DNA of 64,000 nucleotides from Sphingobacteriales bacterium (GTDB lineage Bacteria > Bacteroidota > Bacteroidia > Chitinophagales > LD1), in contig JADFDM010000001.1 in NCBI GenBank assembly GCA_018262795.1, positions 62,001 to 126,000 on the forward strand, written 5' to 3'. Below the pieces are notes generated by a model. The model did no database searches. It was not told where the DNA came from and saw only the letters and a program-made list of their open reading frames with translations. Made by a program: the position numbers and the translations under genes. Shown one piece after another: positions 1 through 64,000 of the stretch. Position 1 is the first letter of the stretch. The number at the start of each line of letters is the position of its first letter.

Positions 1-263
1 ATATATCCTAAAAGAAATGTTGACAGAGAGAAATAGCTTAGAGCGATCGCAAAGGAGGGTAGAAGGCTCGGGAGGTATTAAAAAACAGTTCGGTCATTGT
101 CCTTTCTCCGTGGTCAAGTCTGCAACAAGTGATGGAGGTCTTAAAAGAAGTTTATAGTACCTGCGCGCTCAAACAAAAGCAGTTATTTTGCTTTAATGCA
201 GGAGTAAATTCTGCATCAGTTTGAAGATTGTAGAAAAAGACTTGGTATTTAAAAGCAATAACC
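1..263. other. No gene recognised at window start
   Basis: I see no convincing coding sequence, RNA gene or hairpin in these bases. A neighbouring gene could lie just outside the window. Confidence 0.5.
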
Positions 264-563
264 ATGGCGAACAAATCATCGCAGCACATTCTGAATACAT
301 CGGCAACGCTTTTGGGGTTTTGCCTTTTCGTCATCACCTCCTTGCACAGTTCTAAGTATTCCGCAACCAGCCTTATTGATGAATTTACCTCTGTGGTCGC
401 CTTGCTTCTTATTTTCTCTTGCATGTGTTCCTTTTATTCCATACAAACAGTACATCCAAACATCGAAAAACGCACAGAAAAAATTGCTGAACTTTTATTT
501 GCTTTTTCGCTCGTAGGAATTCTAATCATCGTCACTCTCTTGTTGCTGGATATAATACAGTAG
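264..563 (+). CDS. Small multi-pass membrane protein, function unknown
   Basis: A 99-residue protein with three hydrophobic stretches, at about residues 13-28, 43-60 and 78-97, separated by short polar segments with a charged patch (NIEKRTEKIAE) before the last helix. This is the pattern of a small inner-membrane protein. I do not recognise a family. A competing ORF on the opposite strand (152-424) overlaps it; the plus-strand reading is preferred because its hydrophobic segments are regularly spaced. It ends 67 bases before the PEP-mutase family gene on the same strand, but nothing links the two functionally. Confidence 0.45.
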   Translation: MANKSSQHILNTSATLLGFCLFVITSLHSSKYSATSLIDEFTSVVALLLIFSCMCSFYSIQTVHPNIEKRTEKIAELLFAFSLVGILIIVTLLLLDIIQ

Positions 564-630
564 ATGTTGGAGAATGGCAGGAAACATCGTTTGAAAGGTA
601 GAATTTATCAGCAAATTTAAATTCAGAAAA

Positions 631-1476
631 ATGACAACTAATCACCGGCAACAAAGTAAGGCAGCACAATTTCATCAACTTCATCATTCCGGTAAAATGC
701 TTGTATTCCCCAATATTTGGGACGTATTAGGAGCGATGTTGCTCGAAAGTTTACAATATCCTGCCGTGGCGACTGCAAGTGCCTCAATTGCTTTTGCGAA
801 TGGCTATAATGATGGGGAAAACATTCCCTTCAGCCAACTGCTAACACTCTTCACTAAAATAGTTGACAGCGTAAATATTCCTGTAACTGCCGATATTGAA
901 AGTGGGTATGCTTCCACCAATAAGCAACTTGAGGAAAATATGAAGCAACTCATGGCTACCGGTATTGTAGGAATTAATATTGAAGACACTGACAAGGCAA
1001 CCGATGCGCTCTTTTCAACCGAAGTTCAATGTGATAAAATCCGACTCTTGAAGAATGTTTCAGCCGAAATGGGTATTCCGTTATTCATCAATGCCCGAAC
1101 AGATGTATATATTCATGGGAAAGAATTTGAAACAGCGGAATCTAAATTGGAAGAAACGATAAAGAGGGGCCTTGCCTATAAAAGTGCGGGGGCTGATTGT
1201 TTTTACCCCATTGTGATGCGACAAGAACAGGATATAAAAGCGACTGTTGAACAACTTCAAATGCCGGTCAACATTTTGACACTTCCGGGTGTTCCGGAAT
1301 TGAATACGCTCAGTAAAATTGGTGTAACAAGAGTTAGTTTAGGTCCTTCATTTCTTAAAATAGCAGTCAGAGCCATGAAGGATATGGCTGTCAAACTAAA
1401 GACTTTTGAAGGCTTAGCAGAAATTACCGGGAATGAAGTTTCGAGTGATTATTTGAAGAGCCTTGTGAATAAGTAG
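631..1476 (+). CDS. Isocitrate lyase / PEP mutase superfamily enzyme
   Basis: A 281-residue single-domain TIM-barrel protein of the phosphoenolpyruvate mutase/isocitrate lyase superfamily. Family landmarks visible are the metal and substrate loop VTADIESGY near residue 90, GINIEDTD near residue 113 and NARTDVY near residue 154. The catalytic cysteine loop KKCGH of true isocitrate lyases and methylisocitrate lyases is not present, so it is unlikely to be either of those. Relatives of this length include C-C and C-P bond lyases and many proteins of unknown substrate. It stands alone, followed by a bidirectional terminator at 1527-1560. The family is secure but the substrate cannot be named. Confidence 0.85.
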   Translation: MTTNHRQQSKAAQFHQLHHSGKMLVFPNIWDVLGAMLLESLQYPAVATASASIAFANGYNDGENIPFSQLLTLFTKIVDSVNIPVTADIESGYASTNKQLEENMKQLMATGIVGINIEDTDKATDALFSTEVQCDKIRLLKNVSAEMGIPLFINARTDVYIHGKEFETAESKLEETIKRGLAYKSAGADCFYPIVMRQEQDIKATVEQLQMPVNILTLPGVPELNTLSKIGVTRVSLGPSFLKIAVRAMKDMAVKLKTFEGLAEITGNEVSSDYLKSLVNK

Positions 1477-1526
1477 TATTAGTGCTCCACTAACTCTTAG
1501 GTTTACTTTCCCAAACAATTGAAAAT

Positions 1527-1560
1527 TAAAAAAGCCACCAGAAAATCTGATGGCTTTTAA
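1527..1560. terminator. Bidirectional hairpin terminator
   Basis: Arms 1530-1541 and 1547-1558 pair over 12 positions with one C.A mismatch and a five-base loop, with A-run on the left and T-run on the right. It lies 50 bases after the PEP-mutase family stop and just beyond the 3' end of the minus-strand tRNA-Pro, so it can serve both. Confidence 0.7.
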
Positions 1561-1564
1561 TTTG

Positions 1565-1639
1565 TCGGGGTACCAGGATTCGAACCTGGGACCCCCTGCT
1601 CCCAAAGCAGGTGCGCTAACCGGGCTGCGCTACACCCCG
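1565..1639 (-). tRNA. tRNA-Pro (anticodon TGG)
   Basis: A 75-base cloverleaf on the minus strand. The acceptor stem CGGGGTG pairs with TACCCCG (one G.T), discriminator A. The anticodon arm is CCTGC-TTTGGGA-GCAGG, giving anticodon TGG (proline). The T arm is CCAGG-TTCGAAT-CCTGG. The CCA tail is not encoded. It lies 30 bases downstream of tRNA-Ser on the same strand, so the two are probably cotranscribed. Confidence 0.95.
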
Positions 1640-1669
1640 AACGGTATTCAAAAAAAGGTAAGAACAATG

Positions 1670-1758
1670 CGGTGAGGGCGGGATTCGAACCCGCGGTACC
1701 GTTTAACCAGTACGACAGTTTAGCAAACTATTGATTTCAGCCACTCATCCACCTCACC
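1670..1758 (-). tRNA. tRNA-Ser (anticodon GCT)
   Basis: An 89-base class II tRNA on the minus strand. The acceptor stem GGTGAGG pairs with CCCTCACC, discriminator G as expected for serine. The anticodon loop TTGCTAA gives GCT. A long variable arm (GTACTGGTTAAACGGTAC) forms its own stem, and the T loop is TTCGAAT. CCA is not encoded. Confidence 0.95.
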
Positions 1759-1828
1759 GTTGCCTTACAGGTTTTCTGAAAGGACGACAAAAATAGAAAT
1801 TCCCTCTAATTCACCAACGGGTAAAAAC

Positions 1829-1861
1829 AAAAATCCTTCTAAATTTATTAGAAGGATTTTT
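1829..1861 (-). terminator. Terminator of dnaA
   Basis: Perfect 14-bp inverted repeat, arms 1829-1842 and 1848-1861, five-base loop, ending in A/T runs. It begins 20 bases beyond the dnaA stop codon and separates dnaA from the tRNA pair. Confidence 0.8.
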
Positions 1862-1880
1862 GAGGAGAGTGATCCCCTGC

Positions 1881-3320
1881 TTAAGAAATGCTCATTTGTA
1901 TTTTCTTCTGAATATCTGATACCGCTTCGCGAAACTCCTGATCGGTGTCAATCAGGTTTTGCACGGCCTGGCAGGAATGAATCACCGTAGAGTGATCGCG
2001 GCCTCCAAAATGCTTCCCGATTACCTTCAATGAATTTTTGGTGTAATTCTTTGCCAAAAACATTGAAAGCTGACGAGCCTGCACAATCATGCGTTTCCGG
2101 GTTTTCTCGCGAAGCATATCTACCGGCACACTGAAATAATCACAAACTGTTTTCTGTATATAGTCAATAGAAACTTCTCTGGAAATACTCTTTACAAAGT
2201 TCTTAATGATTTTCTTGGCTAAGTCCAAGTCCACATCTTTTTTGTTCAGCGAAGCCTGCGCCAGTAAGGAAATAAGAGCAGCTTCTAATTCGCGAACGTT
2301 AGTGTTGATATTGTAAGCTACAAACTCTACAACTTCTCTAGGGAGTTCAATCCCATCCGCATACATCTTTTTTTCCAGAATGGCAATGCGGGTTTCAAAG
2401 TCAGGCACTTGAAGATCAGCACTCAATCCCCACTTAAAACGAGAGAGCAATCTTTCTTCCATCCCTTCTAAATCGCGCGGAGGGCGATCAGAGGTTAATA
2501 CCAACTGCTTGCCGTTTTGATGCAGGTGATTAAAGATATGAAAGAAGATGTCCTGTGTTTTCTCTTTGTTTCCGAAAAACTGAATGTCGTCTGCAATTAA
2601 TACATCAATCAACTGGTAGAAATGAACAAAGTCGTTGACGGAATTATTTTTCACCGCATCAAAAAATTGATTGGTAAATTTTTCGCTGGACACATACAGC
2701 ACCGTTTTATTCGGGAAATTGGCTTTCACCTCATTGCCGATAGCTTGCGCCATGTGTGTTTTGCCAAGACCGACTCCTCCATATATTACAAGCGGATTAA
2801 ATGCTGTTCCCCCCGGCTTTTGTGCGACCGCGTACCCCGCACTGCGAGCTAACCGGTTGCAATCTCCTTCTACAAACGAATCAAAATTGTAATTGGCATT
2901 GAGTTGTGAATCAATGTTTATTTTTTTCAGTCCGGGAATAATAAAAGGATTCTTAATCTGATTTCCGGAAAGGAAATAAGGGAATCCAACTTCGGGGTTG
3001 GCAGAGTTGCCGGAGTTGTAATTGGGATAATCTACAGTGGATGGTGAAGCTCCGTTGGAAGAGTTTTCAACGATGATGCGATACTCTAACCGGGCATTGC
3101 TGCCTAATTCGCGCTTAACGGTTTTGCGCAATAAAGAAACATAGTGTTCTTCGAGCCATTCGTAAAAAAACTGTGACGGTACTTGAATAGTTAGAACAGA
3201 ACCTTTTAACTCCACCGGTCTTATCGGCTCAAACCAGGTTTTGAAACTCTGTGCACTAACGTTATCTTTAATTATTTCCAGACAGTTATTCCAGATAGCG
3301 CTTGCCGATTTTTCCTTCAT
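1881..3320 (-). CDS. dnaA: Chromosomal replication initiator DnaA
   Basis: Initiates chromosome replication by binding DnaA boxes at oriC and melting the origin. The chosen start gives 479 residues, beginning MKEKSASAIW; the open frame runs 39 codons further upstream, but that extension looks nothing like DnaA and domain I begins normally at the chosen ATG. Visible are domain I (about 1-85), a variable linker rich in Ser/Asn, the AAA+ core with Walker A GGVGLGKTH near residue 180 and Walker B VLIADDIQFF near 240, and the C-terminal DNA-binding signature GGRDHSTVIHSC near 437. It is a single gene followed by a strong terminator. No DnaN gene is adjacent, unlike in Proteobacteria and Firmicutes, which is common in this phylum. 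Confidence 0.97.
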   Translation of the reverse strand: MKEKSASAIWNNCLEIIKDNVSAQSFKTWFEPIRPVELKGSVLTIQVPSQFFYEWLEEHYVSLLRKTVKRELGSNARLEYRIIVENSSNGASPSTVDYPNYNSGNSANPEVGFPYFLSGNQIKNPFIIPGLKKINIDSQLNANYNFDSFVEGDCNRLARSAGYAVAQKPGGTAFNPLVIYGGVGLGKTHMAQAIGNEVKANFPNKTVLYVSSEKFTNQFFDAVKNNSVNDFVHFYQLIDVLIADDIQFFGNKEKTQDIFFHIFNHLHQNGKQLVLTSDRPPRDLEGMEERLLSRFKWGLSADLQVPDFETRIAILEKKMYADGIELPREVVEFVAYNINTNVRELEAALISLLAQASLNKKDVDLDLAKKIIKNFVKSISREVSIDYIQKTVCDYFSVPVDMLREKTRKRMIVQARQLSMFLAKNYTKNSLKVIGKHFGGRDHSTVIHSCQAVQNLIDTDQEFREAVSDIQKKIQMSIS

Positions 3321-3525
3321 GCTCACGTTGCTTTTTTGAAAGGTTAAGTAAAAATAAATGTTGTGCGTGTCGAATGGTGACGTGAAAATGGCAAATCGTT
3401 GTGTAAAAAAAAATTTTTCCCCTCTTGATTTTGTCAATTATTTTTTAAAGAGGTTCTCAAATAAAAATCGTCAAATTATTTTTTGCAAGGTTTCTCTTTT
3501 TAGAAAAAAATGTTACTTATTTTTT

Positions 3526-4443
3526 TTAGCTGCTAATTAACTTAGGGGTGTCGGGAAGCAGCCCTTTTCTTTTGCTCGAATCCATGTAAAAATCAATTTT
3601 ACCGAGGTAAATCCCCGCCCAGCCCACTTGGTTGATGAGCACCTTCTCTCCTTTAGTGTTCTGATACTCTAAGGGCTTGTCAAAAAATGTATGGGAGTGC
3701 CCGCCAATTATCAAATCAATATTTTCAGTGGATTGCGCCAGTACTACATCACTTACTTTTTTATCAGGATATTGGAAGCCGAGATGCGAGAGACATATCA
3801 CTAAGTCGCAGTGATGATCGTGGCGCAGTGAAGTGGCAGTAGTATTGGCGATACGGATAGGGTCAATGTAACGCACTCCACCGAACAAATCATCAGGCAC
3901 CAGCCCACTGAGTTCTACCCCTACGCCAAACACGCCTACTTTTATTTCATCTAACACAAAGATTTTATACCGCGATATTTTATTTTCTAAAATGGTATCG
4001 GTGAAATCGTAATTGGCATTCAGAAAAGGAAAGTTGGCATGAGGAAGCTGTTTTACAAAACCATTCAATCCCAGATCGAAGTCGTGATTGCCAAGTGTAG
4101 AAGCATCGTATTTCATTTCACTCATTAGCCGAAACTCTATTTCTCCATGAAATTTATTGAAGTAGGGCGTGCCCTGCCAAATGTCGCCACTATCTAATAG
4201 TAGCACATTTTTTTCAGTGCTTCTGATTTGTTTGATCAGATGTGCTCTTTGTGCAAAACCTCCCAGCCCCTGATATTTGCCGCCATCCATCGGGAAAGGT
4301 TCTATGCGGCTATGCTGATCGTTCGTATGAAGAATGGTAATTTTTCTGCTACCGCCTTTGGCAAATGCTTCTATCGGGAAAGCCCCTGCTCCCAATAATA
4401 ATCCAGCAGTTGCCGAGCGATAAATAAATTCTTTTCGTTTCAT
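3526..4443 (-). CDS. Exported metallophosphatase, catalytic half of a split 5'-nucleotidase
   Basis: A 305-residue calcineurin-like phosphoesterase matching the N-terminal catalytic domain of UshA/5'-nucleotidase. The N-terminus has a charged start and hydrophobic stretch (about 1-28) like an export signal. Metal-binding motifs are HTNDQH (residues 39-44), a GD near 86, LGNHD (117-121) and GGHSH (247-251). The C-terminal substrate-binding domain of full-length 5'-nucleotidases is absent here and is encoded by the upstream gene, whose stop overlaps this start by four bases (ATGA). The likely role is periplasmic dephosphorylation of nucleotides or sugar nucleotides, with the two chains working together; that pairing is inferred from overlap and domain complementarity. 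Confidence 0.88.
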   Translation of the reverse strand: MKRKEFIYRSATAGLLLGAGAFPIEAFAKGGSRKITILHTNDQHSRIEPFPMDGGKYQGLGGFAQRAHLIKQIRSTEKNVLLLDSGDIWQGTPYFNKFHGEIEFRLMSEMKYDASTLGNHDFDLGLNGFVKQLPHANFPFLNANYDFTDTILENKISRYKIFVLDEIKVGVFGVGVELSGLVPDDLFGGVRYIDPIRIANTTATSLRHDHHCDLVICLSHLGFQYPDKKVSDVVLAQSTENIDLIIGGHSHTFFDKPLEYQNTKGEKVLINQVGWAGIYLGKIDFYMDSSKRKGLLPDTPKLISS

Positions 4444-5174
4444 GGGGCTAACTGTATTCTACCGTCTAATTTACTTTTAATATGTTCTCCTTTAGCGGTC
4501 ATTTCTTTTACTCCCTCCATTAGCGCCTCGCGAATTGTTTTTTGTGTATCGGTAAAAGGAAGCCCTTTCAACATGATACAATCATCTCCGCCTTTCGCTA
4601 AGTAATCGGATATGGCAACAGTGTATGTTTTGTGATCGTCTATGGGATTTCCGTTGATCGTTATATCGGTGGCTTTGTCATTTTTTATTTTGTAGCGCGC
4701 TCCGCTGATATGCCAGCCTCCCTTTGAGGCCATGTGATTTAAAAGGGTGTCAACGGTGTAGCCACTCAATTGCATAATGGCAATTCGATTTTCAAAAGGC
4801 ATTAGTTCTATTATTTCTCCCACAGTAATATTCCCTTTCGGTAATGAAGGAAGTCGGATACCGCCATGATTGAGCACTGTGAAATCTACCCGACCATTGT
4901 AGTAATCTCTGCTCTTTTTCAGAATGAGATCGCACATGAAATTTCCCAAATCGCTTTCGGGTTGTGTTTTTGTCAAAGCATCATCTGCCATGCCCAACAC
5001 GATGTTCATCTCCTTGTCTAATGAATCTTTGAAAGGTTGTATGCCGGCAAGCATCTGTTGATCCGCGATTGAGCCATGTTCTATTTTATCTTCCTGAAAA
5101 TGATAGCCGGTAGCCCGGTAGCCGCTGGTACAGGAAGCGAGCAGAATAAATAATAAGGGTAGAAGTTTTCTCAT
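4440..5174 (-). CDS. Lipoprotein, C-terminal domain of a split 5'-nucleotidase
   Basis: A 244-residue protein with a lipoprotein signal (lipobox LLASC, cysteine at residue 15). The rest matches the 5'-nucleotidase C-terminal domain that binds the nucleotide base: NHGGIR near residue 104, a GEIIELMPFENRI-like segment near 122 and the YTVAISDYLAKGGDD segment near 185. It has no metal-binding catalytic motifs. It is translated first, and its stop codon overlaps the start of the catalytic-half gene (4443). The lipid anchor may tether the pair at a membrane, an inference. Confidence 0.88.
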   Translation of the reverse strand: MRKLLPLLFILLASCTSGYRATGYHFQEDKIEHGSIADQQMLAGIQPFKDSLDKEMNIVLGMADDALTKTQPESDLGNFMCDLILKKSRDYYNGRVDFTVLNHGGIRLPSLPKGNITVGEIIELMPFENRIAIMQLSGYTVDTLLNHMASKGGWHISGARYKIKNDKATDITINGNPIDDHKTYTVAISDYLAKGGDDCIMLKGLPFTDTQKTIREALMEGVKEMTAKGEHIKSKLDGRIQLAP

Positions 5175-5279
5175 TGGCAGCGAAACAAAAATAAGGGATG
5201 CGCCCTAAGTGTTTTGCTTTCAGTTGCTTTTTCTTGTTAAGCGAGCCGGAGGGCCTACCAAACTTAAAGTGGTAAGATA

Positions 5280-6830
5280 TTACCCCTTGTATTCTCCGTA
5301 CACCCCTCTCAACACATCCGATATTTCTCCTAAGGTAGCAAAGCCTTCTACTGCTTCGATCACGGAAGGCATTACATTGCGATTATCCACCGCAGTTTGG
5401 CGAATGGTGAGCAAATTGGCTTTTACTTTTTCATTATCCCTGCTGTTGCGAATGGCTTGTAATTTTTCACTCTGCACTTTTCGGATGCTGTCGTCAATTC
5501 TGAGAATAGGAATTTTGTTTTCTTCTTTTTCAGTAAACTTATTCACGCCTACAATTACTTTCTCTTGGCGTTCCACGGCTTCTTGAAATTCGTAAGAGGA
5601 TCTTGCGATTTCCTGTTGCATGTAGCCGGCTTCAATGGCGGCTACGCTGCCTCCCATCTCATCAATTCGAGTAATATACTTCCACGCTTTTTCTTCCACT
5701 TGGTCGGTCAGGGTTTCAATAAAATAGGAACCACCCATGGGGTCAACGGCATCGGTTACTCCGCTTTCGTAACCGATAATTTGCTGCGTTCGCAACGCTA
5801 CTTTAGCCGCTTCTTGCGTAGGGAGCGAAAGCGCCTCGTCAAAACCATTGGTATGCAGCGATTGTGTGCCGCCCAGCACCGCAGCCAAAGCCTGTAAAGT
5901 GACTCTTGAAATATTGTTGAGCGGTTGTTGGGCTGTGAGGGTAGAGCCTCCTGTTTGTGTATGAAAGCGCAACATCTGCGCTTTGGTTTCGGTAGCTCCC
6001 AGTTCCTGCGTAATTTTTGCCCACATCCGTCTGGCGGCTCTGAACTTTGCAATCTCTTCAAAAAAATTATTGTGTGCATTGAAGAAAAATGAAAGTCGCT
6101 GGCCAAAGCTATTTATATCGAGTCCCTTTTGAATAGCGGCTTGGCAATAAGCCTTTCCGTTTGCCAGGGTAAACGCCACTTCCTGAACAGCCGTGGAGCC
6201 GGCTTCGCGGATGTGGTAGCCCGAGATAGAAATAGTATTCCATTTGGGAATGTCCCGGTGGCAATATTCAAAAATATCGGTAATGATTTTCATGGAAGGT
6301 TTTGGCGGGTAGATGTAAGTGCCCCTGGCCGCATACTCTTTCAAAATATCGTTCTGCACCGTGCCGGATATTTTTTTCAAATCGGCTCCCTGCTTTTTGG
6401 CCAGTGCCACATATAATGCGAGTAGAATGAAAGCGGTAGAATTAATGGTCATACTGGTTGAAACCTCTTGCAGCCGGATTCCCTTGAACAGGGTTTCCAT
6501 ATCCTCCAAAGAGTCAATAGCTACGCCTACTTTCCCCACTTCGCCCTCTGCCAAAGGGTGGTCGGAATCGTAACCGATTTGAGTGGGTAGGTCGAAAGCA
6601 ACACTTAGCCCGCTGACCCCTTGCGAAAGAAGATAATGATACCGTTGATTACTTTCTTCAGCCGTAGAAAAACCTGCATACTGGCGCATGGTCCAAAGGC
6701 GGCTGCGATACATTTCGGTATGCACCCCGCGCAGGAAGGGGAATTGACCGGCCTGCCCAATTTCATTTTTGTAAGGCAAATAGGTAGGTTGAATCTCGAT
6801 ACCAGAGTCGGTGGTAAATTTTTTGTTCAT
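5280..6830 (-). CDS. Methylmalonyl-CoA mutase family large chain, no B12 domain
   Basis: A 516-residue protein matching the substrate-binding barrel of adenosylcobalamin-dependent acyl-CoA mutases. Visible are the entrance segment [18 protein letters not shown] near residue 47, [18 protein letters not shown] near 75, the SGYHIREAG loop with the substrate-contacting His near 200, [13 protein letters not shown] near 300 and [15 protein letters not shown] near 335. Full methylmalonyl-CoA mutases have about 200 more residues carrying the DxHxxG cobalamin domain; here it is absent, as in archaeal-type two-chain mutases, so a separate small chain must be encoded elsewhere. Isobutyryl-CoA or related mutase activity is possible. 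It starts 16 bases after the membrane-protein gene at 6847, probably in one operon. Confidence 0.9.
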
Positions 6831-6846
6831 GCTTCGCTTCGTGTAA

Positions 6847-7377
6847 TTAAAATAATTGCCGGGCTTCGTCCTTTAGAAAATCTAATGCTTGCTCGGTAGG
6901 TAGGGGCGCACCCGTTTGAGCAATTCCCGTAAAGATAGCATTGATCAACTGTCCGGCTGATGATTCGCCCGGAAGTTGAGTGCCTATTAAGTTGATGGTT
7001 TTAATGATTTCGTCTTTGGAGGCTGCAATCAGTTTCCAGGCAGTAGAAGAAATATAAATCTGCTGCGAAAGGTTGTGTTCAAATTCTTCCCTTATGTTTT
7101 TTACCATCGCGTATTGCAACTCGGTGGCTATCATGTCGGGATTTCGCACCCTTCCGATTACATTGACCGGACTAATTCTTTCGAGAAATAAAGCCAGACG
7201 TTCGTAGGCTTGCAGGCGCAGCATCACTATGTCTTTGTCGCGCTGCATTTTCAATTCAATGGCTTTTGAAGTGGTTTCCTGTCGCATGTATCGGGTCAAT
7301 AGTAGGTAGGCCGTTAGAAATACGATGAGCGAAGGAATGGTGAATTTGAGTATTTCAAGAAGATCAGTGAAGGCCAT
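6847..7377 (-). CDS. Membrane-anchored coiled-coil-like protein, function unknown
   Basis: A 176-residue protein with one N-terminal membrane segment (about residues 10-28) followed by a charged helical region ([20 protein letters not shown]) and a further helical domain. No catalytic motif is recognisable. It resembles a conserved uncharacterised Bacteroidota family, from general appearance rather than a search. It lies 16 bases upstream of the mutase gene on the same strand, so the two are likely cotranscribed; a role with the mutase is not supported by the sequence itself. Confidence 0.75.
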
Positions 7378-7528
7378 AACGGGGTTTGTTTTTCGCGATT
7401 AAGCGGCTAAGGAAATAAATTTGTTGGTGTTTATGGTTCGCAAGGCCAATCTCTTTGCATACATAAACAGTGATTTAGATGCAGCCCTCTGAAAGCAGTC
7501 AAAAACTGTTGCTACGAGGAATGGTCGG

Positions 7529-8083
7529 TTAATACTTCTCTTCTTCTATTTTGACTTTTAGTTTTTCTAAATAAGCCGCTCGCGCAGCCTCTTTATTGTC
7601 TTTCGCTTTACTGATTTCTACATTCATTAAACCCATGTATTTCAGCTTGTAAGGTCGCCCATCTATAATCATATTCATGGTGGCAATCAGTTCTTTTTCT
7701 AAAGCCTGATATTTCCCTCTGCCGGAGTATAATAAATCCAGGAAGCCGGTAAAGTCGTTCTGCACTAATTTCCGAAGCACGTCAGTGTAAAGATTTTCTA
7801 CCAGATGGGCGGCACTGGAGCTATGGATGTAGGTGAGGGCATCTATGTATTTTTTTTGTTTAGTGCGGATATATTGCGCTGTGATGCTGTCGAACAACAT
7901 TTGTTTGCAGTCAAAACTGTCTATAAAAATTCGGGAGGCATTCAAGCGGATAAAATCGAGGTGATTCTCCACGCTATCCATCAAGAAGCAGGGGTGATAA
8001 ATGGCTTTGCCGGCCTGTGAAAAAGAGGGCTGATAAAAAAGAGCAAGGAGGAAGATGAATGCCACTCGTTTTAGATACTTCAT
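7529..8083 (-). CDS. Exported protein of unknown function
   Basis: A 184-residue protein with a clear signal peptide (hydrophobic residues about 6-20, likely cleavage after SFSQA). The mature part is mostly helical and polar, with a lysine/glutamate-rich C-terminus. I do not recognise a domain. A hairpin terminator lies just upstream (8095-8124), so it is probably transcribed on its own rather than with the DUF4476 gene. Confidence 0.65.
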   Translation of the reverse strand: MKYLKRVAFIFLLALFYQPSFSQAGKAIYHPCFLMDSVENHLDFIRLNASRIFIDSFDCKQMLFDSITAQYIRTKQKKYIDALTYIHSSSAAHLVENLYTDVLRKLVQNDFTGFLDLLYSGRGKYQALEKELIATMNMIIDGRPYKLKYMGLMNVEISKAKDNKEAARAAYLEKLKVKIEEEKY

Positions 8084-8094
8084 TCGCTAAAAAT

Positions 8095-8124
8095 AAAAAA
8101 GACTGCTTTAAGGCAGCCTTTTTT
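8095..8124 (-). terminator. Terminator after the DUF4476 gene
   Basis: Twelve-position stem (8095-8106 with 8113-8124, one A.C mismatch) and a six-base loop, with A and T runs at the ends. It begins 19 bases beyond the stop of the 8143-9063 gene. Confidence 0.75.
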
Positions 8125-8142
8125 AAAATTGATATTGTGGGA

Positions 8143-9063
8143 TTACTTTCCCGATATATAGTTAGTCAGTTCATCTACACTGGAACTGAAGCCAAACACA
8201 TTGTTTATTTTAAAATAGTTGTTGGGTTCGGTGCAGTGCTTGTAGGCAAATTTTGCGAAATCAAGTTTCGATTCTTCAAAACCAAACGCATTGCACACCT
8301 GCGAAATTTGGTCGGCACTCAGGCAATTACCGGAGGCTACTTGCTTGGCTGTTTTCAGTTTAGTCTCATCAAAGCCTTGATTATTAATGGTGTTCAAAGC
8401 ACTCGAAAAGTCTGATGCTCCCATCGGATAAGCATTGAAGCAACCGTCCACCTTATTTTCGTGAGTAGAATTGTTTTCTGTATAAGAGGCAGTTTGCGTA
8501 GTAGTGGTGGTGGTTTGCACGGTTCCGTTTAAAGTAGGGTCTGTAATGGTTACGCCCAGGTTTATTCCGCCTATATTCACTCCTGCGGCCACCTTATTAG
8601 TGCCGGTAGTAGTGGTGGTGGTTTGTGTGACCGAAGTATTGGCGGCCGGTGCAGTAGTTCCGGTGTGCACTACATATACATTTGTAGGAGCCGTGTAGCC
8701 CTGAACTATCGGAGTCATTGAAAAGTAATTGAGGGTGATTTTGCCGTTGTTTTTGTTTTTCTTGATCTTGTAGGTCACATCTTGCTTCACACCGTTAGCA
8801 TCTACAATGGGCAGATATTTTTTATCAATCTCGGGGATAGATTTGTCATCGAAAATAATTTTAGCGCTGTAATAATTCTGTGTGAGATCCTCTACCCGCA
8901 AATTGGTTTGCGCTTCGGTATTCTGGCGCTCTCCGTTTAGAATCAGGAAGAATTTATCGCCATCTTCTGAAAAAATGGTCAGGTTTCCGACCGGTTGTGG
9001 TTGGGAATAGGCCGATAGAACCATCAGCAGTATGCCGAAGGGCAGTAGTAGTTTTTTTGTCAT
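8143..9063 (-). CDS. Exported DUF4476 domain protein
   Basis: A 306-residue protein with a signal peptide (residues about 1-20, ending SAYSQ). It has an N-terminal beta-rich region of about 120 residues, a Thr/Gln/Asn-rich low-complexity linker (runs of TTTT near residues 148 and 186), and a C-terminal DUF4476 domain (about 208-303) of repeated short helices such as FSSALNTINNQGFDETKL. DUF4476 occurs in Bacteroidota exported proteins and has no known function. The threonine-rich linker suggests a flexible surface or periplasmic tether. Two cysteines (near residues 208 and 248) lie in the domain and could pair. Confidence 0.8.
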   Translation of the reverse strand: MTKKLLLPFGILLMVLSAYSQPQPVGNLTIFSEDGDKFFLILNGERQNTEAQTNLRVEDLTQNYYSAKIIFDDKSIPEIDKKYLPIVDANGVKQDVTYKIKKNKNNGKITLNYFSMTPIVQGYTAPTNVYVVHTGTTAPAANTSVTQTTTTTTGTNKVAAGVNIGGINLGVTITDPTLNGTVQTTTTTTQTASYTENNSTHENKVDGCFNAYPMGASDFSSALNTINNQGFDETKLKTAKQVASGNCLSADQISQVCNAFGFEESKLDFAKFAYKHCTEPNNYFKINNVFGFSSSVDELTNYISGK

Positions 9064-9231
9064 GATATTTTTTTTGTTTGCTGAATCAGAAATAACGTGT
9101 CAAAAGTGAAATAAAAAAACCTCTTTAGGAATTTTGTAAGGAGGAATATTTTTGTCTCCGTAAGTTTTCCTGCTCTGCAAAGATCGAACAACAGTAACGA
9201 ATAACCCTTAACGAATACCTCTACCAGTCAT

Positions 9232-9267
9232 AAAAAAAGAGGCTGCCTAATTAAGGTAGCCTCTTTT
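9232..9267 (-). terminator. Terminator of the ribosomal protein block
   Basis: A 13-bp stem (arms 9235-9247 and 9255-9267, one G.T pair) with a seven-base loop. On the minus strand it is followed by seven T residues. It starts 25 bases beyond the rplX stop, exactly where rplE would begin in a normal spc operon. Confidence 0.88.
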
Positions 9268-9291
9268 GTATAAGTTCTTAAAGAACGCTGA

Positions 9292-9600
9292 TTAATCTAT
9301 GTTCTTTCCGGTTTTTTTTGAGAAACGAACCGTTTTGCCTTTCTCCTCTTTGCGGCCAATGCGAGTGGCTTTACCATCGCTTAGCAGGGCCACGTTAGAG
9401 GCATGGATGCTGCCGGGAGTTTTTACAATTCCTCCTTGTGGATTGTTAGCATTGGGTTTTGTATGCTTGCTGTTCAGGTTCATACCTTCTACAAACACGC
9501 GGCCTTTCGCGCGATCTACGTCAATCACCCTGCCCTTCTTTCCCTTGTCCTCACCGGCTAGGATAATTACTTCGTCATTTTTCTTTACGTGCAGTTTCAT
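9292..9600 (-). CDS. rplX: 50S ribosomal protein L24
   Basis: A 102-residue KOW-domain protein, full length for L24. The KOW motif is near the N-terminus ([20 protein letters not shown]), followed by [21 protein letters not shown]24 helps start 50S assembly by binding 23S rRNA. It is the last gene of the block: a terminator follows at once and rplE, its usual next neighbour, is missing. Confidence 0.96.
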
Positions 9601-9623
9601 ATAACTATGATTTACTTTTCTTT

Positions 9624-9992
9624 TTATAATACTTCAGGAGCTAACGAAACAATTTTCATAAACTGCTTATCGCGCAGTTCGCGAGCTACCGGCCCAAAAA
9701 TACGAGTGCCGCGTGGCTCATCTTGATTGTTCAGCAATACGACTGCGTTATCATCAAAGCGGATATAAGAGCCGTCCTTTCTGCGGATAGAGCGGGTTGT
9801 GCGAACCACTACGGCTTTTGACACTGCCCCTTTCTTTACTCCTCCGGTAGGCATTGCTTTCTTTACCGTTACCACCACTTTGTCACCTATGTGGGCATAT
9901 CTTCTTTTTGACCCGCCAAGAACACGGATCACGAGTACTTCTTTTGCTCCACTATTGTCCGCCACATTGGCTCTGGATTCCTGCTGTAACAT
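9624..9992 (-). CDS. rplN: 50S ribosomal protein L14
   Basis: A 122-residue protein, standard length for L14. The hallmark start [19 protein letters not shown] and the end [19 protein letters not shown] are intact. L14 sits at the subunit interface and contacts L19 and 16S rRNA. It lies between rpsQ and rplX in canonical spc order. Confidence 0.97.
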
Positions 9993-10084
9993 AATTCAAT
10001 TCAAATTTAATAATTCAGAATTCGGAAGGATATTCTTTCAAGCGTTTTGCAGGCCGCTCCGAACCCTGCATACCGCATTCAATC

Positions 10085-10342
10085 TTATTTTGCTCTTTCC
10101 AACACTTCCACTAATCTCCACCGCTTGGTTTTGCTCAATGGACGAGTTTCTGTAATCTTTACAATATCCCCCACTTTCGCATCATTCTTCTCATCATGCG
10201 CTTTGAAACTCTTGGTTTGTTTCACAAACTTACCATACATTGGGTGTTTCATCCTTCTTTCGATGGAAACCGTAATGGTCTTTTCCATTTTGTTGCTGGT
10301 CACCACACCGGTTCTTTCTTTGCGTAATTTTCTTTCTTCCAT
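10085..10342 (-). CDS. rpsQ: 30S ribosomal protein S17
   Basis: An 85-residue OB-fold protein, full length for S17. Conserved segments are [39 protein letters not shown] and [17 protein letters not shown]17 binds 16S rRNA early in 30S assembly. It is 12 bases downstream of rpmC, and a 92-base gap separates it from rplN. Confidence 0.96.
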
Positions 10343-10354
10343 GATTCTGAATGA

Positions 10355-10573
10355 TTATGCTTTATTTTCCTTTTTGCGGTTGCTAAGCTCGGTCATCAAA
10401 CGTGCTACATCTCTTTTTTTAGCACGGATAGAAACCGGATTAGTTAATGTTGAAACTGCATGAGTGAATTTCAGTTTTTTCAATGCTTCCTGCTCACCGG
10501 CAATTTTTGAAATCAAATCCTCCGTTACAAACTGGTGGACATCTTCCCTATTTACTTTTTTATTAACTCCCAT
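10355..10573 (-). CDS. rpmC: 50S ribosomal protein L29
   Basis: A 72-residue two-helix protein; the RAKKRDVARLMTELSNRKK end is typical of L29. L29 lines the peptide exit tunnel and helps dock trigger factor and SRP. Order rplP-rpmC-rpsQ is canonical. Confidence 0.93.
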   Translation of the reverse strand: MGVNKKVNREDVHQFVTEDLISKIAGEQEALKKLKFTHAVSTLTNPVSIRAKKRDVARLMTELSNRKKENKA

Positions 10574-10598
10574 TAGTTCGAATATTTATTGAATGAGC

Positions 10599-11021
10599 CT
10601 ATGCTTCTACCGCATCTCTTCTGGTGATAAAACGAGTTTTCAGCGAAAGCTTATGGGAAGCCAGCAACATCGCCTCTTGAGCTACTTCGCGAGATACACC
10701 ATCCACTTCAAACAGAATTCTTCCGGCTTCTACTACTGCTTCCCAGCCTTCGGGGTTTCCTTTTCCTTTACCCATCCGCACCTCTAAAGGCTTTTTGGTA
10801 ATAGGCTTGTCAGGGAAAATGCGAATCCATACTTTTCCTTCACGCTTCATAAAACGGGTGAAAGCAATACGGGCGGCTTCTATCTGCTTATTGCTGATTT
10901 TACCGCTTTCCAGACTTCTTAATGCGTAAGTGCCAAAGGCAATTTCGACCCCGCGAAATGCTTTCGCGGCTACTCTGCCTTTTTGAGTTTTTCTCCACTT
11001 AGTCCGTTTAGGTAATAACAT
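10599..11021 (-). CDS. rplP: 50S ribosomal protein L16
   Basis: A 140-residue protein of standard length. It begins [16 protein letters not shown] and contains the conserved [23 protein letters not shown] region near residue 75. L16 shapes the A-site tRNA elbow contact. It lies 24 bases after rpsC and 25 before rpmC. Confidence 0.97.
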
Positions 11022-11045
11022 ATCTACTACTTTTTAACCGATTAA

Positions 11046-11750
11046 TTATTTCTTGGCAATCCTTCCTTTAGGTCTGCGCTTTTCTTGTTTTTCTTCTCCA
11101 TCAAATACTCCGGTAAGGTCTTTTTTGCCATACACCTCACCGCGACAAACCCATACTTTGATTCCTAACTTACCGTAAATGGTTTGCGCTTCACTGATAG
11201 AGTAATCAATATCGGCTCTCCAAGTATGCAAAGGAATTCTTCCTTGTTTGTATTCTTCCGACCGAGCCATTTCTGCTCCGTTAATTCTTCCGCTTACACG
11301 CACCTTAATCCCCTCAGCACCCATTCTCATGGCAGAGGCAATCGCCATTTTCACGGCTCTTCTAAAGTTAATACGCGCCTCCAACTGCTTGGCAATAGTT
11401 TCGCCTACAATAGCGGACTCTAATTCCGGTCTGCGTATTTCTACAATATTTATTTGCACTTCTTTTCCGGTGAGTTTTTTCAACTCCTCCTTAATGCGAT
11501 CTACTTCAGTTCCTCCTCTTCCTATAATAATACCCGGACGCGAAGTGTGGATGGTTACCGTGACGCGCTTCATGGTTCTTTCAATAACAATACGGGAGAT
11601 TCCTCCTTTATTGATACGCGCTTTAAGGTACTGACGGATTTTCTCATCTTCAATCAGCTTGCTTGCTGCATCTTTTCCTCCGTACCAGTTGCTTTCCCAT
11701 CCTCGTACAATTCCGAGGCGATTGGCTATAGGACTCGTTTTATGACCCAT
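11046..11750 (-). CDS. rpsC: 30S ribosomal protein S3
   Basis: A 234-residue protein with the start [13 protein letters not shown], a type II KH domain ([17 protein letters not shown] near residue 75) and the C-terminal S3 domain ([21 protein letters not shown] near residue 153), then a basic tail. S3 forms part of the mRNA entry channel. It is the first gene of the block: instead of rplV, a short non-coding gap with a promoter-like sequence (11790-11820) lies upstream. Confidence 0.97.
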
Positions 11751-11789
11751 TAATTATTTGATTTTCTGTTTTTTCCGAAAAATGGAACG

Positions 11790-11820
11790 CAAAGATAAAT
11801 TTTGTAAACACAGTTACAAA
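11790..11820 (-). promoter_or_regulatory. Promoter for rpsC and the ribosomal protein block
   Basis: On the minus strand, TTTG (11817-11820) is followed after exactly 19 bases by TATCTTTG (11790-11797), matching the Bacteroidota sigma-A consensus TTTG-N19-TAnnTTTG. The predicted start point lies about 32 bases before the rpsC ATG. It sits in a 78-base non-coding gap, so it is not a chance match within a gene. Confidence 0.72.
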
Positions 11821-11828
11821 TGTTTATC

Positions 11829-12473
11829 TCAATATTTTTTAGGAGTTTGCAATGGAGGCTGCAATTGGCCTACCCAGACCGAAATACCGAACCATATGGC
11901 AAACCCTATATTGATAAAGGTTGGCTTCATATATCCGCCTATCGGGGCCGGCAGCGGTGTAAAGGCAAGCAACAGAATTCCGTGGATGATTAAGGGATTG
12001 GCAAATCGAAACCATTTGGGGAAGCGAGAATCTAATGCTAATCTGAAAAAGAGAATAGTACCGGCTATGTACCCGGGAACTCCAAGGTAGGACAGCCACT
12101 CCAAATGTTGAGTGAAATCAGCGGTCAAGGTGTTCGGTATTAAACGCTGATCGGAAAGAAAATAATAGCCCGCGTGGAAAGCCCCCCCGAAAAACTCGAC
12201 CGAGCAAAGTGATATAAAAAGGAGGATAGCTACTGATTCACTCACACGGTTAAATAGTTGCAGCAGATACCAGAATCCAAAGCAGATAAAGAAAGCACAG
12301 ACTAAACCAAGGGTGGATCCCAAGACAGCGCGAGAACTACTAATATGCTCCATAGCCCCGAAGCTCGACAAATCGTAGTAAGAACCACTGACCGGCTGCG
12401 CCAGCAGTATCATATCGCATATAGCCATGCCCAATGCACCGGCTATTCCGATAAAGATGGCTGTGTTTTTCAC
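11829..12473 (-). CDS. Multi-pass membrane protein, function unknown
   Basis: A 214-residue protein with about six hydrophobic segments (near residues 5-25, 48-68, 80-100, 128-148, 158-174 and 185-202). The glycine-rich first helix and acidic/aromatic loops do not identify a family to me. It begins 9 bases after the membrane glycosyltransferase-like gene at 12483, on the same strand, so it is probably the last gene of the 15352-to-11829 operon. Confidence 0.75.
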   Translation of the reverse strand: MKNTAIFIGIAGALGMAICDMILLAQPVSGSYYDLSSFGAMEHISSSRAVLGSTLGLVCAFFICFGFWYLLQLFNRVSESVAILLFISLCSVEFFGGAFHAGYYFLSDQRLIPNTLTADFTQHLEWLSYLGVPGYIAGTILFFRLALDSRFPKWFRFANPLIIHGILLLAFTPLPAPIGGYMKPTFINIGFAIWFGISVWVGQLQPPLQTPKKY

Positions 12474-12482
12474 TCTTTAAAT

Positions 12483-13886
12483 TTAAGCTCCGGTTCTGAA
12501 CTTCTCTAACTTTTGAAATAGAAAAGTGCTGAGGGGGTTGGTTGCGGCATAAAATAGTGCTAACGGAACAAAACAGAATAAGCCTCGTTTGAAGGAACTT
12601 TCCATGAGGGAATACAGCGGAGCCTTCTGGGCCGTTTCGTCAATAAAGTAAAATACTAAGGTGTACAGTATGAAGGCTGTAAAGAAGAATAGAAGCAGAT
12701 TCATTTTGTCGAGCAACACCTTTTTAACTCCTGCTTTATACATCCACGCAATGTTTGCTAATAGGAAAAAGAAGAAGAGAATAAATGCCCATCCATATAA
12801 TTGCCCACCGTCAATTCCTCCGAGTTGCCCCCCGAAAAGATAGGCCTTGATGTAGCCCATTATCTGATGAACACGATCCGCATCGTAACCTATTCCAAGA
12901 TTAAATCTCCCCGTTTGGGTAAAGTGTATTTTGAATTTCAGGTATAGATTCCAGATAATAAAAGGGGAAACGATGATGGAGGAATAGACGAGCGCTTCGC
13001 GCCATTTTTTGGTACGCAGAAAATCTATACCTATAATAAAGAGTGCGGCTGCGATAAAGACAATGGTATCGCTTCGGATCCAAATAACAAGCGCCATAAG
13101 AATAGCCCCTAACCAAAAGAATTTCTTATCTCGTGTAGCTAACCAAGTAATAGTTGCCAATGCTGCGGGTCCCAAATAAGCAGTGGTCGGAAGGTTATCT
13201 AAGGCCAATGCCGCATGTGAAAACATCTCAGGAGTAATCATGAGGATAAAGGTAAACAGAGCCGCAGCCGTGGAGCCTACATAGCTATTCACCAAACTGT
13301 AAAAGGTAGCAAGCAACGACAGGAAAAACAGGGTAATCATGATTTTTGCGGTTACGGCTCCAAAAATATAGGCATAAGCAAACGAAGCGTGGAACAGTGG
13401 CGGATATACCCCTCCTGCTCCTTCCAGATTATAATCGAACAAACTGATTTTAAGTTTCCCTTCTATAGCCATTATTCTACCCAACTTATCAAATGAGCCA
13501 ATGGCATCGTGGGCACTGGCCGGCCAAAATAGGTTCTTCACTGTAATGGCATAAAACAGATAAGCCATTATACAAAAGATAAAAACAGCCACGAGGTTGA
13601 TATGGCGCAGGCTTAGATTCGGCTTTTTAAATTCATTTTTCAAGCGGAGTAAAGAGCGATAATTAGCCCCGTTGATGGCTAAAATAACTGTCACATTTAG
13701 CCCAATAAGAAGAGTAGGGGAGTAGAGAATTCCTACAATATCTAACACAAATAGAAAAAAAGATTCTATCCCAATTCCGATCAGAAATGAATAGCCGATC
13801 AGTTCGGCCAATGTGTATTTTCTACTGATAGCTAACAGCACTGATACTCCGAGTAGATAGCACAATATGATTCCCAGCGTCAGCAT
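12483..13886 (-). CDS. Polytopic membrane protein, GT-C glycosyltransferase-like
   Basis: A 467-residue protein with about 11 membrane helices. Between helices three and five lies a polar loop with PASAHDAIGSFDKLGRIM (near residue 130), recalling the acidic first-loop motif of GT-C glycosyltransferases that use polyprenyl-phosphate sugars; the VYPPLFHASFAYAY segment follows. It abuts the gene for a single-pass protein (13887) and lies two genes after a polyprenyl-type GT2 enzyme (14648), an arrangement expected of a system that loads a sugar onto a lipid and transfers it on the outer face of the membrane. The GT-C assignment is moderate; an O-antigen ligase-like protein is the alternative. 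Confidence 0.6.
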   Translation of the reverse strand: MLTLGIILCYLLGVSVLLAISRKYTLAELIGYSFLIGIGIESFFLFVLDIVGILYSPTLLIGLNVTVILAINGANYRSLLRLKNEFKKPNLSLRHINLVAVFIFCIMAYLFYAITVKNLFWPASAHDAIGSFDKLGRIMAIEGKLKISLFDYNLEGAGGVYPPLFHASFAYAYIFGAVTAKIMITLFFLSLLATFYSLVNSYVGSTAAALFTFILMITPEMFSHAALALDNLPTTAYLGPAALATITWLATRDKKFFWLGAILMALVIWIRSDTIVFIAAALFIIGIDFLRTKKWREALVYSSIIVSPFIIWNLYLKFKIHFTQTGRFNLGIGYDADRVHQIMGYIKAYLFGGQLGGIDGGQLYGWAFILFFFFLLANIAWMYKAGVKKVLLDKMNLLLFFFTAFILYTLVFYFIDETAQKAPLYSLMESSFKRGLFCFVPLALFYAATNPLSTFLFQKLEKFRTGA

Positions 13887-14642
13887 CTATGGATTCGTTT
13901 TTAGGTTGGCAGGTGCCTGATTAATCGGAAGTACCGCCTCCGCAGGGCGTTCGTTTTCCGGAACATGGTACTTCAGTTTATCATATCCCTTACCTTCGAT
14001 AATTAAAACGTGGGTGATTTTTTTTGCCAAATCGGGATGTTCATCTTCTCTGCCAATAGTGAGACATAGGCGGGGATAGATAAAGTACTCCATCCATTCG
14101 GGATCATAAATGAAGTTCCATTTTGAATTGTTGGAAACAGCAGAATCGCCCTCCGGTAAAAGAATCACGGCATCCTCGGGAGTGTTGCTGCGGATGTACT
14201 GAATAAAAGGATACACCCCCACTTTCATGGAAAGTTTGGCATCTAATAAAGACTGCTTTGTGCTATCTAATCCTCTGCGGTGAATCTCTTCTTTGATTCC
14301 TTCAATACTTTCTAAATTTTTCATCGCCAGCTCATGAATAGCCCAGTGATAGCCGCGAGTGGTTCTGGTCAGGAAAGAGGTATCGCTCTGTATCTCTATA
14401 ATTTCATTATACACTTCTTGTAACCGCGACTGGTTGCCATTGCTTTGCCGTAGTTGTGAAAACTCCTGATACAAATCCTGAAGTTTACTCTGCTTTTCAT
14501 TTCGTTTATCAATGACAAAGAACAGAAAGGCAATACCGACTACTATTAGCAGGTTACGACCTATATATGTCGCTGCACTAAATTCAGTTACCGACTTTTT
14601 TTTAGCAGGCGGTGGTGACGTATGTTTAGTAGGCTTTGACAC
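13887..14642 (-). CDS. Single-pass membrane protein with periplasmic domain, function unknown
   Basis: A 251-residue protein: Pro/Lys-rich cytoplasmic start, one membrane helix (about 30-46), a coiled-coil-like stretch (48-95), then a globular domain with FIQYIRSNTPEDAVILLPEGD and EWMEYFIYPRLCLT. That last pair resembles the soluble C-terminal portion found after the membrane part of some GT-C glycosyltransferases, so it may be a split-off partner of the 12483-13886 protein, whose start follows its stop with no gap. This is inference from similarity of style and from gene order. Confidence 0.65.
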   Translation of the reverse strand: MSKPTKHTSPPPAKKKSVTEFSAATYIGRNLLIVVGIAFLFFVIDKRNEKQSKLQDLYQEFSQLRQSNGNQSRLQEVYNEIIEIQSDTSFLTRTTRGYHWAIHELAMKNLESIEGIKEEIHRRGLDSTKQSLLDAKLSMKVGVYPFIQYIRSNTPEDAVILLPEGDSAVSNNSKWNFIYDPEWMEYFIYPRLCLTIGREDEHPDLAKKITHVLIIEGKGYDKLKYHVPENERPAEAVLPINQAPANLKTNP

Positions 14643-14647
14643 TTCGC

Positions 14648-15352
14648 TTAATTGACAAATCTGAATTTAATAAGAACCCATAAAGCTTTTAAGCCATCGC
14701 GCCAGTTCATTTTTTTCCCTTCAGCAAAGCTGCGTGGATAATAATTCATCGGCAACTCCTTTATCTTATATCCCATTTTGGAAACTTTGGCCGTTACTTC
14801 CGGGCAAAACTCAAAGCGGTCATATTCCAAAGGTATTTTTTTTAGTACATCTGCGCGAAAAACTTTATAGCAAGTAGCTTCATCCGTAATATTTTGACCG
14901 TAGAGAATGTTCACTACCCAACTCAGAAACCGCGCCCCAAATTTGTACGCAAAGTATAACGACTTTTCCGTTTGGTTGAGATAACGGGAGCCATATACCA
15001 CACTCGCTTCTCCTTTTTTAATAGGCTCTGTGAGGTGAATAAAATCATTGGGGTTCGTTTCTAAGTCGCCATCCTGTATGGAGATTATTTCACCGGTAGT
15101 ATGCGGTATTCCCGTGCGGATGGCACCTTCCTTACCGATGTTTTGGTCGTGGTACAGCACTTTAATGCCGGGGGTATTTTCATACTCTTTCAGAATATCG
15201 CGAGTGCCGTCAGTAGAAGCATCATCCACTATCACCAATTCCTTTTCAATAGGAACAGCCAACACCTTCGCAATGATTTCGCGAATAGTTTTACGCTCGT
15301 TAAACACCGGCATTATTATGGATAGTTTCACAGGCCCTTCTTCAATATGCAA
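14648..15352 (-). CDS. GT2 glycosyltransferase, polyprenyl-phosphate sugar synthase type
   Basis: A 234-residue GT-A fold enzyme like dolichol-phosphate mannose synthase. It has LSIIMPVFNERKTI at residues 10-23, the nucleotide-binding ELVIVDDASTDGT near 38, and the DxD-type metal site IQDGDLETNPNDF near 92. There is no membrane segment, so it belongs to the soluble group. It probably charges undecaprenyl phosphate with a hexose in the cytoplasm for use by the membrane proteins encoded just downstream (13887, 12483). Confidence 0.85.
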   Translation of the reverse strand: MHIEEGPVKLSIIMPVFNERKTIREIIAKVLAVPIEKELVIVDDASTDGTRDILKEYENTPGIKVLYHDQNIGKEGAIRTGIPHTTGEIISIQDGDLETNPNDFIHLTEPIKKGEASVVYGSRYLNQTEKSLYFAYKFGARFLSWVVNILYGQNITDEATCYKVFRADVLKKIPLEYDRFEFCPEVTAKVSKMGYKIKELPMNYYPRSFAEGKKMNWRDGLKALWVLIKFRFVN

Positions 15353-15641
15353 AGCGGCAAAACTAAAAGATTAGGCATAATAAGAAAGGTTTGCGCTAAG
15401 CACTTTCCCAAATAGATGATCCACGACCGACAGTCAGGGAGAAATTCACTGCACCCGGTTTAATTCACTTCCCTTTTTAGCTCAATAGAGAGTGCGGGGA
15501 AAGATACTCTTCGTTATAGCACTTTATTTATTGATTAGCGATGGAGAAATCACAAGAATTTTGGAGGTAAATGAATTAAGGATAGTATTGAGGGGAAATA
15601 CAGCGAAACAAGAAATACTGAGTTTCTGCAATCATAGAACC

Positions 15642-16562
15642 ATGGCAAACTCTTCTCGAAAAACTTTAATCGTTATCTGTGGCCCTACGGCCATCGGTAA
15701 AACTTCTTTGGCTATTGAAGTGGCCAAACGGTATGATGCGGAGATCATATCTGCGGATAGTCGTCAGTTTTATCGGGAAATGAATATCGGAACTGCCAAG
15801 CCAACAGCGGAGGAACTAAATGCGGTAGCTCATCATTTCGTGAATAACATATCTATCCATACCAAAAACTATAGTGCCGGCAAATATGAATTTGAAGTAC
15901 TGGAGTTCCTCGAAAAGTATTTTCAACAGAAAAGCATAGCGGTAATGGTAGGTGGTTCCGGGCTTTTCATCAATGCGGTTTGCAGCGGTTTCGACAAATT
16001 TGAAAAGGAAGACGAGAGCCAATTATACACGACTCGAAAATTCCTTAACACCAAAGAACTAGATTGGTTACAGCAGGAGGTGGAGCGGTTAGACCCGGAA
16101 TATTATGCCATCGTTGATAAGAAAAATCCCATCCGCCTGAAACGCGCACTCGAAATAATATACACTACCGGGAAAAAATACTCGGAGCAACGGATTGGGA
16201 AAAAAGCGGAACGCCCTTTTGATATTCTTAAGATAGGTTTGAGTTTGCCGCGCGAAATTCTTTACGAGCGAATCAATAAACGAGTGGAGGCAATGATGAA
16301 TAAAGGGCTGTTGGATGAAGTGAAAAATCTATATCTCCATCAGAAACTGTACACTCTACAAACGGTCGGCTATACAGAACTATTTGATTTTATTGAAGAC
16401 AAAATTTCTTTAGAAGATGCCATTGCACTCATCAAACAAAATACCCGCAACTATGCCAAGCGTCAAATGACCTGGTTTAAAAAAGATGATGGTATCCGTT
16501 GGTTTCAGCCGGAGCAAATGGAAGAAATAATCGTTTATCTGCACTCAAAAATTTCCTCCTGA
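15642..16562 (+). CDS. miaA: tRNA dimethylallyltransferase MiaA
   Basis: Adds a dimethylallyl group to N6 of A37 in tRNAs reading UNN codons. The chosen ATG gives 306 residues starting MANSSRKTL; the open frame extends 50 codons upstream but that part is unlike MiaA. Visible are the P-loop GPTAIGKTS (residues 13-21), ISADSRQFYREMNIGTAKP near 39 and the C-terminal NTRNYAKRQMTWFKKD segment. The family is normally about 300 residues. It is divergent from the GT2 gene at 15352. Confidence 0.95.
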   Translation: MANSSRKTLIVICGPTAIGKTSLAIEVAKRYDAEIISADSRQFYREMNIGTAKPTAEELNAVAHHFVNNISIHTKNYSAGKYEFEVLEFLEKYFQQKSIAVMVGGSGLFINAVCSGFDKFEKEDESQLYTTRKFLNTKELDWLQQEVERLDPEYYAIVDKKNPIRLKRALEIIYTTGKKYSEQRIGKKAERPFDILKIGLSLPREILYERINKRVEAMMNKGLLDEVKNLYLHQKLYTLQTVGYTELFDFIEDKISLEDAIALIKQNTRNYAKRQMTWFKKDDGIRWFQPEQMEEIIVYLHSKISS

Positions 16563-16617
16563 GTTATTTCCGATTCGGCTTATTTTGCCCACAGCCGGAC
16601 TTTAGTAGTCACACTCC

Positions 16618-17847
16618 TTGAAAGCAGCATTTGCGAAATATCTTTCTATTCCAAGAGTCATCATTTATCTGATGCTGGGCGATGTATTTCTGCAACTCAT
16701 CAATTCAGCTTTTACCCTGCTGCTGAATTACTTGATGCTGGATTACGGGTTTAAGGATTTTGATATTGCCGGCATGGTGGGAAACCGCTATCTCACCGTA
16801 CTGCTTTGCTCTGTACCATTAGCGCTTATTGTAAAAGGTAAAAGACTAAAACCCTTCCTGCTGGCAGGCTCTATTTCTTCTCCTATAGTAGCGCTGTTGC
16901 TCATCTTTGCTATTCATACACACAACAAAGAGTTTATTCGAATACTGATGGCTTTCTGGGGGGTTAGTTTTTCACTGCTTCAAATATTAGTAATGCCCTA
17001 CATCCTGTTGAACGGCAGTGATGAACATCAAACAGAAAGTATCGCGCTGTTTTTCTCAGCAGGCAACATCACCACCATCTTCGTGGGGCTTCTCAGTTTT
17101 GTGTTTCCACTTCTCAGTAAATTTTTCTCTACCGAAGCTTTGCTGATTTTCTATTCGGTCATAGGCTTAGGCGGTATTTACTTTATCAAGAAATTACCGG
17201 ATAAGGAAAATTTGGGAACTAGAATCCCTTTCTCAAATATTCACTCCGATTACGACTGGAACCTCATTCTGCAAGCTATTATACCCACTTTTATAATTGC
17301 GTTGGGAGCCGGATTTACCATTCCGGTTATCAATCTTTTTTTTCACGATGTGCATGGCATGCAGGCACCACAGTTCTCATTAATGAATTCAGTAGCTTTT
17401 ACGTTGGTGGCTCTATCCGCGCTGGCCATTCCGGAAATTAAGAGGCGTTTTGGATATCAAGTAGCCATCACTTTAATGCAATCGCTGGCCATATTTTTTC
17501 TTTTTGCTATGGCCACTACTGAATGGTATAACCACACTTGGATTGGACTGCCCATTGCTATTGTCACTTTCACGTTGCGCCAACCTTTGATGAATATGGC
17601 CGGGCCTATGACCAGCGAACTCACGCTGAACTATGTGGGCGAACGAAACCGCGAAATGATTTCGGCAATGAATGCCTCTATTTGGAGCGGGTGTTGGTTT
17701 GTAAGTGCTAAAATATTTTCAGTGCTACGCGAAGCGGGAATCACTTATTCCAACATTATCTTTATAACGGTTGCCCTTTACATGATTGGAGTGGTTTGGT
17801 ATTATCGGCTCATTAAAATTCATGAAAGGAAATCATTAAGAAGTTGA
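16618..17847 (+). CDS. MFS transporter
   Basis: A 409-residue protein with about 12 hydrophobic helices and a central cytoplasmic loop (KKLPDKENLGTRIPF), typical of the major facilitator superfamily. The start is TTG at 16618, the first possible start after an in-frame stop at 16606; the first ATG (16672) would remove part of helix one, so TTG is preferred. There is a conserved-looking loop RQPLMNMAGPMTSELTLNYVG between late helices. The substrate is unknown. Confidence 0.82.
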   Translation: MKAAFAKYLSIPRVIIYLMLGDVFLQLINSAFTLLLNYLMLDYGFKDFDIAGMVGNRYLTVLLCSVPLALIVKGKRLKPFLLAGSISSPIVALLLIFAIHTHNKEFIRILMAFWGVSFSLLQILVMPYILLNGSDEHQTESIALFFSAGNITTIFVGLLSFVFPLLSKFFSTEALLIFYSVIGLGGIYFIKKLPDKENLGTRIPFSNIHSDYDWNLILQAIIPTFIIALGAGFTIPVINLFFHDVHGMQAPQFSLMNSVAFTLVALSALAIPEIKRRFGYQVAITLMQSLAIFFLFAMATTEWYNHTWIGLPIAIVTFTLRQPLMNMAGPMTSELTLNYVGERNREMISAMNASIWSGCWFVSAKIFSVLREAGITYSNIIFITVALYMIGVVWYYRLIKIHERKSLRS

Positions 17848-17926
17848 AAAACAATTCAGACATCCTTCATTTGGGTTGACTTCAACTCATCGAATGCAAC
17901 ATCCGGGGTAAGGGTTTTAGTTATGA

Positions 17927-17934
17927 TATCTTTG
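17927..17934 (+). promoter_or_regulatory. Possible -7 element before the phosphoesterase-transketolase operon
   Basis: TATCTTTG matches TAnnTTTG exactly and lies 20 bases before the start codon at 17954. I find no TTTG at the proper upstream spacing, so it is only a half-site match. Confidence 0.35.
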
Positions 17935-17953
17935 CCCACTTAAATAAAGTCCA

Positions 17954-18463
17954 TTGCTGAAAATAGGTCTGTTAAGCGATACACACGGTTATCTCGATAA
18001 AAAAATCTTCGATGTATTTAAAGACGTGGACGAGATATGGCATGCCGGTGATATTGGGAGTATTGAGCTGTGTGATGAACTCAAAAAGTTTAAGCCTTTT
18101 CATGCTGTTTATGGCAATATAGATAGTCAGGAAATTAGGATGGAATGTCCTTTGAATTTGGTGATGGAAAGAGAAGGTTTGAAAATTCTGATGACTCATA
18201 TTGGCGGCTATCCCGGCCACTACGATGCACGAGCCAGAATAGTGATTGAGAAAGAGAAGCCCGATATTTTTATCTGCGGTCATTCACATATCCTAAAAGT
18301 GATGCGCGATGAAAAGTATAAGCGTATGGTAGTAATGAACCCCGGGGCTGCCGGGGTGCAGGGATTTCACAAAATGAAAACTGTGTTGCGCTTTCACCTA
18401 AACAATGGCAAAATTGAACACCTGGAAGCAGTGGAATTAGGTAAGCGAGGAGAAATCGTATAA
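17954..18463 (+). CDS. YfcE-type metallophosphodiesterase
   Basis: A 169-residue single-domain phosphoesterase of the YfcE/MJ0936 group. Metal-binding motifs are LLSDTHG (residues 6-12), HAGDIGS near 33, YGNID near 55, and GHSH near 112, then MNPGAAG. Family members hydrolyse phosphodiesters in vitro; the physiological substrate is generally unknown. The start is TTG, needed to keep the first beta strand (LKIGLLSDTHG). It ends 14 bases before the transketolase ATG, so it may be the first gene of that operon. Confidence 0.88.
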   Translation: MLKIGLLSDTHGYLDKKIFDVFKDVDEIWHAGDIGSIELCDELKKFKPFHAVYGNIDSQEIRMECPLNLVMEREGLKILMTHIGGYPGHYDARARIVIEKEKPDIFICGHSHILKVMRDEKYKRMVVMNPGAAGVQGFHKMKTVLRFHLNNGKIEHLEAVELGKRGEIV

Positions 18464-18477
18464 TATTGCTGCCCCGT

Positions 18478-19302
18478 ATGGATACCCAATTACACAAGGA
18501 TTTACTGACCAAAGCGTTCCACATCAAGAAACGCTTTCTCGGCATGTACAAAGCCGCCAATGCCGGTCATGTAGGTTCTTCGCTCAGCGTGGCCGAACTG
18601 CTCACCTTTGTTCGCTTTGGGTGGATGAAAGATTCAGATGAAATGATTCTTTCAAAAGGCCATGCAGCAGCTTCCCTTTATGCGGTTTTGGCGGAGGAAG
18701 GAATACTCAGCAGTGAAGACATTGATTCCTTTTATAAAAACAATACTTATTTAGCCGCACACCCTCCGGTGAACAAAGTGAAGAGAATTCCATTTGCCAC
18801 CGGTAGTTTAGGTCATGGGCTTTCGCTCGCAGCAGGCTTTGGAATAGCCAATAAATTAAAGAAAAGCGATAAGCGAATTTTCTGTATCACCTCCGATGGA
18901 GAGTTGAACGAAGGCTCTACTTGGGAAGCCGCTTTATTTGTTGCTCAACATCAACTGACCAACGTGGTTTGGCTGATTGACCGCAATCGTTTACAGGGGT
19001 ACGGAAGGACTGAAGAGGTGATGAAACTGGAACCATTAGCAGATAAAATAGGTGCATTTGGTTTTGAGGTGATTGAAGCTGACGGACACGATTTTACTTC
19101 TTTAGAAAGTTCAAAATTTACCACTCAAAGTTCAAAGCGCCCAGTTGCTATTATTTGCAATACCACTAAGGGATATGGTTGGAAGACATACGAGGATAAG
19201 GTAGATTGCCACTATCTGCCATTGAAGGATGAACAGTATGATTTAGTATTGGACGAATTGGAGAGAGGGTTTGAGTTGAGTAAATCCGTAAATATCCCAT
19301 GA
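18478..19302 (+). CDS. Transketolase, N-terminal subunit
   Basis: A 274-residue chain carrying the thiamine diphosphate pyrophosphate-binding half of transketolase. Motifs are GHVGSSLSVAELL near residue 25, ILSKGHAAASLYA near 60, GSLGHGLSLAAG near 103 and the metal/ThDP motif SDGELNEGSTWEA near 139. ATG at 18478 is preferred to the in-frame TTG at 18466. The stop overlaps the start of the C-terminal subunit by four bases (ATGA), implying tight coupling. Split transketolases of this kind often sit in sugar-biosynthesis loci, as here. Confidence 0.93.
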   Translation: MDTQLHKDLLTKAFHIKKRFLGMYKAANAGHVGSSLSVAELLTFVRFGWMKDSDEMILSKGHAAASLYAVLAEEGILSSEDIDSFYKNNTYLAAHPPVNKVKRIPFATGSLGHGLSLAAGFGIANKLKKSDKRIFCITSDGELNEGSTWEAALFVAQHQLTNVVWLIDRNRLQGYGRTEEVMKLEPLADKIGAFGFEVIEADGHDFTSLESSKFTTQSSKRPVAIICNTTKGYGWKTYEDKVDCHYLPLKDEQYDLVLDELERGFELSKSVNIP

Positions 19303-20195
19303 GAGTAGAATTTGCTCAAGCCATCATAAATGCCTTTGACCGGACTGCTAATCTCGCCTTCATCACAGGCGACCTCGGATATATGGCTCTGGAAAAGGTA
19401 CAAGAAAAGTTCGGAGAGCGCTTTATTAATGCCGGAGTAGCGGAACAGAATATGATAACGGTGGCTGCCGCTATGGCACACGAAGGATTTCTTCCCTGGG
19501 TTTACAGCATTTCTCCTTTTGTAACCCTTCGCCCTTACGAGCAAATTCGCAATGACGTATGCCTGCACCATTTACCGGTAAAATTAGTAGGCAATGGTGG
19601 TGGATATGGCTACGGTATTATGGGGGCTACGCATCACAACATCGAGGATATTGGGGCGATGCGCATTTTGCCAAACATGAAAGTGTACGTCCCTTTCACT
19701 GCATCGGATGTAGCGCAAGCGATGGCGCAAATGATAATTGATGACAGTCCGAACTATCTGCGGCTGAACATGGGGGCGAAAATCAGTAATGAGGTTTCTC
19801 CATTTTCCGCTTGGCGAAAAATAAAAAACGGCACTAAAGGAGTAGTGGTAGGCACCGGGCCGGTGATGGAGAACCTTCTGAATATGAGCATTGCAGGTGA
19901 CCTCGAAGTTTGGGTGCTCAGTATTTTCCCGATCATCGAATTACCCGAAGAATTAATCCGTTCTATTAATGTTTCTAAGAAACTTATTACAGTAGAAGAG
20001 CATCGAGGTGAATGTGGCTTGCGGGAAACGCTTTCCTATCATTTAATGAATGAACTTACTACTTCTATCAAAATGCTTTCACTGGCAGCAGCGGGTTATC
20101 CGAGTGGCCGATACGGCAACCAGAAATGGCATCAAGAAGAAAATAATCTAGCTGGCAAAGGACTATCCGATGCGCTGCAACACTTTATCGGTTAA
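19299..20195 (+). CDS. Transketolase, C-terminal subunit
   Basis: A 298-residue chain with the pyrimidine-binding half of transketolase (AFITGDLGYMALEKVQ near residue 25, catalytic Glu in NAGVAEQNM near 48) and the C-terminal domain (VVVGTGPVMENLL near 185, VEEHRGECGL near 233). Together with the preceding gene it makes one functional two-carbon transfer enzyme of about 570 residues, shorter than the usual 660. Whether the acceptor is a central pentose phosphate or an unusual sugar cannot be read from sequence; the neighbours suggest the latter. Confidence 0.93.
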   Translation: MRVEFAQAIINAFDRTANLAFITGDLGYMALEKVQEKFGERFINAGVAEQNMITVAAAMAHEGFLPWVYSISPFVTLRPYEQIRNDVCLHHLPVKLVGNGGGYGYGIMGATHHNIEDIGAMRILPNMKVYVPFTASDVAQAMAQMIIDDSPNYLRLNMGAKISNEVSPFSAWRKIKNGTKGVVVGTGPVMENLLNMSIAGDLEVWVLSIFPIIELPEELIRSINVSKKLITVEEHRGECGLRETLSYHLMNELTTSIKMLSLAAAGYPSGRYGNQKWHQEENNLAGKGLSDALQHFIG

Positions 20196-20261
20196 GCACT
20201 TCCTTTGCCTCGTTCCGCTTTACATGCTGTCGGGTGTTATCTTTTTTAGCATATTTACACC

Positions 20262-22193
20262 GTGACCTTAGAGGAAAAAATACAGGCCGAAGTTCTGAAA
20301 TTAGAAGGGCCTATTGTGATTTTTGGTGCCGGTGGATTTATCGGGGCAAACTTAGTTCGTCAGTTGCTTTGTTACCGACAAGATGTGTTTGCTGTGACCA
20401 GCAAGCCTTTTGTTCCTTGGCGCTTAGACGACCTTCCTTCTCATCATATTTTGCATTGCAACATCATTAAGAAAGATCAGGTAGAGGCGATTTTTAAAGA
20501 GCATCGCTTTAAAACCATTTTTGACTTGGCCGCGTATGGGGCTTACAGCAAACAGGGCGATGTAGAACTGATTTATGAAACCAATTTTATTGGCTTGCTT
20601 CACTTGCTCGAAATCAGTTCTCAGTTTGCTATCAAAGCATTTGTACATGCCGGCAGTTCTTCGGAGTATGGGTTGAATGCCGCAGCACCCAAAGAAGATG
20701 CCCCTTTAGTACCCAATTCGCACTATGCTGTGACCAAGGCCGGAGCCGCCAGCATGATTAAGTTTTACGGAACTATTAAGGAGATGCCCGTAATGAACAT
20801 TCGCTACTACTCTGTTTTCGGGCCGTATGAAGAACCTGACCGATTAGTCCCTGTGCTGATAGATCGCGGTATGAAAGGGGAATACCCTCCCTTAGTGCAG
20901 CCGGATATTTCACGCGATTTCGTTTTTGTAGAAGATGCTGTGTATGCTACTCTTTTATGCGCCAACAATATTCAACAAATCAAAGGGCAATCACTAAATA
21001 TAGCCAGTGGTGAAAAAACTACTATTCGCGATATTGCCTCAACCATTAAAGATATATTTAAGATAAATGCCGATCCTGAATGGGGCGATTTCCCAAACCG
21101 CAAATGGGATTTAAAGGAATGGTATGGCGATGCTTCGCTGGTTAAGCAACTGACCGGCTGGCAAAATGAAACTTCTTTAAAAGAGGGATTAGTGAAGACT
21201 TACGAATGGCAGAAAAGCTACTCGAAGCCACTGTATGAAAAGAAGTTGATTCAGGATAAAATTCGCCACAAGCTAAGTGCAGTGATAGCGTGCTATAAAG
21301 ATGAGCAGGCAATTCCTTTCATGCACAAAAGGCTGACCGATACTTTTACTAAAATCGGTGTGGATTATGAAATCATTTTCGTAAATGATTGTTCGCCCGA
21401 TAACACCAACGAGGTGTTGCAGAAATTGGTAAACGAAGATGACCATGTCATTGCCATCGAACATTCTCGCAATTTTGGCTCTCAATCCGCATTTCTTTCC
21501 GGTATGGAAATCTCCACCGGTGATGGGGTGATTTTATTGGATGGTGATTTGCAGGATCCGCCTGAGTTGATTGAAGAATTTTACAAAAAATATCAGGAAG
21601 GCTTTGATGTGGTGTATGGCCGCAGAGTGGCCCGTGAAGGCAATCAAACATTAGCCTCTTTCTACAAAATATTTTACCGCTTGTTTCGCAGTGTGAGTTA
21701 TGTGCCCATTCCTTTAGATGCCGGTGATTTTAGTTTAATGGATCGCAAAGTGGTGGATGAGTTGGTGAAACTTCCGGAAACAGATCAGTTTATGCGCGGC
21801 TTGCGAGCATGGGTAGGTTTCAAACAAACTGGAGTGGACTATGTGCGACCCGAAAGAATGTTTGGGGTCACCACTAATAGCATGCGCAAGAACCTTTCAT
21901 GGGCGCGCAAGGCAATCTTTAGTTTTAGTTTTGTTCCCTTGGAATTGATGACCTACCTCGGCTGGTCATTGACGGCTTTCTCATTTCTGGCAATCATCCT
22001 TCAAATCATTATGTATTTTGTAATGCCCGGAAATCCTCAAGGAGTTACTACCATTATTGTGCTCATACTTTTTTTTGGCGGCTTGCAAATGCTGGGTATT
22101 TCGGTGCTGGGAGAGTACCAGGCAAAAATTTTGGAGGAGAGTAAGCGGAGGCCAAAGTTTATTCGCAGAAATATTTACAGAAAGAATTACTAA
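20262..22193 (+). CDS. Fusion of NAD-dependent sugar epimerase/dehydratase and GT2 glycosyltransferase
   Basis: One uninterrupted 643-residue frame with two enzymes. Residues about 15-325 are an extended short-chain dehydrogenase: Rossmann motif GAGGFIGAN (22-30) and catalytic Tyr155/Lys159 in SHYAVTKAG. Residues about 335-643 are a GT2 glycosyltransferase of the ArnC/DPM1 type: LSAVIACYKDEQA near 337, VNDCSPDNT near 373, metal site LLDGDLQDPPE near 425, then two membrane helices (about 560-590 and 595-620). The start is GTG at 20262. The fusion suggests that one protein makes a modified nucleotide sugar and passes it to a lipid carrier. The substrate is unknown. It follows the split transketolase by 66 bases. 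Confidence 0.9.
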   Translation: MTLEEKIQAEVLKLEGPIVIFGAGGFIGANLVRQLLCYRQDVFAVTSKPFVPWRLDDLPSHHILHCNIIKKDQVEAIFKEHRFKTIFDLAAYGAYSKQGDVELIYETNFIGLLHLLEISSQFAIKAFVHAGSSSEYGLNAAAPKEDAPLVPNSHYAVTKAGAASMIKFYGTIKEMPVMNIRYYSVFGPYEEPDRLVPVLIDRGMKGEYPPLVQPDISRDFVFVEDAVYATLLCANNIQQIKGQSLNIASGEKTTIRDIASTIKDIFKINADPEWGDFPNRKWDLKEWYGDASLVKQLTGWQNETSLKEGLVKTYEWQKSYSKPLYEKKLIQDKIRHKLSAVIACYKDEQAIPFMHKRLTDTFTKIGVDYEIIFVNDCSPDNTNEVLQKLVNEDDHVIAIEHSRNFGSQSAFLSGMEISTGDGVILLDGDLQDPPELIEEFYKKYQEGFDVVYGRRVAREGNQTLASFYKIFYRLFRSVSYVPIPLDAGDFSLMDRKVVDELVKLPETDQFMRGLRAWVGFKQTGVDYVRPERMFGVTTNSMRKNLSWARKAIFSFSFVPLELMTYLGWSLTAFSFLAIILQIIMYFVMPGNPQGVTTIIVLILFFGGLQMLGISVLGEYQAKILEESKRRPKFIRRNIYRKNY

Positions 22194-22346
22194 GCGCGGA
22201 ATTACTATTCAACCGCATGAACGAAACTCGTTTGAAAAAAGGTACAAAGAATTTTCTCATGGTCTTTGCATTAATGATAAAAGAAAACACAAGTAAGAAA
22301 ATCCAATTACTCTTCAAACACTAATTCATAAATCGCAATCAAATAA

Positions 22347-23084
22347 ATGGAAGGCTTTCGTCCCGTCAATCATACTCCCCCGACTTCGTTCACCGGCAAG
22401 ATTAAGTTTTACGGCAGAATGTTTTTAGATCTGCAAATCTTCACCATTTATCGGGATGTGAAAAGAGAGATTCCCCACTATACGGGAGATGTGTTAGACA
22501 TCGGCTGTGGTCAATCTCCGTATCGTTTTTTACTGTCTTCAAAAAACACACAGTATTTTGGAATTGATATAGTAGATGCCGATAAATTTGATTACAGCAA
22601 TTCAGATATTACCGCTTTTAACGGAGAGGATATTCCTTTTGAAGAGGAGAAGTTTAACGGGGTGATTTGTACCGAAGTGTTGGAACATGTGCAGCACTAT
22701 CAAAAATTAATTGATGAGATGTACCGGGTAATGAAGCCCGGGGCGAAAGGTATTGTAACGATCCCCTGGAGCGCTCGCTATCATTACATTCCGTACGATT
22801 ATTTCCGGTACACTCCGAGCAGCCTTAAAACCATGTTCAGTCGTTTCAGCGTGGCAAAGATTCGTCCGCGCGGCAGCGATATTTCAAACATTGCCAACAA
22901 GCTCATTGTATTGTGGTTCAGAAATCTTTTCCCGAACCAATCATGGAAATGGATTTTACTACCGGTATGGATTATGTTTTCTCCTTTACTGGCCGCAACG
23001 GTTTTGACGGCTCATTTATCAATTTGGGTGGGTGCAGGCAGCACCGATGATCCCTTGGGATACACCATTATTTTAAAAAAATAA
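22347..23084 (+). CDS. Class I SAM-dependent methyltransferase
   Basis: A 245-residue protein with a Rossmann methyltransferase core: motif I DVLDIGCGQSPY near residue 47, then FGIDIVDADK and the post-motif II segment VICTEVLEHVQHYQKLIDEM near 108. A hydrophobic stretch near the C-terminus (about 207-230) may associate with the membrane. In this locus a glycan- or lipid-linked sugar methylation role is plausible but unproven. Confidence 0.85.
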   Translation: MEGFRPVNHTPPTSFTGKIKFYGRMFLDLQIFTIYRDVKREIPHYTGDVLDIGCGQSPYRFLLSSKNTQYFGIDIVDADKFDYSNSDITAFNGEDIPFEEEKFNGVICTEVLEHVQHYQKLIDEMYRVMKPGAKGIVTIPWSARYHYIPYDYFRYTPSSLKTMFSRFSVAKIRPRGSDISNIANKLIVLWFRNLFPNQSWKWILLPVWIMFSPLLAATVLTAHLSIWVGAGSTDDPLGYTIILKK

Positions 23085-23117
23085 ATAAATGTTCTCTTCA
23101 TCAGAGTAGGGTGCAGT

Positions 23118-23825
23118 ATGGGAAATATAAAAGACGATAGAGGATATAATCAAGTGTGGGGCGACAGCAGAGCCACCCGCATCCGAGCGGAACGCAGAGG
23201 AGATTACATGATTTCGCAAATGGAGATTCTGCCTTCGCGAAGCATCATGGAGATAGGCTGCGGCAAGGGAAGTAACGCCTTTTATCTGGCACAAAAAACC
23301 GGAATGCAGGTGCTGGGTACAGACCTCTGCGTTCCGTTTATTGAAGATGCGAAATCAAGATTTCAGATGTCTAATCTTCGTTTCGATGTGCTTGATTTCA
23401 ACAAAGCAGAACAGTTTAAAGGAGAGCAGTTTGACTATATTATCGGCAACGGTATTCTTCATCACTTATATCATCATCTCGATGAAGCATTTGTGAATAT
23501 GCACGGGCTGTTAAAAGAAAACGGGAAGATTATTTTTTTGGAACCGAACTTGTGCAACCCCTATGTGTACCTCATTTTCTCCTATGAAACGCTCCGTAAA
23601 AAGGCTCATTTAGAACCGGATGAAATGGCTTTTACCAAAAATTTCGCCACTGAAAAGTTGCAAAACGCGGGATATAAAAATATTAAGGTGGAGTATCGCG
23701 ATTTTCTATTACCGGGCATTCCCGATTGGCTCATTTCGCCATCGGTGGTGATCGGTGCTGTTCTCGAAAAAATTCCAATGATTAACAAGGTGAGTCAATC
23801 TATTTTTATTTCCGCTTCCAAATAA
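23118..23825 (+). CDS. Class I SAM-dependent methyltransferase
   Basis: A 235-residue methyltransferase with motif I SIMEIGCGKGSNAFYLAQ near residue 39, GTDLC near 66 and the YIIGNGILHHLYHH segment near 111. It resembles UbiE/COQ5-like small-molecule methyltransferases in the core only. It lies 33 bases after another methyltransferase gene, and its stop codon overlaps the A-run of an opposing terminator. Confidence 0.85.
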   Translation: MGNIKDDRGYNQVWGDSRATRIRAERRGDYMISQMEILPSRSIMEIGCGKGSNAFYLAQKTGMQVLGTDLCVPFIEDAKSRFQMSNLRFDVLDFNKAEQFKGEQFDYIIGNGILHHLYHHLDEAFVNMHGLLKENGKIIFLEPNLCNPYVYLIFSYETLRKKAHLEPDEMAFTKNFATEKLQNAGYKNIKVEYRDFLLPGIPDWLISPSVVIGAVLEKIPMINKVSQSIFISASK

Positions 23826-23854
23826 AAAAAGGGCAACAACTTTCGCTGTTGCCC
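23824..23854 (-). terminator. Strong minus-strand terminator with no annotated gene upstream
   Basis: Perfect 8-bp GC-rich stem (23831-23838 with 23847-23854), eight-base loop, followed on the minus strand by seven T residues. On the plus strand there is no T-run, so it is oriented to stop minus-strand transcription. The only minus-strand reading frame just before it is the 22-codon ORF at 23862-23930. Confidence 0.75.
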
Positions 23855-23861
23855 GCGCTAC

Positions 23862-23930
23862 TTACATACCCTCTTTCGGTGGCATATAAGTAAGGTTTGG
23901 CACCGGGGGTAAAGTTAGTATAGTTTCCAT
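23862..23930 (-). CDS. Candidate 22-residue peptide gene
   Basis: Minus-strand ATG-to-TAA frame of 22 codons, proline-rich: it begins METILTLPPVP and ends PPKEGM. Its stop lies eight bases before a strong rho-independent terminator (23824-23854), the normal layout of a short gene. A TATAAATTTTG stretch just upstream resembles a -7 box with one extra base; no -33 element is at the correct spacing. It is too short for coding statistics; the alternatives are a small non-coding RNA or chance. Confidence 0.35.
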   Translation of the reverse strand: METILTLPPVPNLTYMPPKEGM

Positions 23931-23980
23931 CTTTTTAAATGAGGTAATCTCTTCCTATTTTACCCGCTCAAAATTTATAC

Positions 23981-25966
23981 ATGGCAAAGCAAAGTGGTAA
24001 GGCAACCGCAAAAGCAGATAAGAAACCGGAACCGAAAAAGATAGTGGTACTCACCCCGCTCATACCGGAACCATTAGCAAAGAAAATTTTCATAGCACTT
24101 GCGGCAGCCTTGCTCTTATTGATGACGACCATCAGCCATCAATACGGCATTTCGGGCGATGAGAACTTTCACCGAATGTACGGCCACCACATTGTGAACT
24201 TCTATAAAACTTTTGGTCAAGATCGCACCGCAGCCTCTGAAGTGGGAGCCGACTCATTGATGGTTTTCTACGGAGGTTTGTTTGACGGCTCTTCTGCCGC
24301 TATTTCAGAGGCTCTTCCATCGGTTAATGAATGGAATATTCGCCATTTTATCAATTCGGTTTACGGTTGGATTGCCATACTATGTGCCGCCTTGGTAGCG
24401 GTTGAAATTGGTGGATGGCAGGCGGGCATCATTGTGCTGTTGTTTATGTCCTTATCCCCGCGATTTTTTGGCGAAAGTATGAACAACCCCAAAGACATTA
24501 CAATGGCTACCGGCTATATGATTGCCTATGTTTTTATAATCCGCTTTCTGAAACAGTTGCCTAAGCCTTCACTTAAAACCACGCTTGCTTTGGGTGCTTC
24601 CATAGGTATTGCGATGGGTATTCGAATCGGAGGCTTGCTTTTAATCCCCTACACCTTTCTGTTTTATGGTTTAGCGATGATTTCTATTTATGGCTTGGGA
24701 ACGCTGTTGGATTTTTCAAAGTTTAAAGAAAATGTTTGGCCCAGTTTCCGATATGTGTTGCTGGCTTCAGTTTTTGGCTATTGCCTGAGTTTGATTTTTT
24801 GGCCTTATGCACTTGTTGACCCAATTTCTCACCCGCTGAAGGCACTCACCATTGCTTCGCAATTTCCTGCTCAAATAAGAATTCTGTTCGATGGGCAGCA
24901 AATCATGAGCACCGAAGTTCCCTGGTTCTACGAACCTAAGTGGATTCTCATTTCCACTCCTTTATTCGGATTGTTAGGATTGATTGTGTCTCTTGTACTC
25001 CCCTCTGTTTACAAGAAAGAAAATAAGGCGCTGTATATCGGTTTCTTGTATTTTACTATTCTCTTTCCATTAGGGTATATCATCTACAAAAAATCAGTGC
25101 TTTACGATGGTATGCGCCACGTTTATTTTGTGTATCCGAGTATCATCATCTTAGCCGGACTTACTTTTAATTACCTGATTAACCGCTTTGAAAAAAATAT
25201 GAAATATGCTGTGGTGACTCTTATGCTGCTGCTGATGGCGCTACCCGCCCGCTGGATGTTTGCCAACCATCCCAATGAATATGTTTACTTCAATGAGATA
25301 GAGGGAGGAATTAAAAAGGCATGGGGAAATTATGAATTGGATTACTATATGAATTCGGTCAAACAGTGTGCTGATTGGCTAAAGGCAAACGAAACGCTGA
25401 AACGCAAGAACGGGCAAAAGACCACCATTTATACCAATGCAGTAGCCCCGTGTAATTTTTATTTTATGGAAGACAGTTCAACTACTGGAGTGGGGTATGT
25501 CAGTTATCGCAATCGCTGCGCTGTAGATGCTGACTATCTTATTCTCTACAATCGTTTTGTAGATAGAGATTTATTGTTGAACGGATGCTATCCTCCCGAA
25601 CAAACAGTTCATACGATTACTGCCGATGATGTTCCGCTGGCTTGTGTAGTAAAGAAGGAAGATAAAAGTGACTATCTGGCGATTGAAGCTATTAAGAAAA
25701 ATGATTTTGCAACGGCCCTTCAATTATTAGAGCCTTATTGTGCTAAGTACCCTAAAAATGATGTCGCTTTAATGAATCTGGGGTTGGCCTATTTGCAGAC
25801 GGCACAGACGGAGCCATCGAACGTGCAGAAGGGGATGAATGCCTTGAACGCATCCTTGGCATTGAACAAGGAAAACCCAAATGCCATTTATTATCTGAGT
25901 GCTGCTTATGATATGATTGGCAATAAAAGTCAGGCGCAATACCTGCGCAGCTTAATCGGCCAATAG
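23981..25966 (+). CDS. GT39-type membrane glycosyltransferase with C-terminal TPR region
   Basis: A 661-residue protein. After a Lys-rich cytoplasmic start there is one membrane helix (35-50), then an outer loop carrying the acidic pair D60-E61 in ISGDENFHRMY, the place and type of the catalytic aspartate of ArnT/PMT family GT-C enzymes. About nine further helices follow up to residue 435, then a soluble domain (about 450-555) and two tetratricopeptide-like repeats (about 565-655; LMNLGLAYLQT and AIYYLSAAYDMIG). It probably transfers a sugar from a polyprenyl phosphate to protein or glycan on the outer side of the inner membrane. Its stop abuts the stop of the opposing decarboxylase gene with no spacer. 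Confidence 0.82.
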   Translation: MAKQSGKATAKADKKPEPKKIVVLTPLIPEPLAKKIFIALAAALLLLMTTISHQYGISGDENFHRMYGHHIVNFYKTFGQDRTAASEVGADSLMVFYGGLFDGSSAAISEALPSVNEWNIRHFINSVYGWIAILCAALVAVEIGGWQAGIIVLLFMSLSPRFFGESMNNPKDITMATGYMIAYVFIIRFLKQLPKPSLKTTLALGASIGIAMGIRIGGLLLIPYTFLFYGLAMISIYGLGTLLDFSKFKENVWPSFRYVLLASVFGYCLSLIFWPYALVDPISHPLKALTIASQFPAQIRILFDGQQIMSTEVPWFYEPKWILISTPLFGLLGLIVSLVLPSVYKKENKALYIGFLYFTILFPLGYIIYKKSVLYDGMRHVYFVYPSIIILAGLTFNYLINRFEKNMKYAVVTLMLLLMALPARWMFANHPNEYVYFNEIEGGIKKAWGNYELDYYMNSVKQCADWLKANETLKRKNGQKTTIYTNAVAPCNFYFMEDSSTTGVGYVSYRNRCAVDADYLILYNRFVDRDLLLNGCYPPEQTVHTITADDVPLACVVKKEDKSDYLAIEAIKKNDFATALQLLEPYCAKYPKNDVALMNLGLAYLQTAQTEPSNVQKGMNALNASLALNKENPNAIYYLSAAYDMIGNKSQAQYLRSLIGQ

Positions 25967-27361
25967 TTAGTATCCCAGAATTTTGAGCATACTTTCGGCA
26001 GTTTGTTCCTCGGCAAATACTCGAAAAGTAAGTTCATTCTTCTTTTTTTCATCCACTAAAATGTGTGGAGGCGAAGGCAGCAAGCAGTGCTTAATTCCCC
26101 CGTAACCGCTCAAGGTATCTTGATAGGCTCCGGTATTAAAAAAACCCACAAATAATTTTTCACCCGGTTTTATTTTGGGCAGATACACCTGATTGATGTG
26201 CTCATCCGAATTATAGAAATCGCCTACATCGCAGGTAATGCCTCCAAGATTAACGTGATGATATTCATTCTCCCACTTATTTAGTGGAAGCATGATAAAC
26301 CGTTGCGACAATCCCCAAATATCCGGCAAGCTATTCATCAGCGAGCCATCCAGCATATACCAAGTTTCGCGATCATTCTGCCGTTTTATTCCAAGTACCG
26401 AAAAGAGAACGGCTCCGCTTTCGCCTACGGTAAAGGTGCCAAACTCAGTAAATATATCCGGCTCATCTACTCCTTCAGCATTGCAGGTAGTTTTCAGTTG
26501 CGTCACAATTTCATTGATCATGTATTCATAATCAAAATCGAAGGTGAGAGAGTGTTTGATGGGCATTCCGCCTCCTAAATTGATGGTGGTTAAATCGGGG
26601 CAAATCTTTTTAAGGTCGCAATACACATCCAGCGCTTTGTGAAATTCAGTCCAGTAATAGTTTACATCCTTGATGCCGGTATCAATAAAGAAGTGAAGCA
26701 TCTTTAGTTTAAAGTTCGGATTGCGAGCCAACTTCTGCTGATAAAAGGGAACAATATCATTATACCGAACGCCCAGCCGCGAAGTGTAAAATTCATACTT
26801 GGGTTCTTCCTCCGCAGCAATTCTGATACCTATATTCATCGGCTTAGGGGGCGTTCCATACTTCTCTAATTCATCCAGATTGTCCAGGATGGGAATAATG
26901 TTTTGATATCCGCTGGCCGATGCTTCCAATATTTTATCAATGTAGGCCTGAGTTTTAAATCCGTTGCAGATGATGTAGTTCTCCTTCTTGATTTTCTTTT
27001 TCTCTTCTAATTTTTTAATGAGATCAAAATCAAAGGCAGAGGAAGTTTCCATGTGCACTTTGTTTTTCAGTGCTTCCTCCACTACAAAACTGAAATGAGA
27101 ACTCTTTGTGCAGTAGCAATAGTGATAGTCGCCCCGGTAATCATTATTGGCCATGGCCGAATTAAATAGCCTACGTGCCTTTTGTATCTGCTGACCAATT
27201 TTTGGCAGATACGTGATTCGTAGAGGAGTGCCGTACTTTTCCACTATTTCCATTAAAGGAAGATCATTCCAAAAAAGAAACCCTTTTTCCTCCTTAAAAT
27301 CGCGCTGCGGAAAATCGAAAGACTGAGTAATCAGTTCGCGGTATTTTTGTCTTTTGGCCAT
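25967..27361 (-). CDS. PLP-dependent arginine decarboxylase-like enzyme
   Basis: A 464-residue fold-type III (alanine racemase-like) decarboxylase. The PLP lysine is in HYCYCTKSSHF near residue 86; TINLGGGMPIKH near 245 is the phosphate-binding glycine loop; YQDTLSGYGGIKHC near 415 belongs to the C-terminal domain. It most resembles the compact Bacteroidota arginine decarboxylases that make agmatine for polyamine synthesis; SpeA of enterics is much longer, and diaminopimelate or carboxynorspermidine decarboxylase activity is an alternative. No agmatinase gene is adjacent. It is divergent from argS across an 81-base gap. Confidence 0.82.
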   Translation of the reverse strand: MAKRQKYRELITQSFDFPQRDFKEEKGFLFWNDLPLMEIVEKYGTPLRITYLPKIGQQIQKARRLFNSAMANNDYRGDYHYCYCTKSSHFSFVVEEALKNKVHMETSSAFDFDLIKKLEEKKKIKKENYIICNGFKTQAYIDKILEASASGYQNIIPILDNLDELEKYGTPPKPMNIGIRIAAEEEPKYEFYTSRLGVRYNDIVPFYQQKLARNPNFKLKMLHFFIDTGIKDVNYYWTEFHKALDVYCDLKKICPDLTTINLGGGMPIKHSLTFDFDYEYMINEIVTQLKTTCNAEGVDEPDIFTEFGTFTVGESGAVLFSVLGIKRQNDRETWYMLDGSLMNSLPDIWGLSQRFIMLPLNKWENEYHHVNLGGITCDVGDFYNSDEHINQVYLPKIKPGEKLFVGFFNTGAYQDTLSGYGGIKHCLLPSPPHILVDEKKKNELTFRVFAEEQTAESMLKILGY

Positions 27362-27363
27362 GC

Positions 27364-27394
27364 TTTGTAAAAGTTGTTTGCGAAAGTATATTTT
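27364..27394 (+). promoter_or_regulatory. Promoter of argS
   Basis: TTTG (27364-27367), 19-base spacer, TATATTTT (27387-27394), one base off TAnnTTTG. It lies 49 bases before the argS start, in the divergent gap with the decarboxylase gene. Confidence 0.5.
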
Positions 27395-27442
27395 TAGCCG
27401 CAGTTATTTTTTGTAAAGAAGGGAGAATTATCAGAGATAAAA

Positions 27443-29224
27443 ATGAATCTGGAGGAACAATTAAAGAAGGCAATACAAGTATCTGTTCAGGAATTATTCG
27501 GAGAAGATATTCCTATAGAAAGCATTGCCATAAATTTGACGAAGAAAGAGCACGAAGGCGATTACACGGTTGTTGTCTTTCCGCTTACTAAATTTTCTAA
27601 AAAATCACCGGAACAAACAGCAGAAATACTTGGAAATGCTTTGCAGCAAAAAACCGATTTCATTCGGCAGTTCAATGTCATCAAAGGCTTCCTTAATTTG
27701 TCAATCACAGAAAGCTATTGGTTAAATAGGTTGAAGGAAATTTCTGCGGATGCAAGTTTTGGTACTTTATCCGCAAACTCCGAAAAAGTAGTGCTGGAAT
27801 ATTGCGGACCAAACACGAACAAACCGCTGCACATTGGCCATGTGCGCAATATGCTGTTGGGGTACTCTATGAGTGAAATTCTGAAAGCAGCCGGATACGA
27901 TGTGACTAAAGTAAATATCTATAACGACCGAGGTATTGCTATTTGTAAAAGCATGGTGGCTTACCTGCGTTACGGAGGTAATTCTACTCCGCAATCAACC
28001 GGTATTAAGGGCGATCACTTTGTGGGAGATTGGTATGTTAAGTTTAATGAAGCAGCCAAAGAGGAATTGAAATCTATCCCAAACCTCAGCGGTAACTTTG
28101 ATGAAGATCAAAAGCTCACTTCTCTCTATCAGGAAGCGCAGCAAATGTTACAGAAGTGGGAGAACAATGATTCCGCCACTATTGCTCTTTGGAAGCAAAT
28201 GAATGATTGGGTGTATGCGGGTTTTCATGAAACATTTAAACTAATAGGAGTAGATTTTCAGAAGGATTACTTTGAAAGCGAAACCTACAAGTTGGGCAAA
28301 GGAATTGTGGAAGAGGGCTTGCAAAAAGAGGTGTTCAAAAAGAGAGCCGATGGAGCCGTGGTAATTGATTTAACCCCCGAAGGCTTAGATGAAAAAGTAT
28401 TGTTGCGCAGCGATGGCACTTCTATCTATATCACTCAGGATTTAGCGACAGCCGAATTGCGTTATAATGATTTCCGCATGGACAAGATGATCTATGTGGT
28501 AGCCAATGAGCAGGATTATCACTTCAAAGTATTGAAACTCGCCTTGCAGAAATTGGGTAAACAATGGGCCGATGGCATTTATCACCTTTCTTATGCCTTG
28601 GTCGAATCGCCCACCGGGCGTTTTAAAAGCCGGGAAGGGAAAACAGCCGATGCCGATGATCTAATTGCCGAAGTGATGCGCATTGCAGAAGAACGTACCA
28701 AAGAACTGGGAAAGATTGAAGGATTTACAGAAGAGCAGGCGCAGCAACTTTACAGAATAATTGGACTCGGAGCTTTGAAATACTTTGTATTACGAGTAAA
28801 TCCGTATCGCAAAATCATTTTTAATCCGGAGGAGAGCATTGACTTCCACGGAAACACGGGGCCATTTATTCAATACACGCATGCTCGTATTTGCGCGGTG
28901 TTGCGCAAAGCCGGTGAAAAAGCGGAACTGTTGGATTTTGAAAACACACCTTCTATTGCCTCCGAAGAGCGCGAACTGCTTATTCAGTTGAATGAATTTG
29001 AAAATGTTGTAAGCACAGCCGCAGAGAAATATGACCCCAGTGAAGTGGCCAACTATGCCTACAACATTGCAAAGCTCTTCAACAAGTTTTATCACGACTA
29101 TTCCATTCTGAATGCTGAAACCGAAAAGCTGAAGAGTTTCCGAATTGCGCTGTCACAACAAACGGGGGTGGTTATCAAAAATGCTATGAATTTACTCGGT
29201 ATTGAAGTGCCGGAACGGATGTAA
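27443..29224 (+). CDS. argS: Arginyl-tRNA synthetase
   Basis: A 593-residue class I aminoacyl-tRNA synthetase. The N-terminal add-1 domain (about 1-105) is followed by the catalytic signature KPLHIGHVRNMLLG near residue 130 (HIGH). The KMSKS loop is the degenerate RFKSREGK near 395, usual for many ArgRS. The C-terminal anticodon-binding domain ends at VPERM. Length is normal. Its stop codon directly abuts the stop of the opposing 3-hydroxyacyl-CoA dehydrogenase gene. Confidence 0.97.
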   Translation: MNLEEQLKKAIQVSVQELFGEDIPIESIAINLTKKEHEGDYTVVVFPLTKFSKKSPEQTAEILGNALQQKTDFIRQFNVIKGFLNLSITESYWLNRLKEISADASFGTLSANSEKVVLEYCGPNTNKPLHIGHVRNMLLGYSMSEILKAAGYDVTKVNIYNDRGIAICKSMVAYLRYGGNSTPQSTGIKGDHFVGDWYVKFNEAAKEELKSIPNLSGNFDEDQKLTSLYQEAQQMLQKWENNDSATIALWKQMNDWVYAGFHETFKLIGVDFQKDYFESETYKLGKGIVEEGLQKEVFKKRADGAVVIDLTPEGLDEKVLLRSDGTSIYITQDLATAELRYNDFRMDKMIYVVANEQDYHFKVLKLALQKLGKQWADGIYHLSYALVESPTGRFKSREGKTADADDLIAEVMRIAEERTKELGKIEGFTEEQAQQLYRIIGLGALKYFVLRVNPYRKIIFNPEESIDFHGNTGPFIQYTHARICAVLRKAGEKAELLDFENTPSIASEERELLIQLNEFENVVSTAAEKYDPSEVANYAYNIAKLFNKFYHDYSILNAETEKLKSFRIALSQQTGVVIKNAMNLLGIEVPERM

Positions 29225-30118
29225 TCAAGTGAAGCGAAGACTCACCTTTAACTCCTTCGAGCCTGCCTCGTATTTATAAAAACCCTCTCCGCTTTTGGCT
29301 CCGAGATACCCGGCTGTCACCATGTTTACCAATAGCGGACAGGGAGCATATTTTGGATTTCCAAAGCCCTCCTGCAACACGCGGAGGATGGCAAGGCACA
29401 CATCTAATCCAATGAAATCAGCTAACTGTAAAGGCCCCATCGGATGCGCCATGCCTAATTTCATCACCGTATCAATCTCTTTAATGCCGGCCACGCCTTC
29501 ATATAAAGTATAGATCGCCTCATTAATCATTGGCATCAGAATCTTGTTGGCCACAAAGCCGGGATAGTCATTCACTTCTACCGGCATTTTGCCGAGCGTG
29601 CGAGAAGTTGCCATAATGAGTTGCAATACTTCGCTCGAAGTGGCATACCCTTTTATCACCTCCACTAATTTCATCACCGGCACGGGATTCATAAAGTGCA
29701 TTCCTATTACTTGGTGGGCTCTTTTCGTGGCCGCTCCAATTTTAGTAATAGAAATGGAAGAAGTGTTTGAAGCAAGAATAGTTTCCGGCTTGCAAATCGC
29801 ATCCAGATCTTTAAAAATTTTCAGTTTAATGTCCGTGTTTTCTGTTGCTGCTTCCACTACCAAATCAGCATCTGCGCATATCGCGAGCGAAGTATTGGTG
29901 CTAAGATTTTTGAGCGTGTTGCTTCTCCCTTCTTCGCTGAGAGTTCCCTTTGAAACCATGCGGTCCAGATTTTTAGTAATCACCGCTAAGGCTCTGTCCA
30001 ATGCCGCTGCCGATACATCTACCATGCAAGTTTCAAATCCATTCATAGCAAATACGTGTGCAATTCCATTCCCCATGGTTCCTGCCCCAATCACCGATAC
30101 TTTCTTAATCATGCTCAT
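29225..30118 (-). CDS. 3-hydroxyacyl-CoA (3-hydroxybutyryl-CoA) dehydrogenase
   Basis: A 297-residue NAD(P)-dependent enzyme of the short 3-hydroxybutyryl-CoA dehydrogenase type, oxidising L-3-hydroxyacyl-CoA or working in reverse. The Rossmann motif VIGAGTMGNGIAHVFA is at residues 9-24; the catalytic His is in GMHFMNPVPVMKLVEVI near 143; NDYPGFVANKILMP follows near 185. Its ATG overlaps the stop of the M1 peptidase gene by four bases, so it is translated from the same message, a puzzling pairing. An alternative start is the ATG two codons in. Confidence 0.93.
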   Translation of the reverse strand: MSMIKKVSVIGAGTMGNGIAHVFAMNGFETCMVDVSAAALDRALAVITKNLDRMVSKGTLSEEGRSNTLKNLSTNTSLAICADADLVVEAATENTDIKLKIFKDLDAICKPETILASNTSSISITKIGAATKRAHQVIGMHFMNPVPVMKLVEVIKGYATSSEVLQLIMATSRTLGKMPVEVNDYPGFVANKILMPMINEAIYTLYEGVAGIKEIDTVMKLGMAHPMGPLQLADFIGLDVCLAILRVLQEGFGNPKYAPCPLLVNMVTAGYLGAKSGEGFYKYEAGSKELKVSLRFT

Positions 30119-32496
30119 TCTTTTATTATTTTTTTAGTGATAGACGTTGTTGTCTTTTCTTTTAAAGTGATAAAGTAAATGCCTTTAGGCAATGCTTTTA
30201 GGCTGATAGTAATGGAAGGCTCTTGGGAAGAAACGCTCTGTGTCATCAGATTTCTTCCGCTTAGATCATTGATTCGTAATTCATCAAAAATATTCTGCTG
30301 AAACCGAACCGTTACATTGTCATTAGCCGGATTCGGAAAAATTTTGAAATCATTGTGATTAGATTCACGAATCGTTGACTGAAGCAAACACGAAGTCCTT
30401 GTATCGCTGGCAGTCGGCAAAGTTGAATTCCAGATAGCCATCGCATACTCCCCTTTCTTTAGCGAATAAATGGTGATGGTTCCTACTTTATCATTTGGAT
30501 TTCCCTGGGTGTTTACCATAAAAGAATCGGCCAATACCCAGTCGGTAGTTTGGTCGGGCCGATACATCAGCACTAAGCTGTCTTCGGTGTTCGTAAAAAA
30601 AGTATTGTCTAAATAGGCTCCGGCAGTGCCGTCATAATTCACTACAGCACCGGCTCTAAAAGTAGAATCGAAAATTCCATCTACCGTCCAGTATCTGTAA
30701 TCGTGTAAGTGTAACCCCTGAATGGGATTCTTCATCGCGTCAGGGGCAATCCAGTTGTGCTCCACTCTCACTAATGCTGAATCTTGAATATTCGTAACGC
30801 TCAATTTCATTTTAGCTGTACCAAAATCATAAGTCCCGGTATCAGTTACTATTTTCCATTCATCGGTAATGGCATCCTGAAGTTTTTCGTGGAAATCGAG
30901 TGCCACATACACCGGAGTAAAATTGGGGAGAATTAATTGGTGATGAGTGCATTCGCCACTTACATACACCACTTCATCATAGCGGGTCCAGTATTTGTCG
31001 AAGTAAGTAATAGTGACGGGTACCAGCGTGTAATAATGTGGTGCATGACTTAATCTTTGCCGGATATACACGTCTGTAGTCACGTTCACTATATCCGTTT
31101 GCTTCGTTTGCCACTTTTCTATCGAGAAATGTGGAAAGCCGGGAGCATTCACCCAGTCGTCAAAAAAGGAATTCAAATTTTTACCGGAGCATTGGTTCAG
31201 GTAGTCTTTTAGTTGTTGGGTGCTGGAATGAGTGTAAGCAAAGTCACTGAGGTAATTCTTCATGCAGTTGAAAAAATCAGGGTCGCCCATATAAAAGCGC
31301 AGCGTGTGAACAACATCACTGCCTTTGTCGTACACCGTTGCTCCATACGTTTTATCTGAAGGAACTCCATTTACCGACAAGTATGCGCCATCGCTCACGT
31401 GAGCGCGGTGGAGTACATTTTCATGATTAATTCGCTGATATGTTTTGGCAGAATCTACTCCGTAAAAATTTTCGAGAAACAGTGTTTCATTGTACGCTGC
31501 CCAGCCCTCGTTGAGCCACATTTCCGAAGCCTTGTCGCAGGTGACTAAGTCCCCAAACCAATGATGGCTCAGTTCGTGAGCCATAGTCGTTTCGCAACTG
31601 CTGGCGTAGGAATTGAGGTAATACTGCATAAAGCCGATATTGGTTGCGTGCTCCATAGCCCCTGCTTTGAACGGAAGAATGCAATAGCCCACTCGTTCCC
31701 ATTGGTACGGCCCCCAAAGGTTTTCCTGAATATGAAAAGCATCCTTTAGATGGATGAAGAGATTTTTTAGGGCTGTGGTATCTGCGCTGCGAGCCGCCAA
31801 CTCAATCGGAATAACCCCGTTAGCCGCATGTACAGTATCGCTCAGTGTTTGGTAATCTGATACCGCCACGGAGGCTAAATAGGAAGGAATGTTTTCCTGA
31901 AGTTTCCAATGCCAGGTCTTTGTGTTTGCATTTTGCGTAATCCCTTCTAACAGTCCGTTGCAAAAAGCTTTGTGATTGTTTTTTGTAGTGATATAGAATT
32001 CGAAATAACTGCGCTCTTCAAAATTGTCGAAGCAGGGAAACCATACTCGTCCGTAGCAATGAGGGTTTTCCAGAAAACTAACGCCTATGTTATAAGCGTA
32101 AAGAGAATTCCAGTAAAAGCCCCCGAAATCGCCCGGCATTTGTACCGGACGACCATGATAAAATAATTGAACAGTGGCAGAGTCGCCCACATTCAGAGTG
32201 GTAAGCAGGTTAATATCCACTACGGTATCGTTGTAGGTGTAAAGGGTATTGTAGGAATTAACCTTGATGGAATCAATCGTAAGTTTCAGCAAATCGAGAT
32301 GCACACCATTCACTCCGTTCATTTTGCTTTTTATACCGAGTGTAGCATCAGCGTAGAGTATTTTGCCGCTAAAGTCGCTGAGGTCTATGTTCAGGCGGCA
32401 AGAAACGATATCAATGGTATCGCCTCTGGCATCGCGGGCATTTCCGGAAAGGATGAACAGGCAAAGGCAGAATAAACCAAGTGTAAATTTTCTCAT
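30115..32496 (-). CDS. Secreted M1 family metallopeptidase with T9SS sorting domain
   Basis: A 793-residue protein. It has a signal peptide (about 1-20), an M1 N-terminal beta domain, exopeptidase motif AGAMEH, zinc site HELSHHW with the third ligand in WLNEGWAAYNE (HEXXH-18-E) and a C-terminal type A sorting domain (about 715-793) beginning FKIFPNPANDNVTVRF and ending in a Lys/Glu tail. The sorting domain predicts export by the type IX system and attachment or release at the surface. Its role is probably extracellular peptide digestion as an aminopeptidase. It heads an operon with the 3-hydroxyacyl-CoA dehydrogenase gene (four-base overlap). Confidence 0.93.
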   Translation of the reverse strand: MRKFTLGLFCLCLFILSGNARDARGDTIDIVSCRLNIDLSDFSGKILYADATLGIKSKMNGVNGVHLDLLKLTIDSIKVNSYNTLYTYNDTVVDINLLTTLNVGDSATVQLFYHGRPVQMPGDFGGFYWNSLYAYNIGVSFLENPHCYGRVWFPCFDNFEERSYFEFYITTKNNHKAFCNGLLEGITQNANTKTWHWKLQENIPSYLASVAVSDYQTLSDTVHAANGVIPIELAARSADTTALKNLFIHLKDAFHIQENLWGPYQWERVGYCILPFKAGAMEHATNIGFMQYYLNSYASSCETTMAHELSHHWFGDLVTCDKASEMWLNEGWAAYNETLFLENFYGVDSAKTYQRINHENVLHRAHVSDGAYLSVNGVPSDKTYGATVYDKGSDVVHTLRFYMGDPDFFNCMKNYLSDFAYTHSSTQQLKDYLNQCSGKNLNSFFDDWVNAPGFPHFSIEKWQTKQTDIVNVTTDVYIRQRLSHAPHYYTLVPVTITYFDKYWTRYDEVVYVSGECTHHQLILPNFTPVYVALDFHEKLQDAITDEWKIVTDTGTYDFGTAKMKLSVTNIQDSALVRVEHNWIAPDAMKNPIQGLHLHDYRYWTVDGIFDSTFRAGAVVNYDGTAGAYLDNTFFTNTEDSLVLMYRPDQTTDWVLADSFMVNTQGNPNDKVGTITIYSLKKGEYAMAIWNSTLPTASDTRTSCLLQSTIRESNHNDFKIFPNPANDNVTVRFQQNIFDELRINDLSGRNLMTQSVSSQEPSITISLKALPKGIYFITLKEKTTTSITKKIIKE

Positions 32497-32611
32497 ACAA
32501 TAGAAGGGGCGAAGATAATTTCTTTAAAAACATACGCGCTTTGGCCAAACCATCATTTTCTGCTTTAATTTGCACCGCGTTTTGCGAAAATGAAAGAGTT
32601 GTTTTGAAATC

Positions 32612-33346
32612 ATGAAGGAAAATCGTTTAAAAGTATATGCACTCGGCATTGTTATATTCCTGCCCTTTCTGTTCTTTTTTATTTTCAAGCCCTTGAGTAA
32701 AGTGCCCCGTCCAAAAGTGCCGCCTCGATTGTTTGCAAAGGGAGTGGTAGAGACAGTAAACGATCAGGGAGAAAAGGTACTAGATTCGGTGTATCACACG
32801 GTTCCTAATCTCAAGTTTCAAACGCAGAGTGGCGACTCGCTCGAACTGGATTCACTGCGAGGAGATATTTATGTGGCCGACTTTTTCTTTGCTACCTGTC
32901 CGGGAATTTGTCCTAAACTCAGCAACAGCCTCGAAAGAGTGCAGTCGGCATTTATTAAAGACCACAATTTTAAGATCGTTTCCTTTACAGTAGATCCGGA
33001 GCGGGACTCTATTCCCCAACTGCGAGAGTATGCCAACAAACACAACGCAATTCCCGGCAAATGGTATTTCTTGCGCGGTTCAGCGCAGGATGTATATAAG
33101 TTAGCTTATGATGGTTTTTTTGTAACGGCTAAGCCCGATCAGAATAACGGCCCCGAAGCATTTGTGCACAGCGAAAAATTAATATTGGTGGATTGGGAAG
33201 GGAATATCCGTGGCTATTACAGCGGCATTGATAGTTCCAGTGTTAAAAAATTGATGGGAGATATTGTTCTGCTGCTTCGCTTCACCGAACAGAACTTTAA
33301 TTTCAATGATCAAAAGAAAACCTCGAAAAAGATTTTTTCAAGATGA
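32612..33346 (+). CDS. SCO family protein (copper delivery to cytochrome oxidase)
   Basis: A 244-residue thioredoxin-fold protein with one N-terminal membrane anchor (about 8-26). The copper-binding CPGIC (CxxxC, near residue 98) follows VADFFFATC, and a conserved histidine is in EAFVHSEKLILV near 190. SCO proteins load or reduce the CuA site of cytochrome c oxidase. Its stop overlaps the start of the DUF420 gene (ATGA), and the small CAMC protein follows, consistent with an oxidase-assembly cluster. The oxidase genes themselves are not in the window. Confidence 0.92.
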   Translation: MKENRLKVYALGIVIFLPFLFFFIFKPLSKVPRPKVPPRLFAKGVVETVNDQGEKVLDSVYHTVPNLKFQTQSGDSLELDSLRGDIYVADFFFATCPGICPKLSNSLERVQSAFIKDHNFKIVSFTVDPERDSIPQLREYANKHNAIPGKWYFLRGSAQDVYKLAYDGFFVTAKPDQNNGPEAFVHSEKLILVDWEGNIRGYYSGIDSSSVKKLMGDIVLLLRFTEQNFNFNDQKKTSKKIFSR

Positions 33347-33894
33347 ACAGAACGCTTCAGCCGAGTTTTAAAAAGAACGACAAATTAGCGTATCAATGGA
33401 TAGGCGTTTTAAGTTTTGTGGTGTTTATTACTATCGTACTTCTCAGTCGTGTTACGCTCAAAGTGAATCTGGGATTCAATCCGCACGTGTTCGCCACCAT
33501 TAACGCTATTATTAATTCTACGGTATCGTTGTTGCTGATTGCAGCTTATATTCTGATTCGCAAAAAAAATTATGTGGCGCATAAAAAACTAATGCTTGCG
33601 GCTATTGTCTTATCGTCTGTATTTTTAGTTTCCTATATCGCACATCATCTTTTTGCCGGGGAAACAAAATTTGGAGGCAGCGGAAATATCCGCTATTTCT
33701 ATTTCAGCATTCTGGCTACTCACATTATTCTGGCCGCCATTATTCTTCCTTTTATTTTGTTGACTGCTTATCGCAGTTTAACGGGGGACTATGCCAAGCA
33801 TAAAAAGATTGCCCGCTTCACTTTCCCGCTTTGGCTTTATGTATCGGTCACAGGGGTGCTGGTCTATTTGTTAATCTCCCCCTATTACCATTAG
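33343..33894 (+). CDS. DUF420 membrane protein
   Basis: A 183-residue protein with five membrane helices and conserved histidines (HKKLMLAA near 85, YIAHHLFAG near 104, THIILAA near 126, KHKKIARFTFP near 154). This layout matches DUF420/YozB, related to CtaM-like factors required for heme-copper oxidase maturation. The four-base overlap with the SCO gene supports a shared role in oxidase assembly. Confidence 0.87.
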   Translation: MNRTLQPSFKKNDKLAYQWIGVLSFVVFITIVLLSRVTLKVNLGFNPHVFATINAIINSTVSLLLIAAYILIRKKNYVAHKKLMLAAIVLSSVFLVSYIAHHLFAGETKFGGSGNIRYFYFSILATHIILAAIILPFILLTAYRSLTGDYAKHKKIARFTFPLWLYVSVTGVLVYLLISPYYH

Positions 33895-33913
33895 AACCCT
33901 TAATTTTAGCGCT

Positions 33914-34159
33914 ATGAAAACTCGATTATTTCTTCTTCTCTTTATTCTTGTAGCACTCGTATTTGTAGCGGAACCTTCATTCTCTCAATGCGCGATGTGT
34001 CAAGCCACAGCAGAAACATCCCGCGAGGCGGGTTCATCGGTCGCTGAAGGCATCAACAAAGGAATCATGTATTTATTCTTCATGCCTTGGATTATCATCG
34101 GTACTATTACTTACTTCTGGTGGAGAGCCAATAAAAAAGCCCAGCAAGAAGCGGAATAA
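33914..34159 (+). CDS. Small secreted/membrane protein with CxxC motif
   Basis: An 81-residue protein: signal peptide or first helix (about 4-22), then SQCAMCQA (a CxxC at residues 26-29), a short helical region, and one membrane helix (about 50-68) with a Lys/Gln/Glu tail. The CxxC lies just outside the membrane. It is encoded 19 bases after the DUF420 gene, so it may handle copper or disulfides during oxidase assembly; this role is inferred from position alone. Confidence 0.75.
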   Translation: MKTRLFLLLFILVALVFVAEPSFSQCAMCQATAETSREAGSSVAEGINKGIMYLFFMPWIIIGTITYFWWRANKKAQQEAE

Positions 34160-34283
34160 TCAAAAGGTTCATTGCCTTCTTTTAAACTCCCGATTACGTT
34201 TCAGCTTCATTTGTTGTAATCTCCCACCTTAGTCATTTACCACTTTTCACTTCTGCCTTATATTCGCAGCACACACATAATGT

Positions 34284-36701
34284 ATGACTGAGAATACAAT
34301 GACTAAAAAGATTCCCTCAAAAATTTCATTTGAAGATTTTAAGCAGGAAGTGCTGAACGATTTTCGCATTGCCTGTATTTCGCGCGAAACCAGTTTGTTG
34401 GGAAGAAAAGAAGTGCTGACCGGCAAAGCCAAATTTGGAATTTTTGGCGATGGGAAGGAAGTGGCACAAATTGCTTTAGCAAAATCATTTGCTCGCGGTG
34501 ACTGGCGCAGCGGCTACTATCGCGATCAAACCTGGATGATGGCTTTAGGGGAGTTGACGGTAGAGCAATTCTTTGCGCAGCTTTATGCCAATGTGAATCA
34601 GCAAGACGAGCCGATGAGTGCCGGCAGGCAAATGAATGGCCATTACGTCACCCGAATACAAGATGAAAACGGCCATTGGTTAGATCAAACGGCTCGCTAT
34701 AATTCCTCAGCCGATGCTTCTCCCACAGCTTGCCAGATGCCGCGTTCATTAGGCCTTGCATTAGCTTCAAAACTTTATCGGGCGAACAAAGATTTGGAAG
34801 ACTATACAATGTTTTCAGAGAAGGGCAATGAAGTTTCTTTTGTTTCCATCGGTGATGCCTCAACCAGTGAAGGCTTGTTTTGGGAAACATTGAATGCTGC
34901 GGGGGTACTACGTGTGCCTTTGGCTATTTCTGTGTGGGATGATGGCTATGGTATTTCGGTACCTAAAAAATATCAAACAACAAAAGAAAGTATCTCCGAA
35001 GTTTTAGAAGGTTTTAGAGTAGATGAAACAGGGAGAGGGATAGAGATATATGTCAGCGAGGGATGGAACTACCCAAAATTGATAGAAACTTATAAGCAAG
35101 GTATAGACAAAATGCGCAAGACGCAGGTACCGGCATTGTTCCATATTATCGAAGTAACGCAACCGCAAGGTCACTCCACCTCCGGCTCGCATGAGCGCTA
35201 CAAGTCGGCTGAGAGAATGGAATGGGAAAAAGAGTTCGACTGCCTAAAAAAAATGAAGGAATGGATGATCGAAAGTGGCATTGCTTCAGCGCAGGATTGC
35301 GACCAAATAGCTGATGAAGCCCGGCAACACGTGTTAGAAAGTAAGAACGATGCTTGGCGGAAATACATTGAACCGATAAAAGAAGAAGTGAAGGAGGTGC
35401 TTGAATTACTCGAAAATATTTCAGCACAAACCGGGGATAATTTCAGTGCAGCGGCAGCGGCAGAACTTCGCTCTACTCGTGATGTCATACGAAAAGATAT
35501 TTTGAAATCAGGGAAGAAAGTGCTGCGCCATTTCCGAGGAAATCATTCGGCCGCGGTAAATGAATTGCGCCATTGGCTTTCTGATTTTGAAAATAAATAT
35601 CAGGAAGTGTACAGCTCGCACCTACATAGCGAGAGTGATCAAAGCGCATTGAAAGTTCCGGTAGTGCCGGCCGTTTTTTCAGAAGACGCTAAAATGCTGA
35701 ATGGCTTCGAGATTTTGAATGTGCTTTTTGATAAACTGTTTGAGAAGTATCCGAACGCAGTGGCTTTTGGGGAGGATGTAGGAAAAATAGGGGATGTAAA
35801 TCAAGGCTTTGCCGGCATTCAAGAAAAATATGGTGAACAGCGAATTTTTGATACCGGAATTCGCGAAGCCACAATTATGGGGCAGGGAATAGGGCTGGCA
35901 TTGCGCGGTTTTCGCCCCATTGCCGAAATTCAATATCTCGATTATCTACTGTATGGTCTCGAGCCTTTGGCCGATGATCTTGCCAGCCTTCAGTATAGAA
36001 CAAAAGGTGCTCAAAAAGCTCCCCTCATTGTACGAACACGCGGCCACCGCTTAGAAGGGATTTGGCATACGGGTTCTCCAATGGGTATGATCATTCATTC
36101 GCTGCGTGGTATTTATGTATGTGTGCCGCGAAATATGGTGCAGGCTGCCGGCATGTATAACACTCTGATGCAAAGTGACGAACCCGCTTTAATGATCGAA
36201 TGCCTAAATGGCTACCGATTAAAAGAAATGCTTCCTGACAATATTGGTGAATTCACAGTACCGCTCGGCATTCCTGAAATAATAAAGAAAGGCGATGATG
36301 TGACCGTGGTTACTTATGGCTCTTGTATTCGGGTGGCCGAGGAAGCAATGGTACTTCTAACGGCCGTTGGTATTTCAGTAGAACTGATTGATGTGCAAAC
36401 CTTGTTGCCTTTCGATATTCATCATTCCATTATTGAATCCGTCAAAAAGACAAACCGAGTAGTATTTCTGGATGAAGATGTTCCCGGAGGAGCCTCTGCT
36501 TACATGTTCCAAAAGGTATTTGAAGAGCAAGGGGCATATCGCTGGCTCGACTCTGAACCCAAAACAATTACAGCTAAAGCCCATCGTGCTGCCTATGGAA
36601 CTGACGGAGATTATTTCAGCAAGCCAAATGCGGAAACTATTTTTGAGGAGATATATTCAATGATGAGTGAAACGGACCCGGAACGATGGCCTCAGTTGTA
36701 A
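34284..36701 (+). CDS. 2-oxoacid dehydrogenase E1, alpha and beta chains fused
   Basis: An 805-residue thiamine diphosphate enzyme joining both E1 chains of a branched-chain 2-oxoacid dehydrogenase type complex. Alpha part (about 1-400): ThDP motif GDASTSEGLFWE at residue 190 and a VWDDGYGISVP loop near 218. Linker about 400-470. Beta part (about 470-805): AFGEDVGKIGDVNQGF near 495, REATIMGQGIGLALRG near 528, RTRGHRLEGIWHTGSP near 585 and VFLDEDVPGGASAYM near 728. It probably decarboxylates branched 2-oxoacids for an E2/E3 encoded elsewhere. An internal ATG five codons in is an alternative start. It is monocistronic here. Confidence 0.93.
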   Translation: MTENTMTKKIPSKISFEDFKQEVLNDFRIACISRETSLLGRKEVLTGKAKFGIFGDGKEVAQIALAKSFARGDWRSGYYRDQTWMMALGELTVEQFFAQLYANVNQQDEPMSAGRQMNGHYVTRIQDENGHWLDQTARYNSSADASPTACQMPRSLGLALASKLYRANKDLEDYTMFSEKGNEVSFVSIGDASTSEGLFWETLNAAGVLRVPLAISVWDDGYGISVPKKYQTTKESISEVLEGFRVDETGRGIEIYVSEGWNYPKLIETYKQGIDKMRKTQVPALFHIIEVTQPQGHSTSGSHERYKSAERMEWEKEFDCLKKMKEWMIESGIASAQDCDQIADEARQHVLESKNDAWRKYIEPIKEEVKEVLELLENISAQTGDNFSAAAAAELRSTRDVIRKDILKSGKKVLRHFRGNHSAAVNELRHWLSDFENKYQEVYSSHLHSESDQSALKVPVVPAVFSEDAKMLNGFEILNVLFDKLFEKYPNAVAFGEDVGKIGDVNQGFAGIQEKYGEQRIFDTGIREATIMGQGIGLALRGFRPIAEIQYLDYLLYGLEPLADDLASLQYRTKGAQKAPLIVRTRGHRLEGIWHTGSPMGMIIHSLRGIYVCVPRNMVQAAGMYNTLMQSDEPALMIECLNGYRLKEMLPDNIGEFTVPLGIPEIIKKGDDVTVVTYGSCIRVAEEAMVLLTAVGISVELIDVQTLLPFDIHHSIIESVKKTNRVVFLDEDVPGGASAYMFQKVFEEQGAYRWLDSEPKTITAKAHRAAYGTDGDYFSKPNAETIFEEIYSMMSETDPERWPQL

Positions 36702-36860
36702 GTTGAAACTTGCTCCAACCTCTTCTTGCGAAAAATAATTGCTGGCGGTAGTGTTTCCGCTATCGCAGAGATTATTGCGCTCAGAAATTTTTTGGAGATC
36801 AAAAATTACCCGAGATACACTAGCAATACATTTTTGTAATTAGCCTATTCACTCCATAAT

Positions 36861-38276
36861 CTAATCCCTATACTGCTCTATCACCTGTAGGAAGGCGGCA
36901 TCGTCCAGTAGCATATCATCCATCTCAAAAATAAGCGGATGCTCATCAAAATTGGCGAGCAGTCCCTTCTCTAAACTCAACAGCGCTTCATGGCGATTGC
37001 CGGCACGGTTGTAGAACACTGATTTGATGTAATAGATATCGGCACTGTTATCGTATTTCTGTTCGGCCTCGTTGAGTACTTGAAAAGCCTTGCGATAGTT
37101 TTCTATGTTGTAATAGGCGGTAGCTAAGTTAATCCAATGTTGCTTGCTTTGCGGATCGAGTTGAAAAATGCGCTCAAAAATTTCTACTGCTTTATCTCCT
37201 TCTTCGGTACTCAGATAAGCTTCTGCTAAAGCCGTGAGATAGTCTAAATTTTCTTTATTCAGCTTCACCGCTCTTTCGTATGATGAAATAGCTTTGATCC
37301 AGTCATCTTCTATCCGATACGTCTCGCCAATCCGGTAATGAGCTTCGTCAAAATAAGGATCAACGGTGATGGCCTTGCGCAAGTAGGAGCGCGACTTCCC
37401 CATATCTTCCAACCTTTCATAGCAAACAGCGACCTTCAAGTAAAGTTCTTTATTGGGCTTGCTCAAGCGAATTGCCTCATTGTAAAAGGATAAAGCGCGG
37501 GAGTAATCATCCGTCACAAAAAGTACATCTGCGGTGCTGGTGTAAGCAGGGTCAAAATCTTCGTCAATAGCAATGGCATAACTAAAGGCATCTATCGCCT
37601 GCTCAAATTTCTCTAACCCTGAATAAGCATGGCCTAAGTTAAACCAAGCGAGATAGGAATAAGGGCTTTCCTCAATCAGCGCTTCATGAAACTGCACACT
37701 CTCCGCGTAGGTTTCAGTCAACTCAGTGCAAAACCACAAGCGGTTGAGACTCTCTTCGTTCATAGGATCTTCGCGGATGGCGTTCTTCAGTGAATTCATC
37801 ACTTCAAAATATTTCTCCTGATCTTCCCAAATATCGGCCATTTCTAAATACAACTCGCAGCGATCTTCGGCATCGTGAGCAATAGACATAGCGCGTTCTA
37901 CCACTTCCATCGCTTCGGCATGGCTGCCTTCCCACAGATACACATCTGCGCGAATCAGAAAGATATTAATGTCATTGGGGTCTAAGCGTTCGGCCTCATC
38001 CAAGTAGGGGAGCGCTTCTTCAAAGCGTTTCTGGTTAGCTAATATTTCAGCCTTCTTTGTATAGAAAAAGGAAGAAAATGGATATTGGTTAATAGCGGCT
38101 TCGGTTACGCGCAACGCTTTGCTGTATTCCCGATTATCATGATAAAATTGCACAATCTGGTCGTAGCTATCTTCTTCTAAAAAAATCTGCTGACTTTCTT
38201 TTTCAGCCTCCTCATACTGTTTGATTAATTCAACAAGTTCTCCAAACGAGGGTTCCATGAATTCATTTTCGTCCAT
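36861..38276 (-). CDS. Tetratricopeptide repeat protein
   Basis: A 471-residue acidic cytoplasmic protein without signal peptide, made almost wholly of TPR motifs (about eleven 34-residue units; examples are AWFNLGHAYSGLEKFEQAID near 210 and HWINLATAYYNIENYRKAFQ near 385). TPR proteins act as scaffolds for protein contacts; no enzymatic domain is present. It is flanked by intergenic DNA on both sides, so its partners cannot be inferred. Confidence 0.9.
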   Translation of the reverse strand: MDENEFMEPSFGELVELIKQYEEAEKESQQIFLEEDSYDQIVQFYHDNREYSKALRVTEAAINQYPFSSFFYTKKAEILANQKRFEEALPYLDEAERLDPNDINIFLIRADVYLWEGSHAEAMEVVERAMSIAHDAEDRCELYLEMADIWEDQEKYFEVMNSLKNAIREDPMNEESLNRLWFCTELTETYAESVQFHEALIEESPYSYLAWFNLGHAYSGLEKFEQAIDAFSYAIAIDEDFDPAYTSTADVLFVTDDYSRALSFYNEAIRLSKPNKELYLKVAVCYERLEDMGKSRSYLRKAITVDPYFDEAHYRIGETYRIEDDWIKAISSYERAVKLNKENLDYLTALAEAYLSTEEGDKAVEIFERIFQLDPQSKQHWINLATAYYNIENYRKAFQVLNEAEQKYDNSADIYYIKSVFYNRAGNRHEALLSLEKGLLANFDEHPLIFEMDDMLLDDAAFLQVIEQYRD

Positions 38277-38493
38277 AGTATGAATTTACATTGAAAGAAT
38301 AGGTTTTCTGAATAGCGCGGGTGATTGAAGGGGTATTTTAAAGAACGGTAACAAAAACCCCCACGACAGTCCGAAGATAGGTTTGCCTTTTACATTTCCC
38401 CATCCCTTTTTTCAACAGGTGAATGGTTCACTGTACATAATTACTCTTCTCTCTATTTACGCGTAAAAGTCTATTTTAGTTTTTCATACTCGC

Positions 38494-41400
38494 ATGAAAA
38501 ATATTTTACTCCTGCTGCTGGCACCTTTTCTGCTTCACTCGCAGCCCAACAATGTCCCTGCTTCTAAAGCCTATTTTCAACAACAAGCCGATTATGATAT
38601 AGAGGTGGAGTTGAACGATACCACCAATGAACTAAATGGATTTATTACTATTCGTTACACCAACCATTCTCCCGATGCACTGACGTTTGTGTACATGCAC
38701 CTATGGCCAAATGCCTACATGGATCAGAACACTCCTTTGGCCAAACAGTTATTGGAGAATGGCAAAACTTCATTCTGGTACAGCAAACCTTGGCAGCGTG
38801 GTTATATAGATAAACTTGATTTTAAATTAGATGCAGAAAATTGTCAGTGGAGTTTTGATTCTACTACGAAGGAAATCTGCAAAGTGTATTTGAACCATCC
38901 ACTCAAAACCGGTGAAACGGTGAGCATCTCTACTCCCTTTCATGTAAAGCTGCCCGAAACTTTTTCGCGCATGGGGCATGTGGGGCAGAGTTATCAGATT
39001 ACGCAATGGTATCCGAAGCCGGCTGTGTACGATCGCTACGGTTGGCATCCGATTCCGTATTTAGATCAGGGAGAATTTTATTCGGAATTTGGCTCGTATG
39101 ATGTGGCTATTACTTTGCCCGATAACTATGTGGTAGGAGCCACCGGTGATTTACAGGATACCGATGAAATAAATTGGTTGAACAGCAAAGCGGAAGCCGC
39201 GAAGGGAATTAAGGAGTTTGATCCGGATATGCGATTTCCCGCTTCGTCACCTCATCTTAAAACAATACACTACCACCAAGAAAAGATTCACGACTTCGCT
39301 TGGTTTGCCGATAAGCGGTTTTTTGTTTTGAAAGGAGAAGTTGAACTGCCTTATTCTAAAAGCAAGGTAACTACTTGGAGTTTGTTCACGCCAAAGAATG
39401 CCGACTTGTGGTTGAAAGCTCCGCAATATCTACACGATGCTATCTACTATTACAGTTTGTGGATTGGCGAATACCCTTACAAGCAAGTGACCGCAGTAGA
39501 TGGCACTATTAGTGCAGGAGGGGGCATGGAATATCCGAACATCACCATCATTGGCGATGCGGGGAGTGACTTTGAACTGGATGATGTGATTACCCACGAA
39601 GTGGGCCACAACTGGTTTTACGGAATTTTGGGGAGCAATGAGCGCGACCATGCCTGGATGGATGAAGGAATCAACTCCTATTACGAATACCGGTATCTGC
39701 GCACAAAATATCCTAACCGTCAACTCATCGGCAAATTTCCCGCAGGTATTGCCAAGGCCTTTGACCTGGCACAATACAAACACAAATACCAGATGGATTT
39801 GGGGTATCAGTTAATGGCTCGCGAAAACTATGACCAACCTATTGATATTCCTTCTACAGAATTTACAGATGCGAATTATGCCCTGATGGTGTATGGCAAA
39901 AGCATGCTCATCTTCGATTATTTGGAGGCTTATCTGGGAACAAAAAAGTTTGACAAGGCGATGAAGAAATATTTTGAGCAGTGGCAGTTTAAACACCCGC
40001 AGCCCGAAGATATTCGCAATGTGTTTTCATTCGTTACAAAGGACTCGCTGAATTGGTTTTGGGAGGATTTGCTAAACACCAATAAGAAAATTGATTTTAA
40101 GATAGGTAAGGAATACCCCAATTGGACGGAGGGCACCCGGAAAATAAAATCAACTCAAAAACCTTTAGAAACAGAGAAGCCCGACCAAAAGAAACGTTCT
40201 GCGCGATTGACACAGGAATTAATACAAGACAGTACGGATAACGCACACGGGCAAACCATCAAATATTTTCATTTTAAGAATCTCGGTGAAGTGGATGGTC
40301 CTTTCCCTGTTTCCGTATTAAAAGGAGATTCTATTATCCGAACAATTTGGATACCTGCCTATGATCGAAAGGCGGGTCAAAACCATAAACGATTTAGAAT
40401 GGACGTGTCGGGCGGAGATAGAGTCCAGATTGATCCACTGTTGAAAATTCCCGAAATTAACCGGAAGAACAATACCTATAAATTGAACAAACCCGCACCT
40501 CTGTTAGAGAAGCTACGACTTCAATTTCTTACTTCTATCGAAAATCAAAACCGCACTCAAATCTGTTGGGCTCCATACTTGGGCTGGAACAATTACGATA
40601 AAACTCAGGTGGGTTTAGTATTCTACAATCCTTTTATTCCCAAACAGAAATTTACCTACATGCTGGCTCCGGCTTTTGGTACCGGCTCCGTACAGTTTAT
40701 AGGCATGGGGCGGTTGGCCTATAATTTTTACCCCGAAAAAAGTGTGCAGCGGTTTACGGTGGGTATTTATGGCAAGCGATTCTCTTATCTTCTGTTTCCG
40801 AAAAATTTGACCTTCAACAAAATTGAACCGTATATTGATATTGAATTTCAGAAGAAGAATGCCCGTAGTGTTTATTCTCATTATCTCCACCTGCGCAGTG
40901 TAAATGTGTGGTTAGACTGGATTAACTTTAAGAACAAGAAAAAGGAAACGCAGCGATATTTTGTGAATGAACTGAAGTATCGCTTCGAGCGCAAAACTAC
41001 GTTGCACCCGCTGAATGTAACCGCTACGCTCCAGCAAGGCAATAATTTTTTGGGACTTTGGGCAGAGGGAAATTTTACCATCAGTTATAAGCGCAAAAAC
41101 GAAGGCTTCTTTATCCGCGTGTTTGCCGGTGGTTTTCCGGTTTATTTTAAAGGGGCTTCAGATATTACTGCGCCACTTCCGCGATTATATCTGAGTACAG
41201 TTAGCAATAACACCTTTGCTTACTGGTTGCAAAAGGATTACATGTTCGATGAGAATTTTGTAGATCGCAATGGACGCGATAAATACTTAGGCCGGCAGGT
41301 GGCACTTAGTGGTGGCGCATTCCGCTCTATCACCACCTTTGGCGCTACTTCCAAATTTTTAGCAGCTGCAAATTTCAGCACTACTACGCATCGCTTCTTC

Positions 41401-41649
41401 CCGGTGTATCCCTTTGTATCGGTAGGCGCGGTGATGAACGACTTTAAAAAAATAGACTTTGCAGCCGAACTTGGTTTGTCAGTAGCCATCATCCGCAACA
41501 TGATAGAAATTCATTTGCCTTTAGTCACTACAAAAAATATCTCCGACAATCAAAAGGTGCTTGGCATCAACAAGTGGTATCAGAAATTCACTTTCACACT
41601 GAAGCTGCAGATGCAGAAACCAATAGACCTTATCAGAAGGTTTATTTGA
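38494..41649 (+). CDS. Large M1 family metallopeptidase with C-terminal beta-barrel-like region
   Basis: A 1051-residue exported protein. Signal peptide about 1-17; M1 beta domain from about 30; exopeptidase motif variant GGMEYPNI near residue 347; zinc site H368-E369-V-G-H372 with third ligand E391 (WMDEG), exact HEXXH-18-E spacing. From about residue 690 the sequence turns to alternating aromatic and polar short strands with tight turns (APYLGWNNYDKTQVGLVFYN, VQRFTVGIYGKRFSYLL), suggesting an outer-membrane barrel of about 360 residues. It is a paralogue of the 44487-47747 gene. It probably displays a peptidase at the cell surface or in the periplasm; the barrel is my inference from pattern. 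Confidence 0.87.
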   Translation: MKNILLLLLAPFLLHSQPNNVPASKAYFQQQADYDIEVELNDTTNELNGFITIRYTNHSPDALTFVYMHLWPNAYMDQNTPLAKQLLENGKTSFWYSKPWQRGYIDKLDFKLDAENCQWSFDSTTKEICKVYLNHPLKTGETVSISTPFHVKLPETFSRMGHVGQSYQITQWYPKPAVYDRYGWHPIPYLDQGEFYSEFGSYDVAITLPDNYVVGATGDLQDTDEINWLNSKAEAAKGIKEFDPDMRFPASSPHLKTIHYHQEKIHDFAWFADKRFFVLKGEVELPYSKSKVTTWSLFTPKNADLWLKAPQYLHDAIYYYSLWIGEYPYKQVTAVDGTISAGGGMEYPNITIIGDAGSDFELDDVITHEVGHNWFYGILGSNERDHAWMDEGINSYYEYRYLRTKYPNRQLIGKFPAGIAKAFDLAQYKHKYQMDLGYQLMARENYDQPIDIPSTEFTDANYALMVYGKSMLIFDYLEAYLGTKKFDKAMKKYFEQWQFKHPQPEDIRNVFSFVTKDSLNWFWEDLLNTNKKIDFKIGKEYPNWTEGTRKIKSTQKPLETEKPDQKKRSARLTQELIQDSTDNAHGQTIKYFHFKNLGEVDGPFPVSVLKGDSIIRTIWIPAYDRKAGQNHKRFRMDVSGGDRVQIDPLLKIPEINRKNNTYKLNKPAPLLEKLRLQFLTSIENQNRTQICWAPYLGWNNYDKTQVGLVFYNPFIPKQKFTYMLAPAFGTGSVQFIGMGRLAYNFYPEKSVQRFTVGIYGKRFSYLLFPKNLTFNKIEPYIDIEFQKKNARSVYSHYLHLRSVNVWLDWINFKNKKKETQRYFVNELKYRFERKTTLHPLNVTATLQQGNNFLGLWAEGNFTISYKRKNEGFFIRVFAGGFPVYFKGASDITAPLPRLYLSTVSNNTFAYWLQKDYMFDENFVDRNGRDKYLGRQVALSGGAFRSITTFGATSKFLAAANFSTTTHRFFPVYPFVSVGAVMNDFKKIDFAAELGLSVAIIRNMIEIHLPLVTTKNISDNQKVLGINKWYQKFTFTLKLQMQKPIDLIRRFI

Positions 41650-41750
41650 GCACTCTATGAATAGTCGAATGAAGCTATCTACTTCTTATGGTTTCTCTCT
41701 GCTATCCGCCTTTCGCAGTATTCACTAATATTGCCTTTCAATTCTGAATC

Positions 41751-43277
41751 ATGAAAAACGTACTCAAACAACTCGGCATCCATGCAACAAATGATGGTGT
41801 AAGCACAGGAAATAAATGGCTAAAAAGCAAAGGCGAAATCATTGAAAGTTTTTCACCGGTTGACGGAAAAACGATTGCCAAGGTGAATTCTGCTACCGAA
41901 AAAGAATACCGGCAGGTAGTAACTACCGCCAATACCGCATTTGAAATATGGCGAAATATACCCGGCCCCAAGAGAGGCGAAATAGTGCGACAAATTGGGG
42001 AGGAGTTGCGCAAATACAAAGAACCGCTCGGTAAATTAGTGTCGTACGAAATGGGTAAAAGCCTGCAAGAAGGGCTGGGCGAAGTGCAAGAGATGATTGA
42101 CATCTGCGACTTTGCTGTAGGTCTGTCGCGCCAGCTTTATGGATTGACCATGCAGAGCGAAAGACCCAACCATCGCATGTATGAGCAATGGCATCCGCTG
42201 GGTGCAGTAGGAGTTATTTCTGCTTTTAATTTTCCCGTAGCCGTTTGGAGTTGGAACAGTATGCTCGCATGGGTATGTGGCGATGTGTGCATCTGGAAAC
42301 CCTCCGAAAAAGTTCCTTTATGTGCCATTGCTTGCCAGAATATAGTTTCTAAAGTATTTAAAAAGCACGGGCTGCCCGAGGGAATCTCAAACATCGTTAT
42401 AGGCGATTATAAAATTGGAGAATTGCTTTCGCACGACCCGAAGATTCCGTTAGTATCTGCTACCGGCTCTATCCGCATGGGAAAAAAAGTAGGCGAAGCC
42501 GTAGGGGCGCGATTGGGAAGAAGTTTGCTGGAACTAGGAGGTAACAATGCTATCATCATTACAAAAGAAGCGGATTTGAATATTGCAATGGTGGCGGTCG
42601 TATTCGGGGCAGTGGGCACAGCCGGACAACGCTGTACCACAACCCGCAGATTAATTATCCATGAAAGCAAATACAACGATATTAAGAACCGCTTAAAGAA
42701 AGCATACGCTCAACTTAAAATCGGCAACCCGCTCGATCAGAAAAATCATGTGGGACCGCTGATAGATAAACTGGCGGTGAAAGCATATACTGAGGCTATT
42801 GAATCAGCAAAAGCACAAGGAGCAAAGGTATGGATTGAAGGAGGAGTGATGAAAGGGAAAGGGTATGAAAGTGGTTGTTATGTACGGCCTTGTGTAATAG
42901 AAGCAAAGAATGAAATGGAGATAGTGCAGTACGAAACATTTGCTCCTATACTTTACATCATGAAATACAAAACGATGAAGGAAGCGATTGCATTGCAAAA
43001 CGGAGTGGTGCAGGGCTTGTCCTCTTCTATTATGACTACTAACCTACGCGAAGCAGAAATTTTCCTTTCATGCAACGGTAGCGATTGTGGCATTGCTAAT
43101 GTAAATATCGGCACATCGGGAGCTGAAATAGGCGGTGCTTTTGGAGGCGAAAAAGAAACAGGTGGCGGACGAGAAAGCGGCAGCGATAGCTGGAAAGCCT
43201 ATATGCGCAGACAAACCAATACGATCAATTACGGAACGGAACTTCCCTTAGCGCAGGGAATAAAGTTTGAGTGGTAG
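41751..43277 (+). CDS. ALDH7-type aldehyde dehydrogenase
   Basis: A 508-residue NAD-dependent aldehyde dehydrogenase resembling antiquitin (alpha-aminoadipate semialdehyde dehydrogenase). It has the catalytic C295 in [10 protein letters not shown], general base E261 in LELGGNNAI, and the ALDH7-style segments [20 protein letters not shown] near 144 and [20 protein letters not shown] near 470. The likely substrate is alpha-aminoadipate semialdehyde from lysine breakdown, fitting with the saccharopine dehydrogenase family gene at 61405; other aldehydes are possible. It follows the M1 gene by 101 bases and is probably separately transcribed. Confidence 0.92.
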
Positions 43278-43319
43278 TAAAATATGAAGTGAGGAAATGC
43301 TACTAACCTGATTCGCTTA

Positions 43320-44438
43320 TCAGAACAGTTTATAGCGCTTACCGGGCAGGGTTACTATCCAGTCCTTCATTTCCATTTCGAGTAGCAGTGCAGCGAGCAT
43401 TCCCCCGCTCATGGCGGTCTTCTCAGCCAGCGCATCAATCTCCATGTCGTTCCCTTCATTTAAGGCATTGTAAATCTTTCTTTCTTCTTCACTCAGGTTT
43501 AGCAACAATTCGCGTTGTTGCTTGCTTTTTTTCACAACTCCTAATTCAATATTCCAATTCAGAGCCGTCAATACATCCTCTCCACTTTCTATCAGTTGCG
43601 CCCGGTTGGTTTTAATGAGGCGGTTGCAGCCCTTACTCCATTTGTCTGTAGTTTTACCGGGTACAGCGAATACATCGCGGTTATAAGTATTGGCAATATT
43701 GGCCGTCAATACGGCTCCGCCATCTTCAGCCGACTCAATCACGATGAGTGCATCGCACAATCCCGCTACTATTCTGTTGCGGTTTGGAAAATTATGCGGA
43801 CTCATTTTTTCGGTAGATCGGAATTCACTGAGCAAACCACCCTGCTCTATCATTTTTTGAGCCGTTGCTTTGTGTTGTTGCGGATAAATTGTGTTCAGCC
43901 CATGACCCAACACGGCTACCGTTTTTAGTTGATGTTCCAAGGCAGCTTGGTGTGCCGCTATATCAATACCATAAGCCAGCCCGCTTACAATCAGTATATC
44001 CTGTGTAGCTAAAGCGGAAGTAATCTTCTTCACCATATCTCTCCCATAATCAGTGGCTCTGCGAGTGCCCACAATGCCCAAAGTTTTTTCTGCATTCAAG
44101 TCTGCCTTGCCTTTGTAATACAACAGCAAAGGAGAATCGGCACATTCTTTCAACCGAGAAGGATATTTTTCATCGGTAAAGAACAGGGGAGCGATGGCAT
44201 ACTTCTCTATGAACTTTAATTCATTTTCCGCTTCGTGTAGCACATCGCTCTGTGTAATAAATTGCGCGCGATCTTCACCTATGCCCGGCACCTTTAGCAA
44301 TTTAGCCTTGGGCGCTTTAAACACAGTTTCGGCACTGCCGCAATACGCTAAAAGATTTTTAGCCAGCGCAGGGCCTATATTCGGAATCAAGGTGAGCGCT
44401 ACGCGATATAAAAGTTCGTGTTGGGTCTTATTCGGCAA
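43320..44438 (-). CDS. dprA: DNA processing protein DprA
   Basis: A 372-residue protein that loads RecA onto incoming single-stranded DNA in natural transformation. An N-terminal helix-hairpin-helix region (IPNIGPALAKNLLAYCGS near residue 17; VPGIGEDRAQFI near 50) precedes the Rossmann-like core (GTRRATDYGRDMVKKI near 127; GLAYGIDIAAHQAAL near 157; AVPGKTTDKWSKGCNRLI near 263) and a C-terminal winged-helix domain. Length and domain order are normal. It is convergent with the aldehyde dehydrogenase gene and divergent from the next M1 gene across 48 bases. Confidence 0.96.
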   Translation of the reverse strand: MPNKTQHELLYRVALTLIPNIGPALAKNLLAYCGSAETVFKAPKAKLLKVPGIGEDRAQFITQSDVLHEAENELKFIEKYAIAPLFFTDEKYPSRLKECADSPLLLYYKGKADLNAEKTLGIVGTRRATDYGRDMVKKITSALATQDILIVSGLAYGIDIAAHQAALEHQLKTVAVLGHGLNTIYPQQHKATAQKMIEQGGLLSEFRSTEKMSPHNFPNRNRIVAGLCDALIVIESAEDGGAVLTANIANTYNRDVFAVPGKTTDKWSKGCNRLIKTNRAQLIESGEDVLTALNWNIELGVVKKSKQQRELLLNLSEEERKIYNALNEGNDMEIDALAEKTAMSGGMLAALLLEMEMKDWIVTLPGKRYKLF

Positions 44439-44486
44439 AACAATTTATTTTGAAGTCTCCAAATTTATAAAAGTGTATTATTCCCC

Positions 44487-47400
44487 ATGAATAGATTTTT
44501 ACTTTCCGTTGCACTATTTCTGATTCTCCTCCCTTTCGTTTCTGCTCAGCAGGCGTATAGTGATCGGGGACCATCTGATAATTACAGCACTTCCGGCAAT
44601 CCTTATTACTGGAAAAATCGCACCCCTTTTAGCGGCTACTGGCAGCAAGATGTGCATTATAAGATTCGCGCGAGCTTAGATGAAACTACCGATATTATTA
44701 CCGGAGAGGAAGAACTTACTTACGTCAACAATTCCCCTGACACGCTTTACTTCGTTTACTTCCACCTATATCAAAATGCTTTTCAGCCCGGTTCGTACTT
44801 AGATAATTTGGAACGCGAAAACGGCCAAAATCCGAAATATGGAAAATACGAGAGTGCCCGATTAGGCTGTGTGATAGATGAAATAAAGGTGGATACACTG
44901 CCTTTGAAAACTTTTTTGGACAACACGGTCATTAAAGTTTTTCTCGACCAACCTTTGCCGCCCAATGCTTCCAAACTACTTTCTATTAAGTTTCGCACCT
45001 TCTATGATACCGGCTCGGTGCGCAGGCGCATGAAGAAATACAAAGTGTTCGGGCAAACCCACTACAACGGATGTCAGTGGTATCCAAAAATCTGTGTGTA
45101 CGATCGCAAGAGTGGATGGAATACCGACCAGCACATGAATCGCGAATTCTATGGCGACTTCGGCACCTTTGATGTAGCACTCACCATAGCTTCAAACTAT
45201 GTGATGGAAGCTACAGGAGTATTGCAAAATGAAGAGGAGGTATTGCCCGATACGCTGAGAAAGAAACTCGACATCTACCATTTCAAAGACAAAAAGTGGG
45301 GGGAGAAACCTTCGGTGATTACGCCTTATGTAAAAGGCGAAACAAAGACTTGGAAATATCATGCAGAGAATGTTCACGATTTTGCTTTTACAGCCGATCC
45401 AACTTATCGCATTCACGATACCATCATTTACCCCGGTCGGAAGAATGGTGAAGGAGTTCGCTGTGTGGCTATTGTGCAAGAAGCCCATGCCTCCGGCTGG
45501 CAAAATGCTGCGGACTATCTCTCAAAAATCATTGCTGTTTTCTCTCGTGATTTTGGTGTTTTTGAATATCCCAAAATAGTGGTGGCCGATGCTCAAGACG
45601 GGATGGAGTATCCCATGCTGACTTTAGATGGCGGGCGCGATAAAGAATATCGTGGTTTGTTAGTACACGAAGTGGGTCACAACTGGTTTTATGGTATGCT
45701 CGGCAACAATGAAACTTACCGCGCTATGATGGATGAAGGCTTCACACAGTTTCTCACAGCGTGGGGGATGGAAGCCATAGATGGGGATACGGTGCCCTAT
45801 GATTTGGGGAAGAACAAATACTATAATCATTTTTTTGAACCGGTAAATGTGCGCGACAGCAAAGTGTTTTACGGTTACTTGTCAGATGCTATTCGCTACA
45901 ATGATGAACCATTGAACACGCATAGTGATGGGTTTAACGGGGCACTTGGGCAAGGTGGAGGGTATCGGCATGTGTATTACAAAACAGCGACCATGCTTTA
46001 TAATCTTCAGTATGTGCTGGGCGATTCGCTATTTAGTGCCGCTATGAAAAACTATGTGGCACAATGGAAATTTTGCCATCCGTATCCCGAAGATTTTCGC
46101 AATTCGGTGTCGCACTATACTCATGCCGACCTCAATTGGTTTTTTGATGAATGGATGGAGACCACAAAAAATATTGACTACAAAATTGCCGGCATTAAAA
46201 AGACCGGTTTGAAGGATCAATATAAAATAAAGCTGCGCAGAAAAGGAAGAATGCAAATGCCTATTGATTTTCGGGTGGTGTCGAAAAACGATTCTGCCTA
46301 CGATTTTTACATTCCCAATACATGGTTTGAAAAGAAGTTAAATGATAGTGCTGCTCTTCTTCCTAAATGGTATGGCTGGGATAAACTGGAGCCTACATAT
46401 ACAGCTACTGTAAATATTCCCGGAGGAATAAAAAATGTAATTATTGACCCAAGTGAACGACTGGCCGATATTAATATGCTTGACAACCGCAAAAAAGGAA
46501 CGGTGGAGTTTCGGTTCGACTCCCATATTTATCCCTATCCGAGCTGGAAAAAGTATCGGATGTATATGCGCCCCGATATTTGGTGGAATGCTTTTGATGG
46601 AGTAAAGGTGGGGGTGCATCTCGAAGGAAATTACATGTATGTGAAGCACAATTTTTCCCTTACCGTTTGGTTGAACACTCATTTGCTACAGGGCAGAGAA
46701 CGCTATTACTTTGACAAAGCCACTCGCCAAAAAGCCGGATGGTTCTCTTATAATTTCAGTTATAGCACTGCCTTAGACCGGATATTTAAGAAATCTACTT
46801 TCTATTTCCAGAGCCGCTGGTTAGATGGTTGCGAAATGTATAAGACAGGAATCACCAAACAACTGCCACAAAATTTCTCGCTCGATTTTCACATCAAAGC
46901 ATTTACTCGCAATAGAGAGGAATGGCGGAACTATTTGCTGTACCCTAATGAATGGGATGCCGTGTGGACCGACCATAAAAAATTTAATACCTCTCTGAAC
47001 CTCTCACTTTCGTACCGATATGACAAGCCACATGCACAAGGAAACTTCACTGCGCATCTTCGCAGTAGTGCGCTATTTAGTTCGTTCAATTATCATTATT
47101 TCGAGTTAACACAAGTGAACCATAGCAGCGCTTGGAAGCTTGACTTCCATACTCGTTTTTACGGTCGTATCGGTACAGGAAATAATTTGCCTTCTGAGTC
47201 GGCTCTGTATTTTGCAGGAGGCAATCCCGAAGAAATGATGGACAGTAAATATTACCGCGCAGCGGGTTTTGTGCCGCAGAGTTGGGCACTTCGCTACCGC
47301 GATGATATCAATCCCCTACACTTTGGCGGAGGGCTGAACATGCGCGGCTATAGCGGTTATTTGTTAGCAGAGAAAGATAAGTATGGTCAAGTGATTCCTG

Positions 47401-47747
47401 CTTATAAAGGGCCTTCAGGAGCATCTGTAAATATTGAAATGGATTTTAACCGCATAGTGCCGGTGAAGAATCAATGGCTGCGTCAGCACTTCGCACTCCA
47501 TACATATCTTTTCGGAGATGCGGGGATAATTACATACATAAACTCAGCCAATAAGCAGCAGTTCTCTAATATCCGCTTTGATGGGGGAGTGGGAGCCGCA
47601 CTCACCATTAAAAAGTGGGGACCTCTACAGAACATCAAGCCGCTGACACTCCGATTTGACGTTCCGTTCTTTATTAGTCATGCTCCATTTGTGGATCAAA
47701 AGCATCTGAAATTTCGATGGGTAGTAGGAATCAGCCGGGCGTTTTAA
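44487..47747 (+). CDS. Large M1 family metallopeptidase fused to an Omp85-like C-terminal barrel
   Basis: A 1086-residue exported protein. Signal peptide about 1-20; M1 domains to about 660, with DGMEYPML (371-378, GAMEN-loop variant) and zinc ligands H394, H398 and E417 (HEVGH-18-E). From about residue 680 the sequence looks like a 16-strand outer-membrane barrel: it opens RPDIWWNAFDGVKVGVHLEG, has GGGLNMRGYSGY around R953-G954-Y955 (like the RGF/RGY motif of Omp85 lid loops), LFGDAG near 1013, and ends on phenylalanine (GISRAF), the usual last residue of barrel proteins. A surface- or periplasm-facing peptidase anchored by its own barrel is inferred. Confidence 0.88.
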   Translation: MNRFLLSVALFLILLPFVSAQQAYSDRGPSDNYSTSGNPYYWKNRTPFSGYWQQDVHYKIRASLDETTDIITGEEELTYVNNSPDTLYFVYFHLYQNAFQPGSYLDNLERENGQNPKYGKYESARLGCVIDEIKVDTLPLKTFLDNTVIKVFLDQPLPPNASKLLSIKFRTFYDTGSVRRRMKKYKVFGQTHYNGCQWYPKICVYDRKSGWNTDQHMNREFYGDFGTFDVALTIASNYVMEATGVLQNEEEVLPDTLRKKLDIYHFKDKKWGEKPSVITPYVKGETKTWKYHAENVHDFAFTADPTYRIHDTIIYPGRKNGEGVRCVAIVQEAHASGWQNAADYLSKIIAVFSRDFGVFEYPKIVVADAQDGMEYPMLTLDGGRDKEYRGLLVHEVGHNWFYGMLGNNETYRAMMDEGFTQFLTAWGMEAIDGDTVPYDLGKNKYYNHFFEPVNVRDSKVFYGYLSDAIRYNDEPLNTHSDGFNGALGQGGGYRHVYYKTATMLYNLQYVLGDSLFSAAMKNYVAQWKFCHPYPEDFRNSVSHYTHADLNWFFDEWMETTKNIDYKIAGIKKTGLKDQYKIKLRRKGRMQMPIDFRVVSKNDSAYDFYIPNTWFEKKLNDSAALLPKWYGWDKLEPTYTATVNIPGGIKNVIIDPSERLADINMLDNRKKGTVEFRFDSHIYPYPSWKKYRMYMRPDIWWNAFDGVKVGVHLEGNYMYVKHNFSLTVWLNTHLLQGRERYYFDKATRQKAGWFSYNFSYSTALDRIFKKSTFYFQSRWLDGCEMYKTGITKQLPQNFSLDFHIKAFTRNREEWRNYLLYPNEWDAVWTDHKKFNTSLNLSLSYRYDKPHAQGNFTAHLRSSALFSSFNYHYFELTQVNHSSAWKLDFHTRFYGRIGTGNNLPSESALYFAGGNPEEMMDSKYYRAAGFVPQSWALRYRDDINPLHFGGGLNMRGYSGYLLAEKDKYGQVIPAYKGPSGASVNIEMDFNRIVPVKNQWLRQHFALHTYLFGDAGIITYINSANKQQFSNIRFDGGVGAALTIKKWGPLQNIKPLTLRFDVPFFISHAPFVDQKHLKFRWVVGISRAF

Positions 47748-47962
47748 GCAAAACATAGTCGAGCTGTATTTGACTTGATATTATAGGAGATCAACGAGTG
47801 TTCATCTTTTCTAATCCCTCATTTTATGGAGCGGATATGTTCGATACCGTATCTCCAATCAAACATTAATCCAGCTAACCTAAACTTCGGGGGGCACTTC
47901 ACTTATACGACTAAGACCAAATTCTTCTCTCTAACTGGCGCATCCACTTTGCCCACCTTTTC

Positions 47963-47970
47963 TATTTTTG
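47963..47970 (+). promoter_or_regulatory. Possible -7 element of pdhB
   Basis: TATTTTTG matches TAnnTTTG exactly, 23 bases before the pdhB start codon. No TTTG lies at the expected upstream spacing. Confidence 0.35.
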
Positions 47971-47993
47971 AGGCAAGTATTTAAACGCGAAGT

Positions 47994-48971
47994 ATGAGAA
48001 AGATTCGATTTAGAGAAGCACTGCGCGAAGCGATGAGCGAAGAAATGCGCAGAGATGATGCCGTGTTTTTGATGGGAGAGGAGGTGGCCGAGTATAACGG
48101 AGCCTACAAGGTAAGTCAGGGAATGTTGGCTGAGTTTGGCGAGCGCAGAGTGCGCGATACGCCTATTTCTGAATTGGGCTTTGCCGGCATTGCAGTGGGA
48201 GCCGCCATGAACGGTGCCCGCCCCATAGTTGAGTTTATGACCTGGAATTTTGCCATCCTTGCTTTTGACCAAATCATTAATGGAGCCGCCAAGTTACGAG
48301 CCATGAGTGCAGGTGAATTTAGCAGCCCGATGGTATTTAGAGGACCGCAGGGAAGTGCCGGGCAATTAGGCGCACAACATTCGCAGATGCTTACGAATAT
48401 GCTGGCTTCGGTGCCCGGACTTAAAGTGATTTCCCCCTCTAATCCTTATGATGCGAAAGGGCTTCTCAAGAGTGCTATCCGCGATGATAATCCGGTCATT
48501 TTTATGGAGAGCGAAGTGATGTATTCTGACATGGGCGAAGTGCCCGAAGAGGAATATCTGATCCCAATAGGCAAGGCCGACATAAAACGTGCGGGTACGG
48601 ATGTTACTATAGTGTCTTACAACAAGATGATGAAGATAGCACTATCGGCTGCTGAAGAATTGGAAAAAGAAGGCATCAGTGCCGAAGTGATTGATCTCCG
48701 CACCATCCGCCCTTTAGATGTAGAAACGATGGTGAATTCGGTAAAGAAAACCAACCGCTTAGTAGTGATAGATGAAAGTTGGCCTTTCACTTCTATTGCT
48801 TCTGAAGTGACCTTTCAGATACAGCGCCATGCCTTTGATTATCTCGATGCCCCTGTGCTGCGCGTATGCGGGGCAGATTCTTCGATGCACTATGCGGCTA
48901 ACTTAGTAGAGGCGTATTTGCCTTCAGTCGAAAAAGTGGTGAAGGCCGTGAAAGGAGTAATGTATAAGTGA
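47994..48971 (+). CDS. pdhB: Pyruvate dehydrogenase E1 component, beta chain
   Basis: A 325-residue chain of alpha2-beta2 type pyruvate dehydrogenase E1. Conserved segments are FLMGEEVAEYNGAYKVSQG near residue 24, DTPISELGFAGIAVGAAMNG near 55, FRGPQGSAGQLGAQHSQ near 115 and VVIDESWPFTSIASEV near 258. It makes acetyl-CoA from pyruvate together with the alpha chain, which is not adjacent here although alpha and beta genes are often paired. A separate fused E1 at 34284 lacks the pyruvate-type features, so the two probably serve different 2-oxoacids. Confidence 0.93.
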   Translation: MRKIRFREALREAMSEEMRRDDAVFLMGEEVAEYNGAYKVSQGMLAEFGERRVRDTPISELGFAGIAVGAAMNGARPIVEFMTWNFAILAFDQIINGAAKLRAMSAGEFSSPMVFRGPQGSAGQLGAQHSQMLTNMLASVPGLKVISPSNPYDAKGLLKSAIRDDNPVIFMESEVMYSDMGEVPEEEYLIPIGKADIKRAGTDVTIVSYNKMMKIALSAAEELEKEGISAEVIDLRTIRPLDVETMVNSVKKTNRLVVIDESWPFTSIASEVTFQIQRHAFDYLDAPVLRVCGADSSMHYAANLVEAYLPSVEKVVKAVKGVMYK

Positions 48972-49012
48972 TAGGAGGGCGGGGAACACTTACCGGTTAC
49001 CTGTTGTTAGCG

Positions 49013-49399
49013 TTAATGAAAACAAGTTCCTTGCTGTGTCATCCAAGGGTGGACTTCATAAATCAGTCGCCCGGCTTTTACTGCCGGATCATTATCCACC
49101 AACAGTTTTACTTCTTCTTCGCTGCGCACATCAAACACAAAAATACCGCGCATTTCACCTTCGTCCAAAAAAGGACCTGCCACATTTAATTGCCCCGATG
49201 CCGCCATCCGGTTGATGTTTTCGAGATGCTCCTTTTGTATCATTGCAGCCGTTGCTGAATCCTGATCGCGATGCGGACCCAGTTTCAGAATGACGATGTA
49301 GTAGGATTTTAATCCCGTTTCTTCTGTTGCGTTCTGCCCACATAGTCGGCTGCTGAAGATAGTAAGTAACAGAAAGCTGAGAGTGGCTAATGTCTTCAT
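49013..49399 (-). CDS. Exported YciI-like protein
   Basis: A 128-residue protein with a signal peptide (about 1-21) and a YciI-like ferredoxin-fold domain: YYIVILKLGPHRD near residue 33, MIQKEHLENINRMAASGQLNVAGP near 52, and GIFVFDVRSEEEV near 85. The His in KEHLENI is the conserved one in this fold. The biochemical role of YciI proteins is generally unknown; export from the cytoplasm is notable. It is three bases downstream of the DUF4199 gene on the same strand. Confidence 0.82.
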   Translation of the reverse strand: MKTLATLSFLLLTIFSSRLCGQNATEETGLKSYYIVILKLGPHRDQDSATAAMIQKEHLENINRMAASGQLNVAGPFLDEGEMRGIFVFDVRSEEEVKLLVDNDPAVKAGRLIYEVHPWMTQQGTCFH

Positions 49400-49402
49400 G
49401 GC

Positions 49403-49879
49403 TTATTGATTTTTTGTGCGCATAAAGTAAGCCATTACGCCTGCAATCAAAGAGCCTAAAAGTAGGGAGCCTACCACCCCTTCAATAAGGGAAGTGCGAA
49501 GATTGTAATACTGTGCTGCCTGTGCAGAAGTGCTGTGTCCATGCGCTACGGCATATTGAATCATATCTTCAAAAAAATCGGGATTAATAATGTAGTGAAA
49601 CACCAACTGTGAAGGGATGGCGAAAACAGCTGTAAGGCCTGCAATAGTAAGACCGGTAATGAAAGCCTTCTTAAAGGGCATCTCACCATGCAGCATTTCT
49701 CGTTTGGCCACCATCGCCTGTCGGGTAGCACCAATAGGAATAAAAAAGGAAAGAATAGTGGCGTATGGATACCAAGCAATATAACGGTCTTGAATCCCGA
49801 TCATAAATTCAAACGCCAGCCACAGTAGCAGCAGCAGCGTAATCAGCATGGCGTATTTCAGTTCGATCCGGATATTCAT
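49403..49879 (-). CDS. DUF4199 membrane protein
   Basis: A 158-residue protein with four membrane helices (about 10-28, 36-52, 72-94 and 132-152) and a short outer loop. The architecture and the GEMPFKKAFITGLTIAG segment match DUF4199, a Bacteroidota family of unknown function. It lies between the lactone oxidase gene (14 bases away) and the YciI-like gene, likely as one operon. Confidence 0.82.
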   Translation of the reverse strand: MNIRIELKYAMLITLLLLLWLAFEFMIGIQDRYIAWYPYATILSFFIPIGATRQAMVAKREMLHGEMPFKKAFITGLTIAGLTAVFAIPSQLVFHYIINPDFFEDMIQYAVAHGHSTSAQAAQYYNLRTSLIEGVVGSLLLGSLIAGVMAYFMRTKNQ

Positions 49880-49893
49880 GAAATAGATTTAGG

Positions 49894-51189
49894 CTACGAA
49901 AATATTTTGATGATATAGTCATTGGCAAACTTCCCTTGCGGGTCTAACTGCCTGCGCAAGGTATTAAAGCGGTCGAAATGAGGGTACGCCTTTTGCAGAT
50001 AGTCAGCATCCAAGGTAAATTCCTTTCCCCAATGAGGGCGGCCTTTGTATCCCCGCGCAAAACTTTCAAAGTCAGTTTTCAAATCATCCCAGCCGTAGTT
50101 ATCTGCATTATAGGCTCCCAGCCAAATACTGTCGCGTCCGAAAGATGGACTGAGGGCATACTCATCGGCTTTTGAAAAACGGATTTCTTGTAAAAAATTA
50201 ATACGGTGCTTCGAGGAATTAATCATGCGCTTGTATTCCTGCAACAATTCCCTTGCCACTTTCAGGTCAAAGGCCCATTCCACTTCGCGGTGCAAAGGAG
50301 GTTCGGGCACATTAAATACCTTATAGCTTTTCTCAATCCGATCCAGTGGCTGAATAAATTTTTGCACCAACAGGCGGTTGATGTTCTTGCGCCAGTCGCG
50401 ATGAATTTGACCTATTTTTAGAAACAACCTGTAAACTAAAACAGACAGCACTTCCTCCATCAACCATTGCCGAAGGCGTGAATCGTTCACCGATTCATAA
50501 GTGCGTGTATATCGGTACACCACTACTTCATCCGAATGCGGAAACCACCATAATTTGAAATGATCATTCTCCTGTATCAATTCATCTAATTGTTCTATCG
50601 TTTCATCAAAGTTGGCAACGTACGATTGTTCTCTGAGGCAAAAGGCCGGAACTACGTTTAATGTTATCTCAGAAATAACTCCGAGCGCACCCAGATTCAC
50701 GATAGCGGTGTCAAACATCTCTTTGTCTCTTTCGCAATGGATAATTCGTCTGTCGCCATTGGCTGTTAGGAGGGTAAACTCTTCCACCTGTGAGGCTAGA
50801 ATACGATAATTAATACCCGTGCCATGCGTTCCGGTGCTGATAGCTCCGGCAACCGATTGCTTCGAGATGGAGCCGAGATTTTCTAGCGCTAAACCTTCCT
50901 TATCCAAATAATTATTTAGCTGCCAAAGCTTCATTCCTGGTTGCAGGCGCACTTGCTTCTTCTCCTTATCAAGGGAAATTACCTGACTATAAAGATCCGT
51001 GTTGACCATAGAATCGCTGGTAAGGCATATCGTTGACCATGAATGCCCCGTACCCGTAAGCCTGATTTTGGAACTGGAGGAAATGATACCTGCAAGTTCA
51101 TCTTCCGTTGCCGGCTGAAAATAATTGCAGGGTCGGCAATCGCAATTTTTACCCCAGTTATAAAAGTGGTAATCAGAAACTTGTTTCAT
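49894..51189 (-). CDS. FAD-dependent sugar-lactone oxidase (ALO family)
   Basis: A 431-residue flavoprotein of the D-arabinono-1,4-lactone/L-gulono-lactone oxidase family. The FAD-binding PCMH domain has GTGHSWS with H49 at the position that carries the covalent flavin in relatives, and AGAISTGTHGTG near residue 117. The ALO domain ends with FNTLRRQLDPQGKFANDYI. It oxidises an aldonolactone or alditol; the exact sugar is not predictable. The N-terminus has three closely spaced cysteines (C16, C18, C21) in NCDCRPC, which I do not recall as typical. Confidence 0.87.
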   Translation of the reverse strand: MKQVSDYHFYNWGKNCDCRPCNYFQPATEDELAGIISSSSKIRLTGTGHSWSTICLTSDSMVNTDLYSQVISLDKEKKQVRLQPGMKLWQLNNYLDKEGLALENLGSISKQSVAGAISTGTHGTGINYRILASQVEEFTLLTANGDRRIIHCERDKEMFDTAIVNLGALGVISEITLNVVPAFCLREQSYVANFDETIEQLDELIQENDHFKLWWFPHSDEVVVYRYTRTYESVNDSRLRQWLMEEVLSVLVYRLFLKIGQIHRDWRKNINRLLVQKFIQPLDRIEKSYKVFNVPEPPLHREVEWAFDLKVARELLQEYKRMINSSKHRINFLQEIRFSKADEYALSPSFGRDSIWLGAYNADNYGWDDLKTDFESFARGYKGRPHWGKEFTLDADYLQKAYPHFDRFNTLRRQLDPQGKFANDYIIKIFS

Positions 51190-51733
51190 GAAGGTTAAAA
51201 ATGCTTCTCTTTTTTGTAAATCAGCAATCGAAGAGTGGTTTCATTGTATTTCGGTAGCGTTGTTGCACAAAGAATGAACTGAAAGAGAAGGCACCTTACT
51301 TTCTCGCCCTGTTTCTAAAGTCTTTGCACCACGTGTGTATATGCAGTAGGGGAGTTGTGTGATGAATAAATTCAGGAAAACAAAAATAAAAACCCCGGAA
51401 TTTCACTCCCGGGGTTCTCTTAGTTTGGGGAAACTATCAAATAATAAAAAACAAAAAGTATTTAGCTTTCGTGCTACTTTAAAGACTAAGCCCTTCGTCC
51501 GAAGGTTGCATGTTGCGATAAAGTTTTTTGGCAGAAAGGTATTCTGTGAGAGTAGTAGTTTCGTTTCTCCCGCTTTACAAATTTTTGACGGGTTACTTTA
51601 CCTGTAAATTGTGAAAAGAAAGTTATGTTTGGCACGGAAGGAAGTATTTTGTTTTTGCTCTATTTACATTTGAGCAATCAAATCGTTTCCTGAACTTTTT
51701 AATTGTTTAGTACCCTATTGAATTTATACCAAA
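51190..51733. other. Divergent intergenic region with a stray terminator
   Basis: This 544-base gap between the lactone oxidase gene (minus) and der (plus) holds one strong hairpin at 51391-51416 and no convincing gene. The plus-strand frame at 51359-51607 has no protein-like character. TACATTTG at 51666-51673 matches a -7 box for der but without a properly spaced -33 element. Confidence 0.55.
51391..51416 (-). terminator. Minus-strand terminator in an intergenic region
   Basis: Perfect 8-bp stem (51391-51398 with 51409-51416), ten-base loop, followed on the minus strand by TTTATTTTTG. There is no minus-strand gene upstream before der, so it may end a small RNA originating at about 51430-51700. 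Confidence 0.6.
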
Positions 51734-53044
51734 ATGAGTTTTACCGTTGCGATTGTAGGCCGACCTAACGTGGGGAAGTCAACACTGTTTAACCGATTAA
51801 TAGGTGAAAAAAAAGCTATTATTGACAACGTAAGTGGGGTGACCCGCGACCGCATATACGGAGAATCATACTGGGGCGGCAAGGCATTTAACGTGATTGA
51901 TACCGGAGGATTTGTACCCCGCTCAGAAGATTTGTTTGAAAAGCACATCAGAGAGCAGGTGCTTATCGCCATGGAGGAAGCCTCGCTACTCTTATTTGTG
52001 GTGGACACTACCACCGGCATTACCGACTTGGACGATGAGTTTGCCCGATTGCTGCGCAAGTATCAAAAGAATGTATTTCTGGTAGTGAACAAAGTGGATA
52101 ATCTGGAAAGGCGCTATGATGCGAATGAATTCTACAGCCTGGGAATAGATAATATTTTCTTCATTGCCTCTATGACCGGCTCCGGCACCGGTGAACTTTT
52201 AGATGCCTTGGTGGAGCGGATACCTGAAAATAATGGGGAAGAAAACCCTGAGCCGGAAATTCCCAAGGTGTGCATCATCGGACAACCCAATGTAGGAAAA
52301 TCGTCTTTAGTCAATGTGCTATTGGGGGAAGATAGGAACATAGTGACCGATATTGCCGGCACTACCCGCGATTCTATTCATACCCGATTCCAGAAATTTG
52401 GCAAGGATATTCTGCTCATAGACACAGCCGGAATCAGACGCAAATCAAAGGTGCAGGAAAACCTTGAGTTCTACTCGGTGATAAGAGCCGTAAAGGCTTT
52501 AGATGAATCGGATATTGCCATTATTGTGTTAGATGCTACCAAAGGAATTACCCATCAGGACCTCAGCATTTATAAAATGGCCATTAGAAAACACCGGGGC
52601 ATCATCGTGGCCGTGAATAAATGGGATCTTTATGAAAAGCAGACAAATACTGCCCGCGATTTTGAGGCTACTCTGAAATCAAAATTGGCTCCGTTTAATG
52701 ATGTTCCTATTCTCTTTATCTCTGCCCTCGAAAAGCAGCGGATTTTTAGAATCATCGAAACCATTGAGCAGGTTTATGCAAACATGACCCGAAAAATACC
52801 TACCTCTCAACTGAATGATGTGATGTTAAAGGTGATAGAGCAATACCATCCACCCTCTACCGATGGCCGATTGGTGAGTATTAAATATGTGACACAACTG
52901 CCCACACACACACCGACTTTTGCCTTTTTTAGCAACCATCCCAAATACATTCGGGAAGCCTATCGCAATTACTTAGAGAATAAACTCCGAGAGAATTTCG
53001 ACTTCCACGGAGTGCCAATCAACATATTTTTCAGAGAGAAATAA
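51734..53044 (+). CDS. der: Ribosome-assembly GTPase Der (EngA)
   Basis: A 436-residue protein with two tandem GTPase domains, unique to Der. Domain 1: G1 GRPNVGKST (residues 8-16), DTGG near 56, NKVD near 119. Domain 2: GQPNVGKSS near 183, DTAGIRRKSK near 229, NKWD near 296. A C-terminal KH-like domain ends VPINIFFREK. It acts in 50S subunit maturation. Length is typical. Confidence 0.97.
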   Translation: MSFTVAIVGRPNVGKSTLFNRLIGEKKAIIDNVSGVTRDRIYGESYWGGKAFNVIDTGGFVPRSEDLFEKHIREQVLIAMEEASLLLFVVDTTTGITDLDDEFARLLRKYQKNVFLVVNKVDNLERRYDANEFYSLGIDNIFFIASMTGSGTGELLDALVERIPENNGEENPEPEIPKVCIIGQPNVGKSSLVNVLLGEDRNIVTDIAGTTRDSIHTRFQKFGKDILLIDTAGIRRKSKVQENLEFYSVIRAVKALDESDIAIIVLDATKGITHQDLSIYKMAIRKHRGIIVAVNKWDLYEKQTNTARDFEATLKSKLAPFNDVPILFISALEKQRIFRIIETIEQVYANMTRKIPTSQLNDVMLKVIEQYHPPSTDGRLVSIKYVTQLPTHTPTFAFFSNHPKYIREAYRNYLENKLRENFDFHGVPINIFFREK

Positions 53045-53094
53045 GACTGGGAGTAAGCACTTTGCGAAGAATGTGAAAATAATTTAGCCGAAAA

Positions 53095-53127
53095 TTTGGA
53101 ATTCCTAAAAAGCAAAATCTATCTTTG
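53095..53127 (+). promoter_or_regulatory. Promoter of the small lipoprotein gene
   Basis: TTTG (53095-53098), 21-base spacer, TATCTTTG (53120-53127), an exact -7 match. The leader that follows (about 53134-53167) is very A-rich and ends AAAAAAACAAAAGAAATG, a style tied to strong expression in this phylum. Confidence 0.65.
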
Positions 53128-53167
53128 GCCATCAATTAACTAACCTTAAACTAAAAAAACAAAAGAA

Positions 53168-53368
53168 ATGAAAAAGGTATTTTTCGCTTTCGTTGCTGCT
53201 TCTGTAGTTGTTCTTTCTGCTTGTAACAACAAGCCTGCTGAAAACACTGAAGCTACTACTACTGACACAACTGCTGTATCTGAAGCTGCGGACAACACTG
53301 CCCCTGCTGTTGCAGATACTACTGTTGCTGCCGGCACTGACTCTGCTACTACTACTGAGTCTAAGTAA
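53168..53368 (+). CDS. Small Ala/Thr-rich lipoprotein
   Basis: A 66-residue protein with a lipoprotein signal (lipobox LSAC, cysteine at residue 19) and a mature part of about 48 residues that is almost only Ala, Thr, Glu, Asp, Val and Ser, acidic and probably disordered. It has its own promoter (53095-53127), an A-rich leader and a terminator (53391-53419), so it is a single-gene, probably highly expressed unit. The function is unknown; abundant small envelope lipoproteins are a fair analogy, not a homology claim. Confidence 0.85.
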   Translation: MKKVFFAFVAASVVVLSACNNKPAENTEATTTDTTAVSEAADNTAPAVADTTVAAGTDSATTTESK

Positions 53369-53390
53369 TTCAACAAAGCAAACTAGTAAT

Positions 53391-53419
53391 AAAAAAGCCC
53401 CGCAGAACGGGGCTTTTTT
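53391..53419. terminator. Bidirectional terminator between lipoprotein and acs genes
   Basis: A 12-bp perfect stem (53391-53402 with 53408-53419) with a five-base loop, A-run on the left and T-run on the right. It serves the plus-strand lipoprotein gene and the minus-strand acs gene, whose stop is five bases away. Confidence 0.9.
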
Positions 53420-53423
53420 ATTT

Positions 53424-55316
53424 TCACAAAGCGCTTTCTTTTATCCTATCCACAATTGCCGGATCCAGCAAAGTGCTGGTGTCTCCCAGGTTTGAGGTGT
53501 CTCCTTCAGCAATCTTTCGCAATATTCTTCGCATTATTTTTCCGCTGCGCGTTTTCGGTAATCCCGGTACAATTTGAATTTTATCAGGCCGCGCAAAGGC
53601 TCCAATTTTTTCAGCGACTAATGATTGAATTTCGAGCCGTAACTTATCATCGGTTAGTGCGGTTTCATTGCAGATAACAAAGGCATATAATCCCTGCCCT
53701 TTAATATCATGCGGGTAACCCACTACAGCACTTTCTACCACTACCTGATGTTCATCTATCACATCTTCAATTTCACCGGTGCCTATCCGGTGACCCGATA
53801 CATTGATCACATCATCTATTCTTCCGGTAATCCGGTAGTAGCCTTCTTCATCTTTTTTGCATCCGTCACCGGTAAAATAATATCCCTTGTAAGCCGAAAA
53901 ATAAGTTTGCCTAAAGTGGGTATGATCACTGTAAATAGTTCTTGCCATCCCCGGCCAGGGAAAGCGGAGGCAGAGGTATCCGCTTACGCCATTGCCTTCT
54001 ATCTCCTTCCCCGATCCATCTAACAATACCGGTTGAATGCCCGGCAAAGGGAAAGTGGCAAAGCTTGGTTTTAGTGGGGTGACCGTAGCGATAGGCGAAA
54101 TCAAAATCCCCCCGGTTTCAGTTTGCCACCAGGTATCTACGATGGGGCATTTCTTCTTTCCTACATACTCGTGGTACCACTGCCAGGCTTCTTCATTGAT
54201 TGGTTCGCCTACGGTACCTAATATTCTCAATGAGTCGAGCTTCTTTGTTTGAAATATTTCGGTGCCATAAGTTTCTAAAGAGCGAATGGCAGTTGGGGCG
54301 GTGTAAAAAATATTCACTTGGTGTTTATCCACTACCTCCCAAAACCGACCATGATCGGGGTAGGTAGGGATTCCCTCAAACATCACCGTAGTGGCGCCAT
54401 TTAGCAGCGGACCATACACCAAATAAGTATGCCCGGTAACCCAACCCACATCAGCCGTGCAAAAGAAAACTTCCTCTTCGCGGTAGTTAAACACATTGCT
54501 GAAAGTGTAGCCGGCAAATACCATGTAGCCGCCCGTAGTGTGCAGTAATCCTTTCGGCTTGCCGGTGGAGCCGGAGGTGTAAAGAATAAATAGAGGGGCT
54601 TCGGCCTCCATCGGTTCTGCTGCGTGTTCGGAGGATTCCTCCCTCATCAAATCATACCACCAATGGTCGCGACCTTCGTCAAAATTAATTTCAGTGTTGC
54701 GATGATTATAAACGATGCAGTGTTTAATGGAAGGAGTTTGTTCCAGTGCTTCATCGGCAATCTTTTTCAATTCAATCTTTTTCTTACCGCGAAAAACAGC
54801 ATCTGCGGTAATCAGTAGAGAGCATTCGCTATCATTCATTCTATTCACCAGAGAAGTGGCCGAAAAGCCTGCAAACACCACTGAATGTATGGCACCGATG
54901 CGAGCACAGGCCAACATCGCTACGGCTGCTTCGGGAATCATGGGCAGGTATATGCAAACTCTGTCCCCTTTTTTTACTCCTAACTTTTTGAGCACATTGG
55001 CAAAGCGGCAGGTCTGCTCATGCAGTTCGCGGTAGGTGAGCGTTCGGTAGGCTTCAGAAGATTCGTTCGGCTCCCAGATAATAGCCACTTGCTCGCCTCT
55101 TTTATCTAAATGCCGGTCGAGACAGTTCTCTGCCAGATTGCAGTATCCCCCCTCGAACCACTTGATGCTGGGTTCGGTGAAGTTCCAATCTAAAACAGTA
55201 TCCCATTTTCGGCTCCATTGATAATCGGCTGCTACTTCTGCCCAAAAGTCTTCGGGGTCTTGAATGCTGCGTTCATATTCCCGCCTGTACTGATCAAAAC
55301 TTACAATTTGTTTCAT
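53424..55316 (-). CDS. acs: Acetyl-CoA synthetase
   Basis: A 630-residue AMP-forming acetate-CoA ligase. The chosen ATG gives MKQIVSFDQY; the frame runs 16 codons further but that extension is not family-like. Motifs are YTSGSTGKPKGLLHTTGGY near residue 247 (P-loop), DTWWQTETGGILISP near 400, TGDGCKKDEEGYYRITGRID near 488 and PKTRSGKIMRRILRK near 595, with the Lys that is reversibly acetylated in relatives. It activates acetate, and possibly propionate. Single gene with terminator. Confidence 0.95.
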   Translation of the reverse strand: MKQIVSFDQYRREYERSIQDPEDFWAEVAADYQWSRKWDTVLDWNFTEPSIKWFEGGYCNLAENCLDRHLDKRGEQVAIIWEPNESSEAYRTLTYRELHEQTCRFANVLKKLGVKKGDRVCIYLPMIPEAAVAMLACARIGAIHSVVFAGFSATSLVNRMNDSECSLLITADAVFRGKKKIELKKIADEALEQTPSIKHCIVYNHRNTEINFDEGRDHWWYDLMREESSEHAAEPMEAEAPLFILYTSGSTGKPKGLLHTTGGYMVFAGYTFSNVFNYREEEVFFCTADVGWVTGHTYLVYGPLLNGATTVMFEGIPTYPDHGRFWEVVDKHQVNIFYTAPTAIRSLETYGTEIFQTKKLDSLRILGTVGEPINEEAWQWYHEYVGKKKCPIVDTWWQTETGGILISPIATVTPLKPSFATFPLPGIQPVLLDGSGKEIEGNGVSGYLCLRFPWPGMARTIYSDHTHFRQTYFSAYKGYYFTGDGCKKDEEGYYRITGRIDDVINVSGHRIGTGEIEDVIDEHQVVVESAVVGYPHDIKGQGLYAFVICNETALTDDKLRLEIQSLVAEKIGAFARPDKIQIVPGLPKTRSGKIMRRILRKIAEGDTSNLGDTSTLLDPAIVDRIKESAL

Positions 55317-55454
55317 AGTGTGAGCTTTCCGTGAAACTAAAAATATTTCTAACGATAGAGGCAATGACTACTCACATCCACCTCTGCTTTTTTAAAAAGA
55401 ACAAACGGATTTGTTTTTTTTCTACATTCGTGACCACTCGAAAAAACACTATTT

Positions 55455-56636
55455 ATGATAAGCACCAACCCATTTACCGAAGAACATGAATTGCTAAGAC
55501 AGTCGTTCCGCCAGTTCGTTGAAACTGAAATTACGCCTAATGTGCAGCGTTGGGAAGAGAATAAAATATGCGAAGCCGAGGTGTTCCGAAAGATGGGTGA
55601 ACAAGGTTTTTTCGGAGTCAGTTTTCCCGAAGAATATGGAGGAAGCGGCATGGATATGTGGTCGGCAGTGGTGATTAGTGAGGAGCTTTCTAAAGCGAAT
55701 ATTGGCGGATTGGCCATGTCGCTGTATGCGCATACCTATCTCCCCCTACCGGTGATTAATGCCATTGGGACCGAGGAACAGAAATTGAAATATTTAGCCC
55801 CTGCCTTAAAAGGGGAGAAGATTGCAGCGTTGGGTATTACCGAACCGGGAGCGGGTTCGGATGTGGGAGGCATTACAACGGTGGCTGAAGACAAAGGCGA
55901 TCATTTTGTAGTGAATGGCTCTAAAATGTTTATCACCAATGGCACCATGGCCGATTTTATTGTGCTGGCTGTGCGCACCGGTGAGGGGCACACGCTTTCC
56001 TTATTGCTGTTTGATACCTCTACACCGGGATTCAGTGCCAATGCCGTGCACAATAAATTAGGGATGCACTCTTCCGATACCGGTCAGCTTTATTTTGAAA
56101 ACTGTATCGTTCCTAAATCTGCCTTATTAGGCGAAAAAGATTTTGGATTTTATTACATCATGAGCAACTTTCAGGAGGAGCGATTGATAGCTGCCGTTAC
56201 CGGAACCGCTGCCGCTGATAATGCGTTACAGAAAGCGAAACGATATATGCACGAGCGCGAAGCCTTTGGCCGACCGCTCGCAAAGTTTCAGGTGTTGCGC
56301 CATAAGATTGCGAAGATGGCTATCCATGTGGAGGCCTGCCGTTCATTGGCTTACCGTGCCGTGGCGGAGTATATCGAGAAAGGTCCCGGGGCTTATAAAA
56401 TTATTTCTATTGCCAAGGCCTATGTGTGTGAAGAATCCTTCAACATCATCAATGAAGCCTTACAAATTCATGGCGGATGGGGTTATATGGAAGATTTCGG
56501 TTTGGCTCGCTCACTCAGAGATATTCGCCTGATGACCGTAGGCGCAGGAACCACCGAAATTATGCACGAGATAATCAGCAAGATTGAGATGGACGAGGTG
56601 AAGCACGATAAACAACTGATAAAAGCAAGAGGGTAG
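55455..56636 (+). CDS. Acyl-CoA dehydrogenase
   Basis: A 393-residue FAD-dependent acyl-CoA dehydrogenase. It has LGITEPGAGSDVGGI near residue 127, the FAD-binding MFITNGTMADFIVLA near 159, REAFGRPLAKFQ near 275 and IHGGWGYMEDFGLARSLRD near 339. The loop that in medium-chain enzymes carries the catalytic Glu (YEGT) reads GAGT here, so the base is more likely E242 in QEERLIAA, as in isovaleryl-CoA dehydrogenase; substrates may therefore be branched acyl-CoAs. That inference comes from motif alignment by eye. Confidence 0.93.
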   Translation: MISTNPFTEEHELLRQSFRQFVETEITPNVQRWEENKICEAEVFRKMGEQGFFGVSFPEEYGGSGMDMWSAVVISEELSKANIGGLAMSLYAHTYLPLPVINAIGTEEQKLKYLAPALKGEKIAALGITEPGAGSDVGGITTVAEDKGDHFVVNGSKMFITNGTMADFIVLAVRTGEGHTLSLLLFDTSTPGFSANAVHNKLGMHSSDTGQLYFENCIVPKSALLGEKDFGFYYIMSNFQEERLIAAVTGTAAADNALQKAKRYMHEREAFGRPLAKFQVLRHKIAKMAIHVEACRSLAYRAVAEYIEKGPGAYKIISIAKAYVCEESFNIINEALQIHGGWGYMEDFGLARSLRDIRLMTVGAGTTEIMHEIISKIEMDEVKHDKQLIKARG

Positions 56637-56693
56637 TCTTTCTTCGTCCCATATTTTAATTTCAGGAAGCAGAAGTGGGGTGGCAGCGTGAGT

Positions 56694-57335
56694 TTACTTA
56701 TTCCATCCTTCGGGGTCGTGGTACCAAGCTGTGAGTGCTTTCTTTTCGGCTTCGTTGATGTAGTCTTGTTTCAGTGCAACTTCCAGCAAGGTGGAATAAT
56801 CAGACAATGTAAAAAAGGGGCACTTCGCTTCTTTAAATGCCTTTATTGATTTCTCGAATCCGTAAGTAAATATGGCACCCAGTCCCAATACCTCTGCTCC
56901 GGCTTCGCGCAGCGCCTCCACGGCTTGCAGTGAACTTCCTCCGGTAGAAATCAAATCTTCTATCAGCACCACCTTTTGCCCTTTCTCTAACTTGCCTTCA
57001 ATCTGATTGGTGAGGCCGTGCCCTTTGGCCTTGTTGCGCACATACACAAAAGGCTTATTCAACACATCGGCCACCAGCACACCATGTGGAATGCCCGCTG
57101 TAGCCACCCCGGCTACTACCTCGCAGGTAATGAAATCTTCCGACAGGAAATCTGCAAAAGCATTTTTAATAAAAGTGCGCACTTTGGGATGCGACAGCGT
57201 TTTGCGATTATCGCAGTATATCGGGCTTTTCCAGCCACTGGCCCAGGTGAAAGGCTCCGAAGGATTCAGCACTACCGCTTTAATTTCAAGCAGGTATTCT
57301 GCAACTTCACGGGCTATTACGTTGTTGTAAATCAT
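56694..57335 (-). CDS. pyrE: Orotate phosphoribosyltransferase
   Basis: A 213-residue type I phosphoribosyltransferase making OMP from orotate and PRPP in pyrimidine synthesis. It has FTWASGWKSPIYCDNRKTLS near residue 24, the flexible catalytic loop RNKAKGHGLTNQIEG near 95 and PRPP motif VVLIEDLISTGGSS near 117. Length is normal. Its ATG is separated from the divergent Nudix gene's ATG by only two bases. Confidence 0.95.
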   Translation of the reverse strand: MIYNNVIAREVAEYLLEIKAVVLNPSEPFTWASGWKSPIYCDNRKTLSHPKVRTFIKNAFADFLSEDFITCEVVAGVATAGIPHGVLVADVLNKPFVYVRNKAKGHGLTNQIEGKLEKGQKVVLIEDLISTGGSSLQAVEALREAGAEVLGLGAIFTYGFEKSIKAFKEAKCPFFTLSDYSTLLEVALKQDYINEAEKKALTAWYHDPEGWNK

Positions 57336-57337
57336 GT

Positions 57338-57964
57338 ATGTTCAGGGATTATAAGGTTTATTATAACGATTCTTATCTACTTATTACCTCGGTGCGCCCG
57401 CAAATGAAAGAAAAATTTGCCAAGGTATTATCAGGCGAATCAGCTATTGCTGATTTTCTGCGAAAGCCCGATTTTCTATTTAATGGCAGCTTTAACGAAC
57501 CAGTGTTGCTACTCAGCGATCAGCCCGGTAATGTGTTGTGCTGCTTGATGGAACACTTGGATATTGTGGTAGCGGGCGGGGGAATTGTGTTGAATGAAAA
57601 GGAGGAGTTGCTGCTGATATTCAGAAGGGGAAAATGGGATTTGCCCAAAGGGAAGATTGAACTGCACGAAACGATTTTAAGCGGAGCGATTCGCGAAGTA
57701 GCCGAAGAAACCGGAGTGCGAATACAGAGCACCGAAGAAAAGCCGGTTTGTACTTATCACGCTTATTATCTCAAAGGCAAAAATTGCCTGAAGCACACGG
57801 AATGGTTTGTGATGAAAGCAGTGCCCAATCAAAAGGATTTAACTCCGCAAGCCGAAGAGGATATTGAACAAGCGCTCTGGGTGCCCCGCCACAAAATCAG
57901 CCAATACCGCGAAGGCTGTTATCCTTTAATCTGGGATTTGATAAAGGGCTATGCTATTCTTTGA
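57338..57964 (+). CDS. Nudix hydrolase
   Basis: A 208-residue protein. A first domain of about 75 residues precedes the Nudix fold; the Nudix box GKIELHETILSGAIREVAEETG (GX5EX7REXXEEXG pattern) is near residue 106. It hydrolyses some nucleoside diphosphate-linked compound; the substrate is not predictable. It is divergent from pyrE with start codons two bases apart, so each promoter must lie inside the other gene. Confidence 0.88.
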   Translation: MFRDYKVYYNDSYLLITSVRPQMKEKFAKVLSGESAIADFLRKPDFLFNGSFNEPVLLLSDQPGNVLCCLMEHLDIVVAGGGIVLNEKEELLLIFRRGKWDLPKGKIELHETILSGAIREVAEETGVRIQSTEEKPVCTYHAYYLKGKNCLKHTEWFVMKAVPNQKDLTPQAEEDIEQALWVPRHKISQYREGCYPLIWDLIKGYAIL

Positions 57965-57984
57965 TTTCCTTCTTAATGGTGGAT

Positions 57985-58065
57985 GGTTAATCGGGTAATG
58001 GTTAATGGTGTAATAGTTAATCGGGTAATAGTTAATGGTTAAGAGTTAATGGTTAATTGGGTAAT
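57985..58065. repeat. Degenerate 15-bp tandem repeat
   Basis: About five imperfect units based on GGTTAATCGGGTAAT: 57985-57999, 58000-58014, 58015-58029, a 14-base unit 58030-58043 and a longer unit 58044-58065. It lies between the Nudix stop and the SEC-C gene. Confidence 0.8.
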
Positions 58066-58130
58066 TTTTGGTCGGCTGCTGCTTTTACTTATCGGATTGT
58101 TCTGGTGGGCGAGGCACGACCGATAGAGAA

Positions 58131-58394
58131 TTATTTTCCGTGGCAGTGCTTATATTGTTTACCACTTCCGCAAGGGCAAGGGGCATTTCGCGATGGAGTA
58201 GCATTTAAAATAAGCGATGATTTAGAGCCTTCCTGCAATTTTTTAATGTCATCAATATTTTCAGCCTTATCAGGTTCAATACCTATAATTACTTGCCAGC
58301 CTTTCTCATCGCATAATGCATAAAGTTCCAAGGCTCTTTCTTCTGTCTGAACCCTTACTGTTGCCGGTTTATTTTTTGTTCCAAGTTTACTCAT
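58131..58394 (-). CDS. Small SEC-C zinc-motif protein
   Basis: An 87-residue protein. The N-terminal part is a small alpha/beta region ([20 protein letters not shown]) and the C-terminus is a SEC-C zinc motif, [17 protein letters not shown], with ligands Cys, Cys, Cys and His. It matches the short PBPRA1643-type SWIM/SEC-C proteins, whose function is unknown. Monocistronic. Confidence 0.87.
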
Positions 58395-58517
58395 GCCTAT
58401 TTTTGAAGCGCTAAATTTCGTAAGTTACTTGTCAATAATAAACTTTGTTTTATCGGCTGTGAGGTTTTTTTTCTTATCGGTCAGTGACTCCCCAACGAAA
58501 ACATTTTACCACTCGCT

Positions 58518-58561
58518 CAAGCATCTGCTTGCACATATCATGGTTCGAGCATCCGCTCGAA
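58518..58561. repeat. Pair of REP-like hairpins
   Basis: Two adjacent small palindromes of the same design: CAAGC-ATCT-GCTTG (58518-58531) and TTCGAGC-ATCC-GCTCGAA (58544-58561), 12 bases apart. Paired hairpins with shared loop core (GCATC) in intergenic DNA are the form of repetitive extragenic palindromes. Copy number elsewhere cannot be seen here. Confidence 0.5.
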
Positions 58562-58694
58562 ACTTCAAAGGAACGTATCAGCCGCATAAAAATACTTTTC
58601 GGTCGCATCGAAAGGGGTTCTTGTTTCTACGGCAACAGTTTTCTTAATCTCTAATCTCCATTTTACAATTCGTAACGCTATTTTTTTGTAAAAA

Positions 58695-58958
58695 ATGGAT
58701 ATAAATAGCTACGTTAAGAATTTAAAGAGATACGGTATGTATGTAATTGGATCAAATCGGAATGAAATAATCTACGGTGGATATTTATAAATAACTGGTC
58801 AGTATTTTAAGGGATACGGTATGGATAAGAAGGTATTTGGTGCGTCTATGAATGGATACGATCCGTATATAAAGAGATATGGGAAGTTATCAGATTGGCC
58901 ACTTTTTAAGTTAAAAGCATCTCAAAGCAATAACTTCACCCTCATTTCGATATCCTGA
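58695..58958 (+). pseudogene. Possible decayed repeat-containing ORF with one in-frame stop
   Basis: ATG at 58695, 31 sense codons, one TAA (58788-58790), then 55 more codons in the same frame to TGA at 58956. Both halves carry a similar unit: SYVKNLKRYGMYVIGS, QYFKGYGMDKKVFGAS and PYIKRYGK, which suggests coding ancestry with a repeat. No family is recognised. It could be chance in AT-rich DNA. Confidence 0.3.
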
Positions 58959-59103
58959 GAGTCTTTTATGGAAACAAAAATGTTGAGGATGGAATGGTTT
59001 AACAGAAACAAGCACTGATAGATTTCTGCGGTTCCGGATGTGCTGTACTTAATCCAAGTTTGGAGGCAAGCATCATCGAGGCGGATGTTCGCCTAGCTTT
59101 TTA

Positions 59104-59136
59104 TTTGGAAAGAATAGAAAGCAAATTTTACATTTG
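59104..59136 (+). promoter_or_regulatory. Promoter of the small exported protein gene at 59224
   Basis: TTTG (59104-59107), 21-base spacer, TACATTTG (59129-59136), exact -7 match. The implied leader is about 80 bases and A/C-rich. Confidence 0.6.
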
Positions 59137-59223
59137 AACGAGAATATAAAACTCGGAAGCCGAAAAGAGGAAATAGAGTAGGCGCGAAATTCAAACAATA
59201 CAACAACCATAAACCACCACACC

Positions 59224-59562
59224 ATGAAGAAGAACTACAAAATCATTTCGGCCATCATTGCCCTACTCCTAACAGTTAGCGGGTTGATGGCACAGAATGA
59301 TTACTCTTATGCTATCTTACGCTACGATTTAAAGCCACGAACGTTAACTATAGATTACTCGGATACAGCCAATTGCGATCCTCCAAACAAACGTCATACA
59401 AAAATAAAGCAGATGCCTGAAGAGTACGGAGTGTTCTCATTGCTAGTGTCAATTAAACTTATGACCGGAAGTGCAGAAGGCTGGGAAATACAAAAAATAG
59501 TAGCGGATGAAAAGTCTTACGTGTACTTTCTGCGTAAAAAGATACCAGCTGCTACACCTTAG
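59224..59562 (+). CDS. Small exported protein of unknown function
   Basis: A 112-residue protein with a signal peptide (about 1-23, GLMAQ) and a mature domain of about 88 residues. It contains a CDPP and a repeating alternation of aromatic and charged residues. The end (EGWEIQKIVADEKSYVYFLRKK) resembles the short DUF4177-like fold seen in small proteins, a tentative resemblance. It has its own promoter. Confidence 0.7.
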   Translation: MKKNYKIISAIIALLLTVSGLMAQNDYSYAILRYDLKPRTLTIDYSDTANCDPPNKRHTKIKQMPEEYGVFSLLVSIKLMTGSAEGWEIQKIVADEKSYVYFLRKKIPAATP

Positions 59563-59655
59563 TCTGTTTCGAATCTATCAAATGGAACACCTCAAGAAAT
59601 GAAACTACAGCCCACAAAGCCAAAGTAAAACAAGCTATCATCATCGCTCCTCGTC

Positions 59656-59688
59656 ATGCTCTGCTGTTCGAGAAGTTCCGCAGGGCAT
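59656..59688. repeat. Intergenic hairpin, REP-like
   Basis: Nine-base stem ATGCTCTGC / GCAGGGCAT (one wobble) enclosing a 15-base loop with TTCGAGAAGTTCC. A second way to pair is CTGCTGTT (59661-59668) with AACAGCAG (59693-59700). It has no T-run, so it is not a terminator. The surrounding 274-base gap (59563-59836) contains nothing else I can name. Confidence 0.4.
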
Positions 59689-59836
59689 CCCAAACAGCAG
59701 TTAAAAATAAATCTATGATTCTCGGCTATCCTACTCTTTAGCCTCATCACCTCTTAGCGCCAACAAATATCTCTTATCCGTTTAAAACTTCGCTTGCTAT
59801 TGGGTTGGCCACCAAGTGCCACCGATCAAGAATAAT

Positions 59837-61378
59837 TTACAAGGGAATATTTCCGTGTTTCTTCCTCGGCAGTTTCACGGCTTTGTTTTCCGTCATCCGA
59901 AAAGCGCGGATCAGTTTAGTGCGAGTTTGTGAAGGCTCTATCACTTCGTCCACAAAGCCACGGGCAGCGGCTTTGTAAGGGTGGGCAAAGTTATTGGCAT
60001 ATATATCAATCACCTCTTTGAGTTTCTCTTCCCGATTTTCGGCTCCGGCTATCTCTTTCTTGAAAATAATTTCGGCAGCTCCCTTTGCCCCCATCACTGC
60101 GATTTCAGCATTCGGCCATGCATAATTCATGTCGGCTCCGATGTGCTTGCTGTTCATCACATCATAAGCGCCCCCATAAGCCTTGCGCACTATTACCGTA
60201 AGCTTGGGCACGGTGGCTTCGCTAAATGCAAAGAGCAACTTGGCTCCGTTGGTAATAATGCCGTGCCACTCCTGATCGGTGCCGGGCAGAAAGCCGGGCA
60301 CATCCACCAAGGTGAGCAAGGGAATATTGAAGCAATCACAGAAGCGCACAAAGCGCGCTCCTTTTTTGCTGCTGTTAATGTCGAGCACTCCGGCCAGCAC
60401 CGCTGGTTGATTGGCCACAATGCCGATGCTGCGCCCTCCGAGGCGGGCAAAGCCCACCACGATGTTATCGGCATAATCTTTATGCACTTCATAGAAGGAA
60501 TCGGCATCGGCTATCTCGGTAATAATATCGCGGATGTCGTACGGTTGGTTGGGATTTGGGGGAATAATATCGTTGAGTTTCGGGCGGCTTTCATCGGCTT
60601 CCTCAAACTGATAGCTCGGTGCTCGTTCCTCACAATTCTGCGGCATGTAACTCAGCAGTTTCTTGATACCGTTGATGCACTCCACTTCGTTGGCGTAGGT
60701 AAAATGAGTAACCCCGCTTTTAGAAGCATGAGCTTGTGCGCCTCCGAGTTCTTCGCTGGTTACATCTTCGTGCGTCACCGTCTTCACCACATTGGGGCCG
60801 GTCACAAACATGTAGGAAGTCTGCTCCACCATCATAGTAAAGTCAGTGATGGCGGGAGAATAAACTGCCCCGCCTGCGCAGGGACCCATGATAGCTGATA
60901 TTTGTGGAATAACTCCGGAGGCGATGGTGTTGCGATAGAAAATATCGGCATAGCCACCGAGCGATACCACTCCCTCCTGAATGCGCGCTCCGCCTGAATC
61001 GTTGAGGCCAATCACAGGCGCTCCGTTTTTGAGCGCTAAGTCCATGATCTTACAAATTTTCTCGGCATGAGTTTCGGAGAGCGAGCCGCCAAACACAGTA
61101 AAGTCTTGCGAAAAAACATACACCATGCGTCCGTTGATGGTGCCATAGCCGGTCACCACTCCGTCACCGAGATATATTTCTTTATCCATGCCGAAATCGC
61201 GACCGCGGTGTTCTACCAACATGCCTATCTCTTCAAAACTTCCGGCATCCATCAGCAAGCCAATGCGCTCGCGAGCGGTTAGCTTGCCCTTGCTGTGCTG
61301 ACTGTCAATTCGGTTTTGACCTCCACCGGGCAAAGCTTTCTTTCTTCTTTCGTTCAGGTTGTCTATGTATTCTTTCAT
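59837..61378 (-). CDS. Acyl-CoA carboxylase beta chain (propionyl-CoA carboxylase type)
   Basis: A 513-residue carboxyltransferase, carboxylating propionyl-CoA or a related acyl-CoA with biotin-carboxyl carrier. The N-domain has [21 protein letters not shown] near residue 59 and [19 protein letters not shown] near 128, then the oxyanion region [20 protein letters not shown] near 161. The C-domain has [18 protein letters not shown] near 363 and the second oxyanion site [15 protein letters not shown] near 402. Length is normal. Together with the mutase at 5280 this gives two steps of propionate-to-succinyl-CoA. The biotin carboxylase chain is not adjacent. Confidence 0.94.
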
Positions 61379-61404
61379 GGGCTGGTTGTGAGGGCTGTGG
61401 CGCT

Positions 61405-62691
61405 TTAACTCAAGGTTTCTTTAAACTCAATTCCATACTGTTTCAATTCAGCTAAAATAGGATTATAAATTTCCGGATACACGGGCATCAGCACTCCGGT
61501 TCGTTTCAATTCTCCGTTCAAAATCATCTTTACGGCCATCGCCATCGGCAGGCCTACCGTCATAGCCATAGCGGTATAGTTAGCGTTCTGTCCGGTAACT
61601 ACCAACGAGGATTGTAACTGCTTCGATTTCCCTTTTAGCTTGTAGGCGATTCGATGCACCATCACGATCATATCTTTATCGCGAGCGCTCATCTTCCATT
61701 TTTTTTCAAGCACCTCTTGTAGAAAACTGGCCGGCACTATTTCTGCCTCTTTATGTTTAAGCAGCTTAGGAAGCAAGGCCAGCGAAAACAATAGTTCGTT
61801 GGTTTCGGGGGCCATCGTTTTACTTAATTTCTCCCATGAACGATTGTAGTGGTGGATGAAATTGGGAGTGGAGATAGGAGTAGGCGAGGTAAGCCCCAGT
61901 TGAATCAAAGCGTTCCACCCTTTACAAAAAGGCGGAATCCGCAAAGTGCCTCGGTATAATGTTTTTACCTCATGCAGACCATACGCCTGTTGGTATTTCA
62001 ACGAGTCGCGATTCGGGTAGCTTTCAAACTTGCCATACCCCTCTACTTCCAAGGAGGTGGGTTTAGCGAATAACTTAGTATAACTCAGGTTTACCAATTT
62101 TCCATTTTTCAAATAATGAATGCCGCCTTCACCTTGCCCGGCCAGCACCACATTGCGCGGATTCCATGTAAACTTATAGTGCCAAAGGTTGGTGTCGCTC
62201 TCGGGAGCTACCAACCCACCGCAGTGCGATTCAAAACCGATGATGGCTGCTCCTTCGGCACGGAGGTTATCGAGCAGGTGCATGGCGCTCATGTGATCAA
62301 TGCCGGGGTCTAAACCCATTTCATTCATAAAGACTAAGCCTACCTTTTTTACTTGCTTATCCAGCAGCGCCATCTCCTCTGAAATGTAGGAGGGAGTGAC
62401 TAAATGTTTCTTCAATTTCAAACAATCCTTGGCGATAATGATATGCTGCGCAGCGGGTAACATAGACACTACTATATCGGCTGAAGCAATCAGGCTTTTG
62501 CGTTTCTCTTGAAGTGCCACATCAAACACTACTGCTTTGGTGTGCGGTAACCCTTTCGTTTTTTGCAGCGCGTTCTCGCGGTTAATATCTCCCACGGTGA
62601 GTCTCCACTTCTGCTCCTTCGCATATTTTGCCAGGTAGTCAATCAAGGCGATGGAGGATTTGCCGGCTCCGAGGATAAGGATGTGTCGCAT
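61405..62691 (-). CDS. Saccharopine dehydrogenase family protein
   Basis: A 428-residue NAD(P)-dependent enzyme. The chosen start is [13 protein letters not shown]; the frame extends 15 codons upstream without family features. The Rossmann motif [15 protein letters not shown] is at residues 5-19; [14 protein letters not shown], with its catalytic-site region, near 85; and [16 protein letters not shown] near 145. The C-terminal domain resembles saccharopine dehydrogenases of lysine metabolism. It may catalyse saccharopine to alpha-aminoadipate semialdehyde, feeding the ALDH7-type enzyme at 41751. Carboxynorspermidine synthase-like activity is an alternative. Confidence 0.85.
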
Positions 62692-62782
62692 AGTGAAAGC
62701 AATGATACGGCAAAACAAATGAATGTAACCGACCAAGAGTAGGAATAAAAACTATTTATTTGCCTCCGCAAAAGAGAACTAT

Positions 62783-63202
62783 ATGATCTGGAAAGTAAAA
62801 CCCTCTAATGAATTTATAAAGCAATTTCCCGACAAAACAATGAGTGACTATCTGGGAATTGAATTCACCGATTTTGGAGATGATTACATCACTGCCCGTA
62901 TGCCGGTAGATCATCGCACCCAACAGCCTATGGGACTGCTGCACGGAGGAGCCAGTTGCGCACTGGCCGAAACGCTCGGCAGCGTAGCCAGCGCTTTCTG
63001 CATGGATGTTACCACGGAGATGGCTTTGGGTTTAGAGATAAATGCCAATCATCTCCGCCCGGCAAAAAGTGGTTATGTGTATGGCACCGTTCGCCCCATT
63101 CACATCGGGCGCAGCACGCATGTTTGGGATATTCGCATTGAGAATGAAGCCAAGCAGTTGGTTTGCATCAGCCGATTAACAGTGGTGATAAAACCTCAGT
63201 GA
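62783..63202 (+). CDS. Hotdog-fold acyl-CoA thioesterase
   Basis: A 139-residue thioesterase of the PaaI/MenI/EntH type. The catalytic Glu sits in GLLHGGASCALAETLGSVAS near residue 60, and INANHLRPAKSGYVYGTVRP is the following substrate strand. It could hydrolyse aryl- or acyl-CoAs such as DHNA-CoA. Its last seven bases overlap the convergent T9SS cargo gene. Confidence 0.9.
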   Translation: MIWKVKPSNEFIKQFPDKTMSDYLGIEFTDFGDDYITARMPVDHRTQQPMGLLHGGASCALAETLGSVASAFCMDVTTEMALGLEINANHLRPAKSGYVYGTVRPIHIGRSTHVWDIRIENEAKQLVCISRLTVVIKPQ

Positions 63203-63795
63203 GCCACCACCAATTTTCCTTTAATAGTTTGACCGGTTGTGGAACTGAGTTGAAAGAAATAAATGCCGGGGAGAAAGCTTGCTACCTCTAAACTTATCTT
63301 GTTGTCCTTTATTCCACTCTGTTGCCACACTATCTTCCCCGTAGCATCCACCACTAATAAGGAATAGTTTTCTCGGTTGGTATTGCTAAACCACAAAGTA
63401 GCAACACGGTTTGCCGGATTGGGGAACAACTTAAAGTTGTTAAGCAACTCCACATATAACACACTTACTACTTCCGAAAAACCATTCTCTCCAAACCGAA
63501 GCCGATAATAGTTGGTAGAATTTGGAACGGGTGAAATATCGGTGAAAGTATAGCGCACATCTGCGGTTGAACTGCCACACACTCCGGCAATACTTCCTAT
63601 CTCCGAAAACCGAATTGAATCTGTAGAGCGCTCTATCAGAATGCCCTGGCAGATGCTGCCGGCTTTAATAGCTATGCTCATAAAAACTGAACGCTGATCT
63701 AAAGCAGCCGTAAAGCGGTAATCTATCTGGGTTTGGGCTTTGCTTCTCCCCACCAACAAAATCAACATCAAGAGGAATGCGATATTTCTTTTCAC
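63196..63795 (-). CDS. T9SS type A sorting domain protein
   Basis: A 199-residue exported protein: signal peptide (about 1-20), a beta-rich domain of about 90 residues with one cysteine pair candidate (C49 and C73), and a C-terminal type A sorting domain (about 122-199) containing FKLFPNPANRVATLWF and LPGIYFFQLSS. It should be exported by the type IX system. Apart from the sorting domain no function is recognisable. It overlaps the thioesterase gene tail-to-tail by seven bases. Confidence 0.87.
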   Translation of the reverse strand: MKRNIAFLLMLILLVGRSKAQTQIDYRFTAALDQRSVFMSIAIKAGSICQGILIERSTDSIRFSEIGSIAGVCGSSTADVRYTFTDISPVPNSTNYYRLRFGENGFSEVVSVLYVELLNNFKLFPNPANRVATLWFSNTNRENYSLLVVDATGKIVWQQSGIKDNKISLEVASFLPGIYFFQLSSTTGQTIKGKLVVAH

Positions 63796-63843
63796 TTGTT
63801 TAATTTAATGCTTTCAACGGATATTCTTAGTTAATTATAAGCA

Positions 63844-64000
63844 ATGGCAGCACATAATGATTTAGGTAAACAAGGCGAAGATAAAGCAGTGGCACTTCTG
63901 GTTTCAAAAGGTCATCAGCTACTCGAACGCAACTACCGCTTTGGACGCGATGAGGTAGATATCATTACAAAGCAGGGAAAGAACATAGTGTTTGTGGAAG
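63844..64000 (+). CDS. yraN: YraN family protein (UPF0102), truncated by window end
   Basis: The first 52 codons are present. They match the YraN/UPF0102 nuclease-fold family: LGKQGEDKAVALLVSKGH near residue 7, LERNYRFGRDEVDII near 27 (conserved E and D of the PD-(D/E)XK-like core) and the strand GKNIVFVE. The function is unknown; the gene continues past the window. Confidence 0.85.
   Translation, partial: MAAHNDLGKQGEDKAVALLVSKGHQLLERNYRFGRDEVDIITKQGKNIVFVE

Follow-up and report, generated by a model that had tools for sequence, protein, structure and literature searches.

The locus studied here raises the question of what kind of protein arises when an M1 metallopeptidase is continued, within a single reading frame, by what looks like an outer-membrane barrel, and on which side of that membrane the enzyme is to be expected. 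The gene occupies 44487..47747 on the forward strand of the window, as we call the whole 64,000-nucleotide stretch of DNA that was analysed, and forms an intact open reading frame of 1086 amino acids whose last residue is phenylalanine. We designate its product P0001 and its layout type A; all features of P0001 given below lie on the same strand. An earlier note on this DNA had interpreted P0001 as a fusion of an M1 peptidase with an Omp85-like barrel and had proposed that it inserts into the outer membrane to present or secrete its own peptidase.

Inspection of the translation by eye reveals an apparent Sec signal peptide at residues 1-20 (44487..44546; VSA/QQ) lacking a lipobox cysteine, where the structural model places a helix at residues 4-18. 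The M1 part comprises an N-terminal beta region (residues ca. 52-331, 44640..45479), delimited by the model and by the M1 structural match, which begins at residue 52, a catalytic domain (residues ca. 332-560, 45480..46166), assigned by Pfam and by structural match, and a terminating beta-sandwich apparent from the model strands (residues ca. 565-659, 46179..46463). Pfam Peptidase_M1 (PF01433) matches residues 386-556 with 44.7 bits (cut-off 27.7), while the single aminopeptidase match obtained from NCBIfam remains below threshold. The HEVGH zinc site (residues 394-398, 45666..45680) and the third zinc ligand Glu417 (45735..45737) together display the HExxH-18-E arrangement by which the M1 family is defined. 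Upstream thereof, the pentapeptide GMEYP (residues 372-376, 45600..45614) constitutes a variant of the GxMEN-type exopeptidase motif with the classical Asn replaced by Tyr, and Tyr497 (45975..45977) is probably the catalytic tyrosine of the M1 family. Gly372, Met373, Glu374, His394, Glu395, His398, Glu417, Tyr464 and Tyr497 are identical in all 17 aligned sequences, P0001 counted; His394, His398 and Glu417 are located exactly where the earlier note had placed them in claiming a full M1 active site. Compared with known structures, the whole P0001 model superimposes on tricorn F3 (1z1w) with a Z score of 27.6 and an rmsd of 3.0 over 455 aligned residues and on a two-domain M1 enzyme from Deinococcus with a Z score of about 26, the latter alignment spanning residues 52-659. 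The assignment of P0001, from its sequence, as an M1 peptidase with a complete predicted active site is thus well supported.

The C-terminal part was addressed by an AlphaFold2 model of P0001, computed from a 17-sequence alignment from which one sequence with runs of N (L088) and two partial ones (L086, L087) had been excluded. The model is of moderate quality (mean pLDDT 78.3, pTM 0.75), with loop residues 930-941 scoring below 50. In this model the tail (residues 690-1086, 46554..47744) is predicted to form 16 main strands, the first of which starts at residue 690, the short pieces 673-677, 961-963, 969-971 and 1024-1026 being excluded from the count and strand 16 consisting of four residues only (1079-1082). 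With strand 16 taken in these limits, the alternation of hydrophobic and polar residues within the strands exceeds that of all 5000 within-strand shuffles. The barrel contains a sole very long loop, the sixth outer loop (loop 6, residues 901-977, 47187..47417), which joins strands 11 and 12 in the model. The loops following odd strands comprise 3, 22, 2, 24, 6, 77, 11 and 16 residues (161 in total) versus 4, 7, 3, 2, 2, 15 and 11 residues (44 in total) for those following even strands, a pattern which fits a periplasmic N-terminus. A structure search with the whole model returned exclusively M1 enzyme chains among the matches listed, which does not count against the barrel, and no PDB chain was recovered by sequence when the type A barrel profile served as query. 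The alternating strands and the final phenylalanine, from which a C-terminal outer-membrane barrel had originally been surmised, are therefore borne out, and the structure prediction yields strands of the barrel type, as opposed to no barrel.

Omp85 proteins carry two motifs which lock together: loop 6 bears (V/I)RG(Y/F) at its tip, and strand 13 contains (F/G)xDxG (PMC4490367, Maier et al. 2015). Both have counterparts in P0001. Within loop 6 lies the lid motif GGGLNMRGY (residues 947-955, 47325..47351), whose MRGY (952-955) deviates by a Met rather than Val or Ile at the first position; counted by alignment column over 22 type A barrels, Arg953 is present in 18, Gly954 in 20 and Tyr or Phe at position 955 in 19, while counts by regular expression include chance RGx matches. 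The putative lid-lock partner FGDAG (residues 1009-1013, 47511..47525), part of LFGDAG (1008-1013), is situated inside strand 13 (residues 1002-1018), with Phe1009 and Asp1011 each found in 21 of the 22 barrels. Both segments had already been picked out in the earlier note, the former as resembling the RGF/RGY lid loop.

The resemblance extends to the profile level. In hhalign, the type A barrel profile built from 17 sequences scores 96.9% (E 1.4e-10 for this one comparison) against 32 Bacteroidota Omp85 proteins, whereas the controls remain at 0.8% for FadL, 0.2% for TonB receptors, 1.0% for the reversed Omp85 alignment and at most 0.7% for 20 column shuffles; the FadL and TonB receptor sets derive from 28 of 30 and 29 of 30 loci, respectively, a few rows near contig ends perhaps being mis-cut. 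The comparison with Omp85 profiles that the earlier note had suggested did not refute its reading. In the profile alignment, the RGY of type A is placed onto the RGF of Omp85 (the Omp85 set then still contained one misframed row, L182). One homologue (L012) passes the Omp85 Pfam model PF01103 with its barrel (27.1 bits, cut-off 24), and two of the 22 type A members match PF01103 at E values up to 1. When run over genomes, the type A barrel profile picks up the Omp85 gene of the window's own genome (G000:C12, E 1.4e-4) as well as that of a second one (G033, E 7.0e-4). Could the tail nevertheless be an ordinary outer-membrane barrel of non-Omp85 type whose likeness to Omp85 has arisen by chance? 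P0001 itself matches no Omp85 Pfam model, its tail being devoid of any Pfam match, and the PDB sequence search mentioned above was empty, both of which would agree with such an origin. The specificity of the profile, the number of strands, the position of the long loop, the two signature motifs and the Pfam match of L012 all speak against it, and we consider it highly improbable. An unrelated barrel was rejected likewise, as the control profiles, FadL and TonB receptors among them, do not exceed 3.1% in any of the four barrel queries. On the grounds of motifs, profile specificity, the L012 match and the genomic Omp85 matches we hold the barrel to belong to the Omp85 superfamily; that the C-terminal part of P0001 is an Omp85-type barrel, as predicted from model and sequence, is well supported.

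Since the M1 fold can be aligned up to residue 659 and strand 1 of the barrel starts at residue 690, there is no space left in P0001 for a POTRA domain, and no POTRA match was found in P0001 by Pfam. A direct junction of M1 part and barrel is hence well supported, and P0001 cannot be classed with the POTRA-bearing proteins BamA, TamA, FhaC and PlpD. Omp85 subfamilies which lack POTRA domains also exist, as stated in a survey of the superfamily (PMC4104836). The original notion of an M1-Omp85 fusion therefore stands in so far as an Omp85 barrel is indeed fused to an M1 peptidase, with the caveat that the POTRA domains are absent. The type A layout suggests that an Omp85 barrel may dispense with POTRA domains and bear a peptidase instead.

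A second gene of this kind, assigned from its reading frame, Pfam and comparison with P0001, lies 2.8 kb upstream (38494..41649, forward strand) and encodes a protein of 1051 amino acids which we designate type B (model pLDDT 83.6, pTM 0.83). Over the M1 part it shares 33% identity with P0001, and its M1 active-site residues are invariant in all 20 sequences compared. Model, alternation and profile concur in predicting a barrel of 16 main strands at residues 687-1036 (40552..41601), strands 11 and 12 again being joined by a long loop. Its profile scores 97.1-98.3% against the type A barrel profiles and 81.4% (E 1.2e-5) against Omp85 in hhalign, the latter being weaker than observed for type A. 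The RGY motif is absent from the type B protein of the window; an RG or KG motif is present in five of 19 type B rows, as counted by a regular expression which includes chance matches and is not confined to loop 6. If that loop and the last one are set aside, the type B loops measure 3, 4, 2, 4, 2 and 2 residues after odd strands and 8, 5, 8, 6, 6, 7 and 3 after even ones. The odd/even pattern of type B is accordingly carried solely by those two loops, the remaining ones behaving opposite to type A. In both P0001 and the type B protein, Pfam and NCBIfam cover the peptidase half only. As type A retains both lock motifs while type B has mostly lost one of them, the function of the lid lock is amenable to testing by comparison.

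The window encodes yet another M1 enzyme, on the reverse strand (30115-32496), whose C-terminus is formed by a T9SS sorting tail (PF18962, 54.3 versus 27 bits). No such C-terminal sorting domain was found in P0001 by Pfam. Within one window, three M1 enzymes thus differ in their targeting parts: two bear a barrel and the third a T9SS tail. The earlier note was silent on the type B neighbour and on the wide occurrence of the layout.

A search with P0001 yielded matches in 221 of 296 genomes of the phylum. Among the matches listed, the reading frames mainly comprise about 610-690 or about 980-1180 amino acids, others ranging from 524 to 1602, and in many of the Bacteroidota relatives with the shorter frames the match ends at residue 664-670 of P0001. 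The barrel was found in 34 of 40 genomes among the relatives (own genome included), in 30 of them within frames of at least 900 amino acids, the other four frames measuring 718, 560, 158 and 88. This recurrence of the fused frame led us to reject an artefact of fusion or assembly.

Searches of genomes with the barrel profiles scored at most four candidates per genome, so that the following counts represent lower bounds. The type A barrel is present in at least 91 of 395 genomes of the phylum; frames of at least 990 amino acids, in part of which the M1 domain was confirmed, occur in at least 41 genomes and frames of 380-480 amino acids in at least 53, with eight genomes harbouring both and five neither. 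The type A barrel hence also exists as a stand-alone protein without peptidase, making a barrel function beyond anchoring possible; the neighbouring genes of these stand-alone barrels, one of which lies at L217:6803-7993, gave no functional clue. The type B barrel is found in at least 66 of the 395 genomes with one match each, at least 64 of which reside in frames of at least 900 amino acids; the exceptions are a frame of 445 amino acids starting 352 bases into its contig and one of 501 amino acids with an in-frame TAG. Cultured bacteria with a type B gene include Hymenobacter metallicola (L110) and Sabulibacter ruber (L101). An M1-barrel fusion of 899 amino acids (L116) is also encoded on one contig of a metagenome-assembled genome labelled candidate division TA06, a label that could stem from wrong binning. 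In a tree of the M1 domain, computed by a quick method from 89 of 92 rows (the truncated L087, L114 and L147 were excluded) and rooted at the midpoint, type B forms one clade with a support of 99, while type A requires three changes and the shorter forms branch among its members. With the root not fixed beyond this midpoint placement, the tree fits an old fusion whose barrel was lost later. Partners of type A elsewhere were sought among four window neighbours, the type B M1 protein, an aldehyde dehydrogenase, DprA and an E1-like protein; a divergently oriented dprA is located near type A in six of 14 order-level loci, some of which are cut by contig ends.

Where, then, does the peptidase reside? 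P0001 likely sits in the outer membrane, as judged from model and sequence. With an even number of strands, both termini of the barrel are expected on the periplasmic side, and the M1 domain is attached ahead of strand 1; topology together with analogy to PlpD thus places the M1 domain there as well. We therefore favour, as the probable reading, a periplasmic M1 aminopeptidase anchored in the outer membrane, with the Omp85 barrel serving mainly as anchor. P0001 would be exported by Sec, as its signal peptide indicates, whereupon the about 400 C-terminal residues would fold into the 16-stranded barrel of the Omp85 superfamily on which model, profile and motifs agree, presumably inserted into the outer membrane by the cell's own BAM complex. 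The M1 domain, taking the place of the POTRA domains N-terminal to strand 1, would remain in the periplasm, held at the inner face of the outer membrane. The substrate is the weakest step of this scheme: the enzyme would most likely remove N-terminal residues from peptides which enter via the outer membrane or are shed in the turnover of envelope proteins. The type A pore would be closed and lid-locked, while that of type B would be degenerate with the RGY half of the lock mostly gone.

It is this lock that lends some weight to a more active role of the barrel. Both lid-lock motifs are kept across type A although they would be superfluous in a mere anchor, the M1 domain occupies the position in which POTRA domains receive substrates, and the barrel also exists as a stand-alone gene. 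One may thus envisage an Omp85 pore in which an aminopeptidase replaces the substrate-receiving POTRA domains and which conducts or laterally releases polypeptides whose N-termini are trimmed in passage, peptide import or outer-membrane protein assembly being coupled to cleavage. The conservation of the lock in type A leaves room for such a polypeptide-handling gate and, if true, it would represent another use of the Omp85 fold besides insertion, secretion and the carrying of a lipase. The absence of POTRA domains, however, and the fact that type B stays fused although its RGY is mostly lost render it unlikely in our view. Still less probable is the idea put forward originally that the barrel conveys the M1 domain attached to it through the outer membrane in a type V-like manner, leading to a surface-displayed or self-translocated peptidase. 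The order of N-terminal enzyme and C-terminal barrel is indeed that of an autotransporter. Classical autotransporters (type Va), however, possess a 12-stranded barrel with a helix passing through the pore, whereas 16 main strands are predicted for P0001, which moreover retains the lid-lock motifs of the Omp85 pore and lacks a detectable T9SS tail. PlpD, which was long believed to translocate itself, argues in both directions, as its enzyme domain has been located in the periplasm (PMC11116518). In view of the even-stranded topology, the lid lock and PlpD, the surface-display reading is probably wrong, while the location of the barrel in the outer membrane, claimed along with it, likely holds. 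The anchored periplasmic aminopeptidase thus remains the reading we prefer.

As to known systems, the M1 aminopeptidases 1z1w, 6a8z from Deinococcus and LTA4H resemble residues 52-659 of P0001 in fold and active site but, unlike P0001, are devoid of a barrel. BamA, TamA/TamL and FhaC share with the type A barrel the number of strands, the place of loop 6 and motifs of the (V/I)RG(Y/F) and (F/G)xDxG type; they contain POTRA domains and no enzyme, and P0001 shows the reverse. The domain PF00149, which we take to denote metallophosphoesterases, merits mention in this regard. Termed metalloprotease in the survey by Heinz and Lithgow (2014; PMC4104836), which distinguishes ten Omp85/TpsB subfamilies, it characterises the 'Metallo' subfamily, which like P0001 joins a metal-dependent enzyme domain to a barrel of the Omp85 type but differs from it in that the enzyme of P0001 is an M1 peptidase. 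In the available text of that survey, as in that of a 2025 work on the BAM complex of Flavobacterium johnsoniae (PMC12611786), the word "peptidase" is absent, and in that of a 2025 work on TamL (PMC12045153) it appears only as signal peptidase. No description of an M1-Omp85 protein was found in the titles and abstract openings of the papers listed by searches of the open-licence PMC literature, in keeping with the initial remark, which named no well-described M1 counterpart of PlpD. As far as searched, the layout appears to be widespread in Bacteroidota, yet undescribed. Among experimentally studied proteins PlpD comes nearest, its patatin domain having been detected in the periplasm alone (PMC11116518). 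As in P0001, PlpD and the PL-Omp85 proteins unite within one chain an N-terminal hydrolase and a 16-stranded barrel of the Omp85 type, with the enzyme expected on the periplasmic side; in PlpD, however, the enzyme is a patatin separated from the barrel by POTRA, whereas P0001 carries an M1 zinc peptidase and no POTRA. The M1-Omp85 protein is thus an extension of the enzyme-Omp85 theme already known from PlpD.

The Omp85-type barrel of the type A protein, which carries an N-terminal M1 peptidase, has relatives encoded without the peptidase. These stand-alone barrels, found at L217:6803-7993 and, with 16 more, in L218-L229 and L232-L234 (all loci from other genomes), comprise 397 to 455 amino acids and lack M1. 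Their neighbourhood recurs across loci (n = 18): with gene families named after those of L217, greA is present near the barrel in 15 of the 18 loci, NUDIX in 14, caspase-like and phosphotransacetylase genes in 13 each, and acetate kinase and EamA in 10 each. In L217, a caspase-domain (C14) protein of 578 amino acids with an SH3-like match (3857-5590, minus strand), whose cluster is present in 13/18 loci, is encoded close to the stand-alone barrel and acetate kinase.

Within the window, the pair of M1-barrel genes, types A and B, is flanked on both sides by 2-oxoacid dehydrogenase E1-like genes (34284-36701 and 47994-48971), one being of the fused alpha/beta type and the other of the beta type. 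Divergent dprA (43320-44438, minus strand) adjoins the type A gene, an arrangement seen in 6 of 14 order-level loci, some of which end at contig edges. Since a further M1 peptidase (30115-32496, minus strand, 793 amino acids) bears a T9SS C-terminal sorting domain (PF18962), three M1 enzymes, each with a different targeting part, lie within 18 kb.

Elsewhere in the phylum, L071 encodes two long M1 proteins in tandem (9203-12451 and 12424-15636; 1083 and 1071 amino acids) in overlapping reading frames. An M1-barrel fusion of 899 amino acids (L116:5968-8664) stems from a contig labelled candidate division TA06; either the fusion has spread beyond Bacteroidota or the contig has been misassigned.
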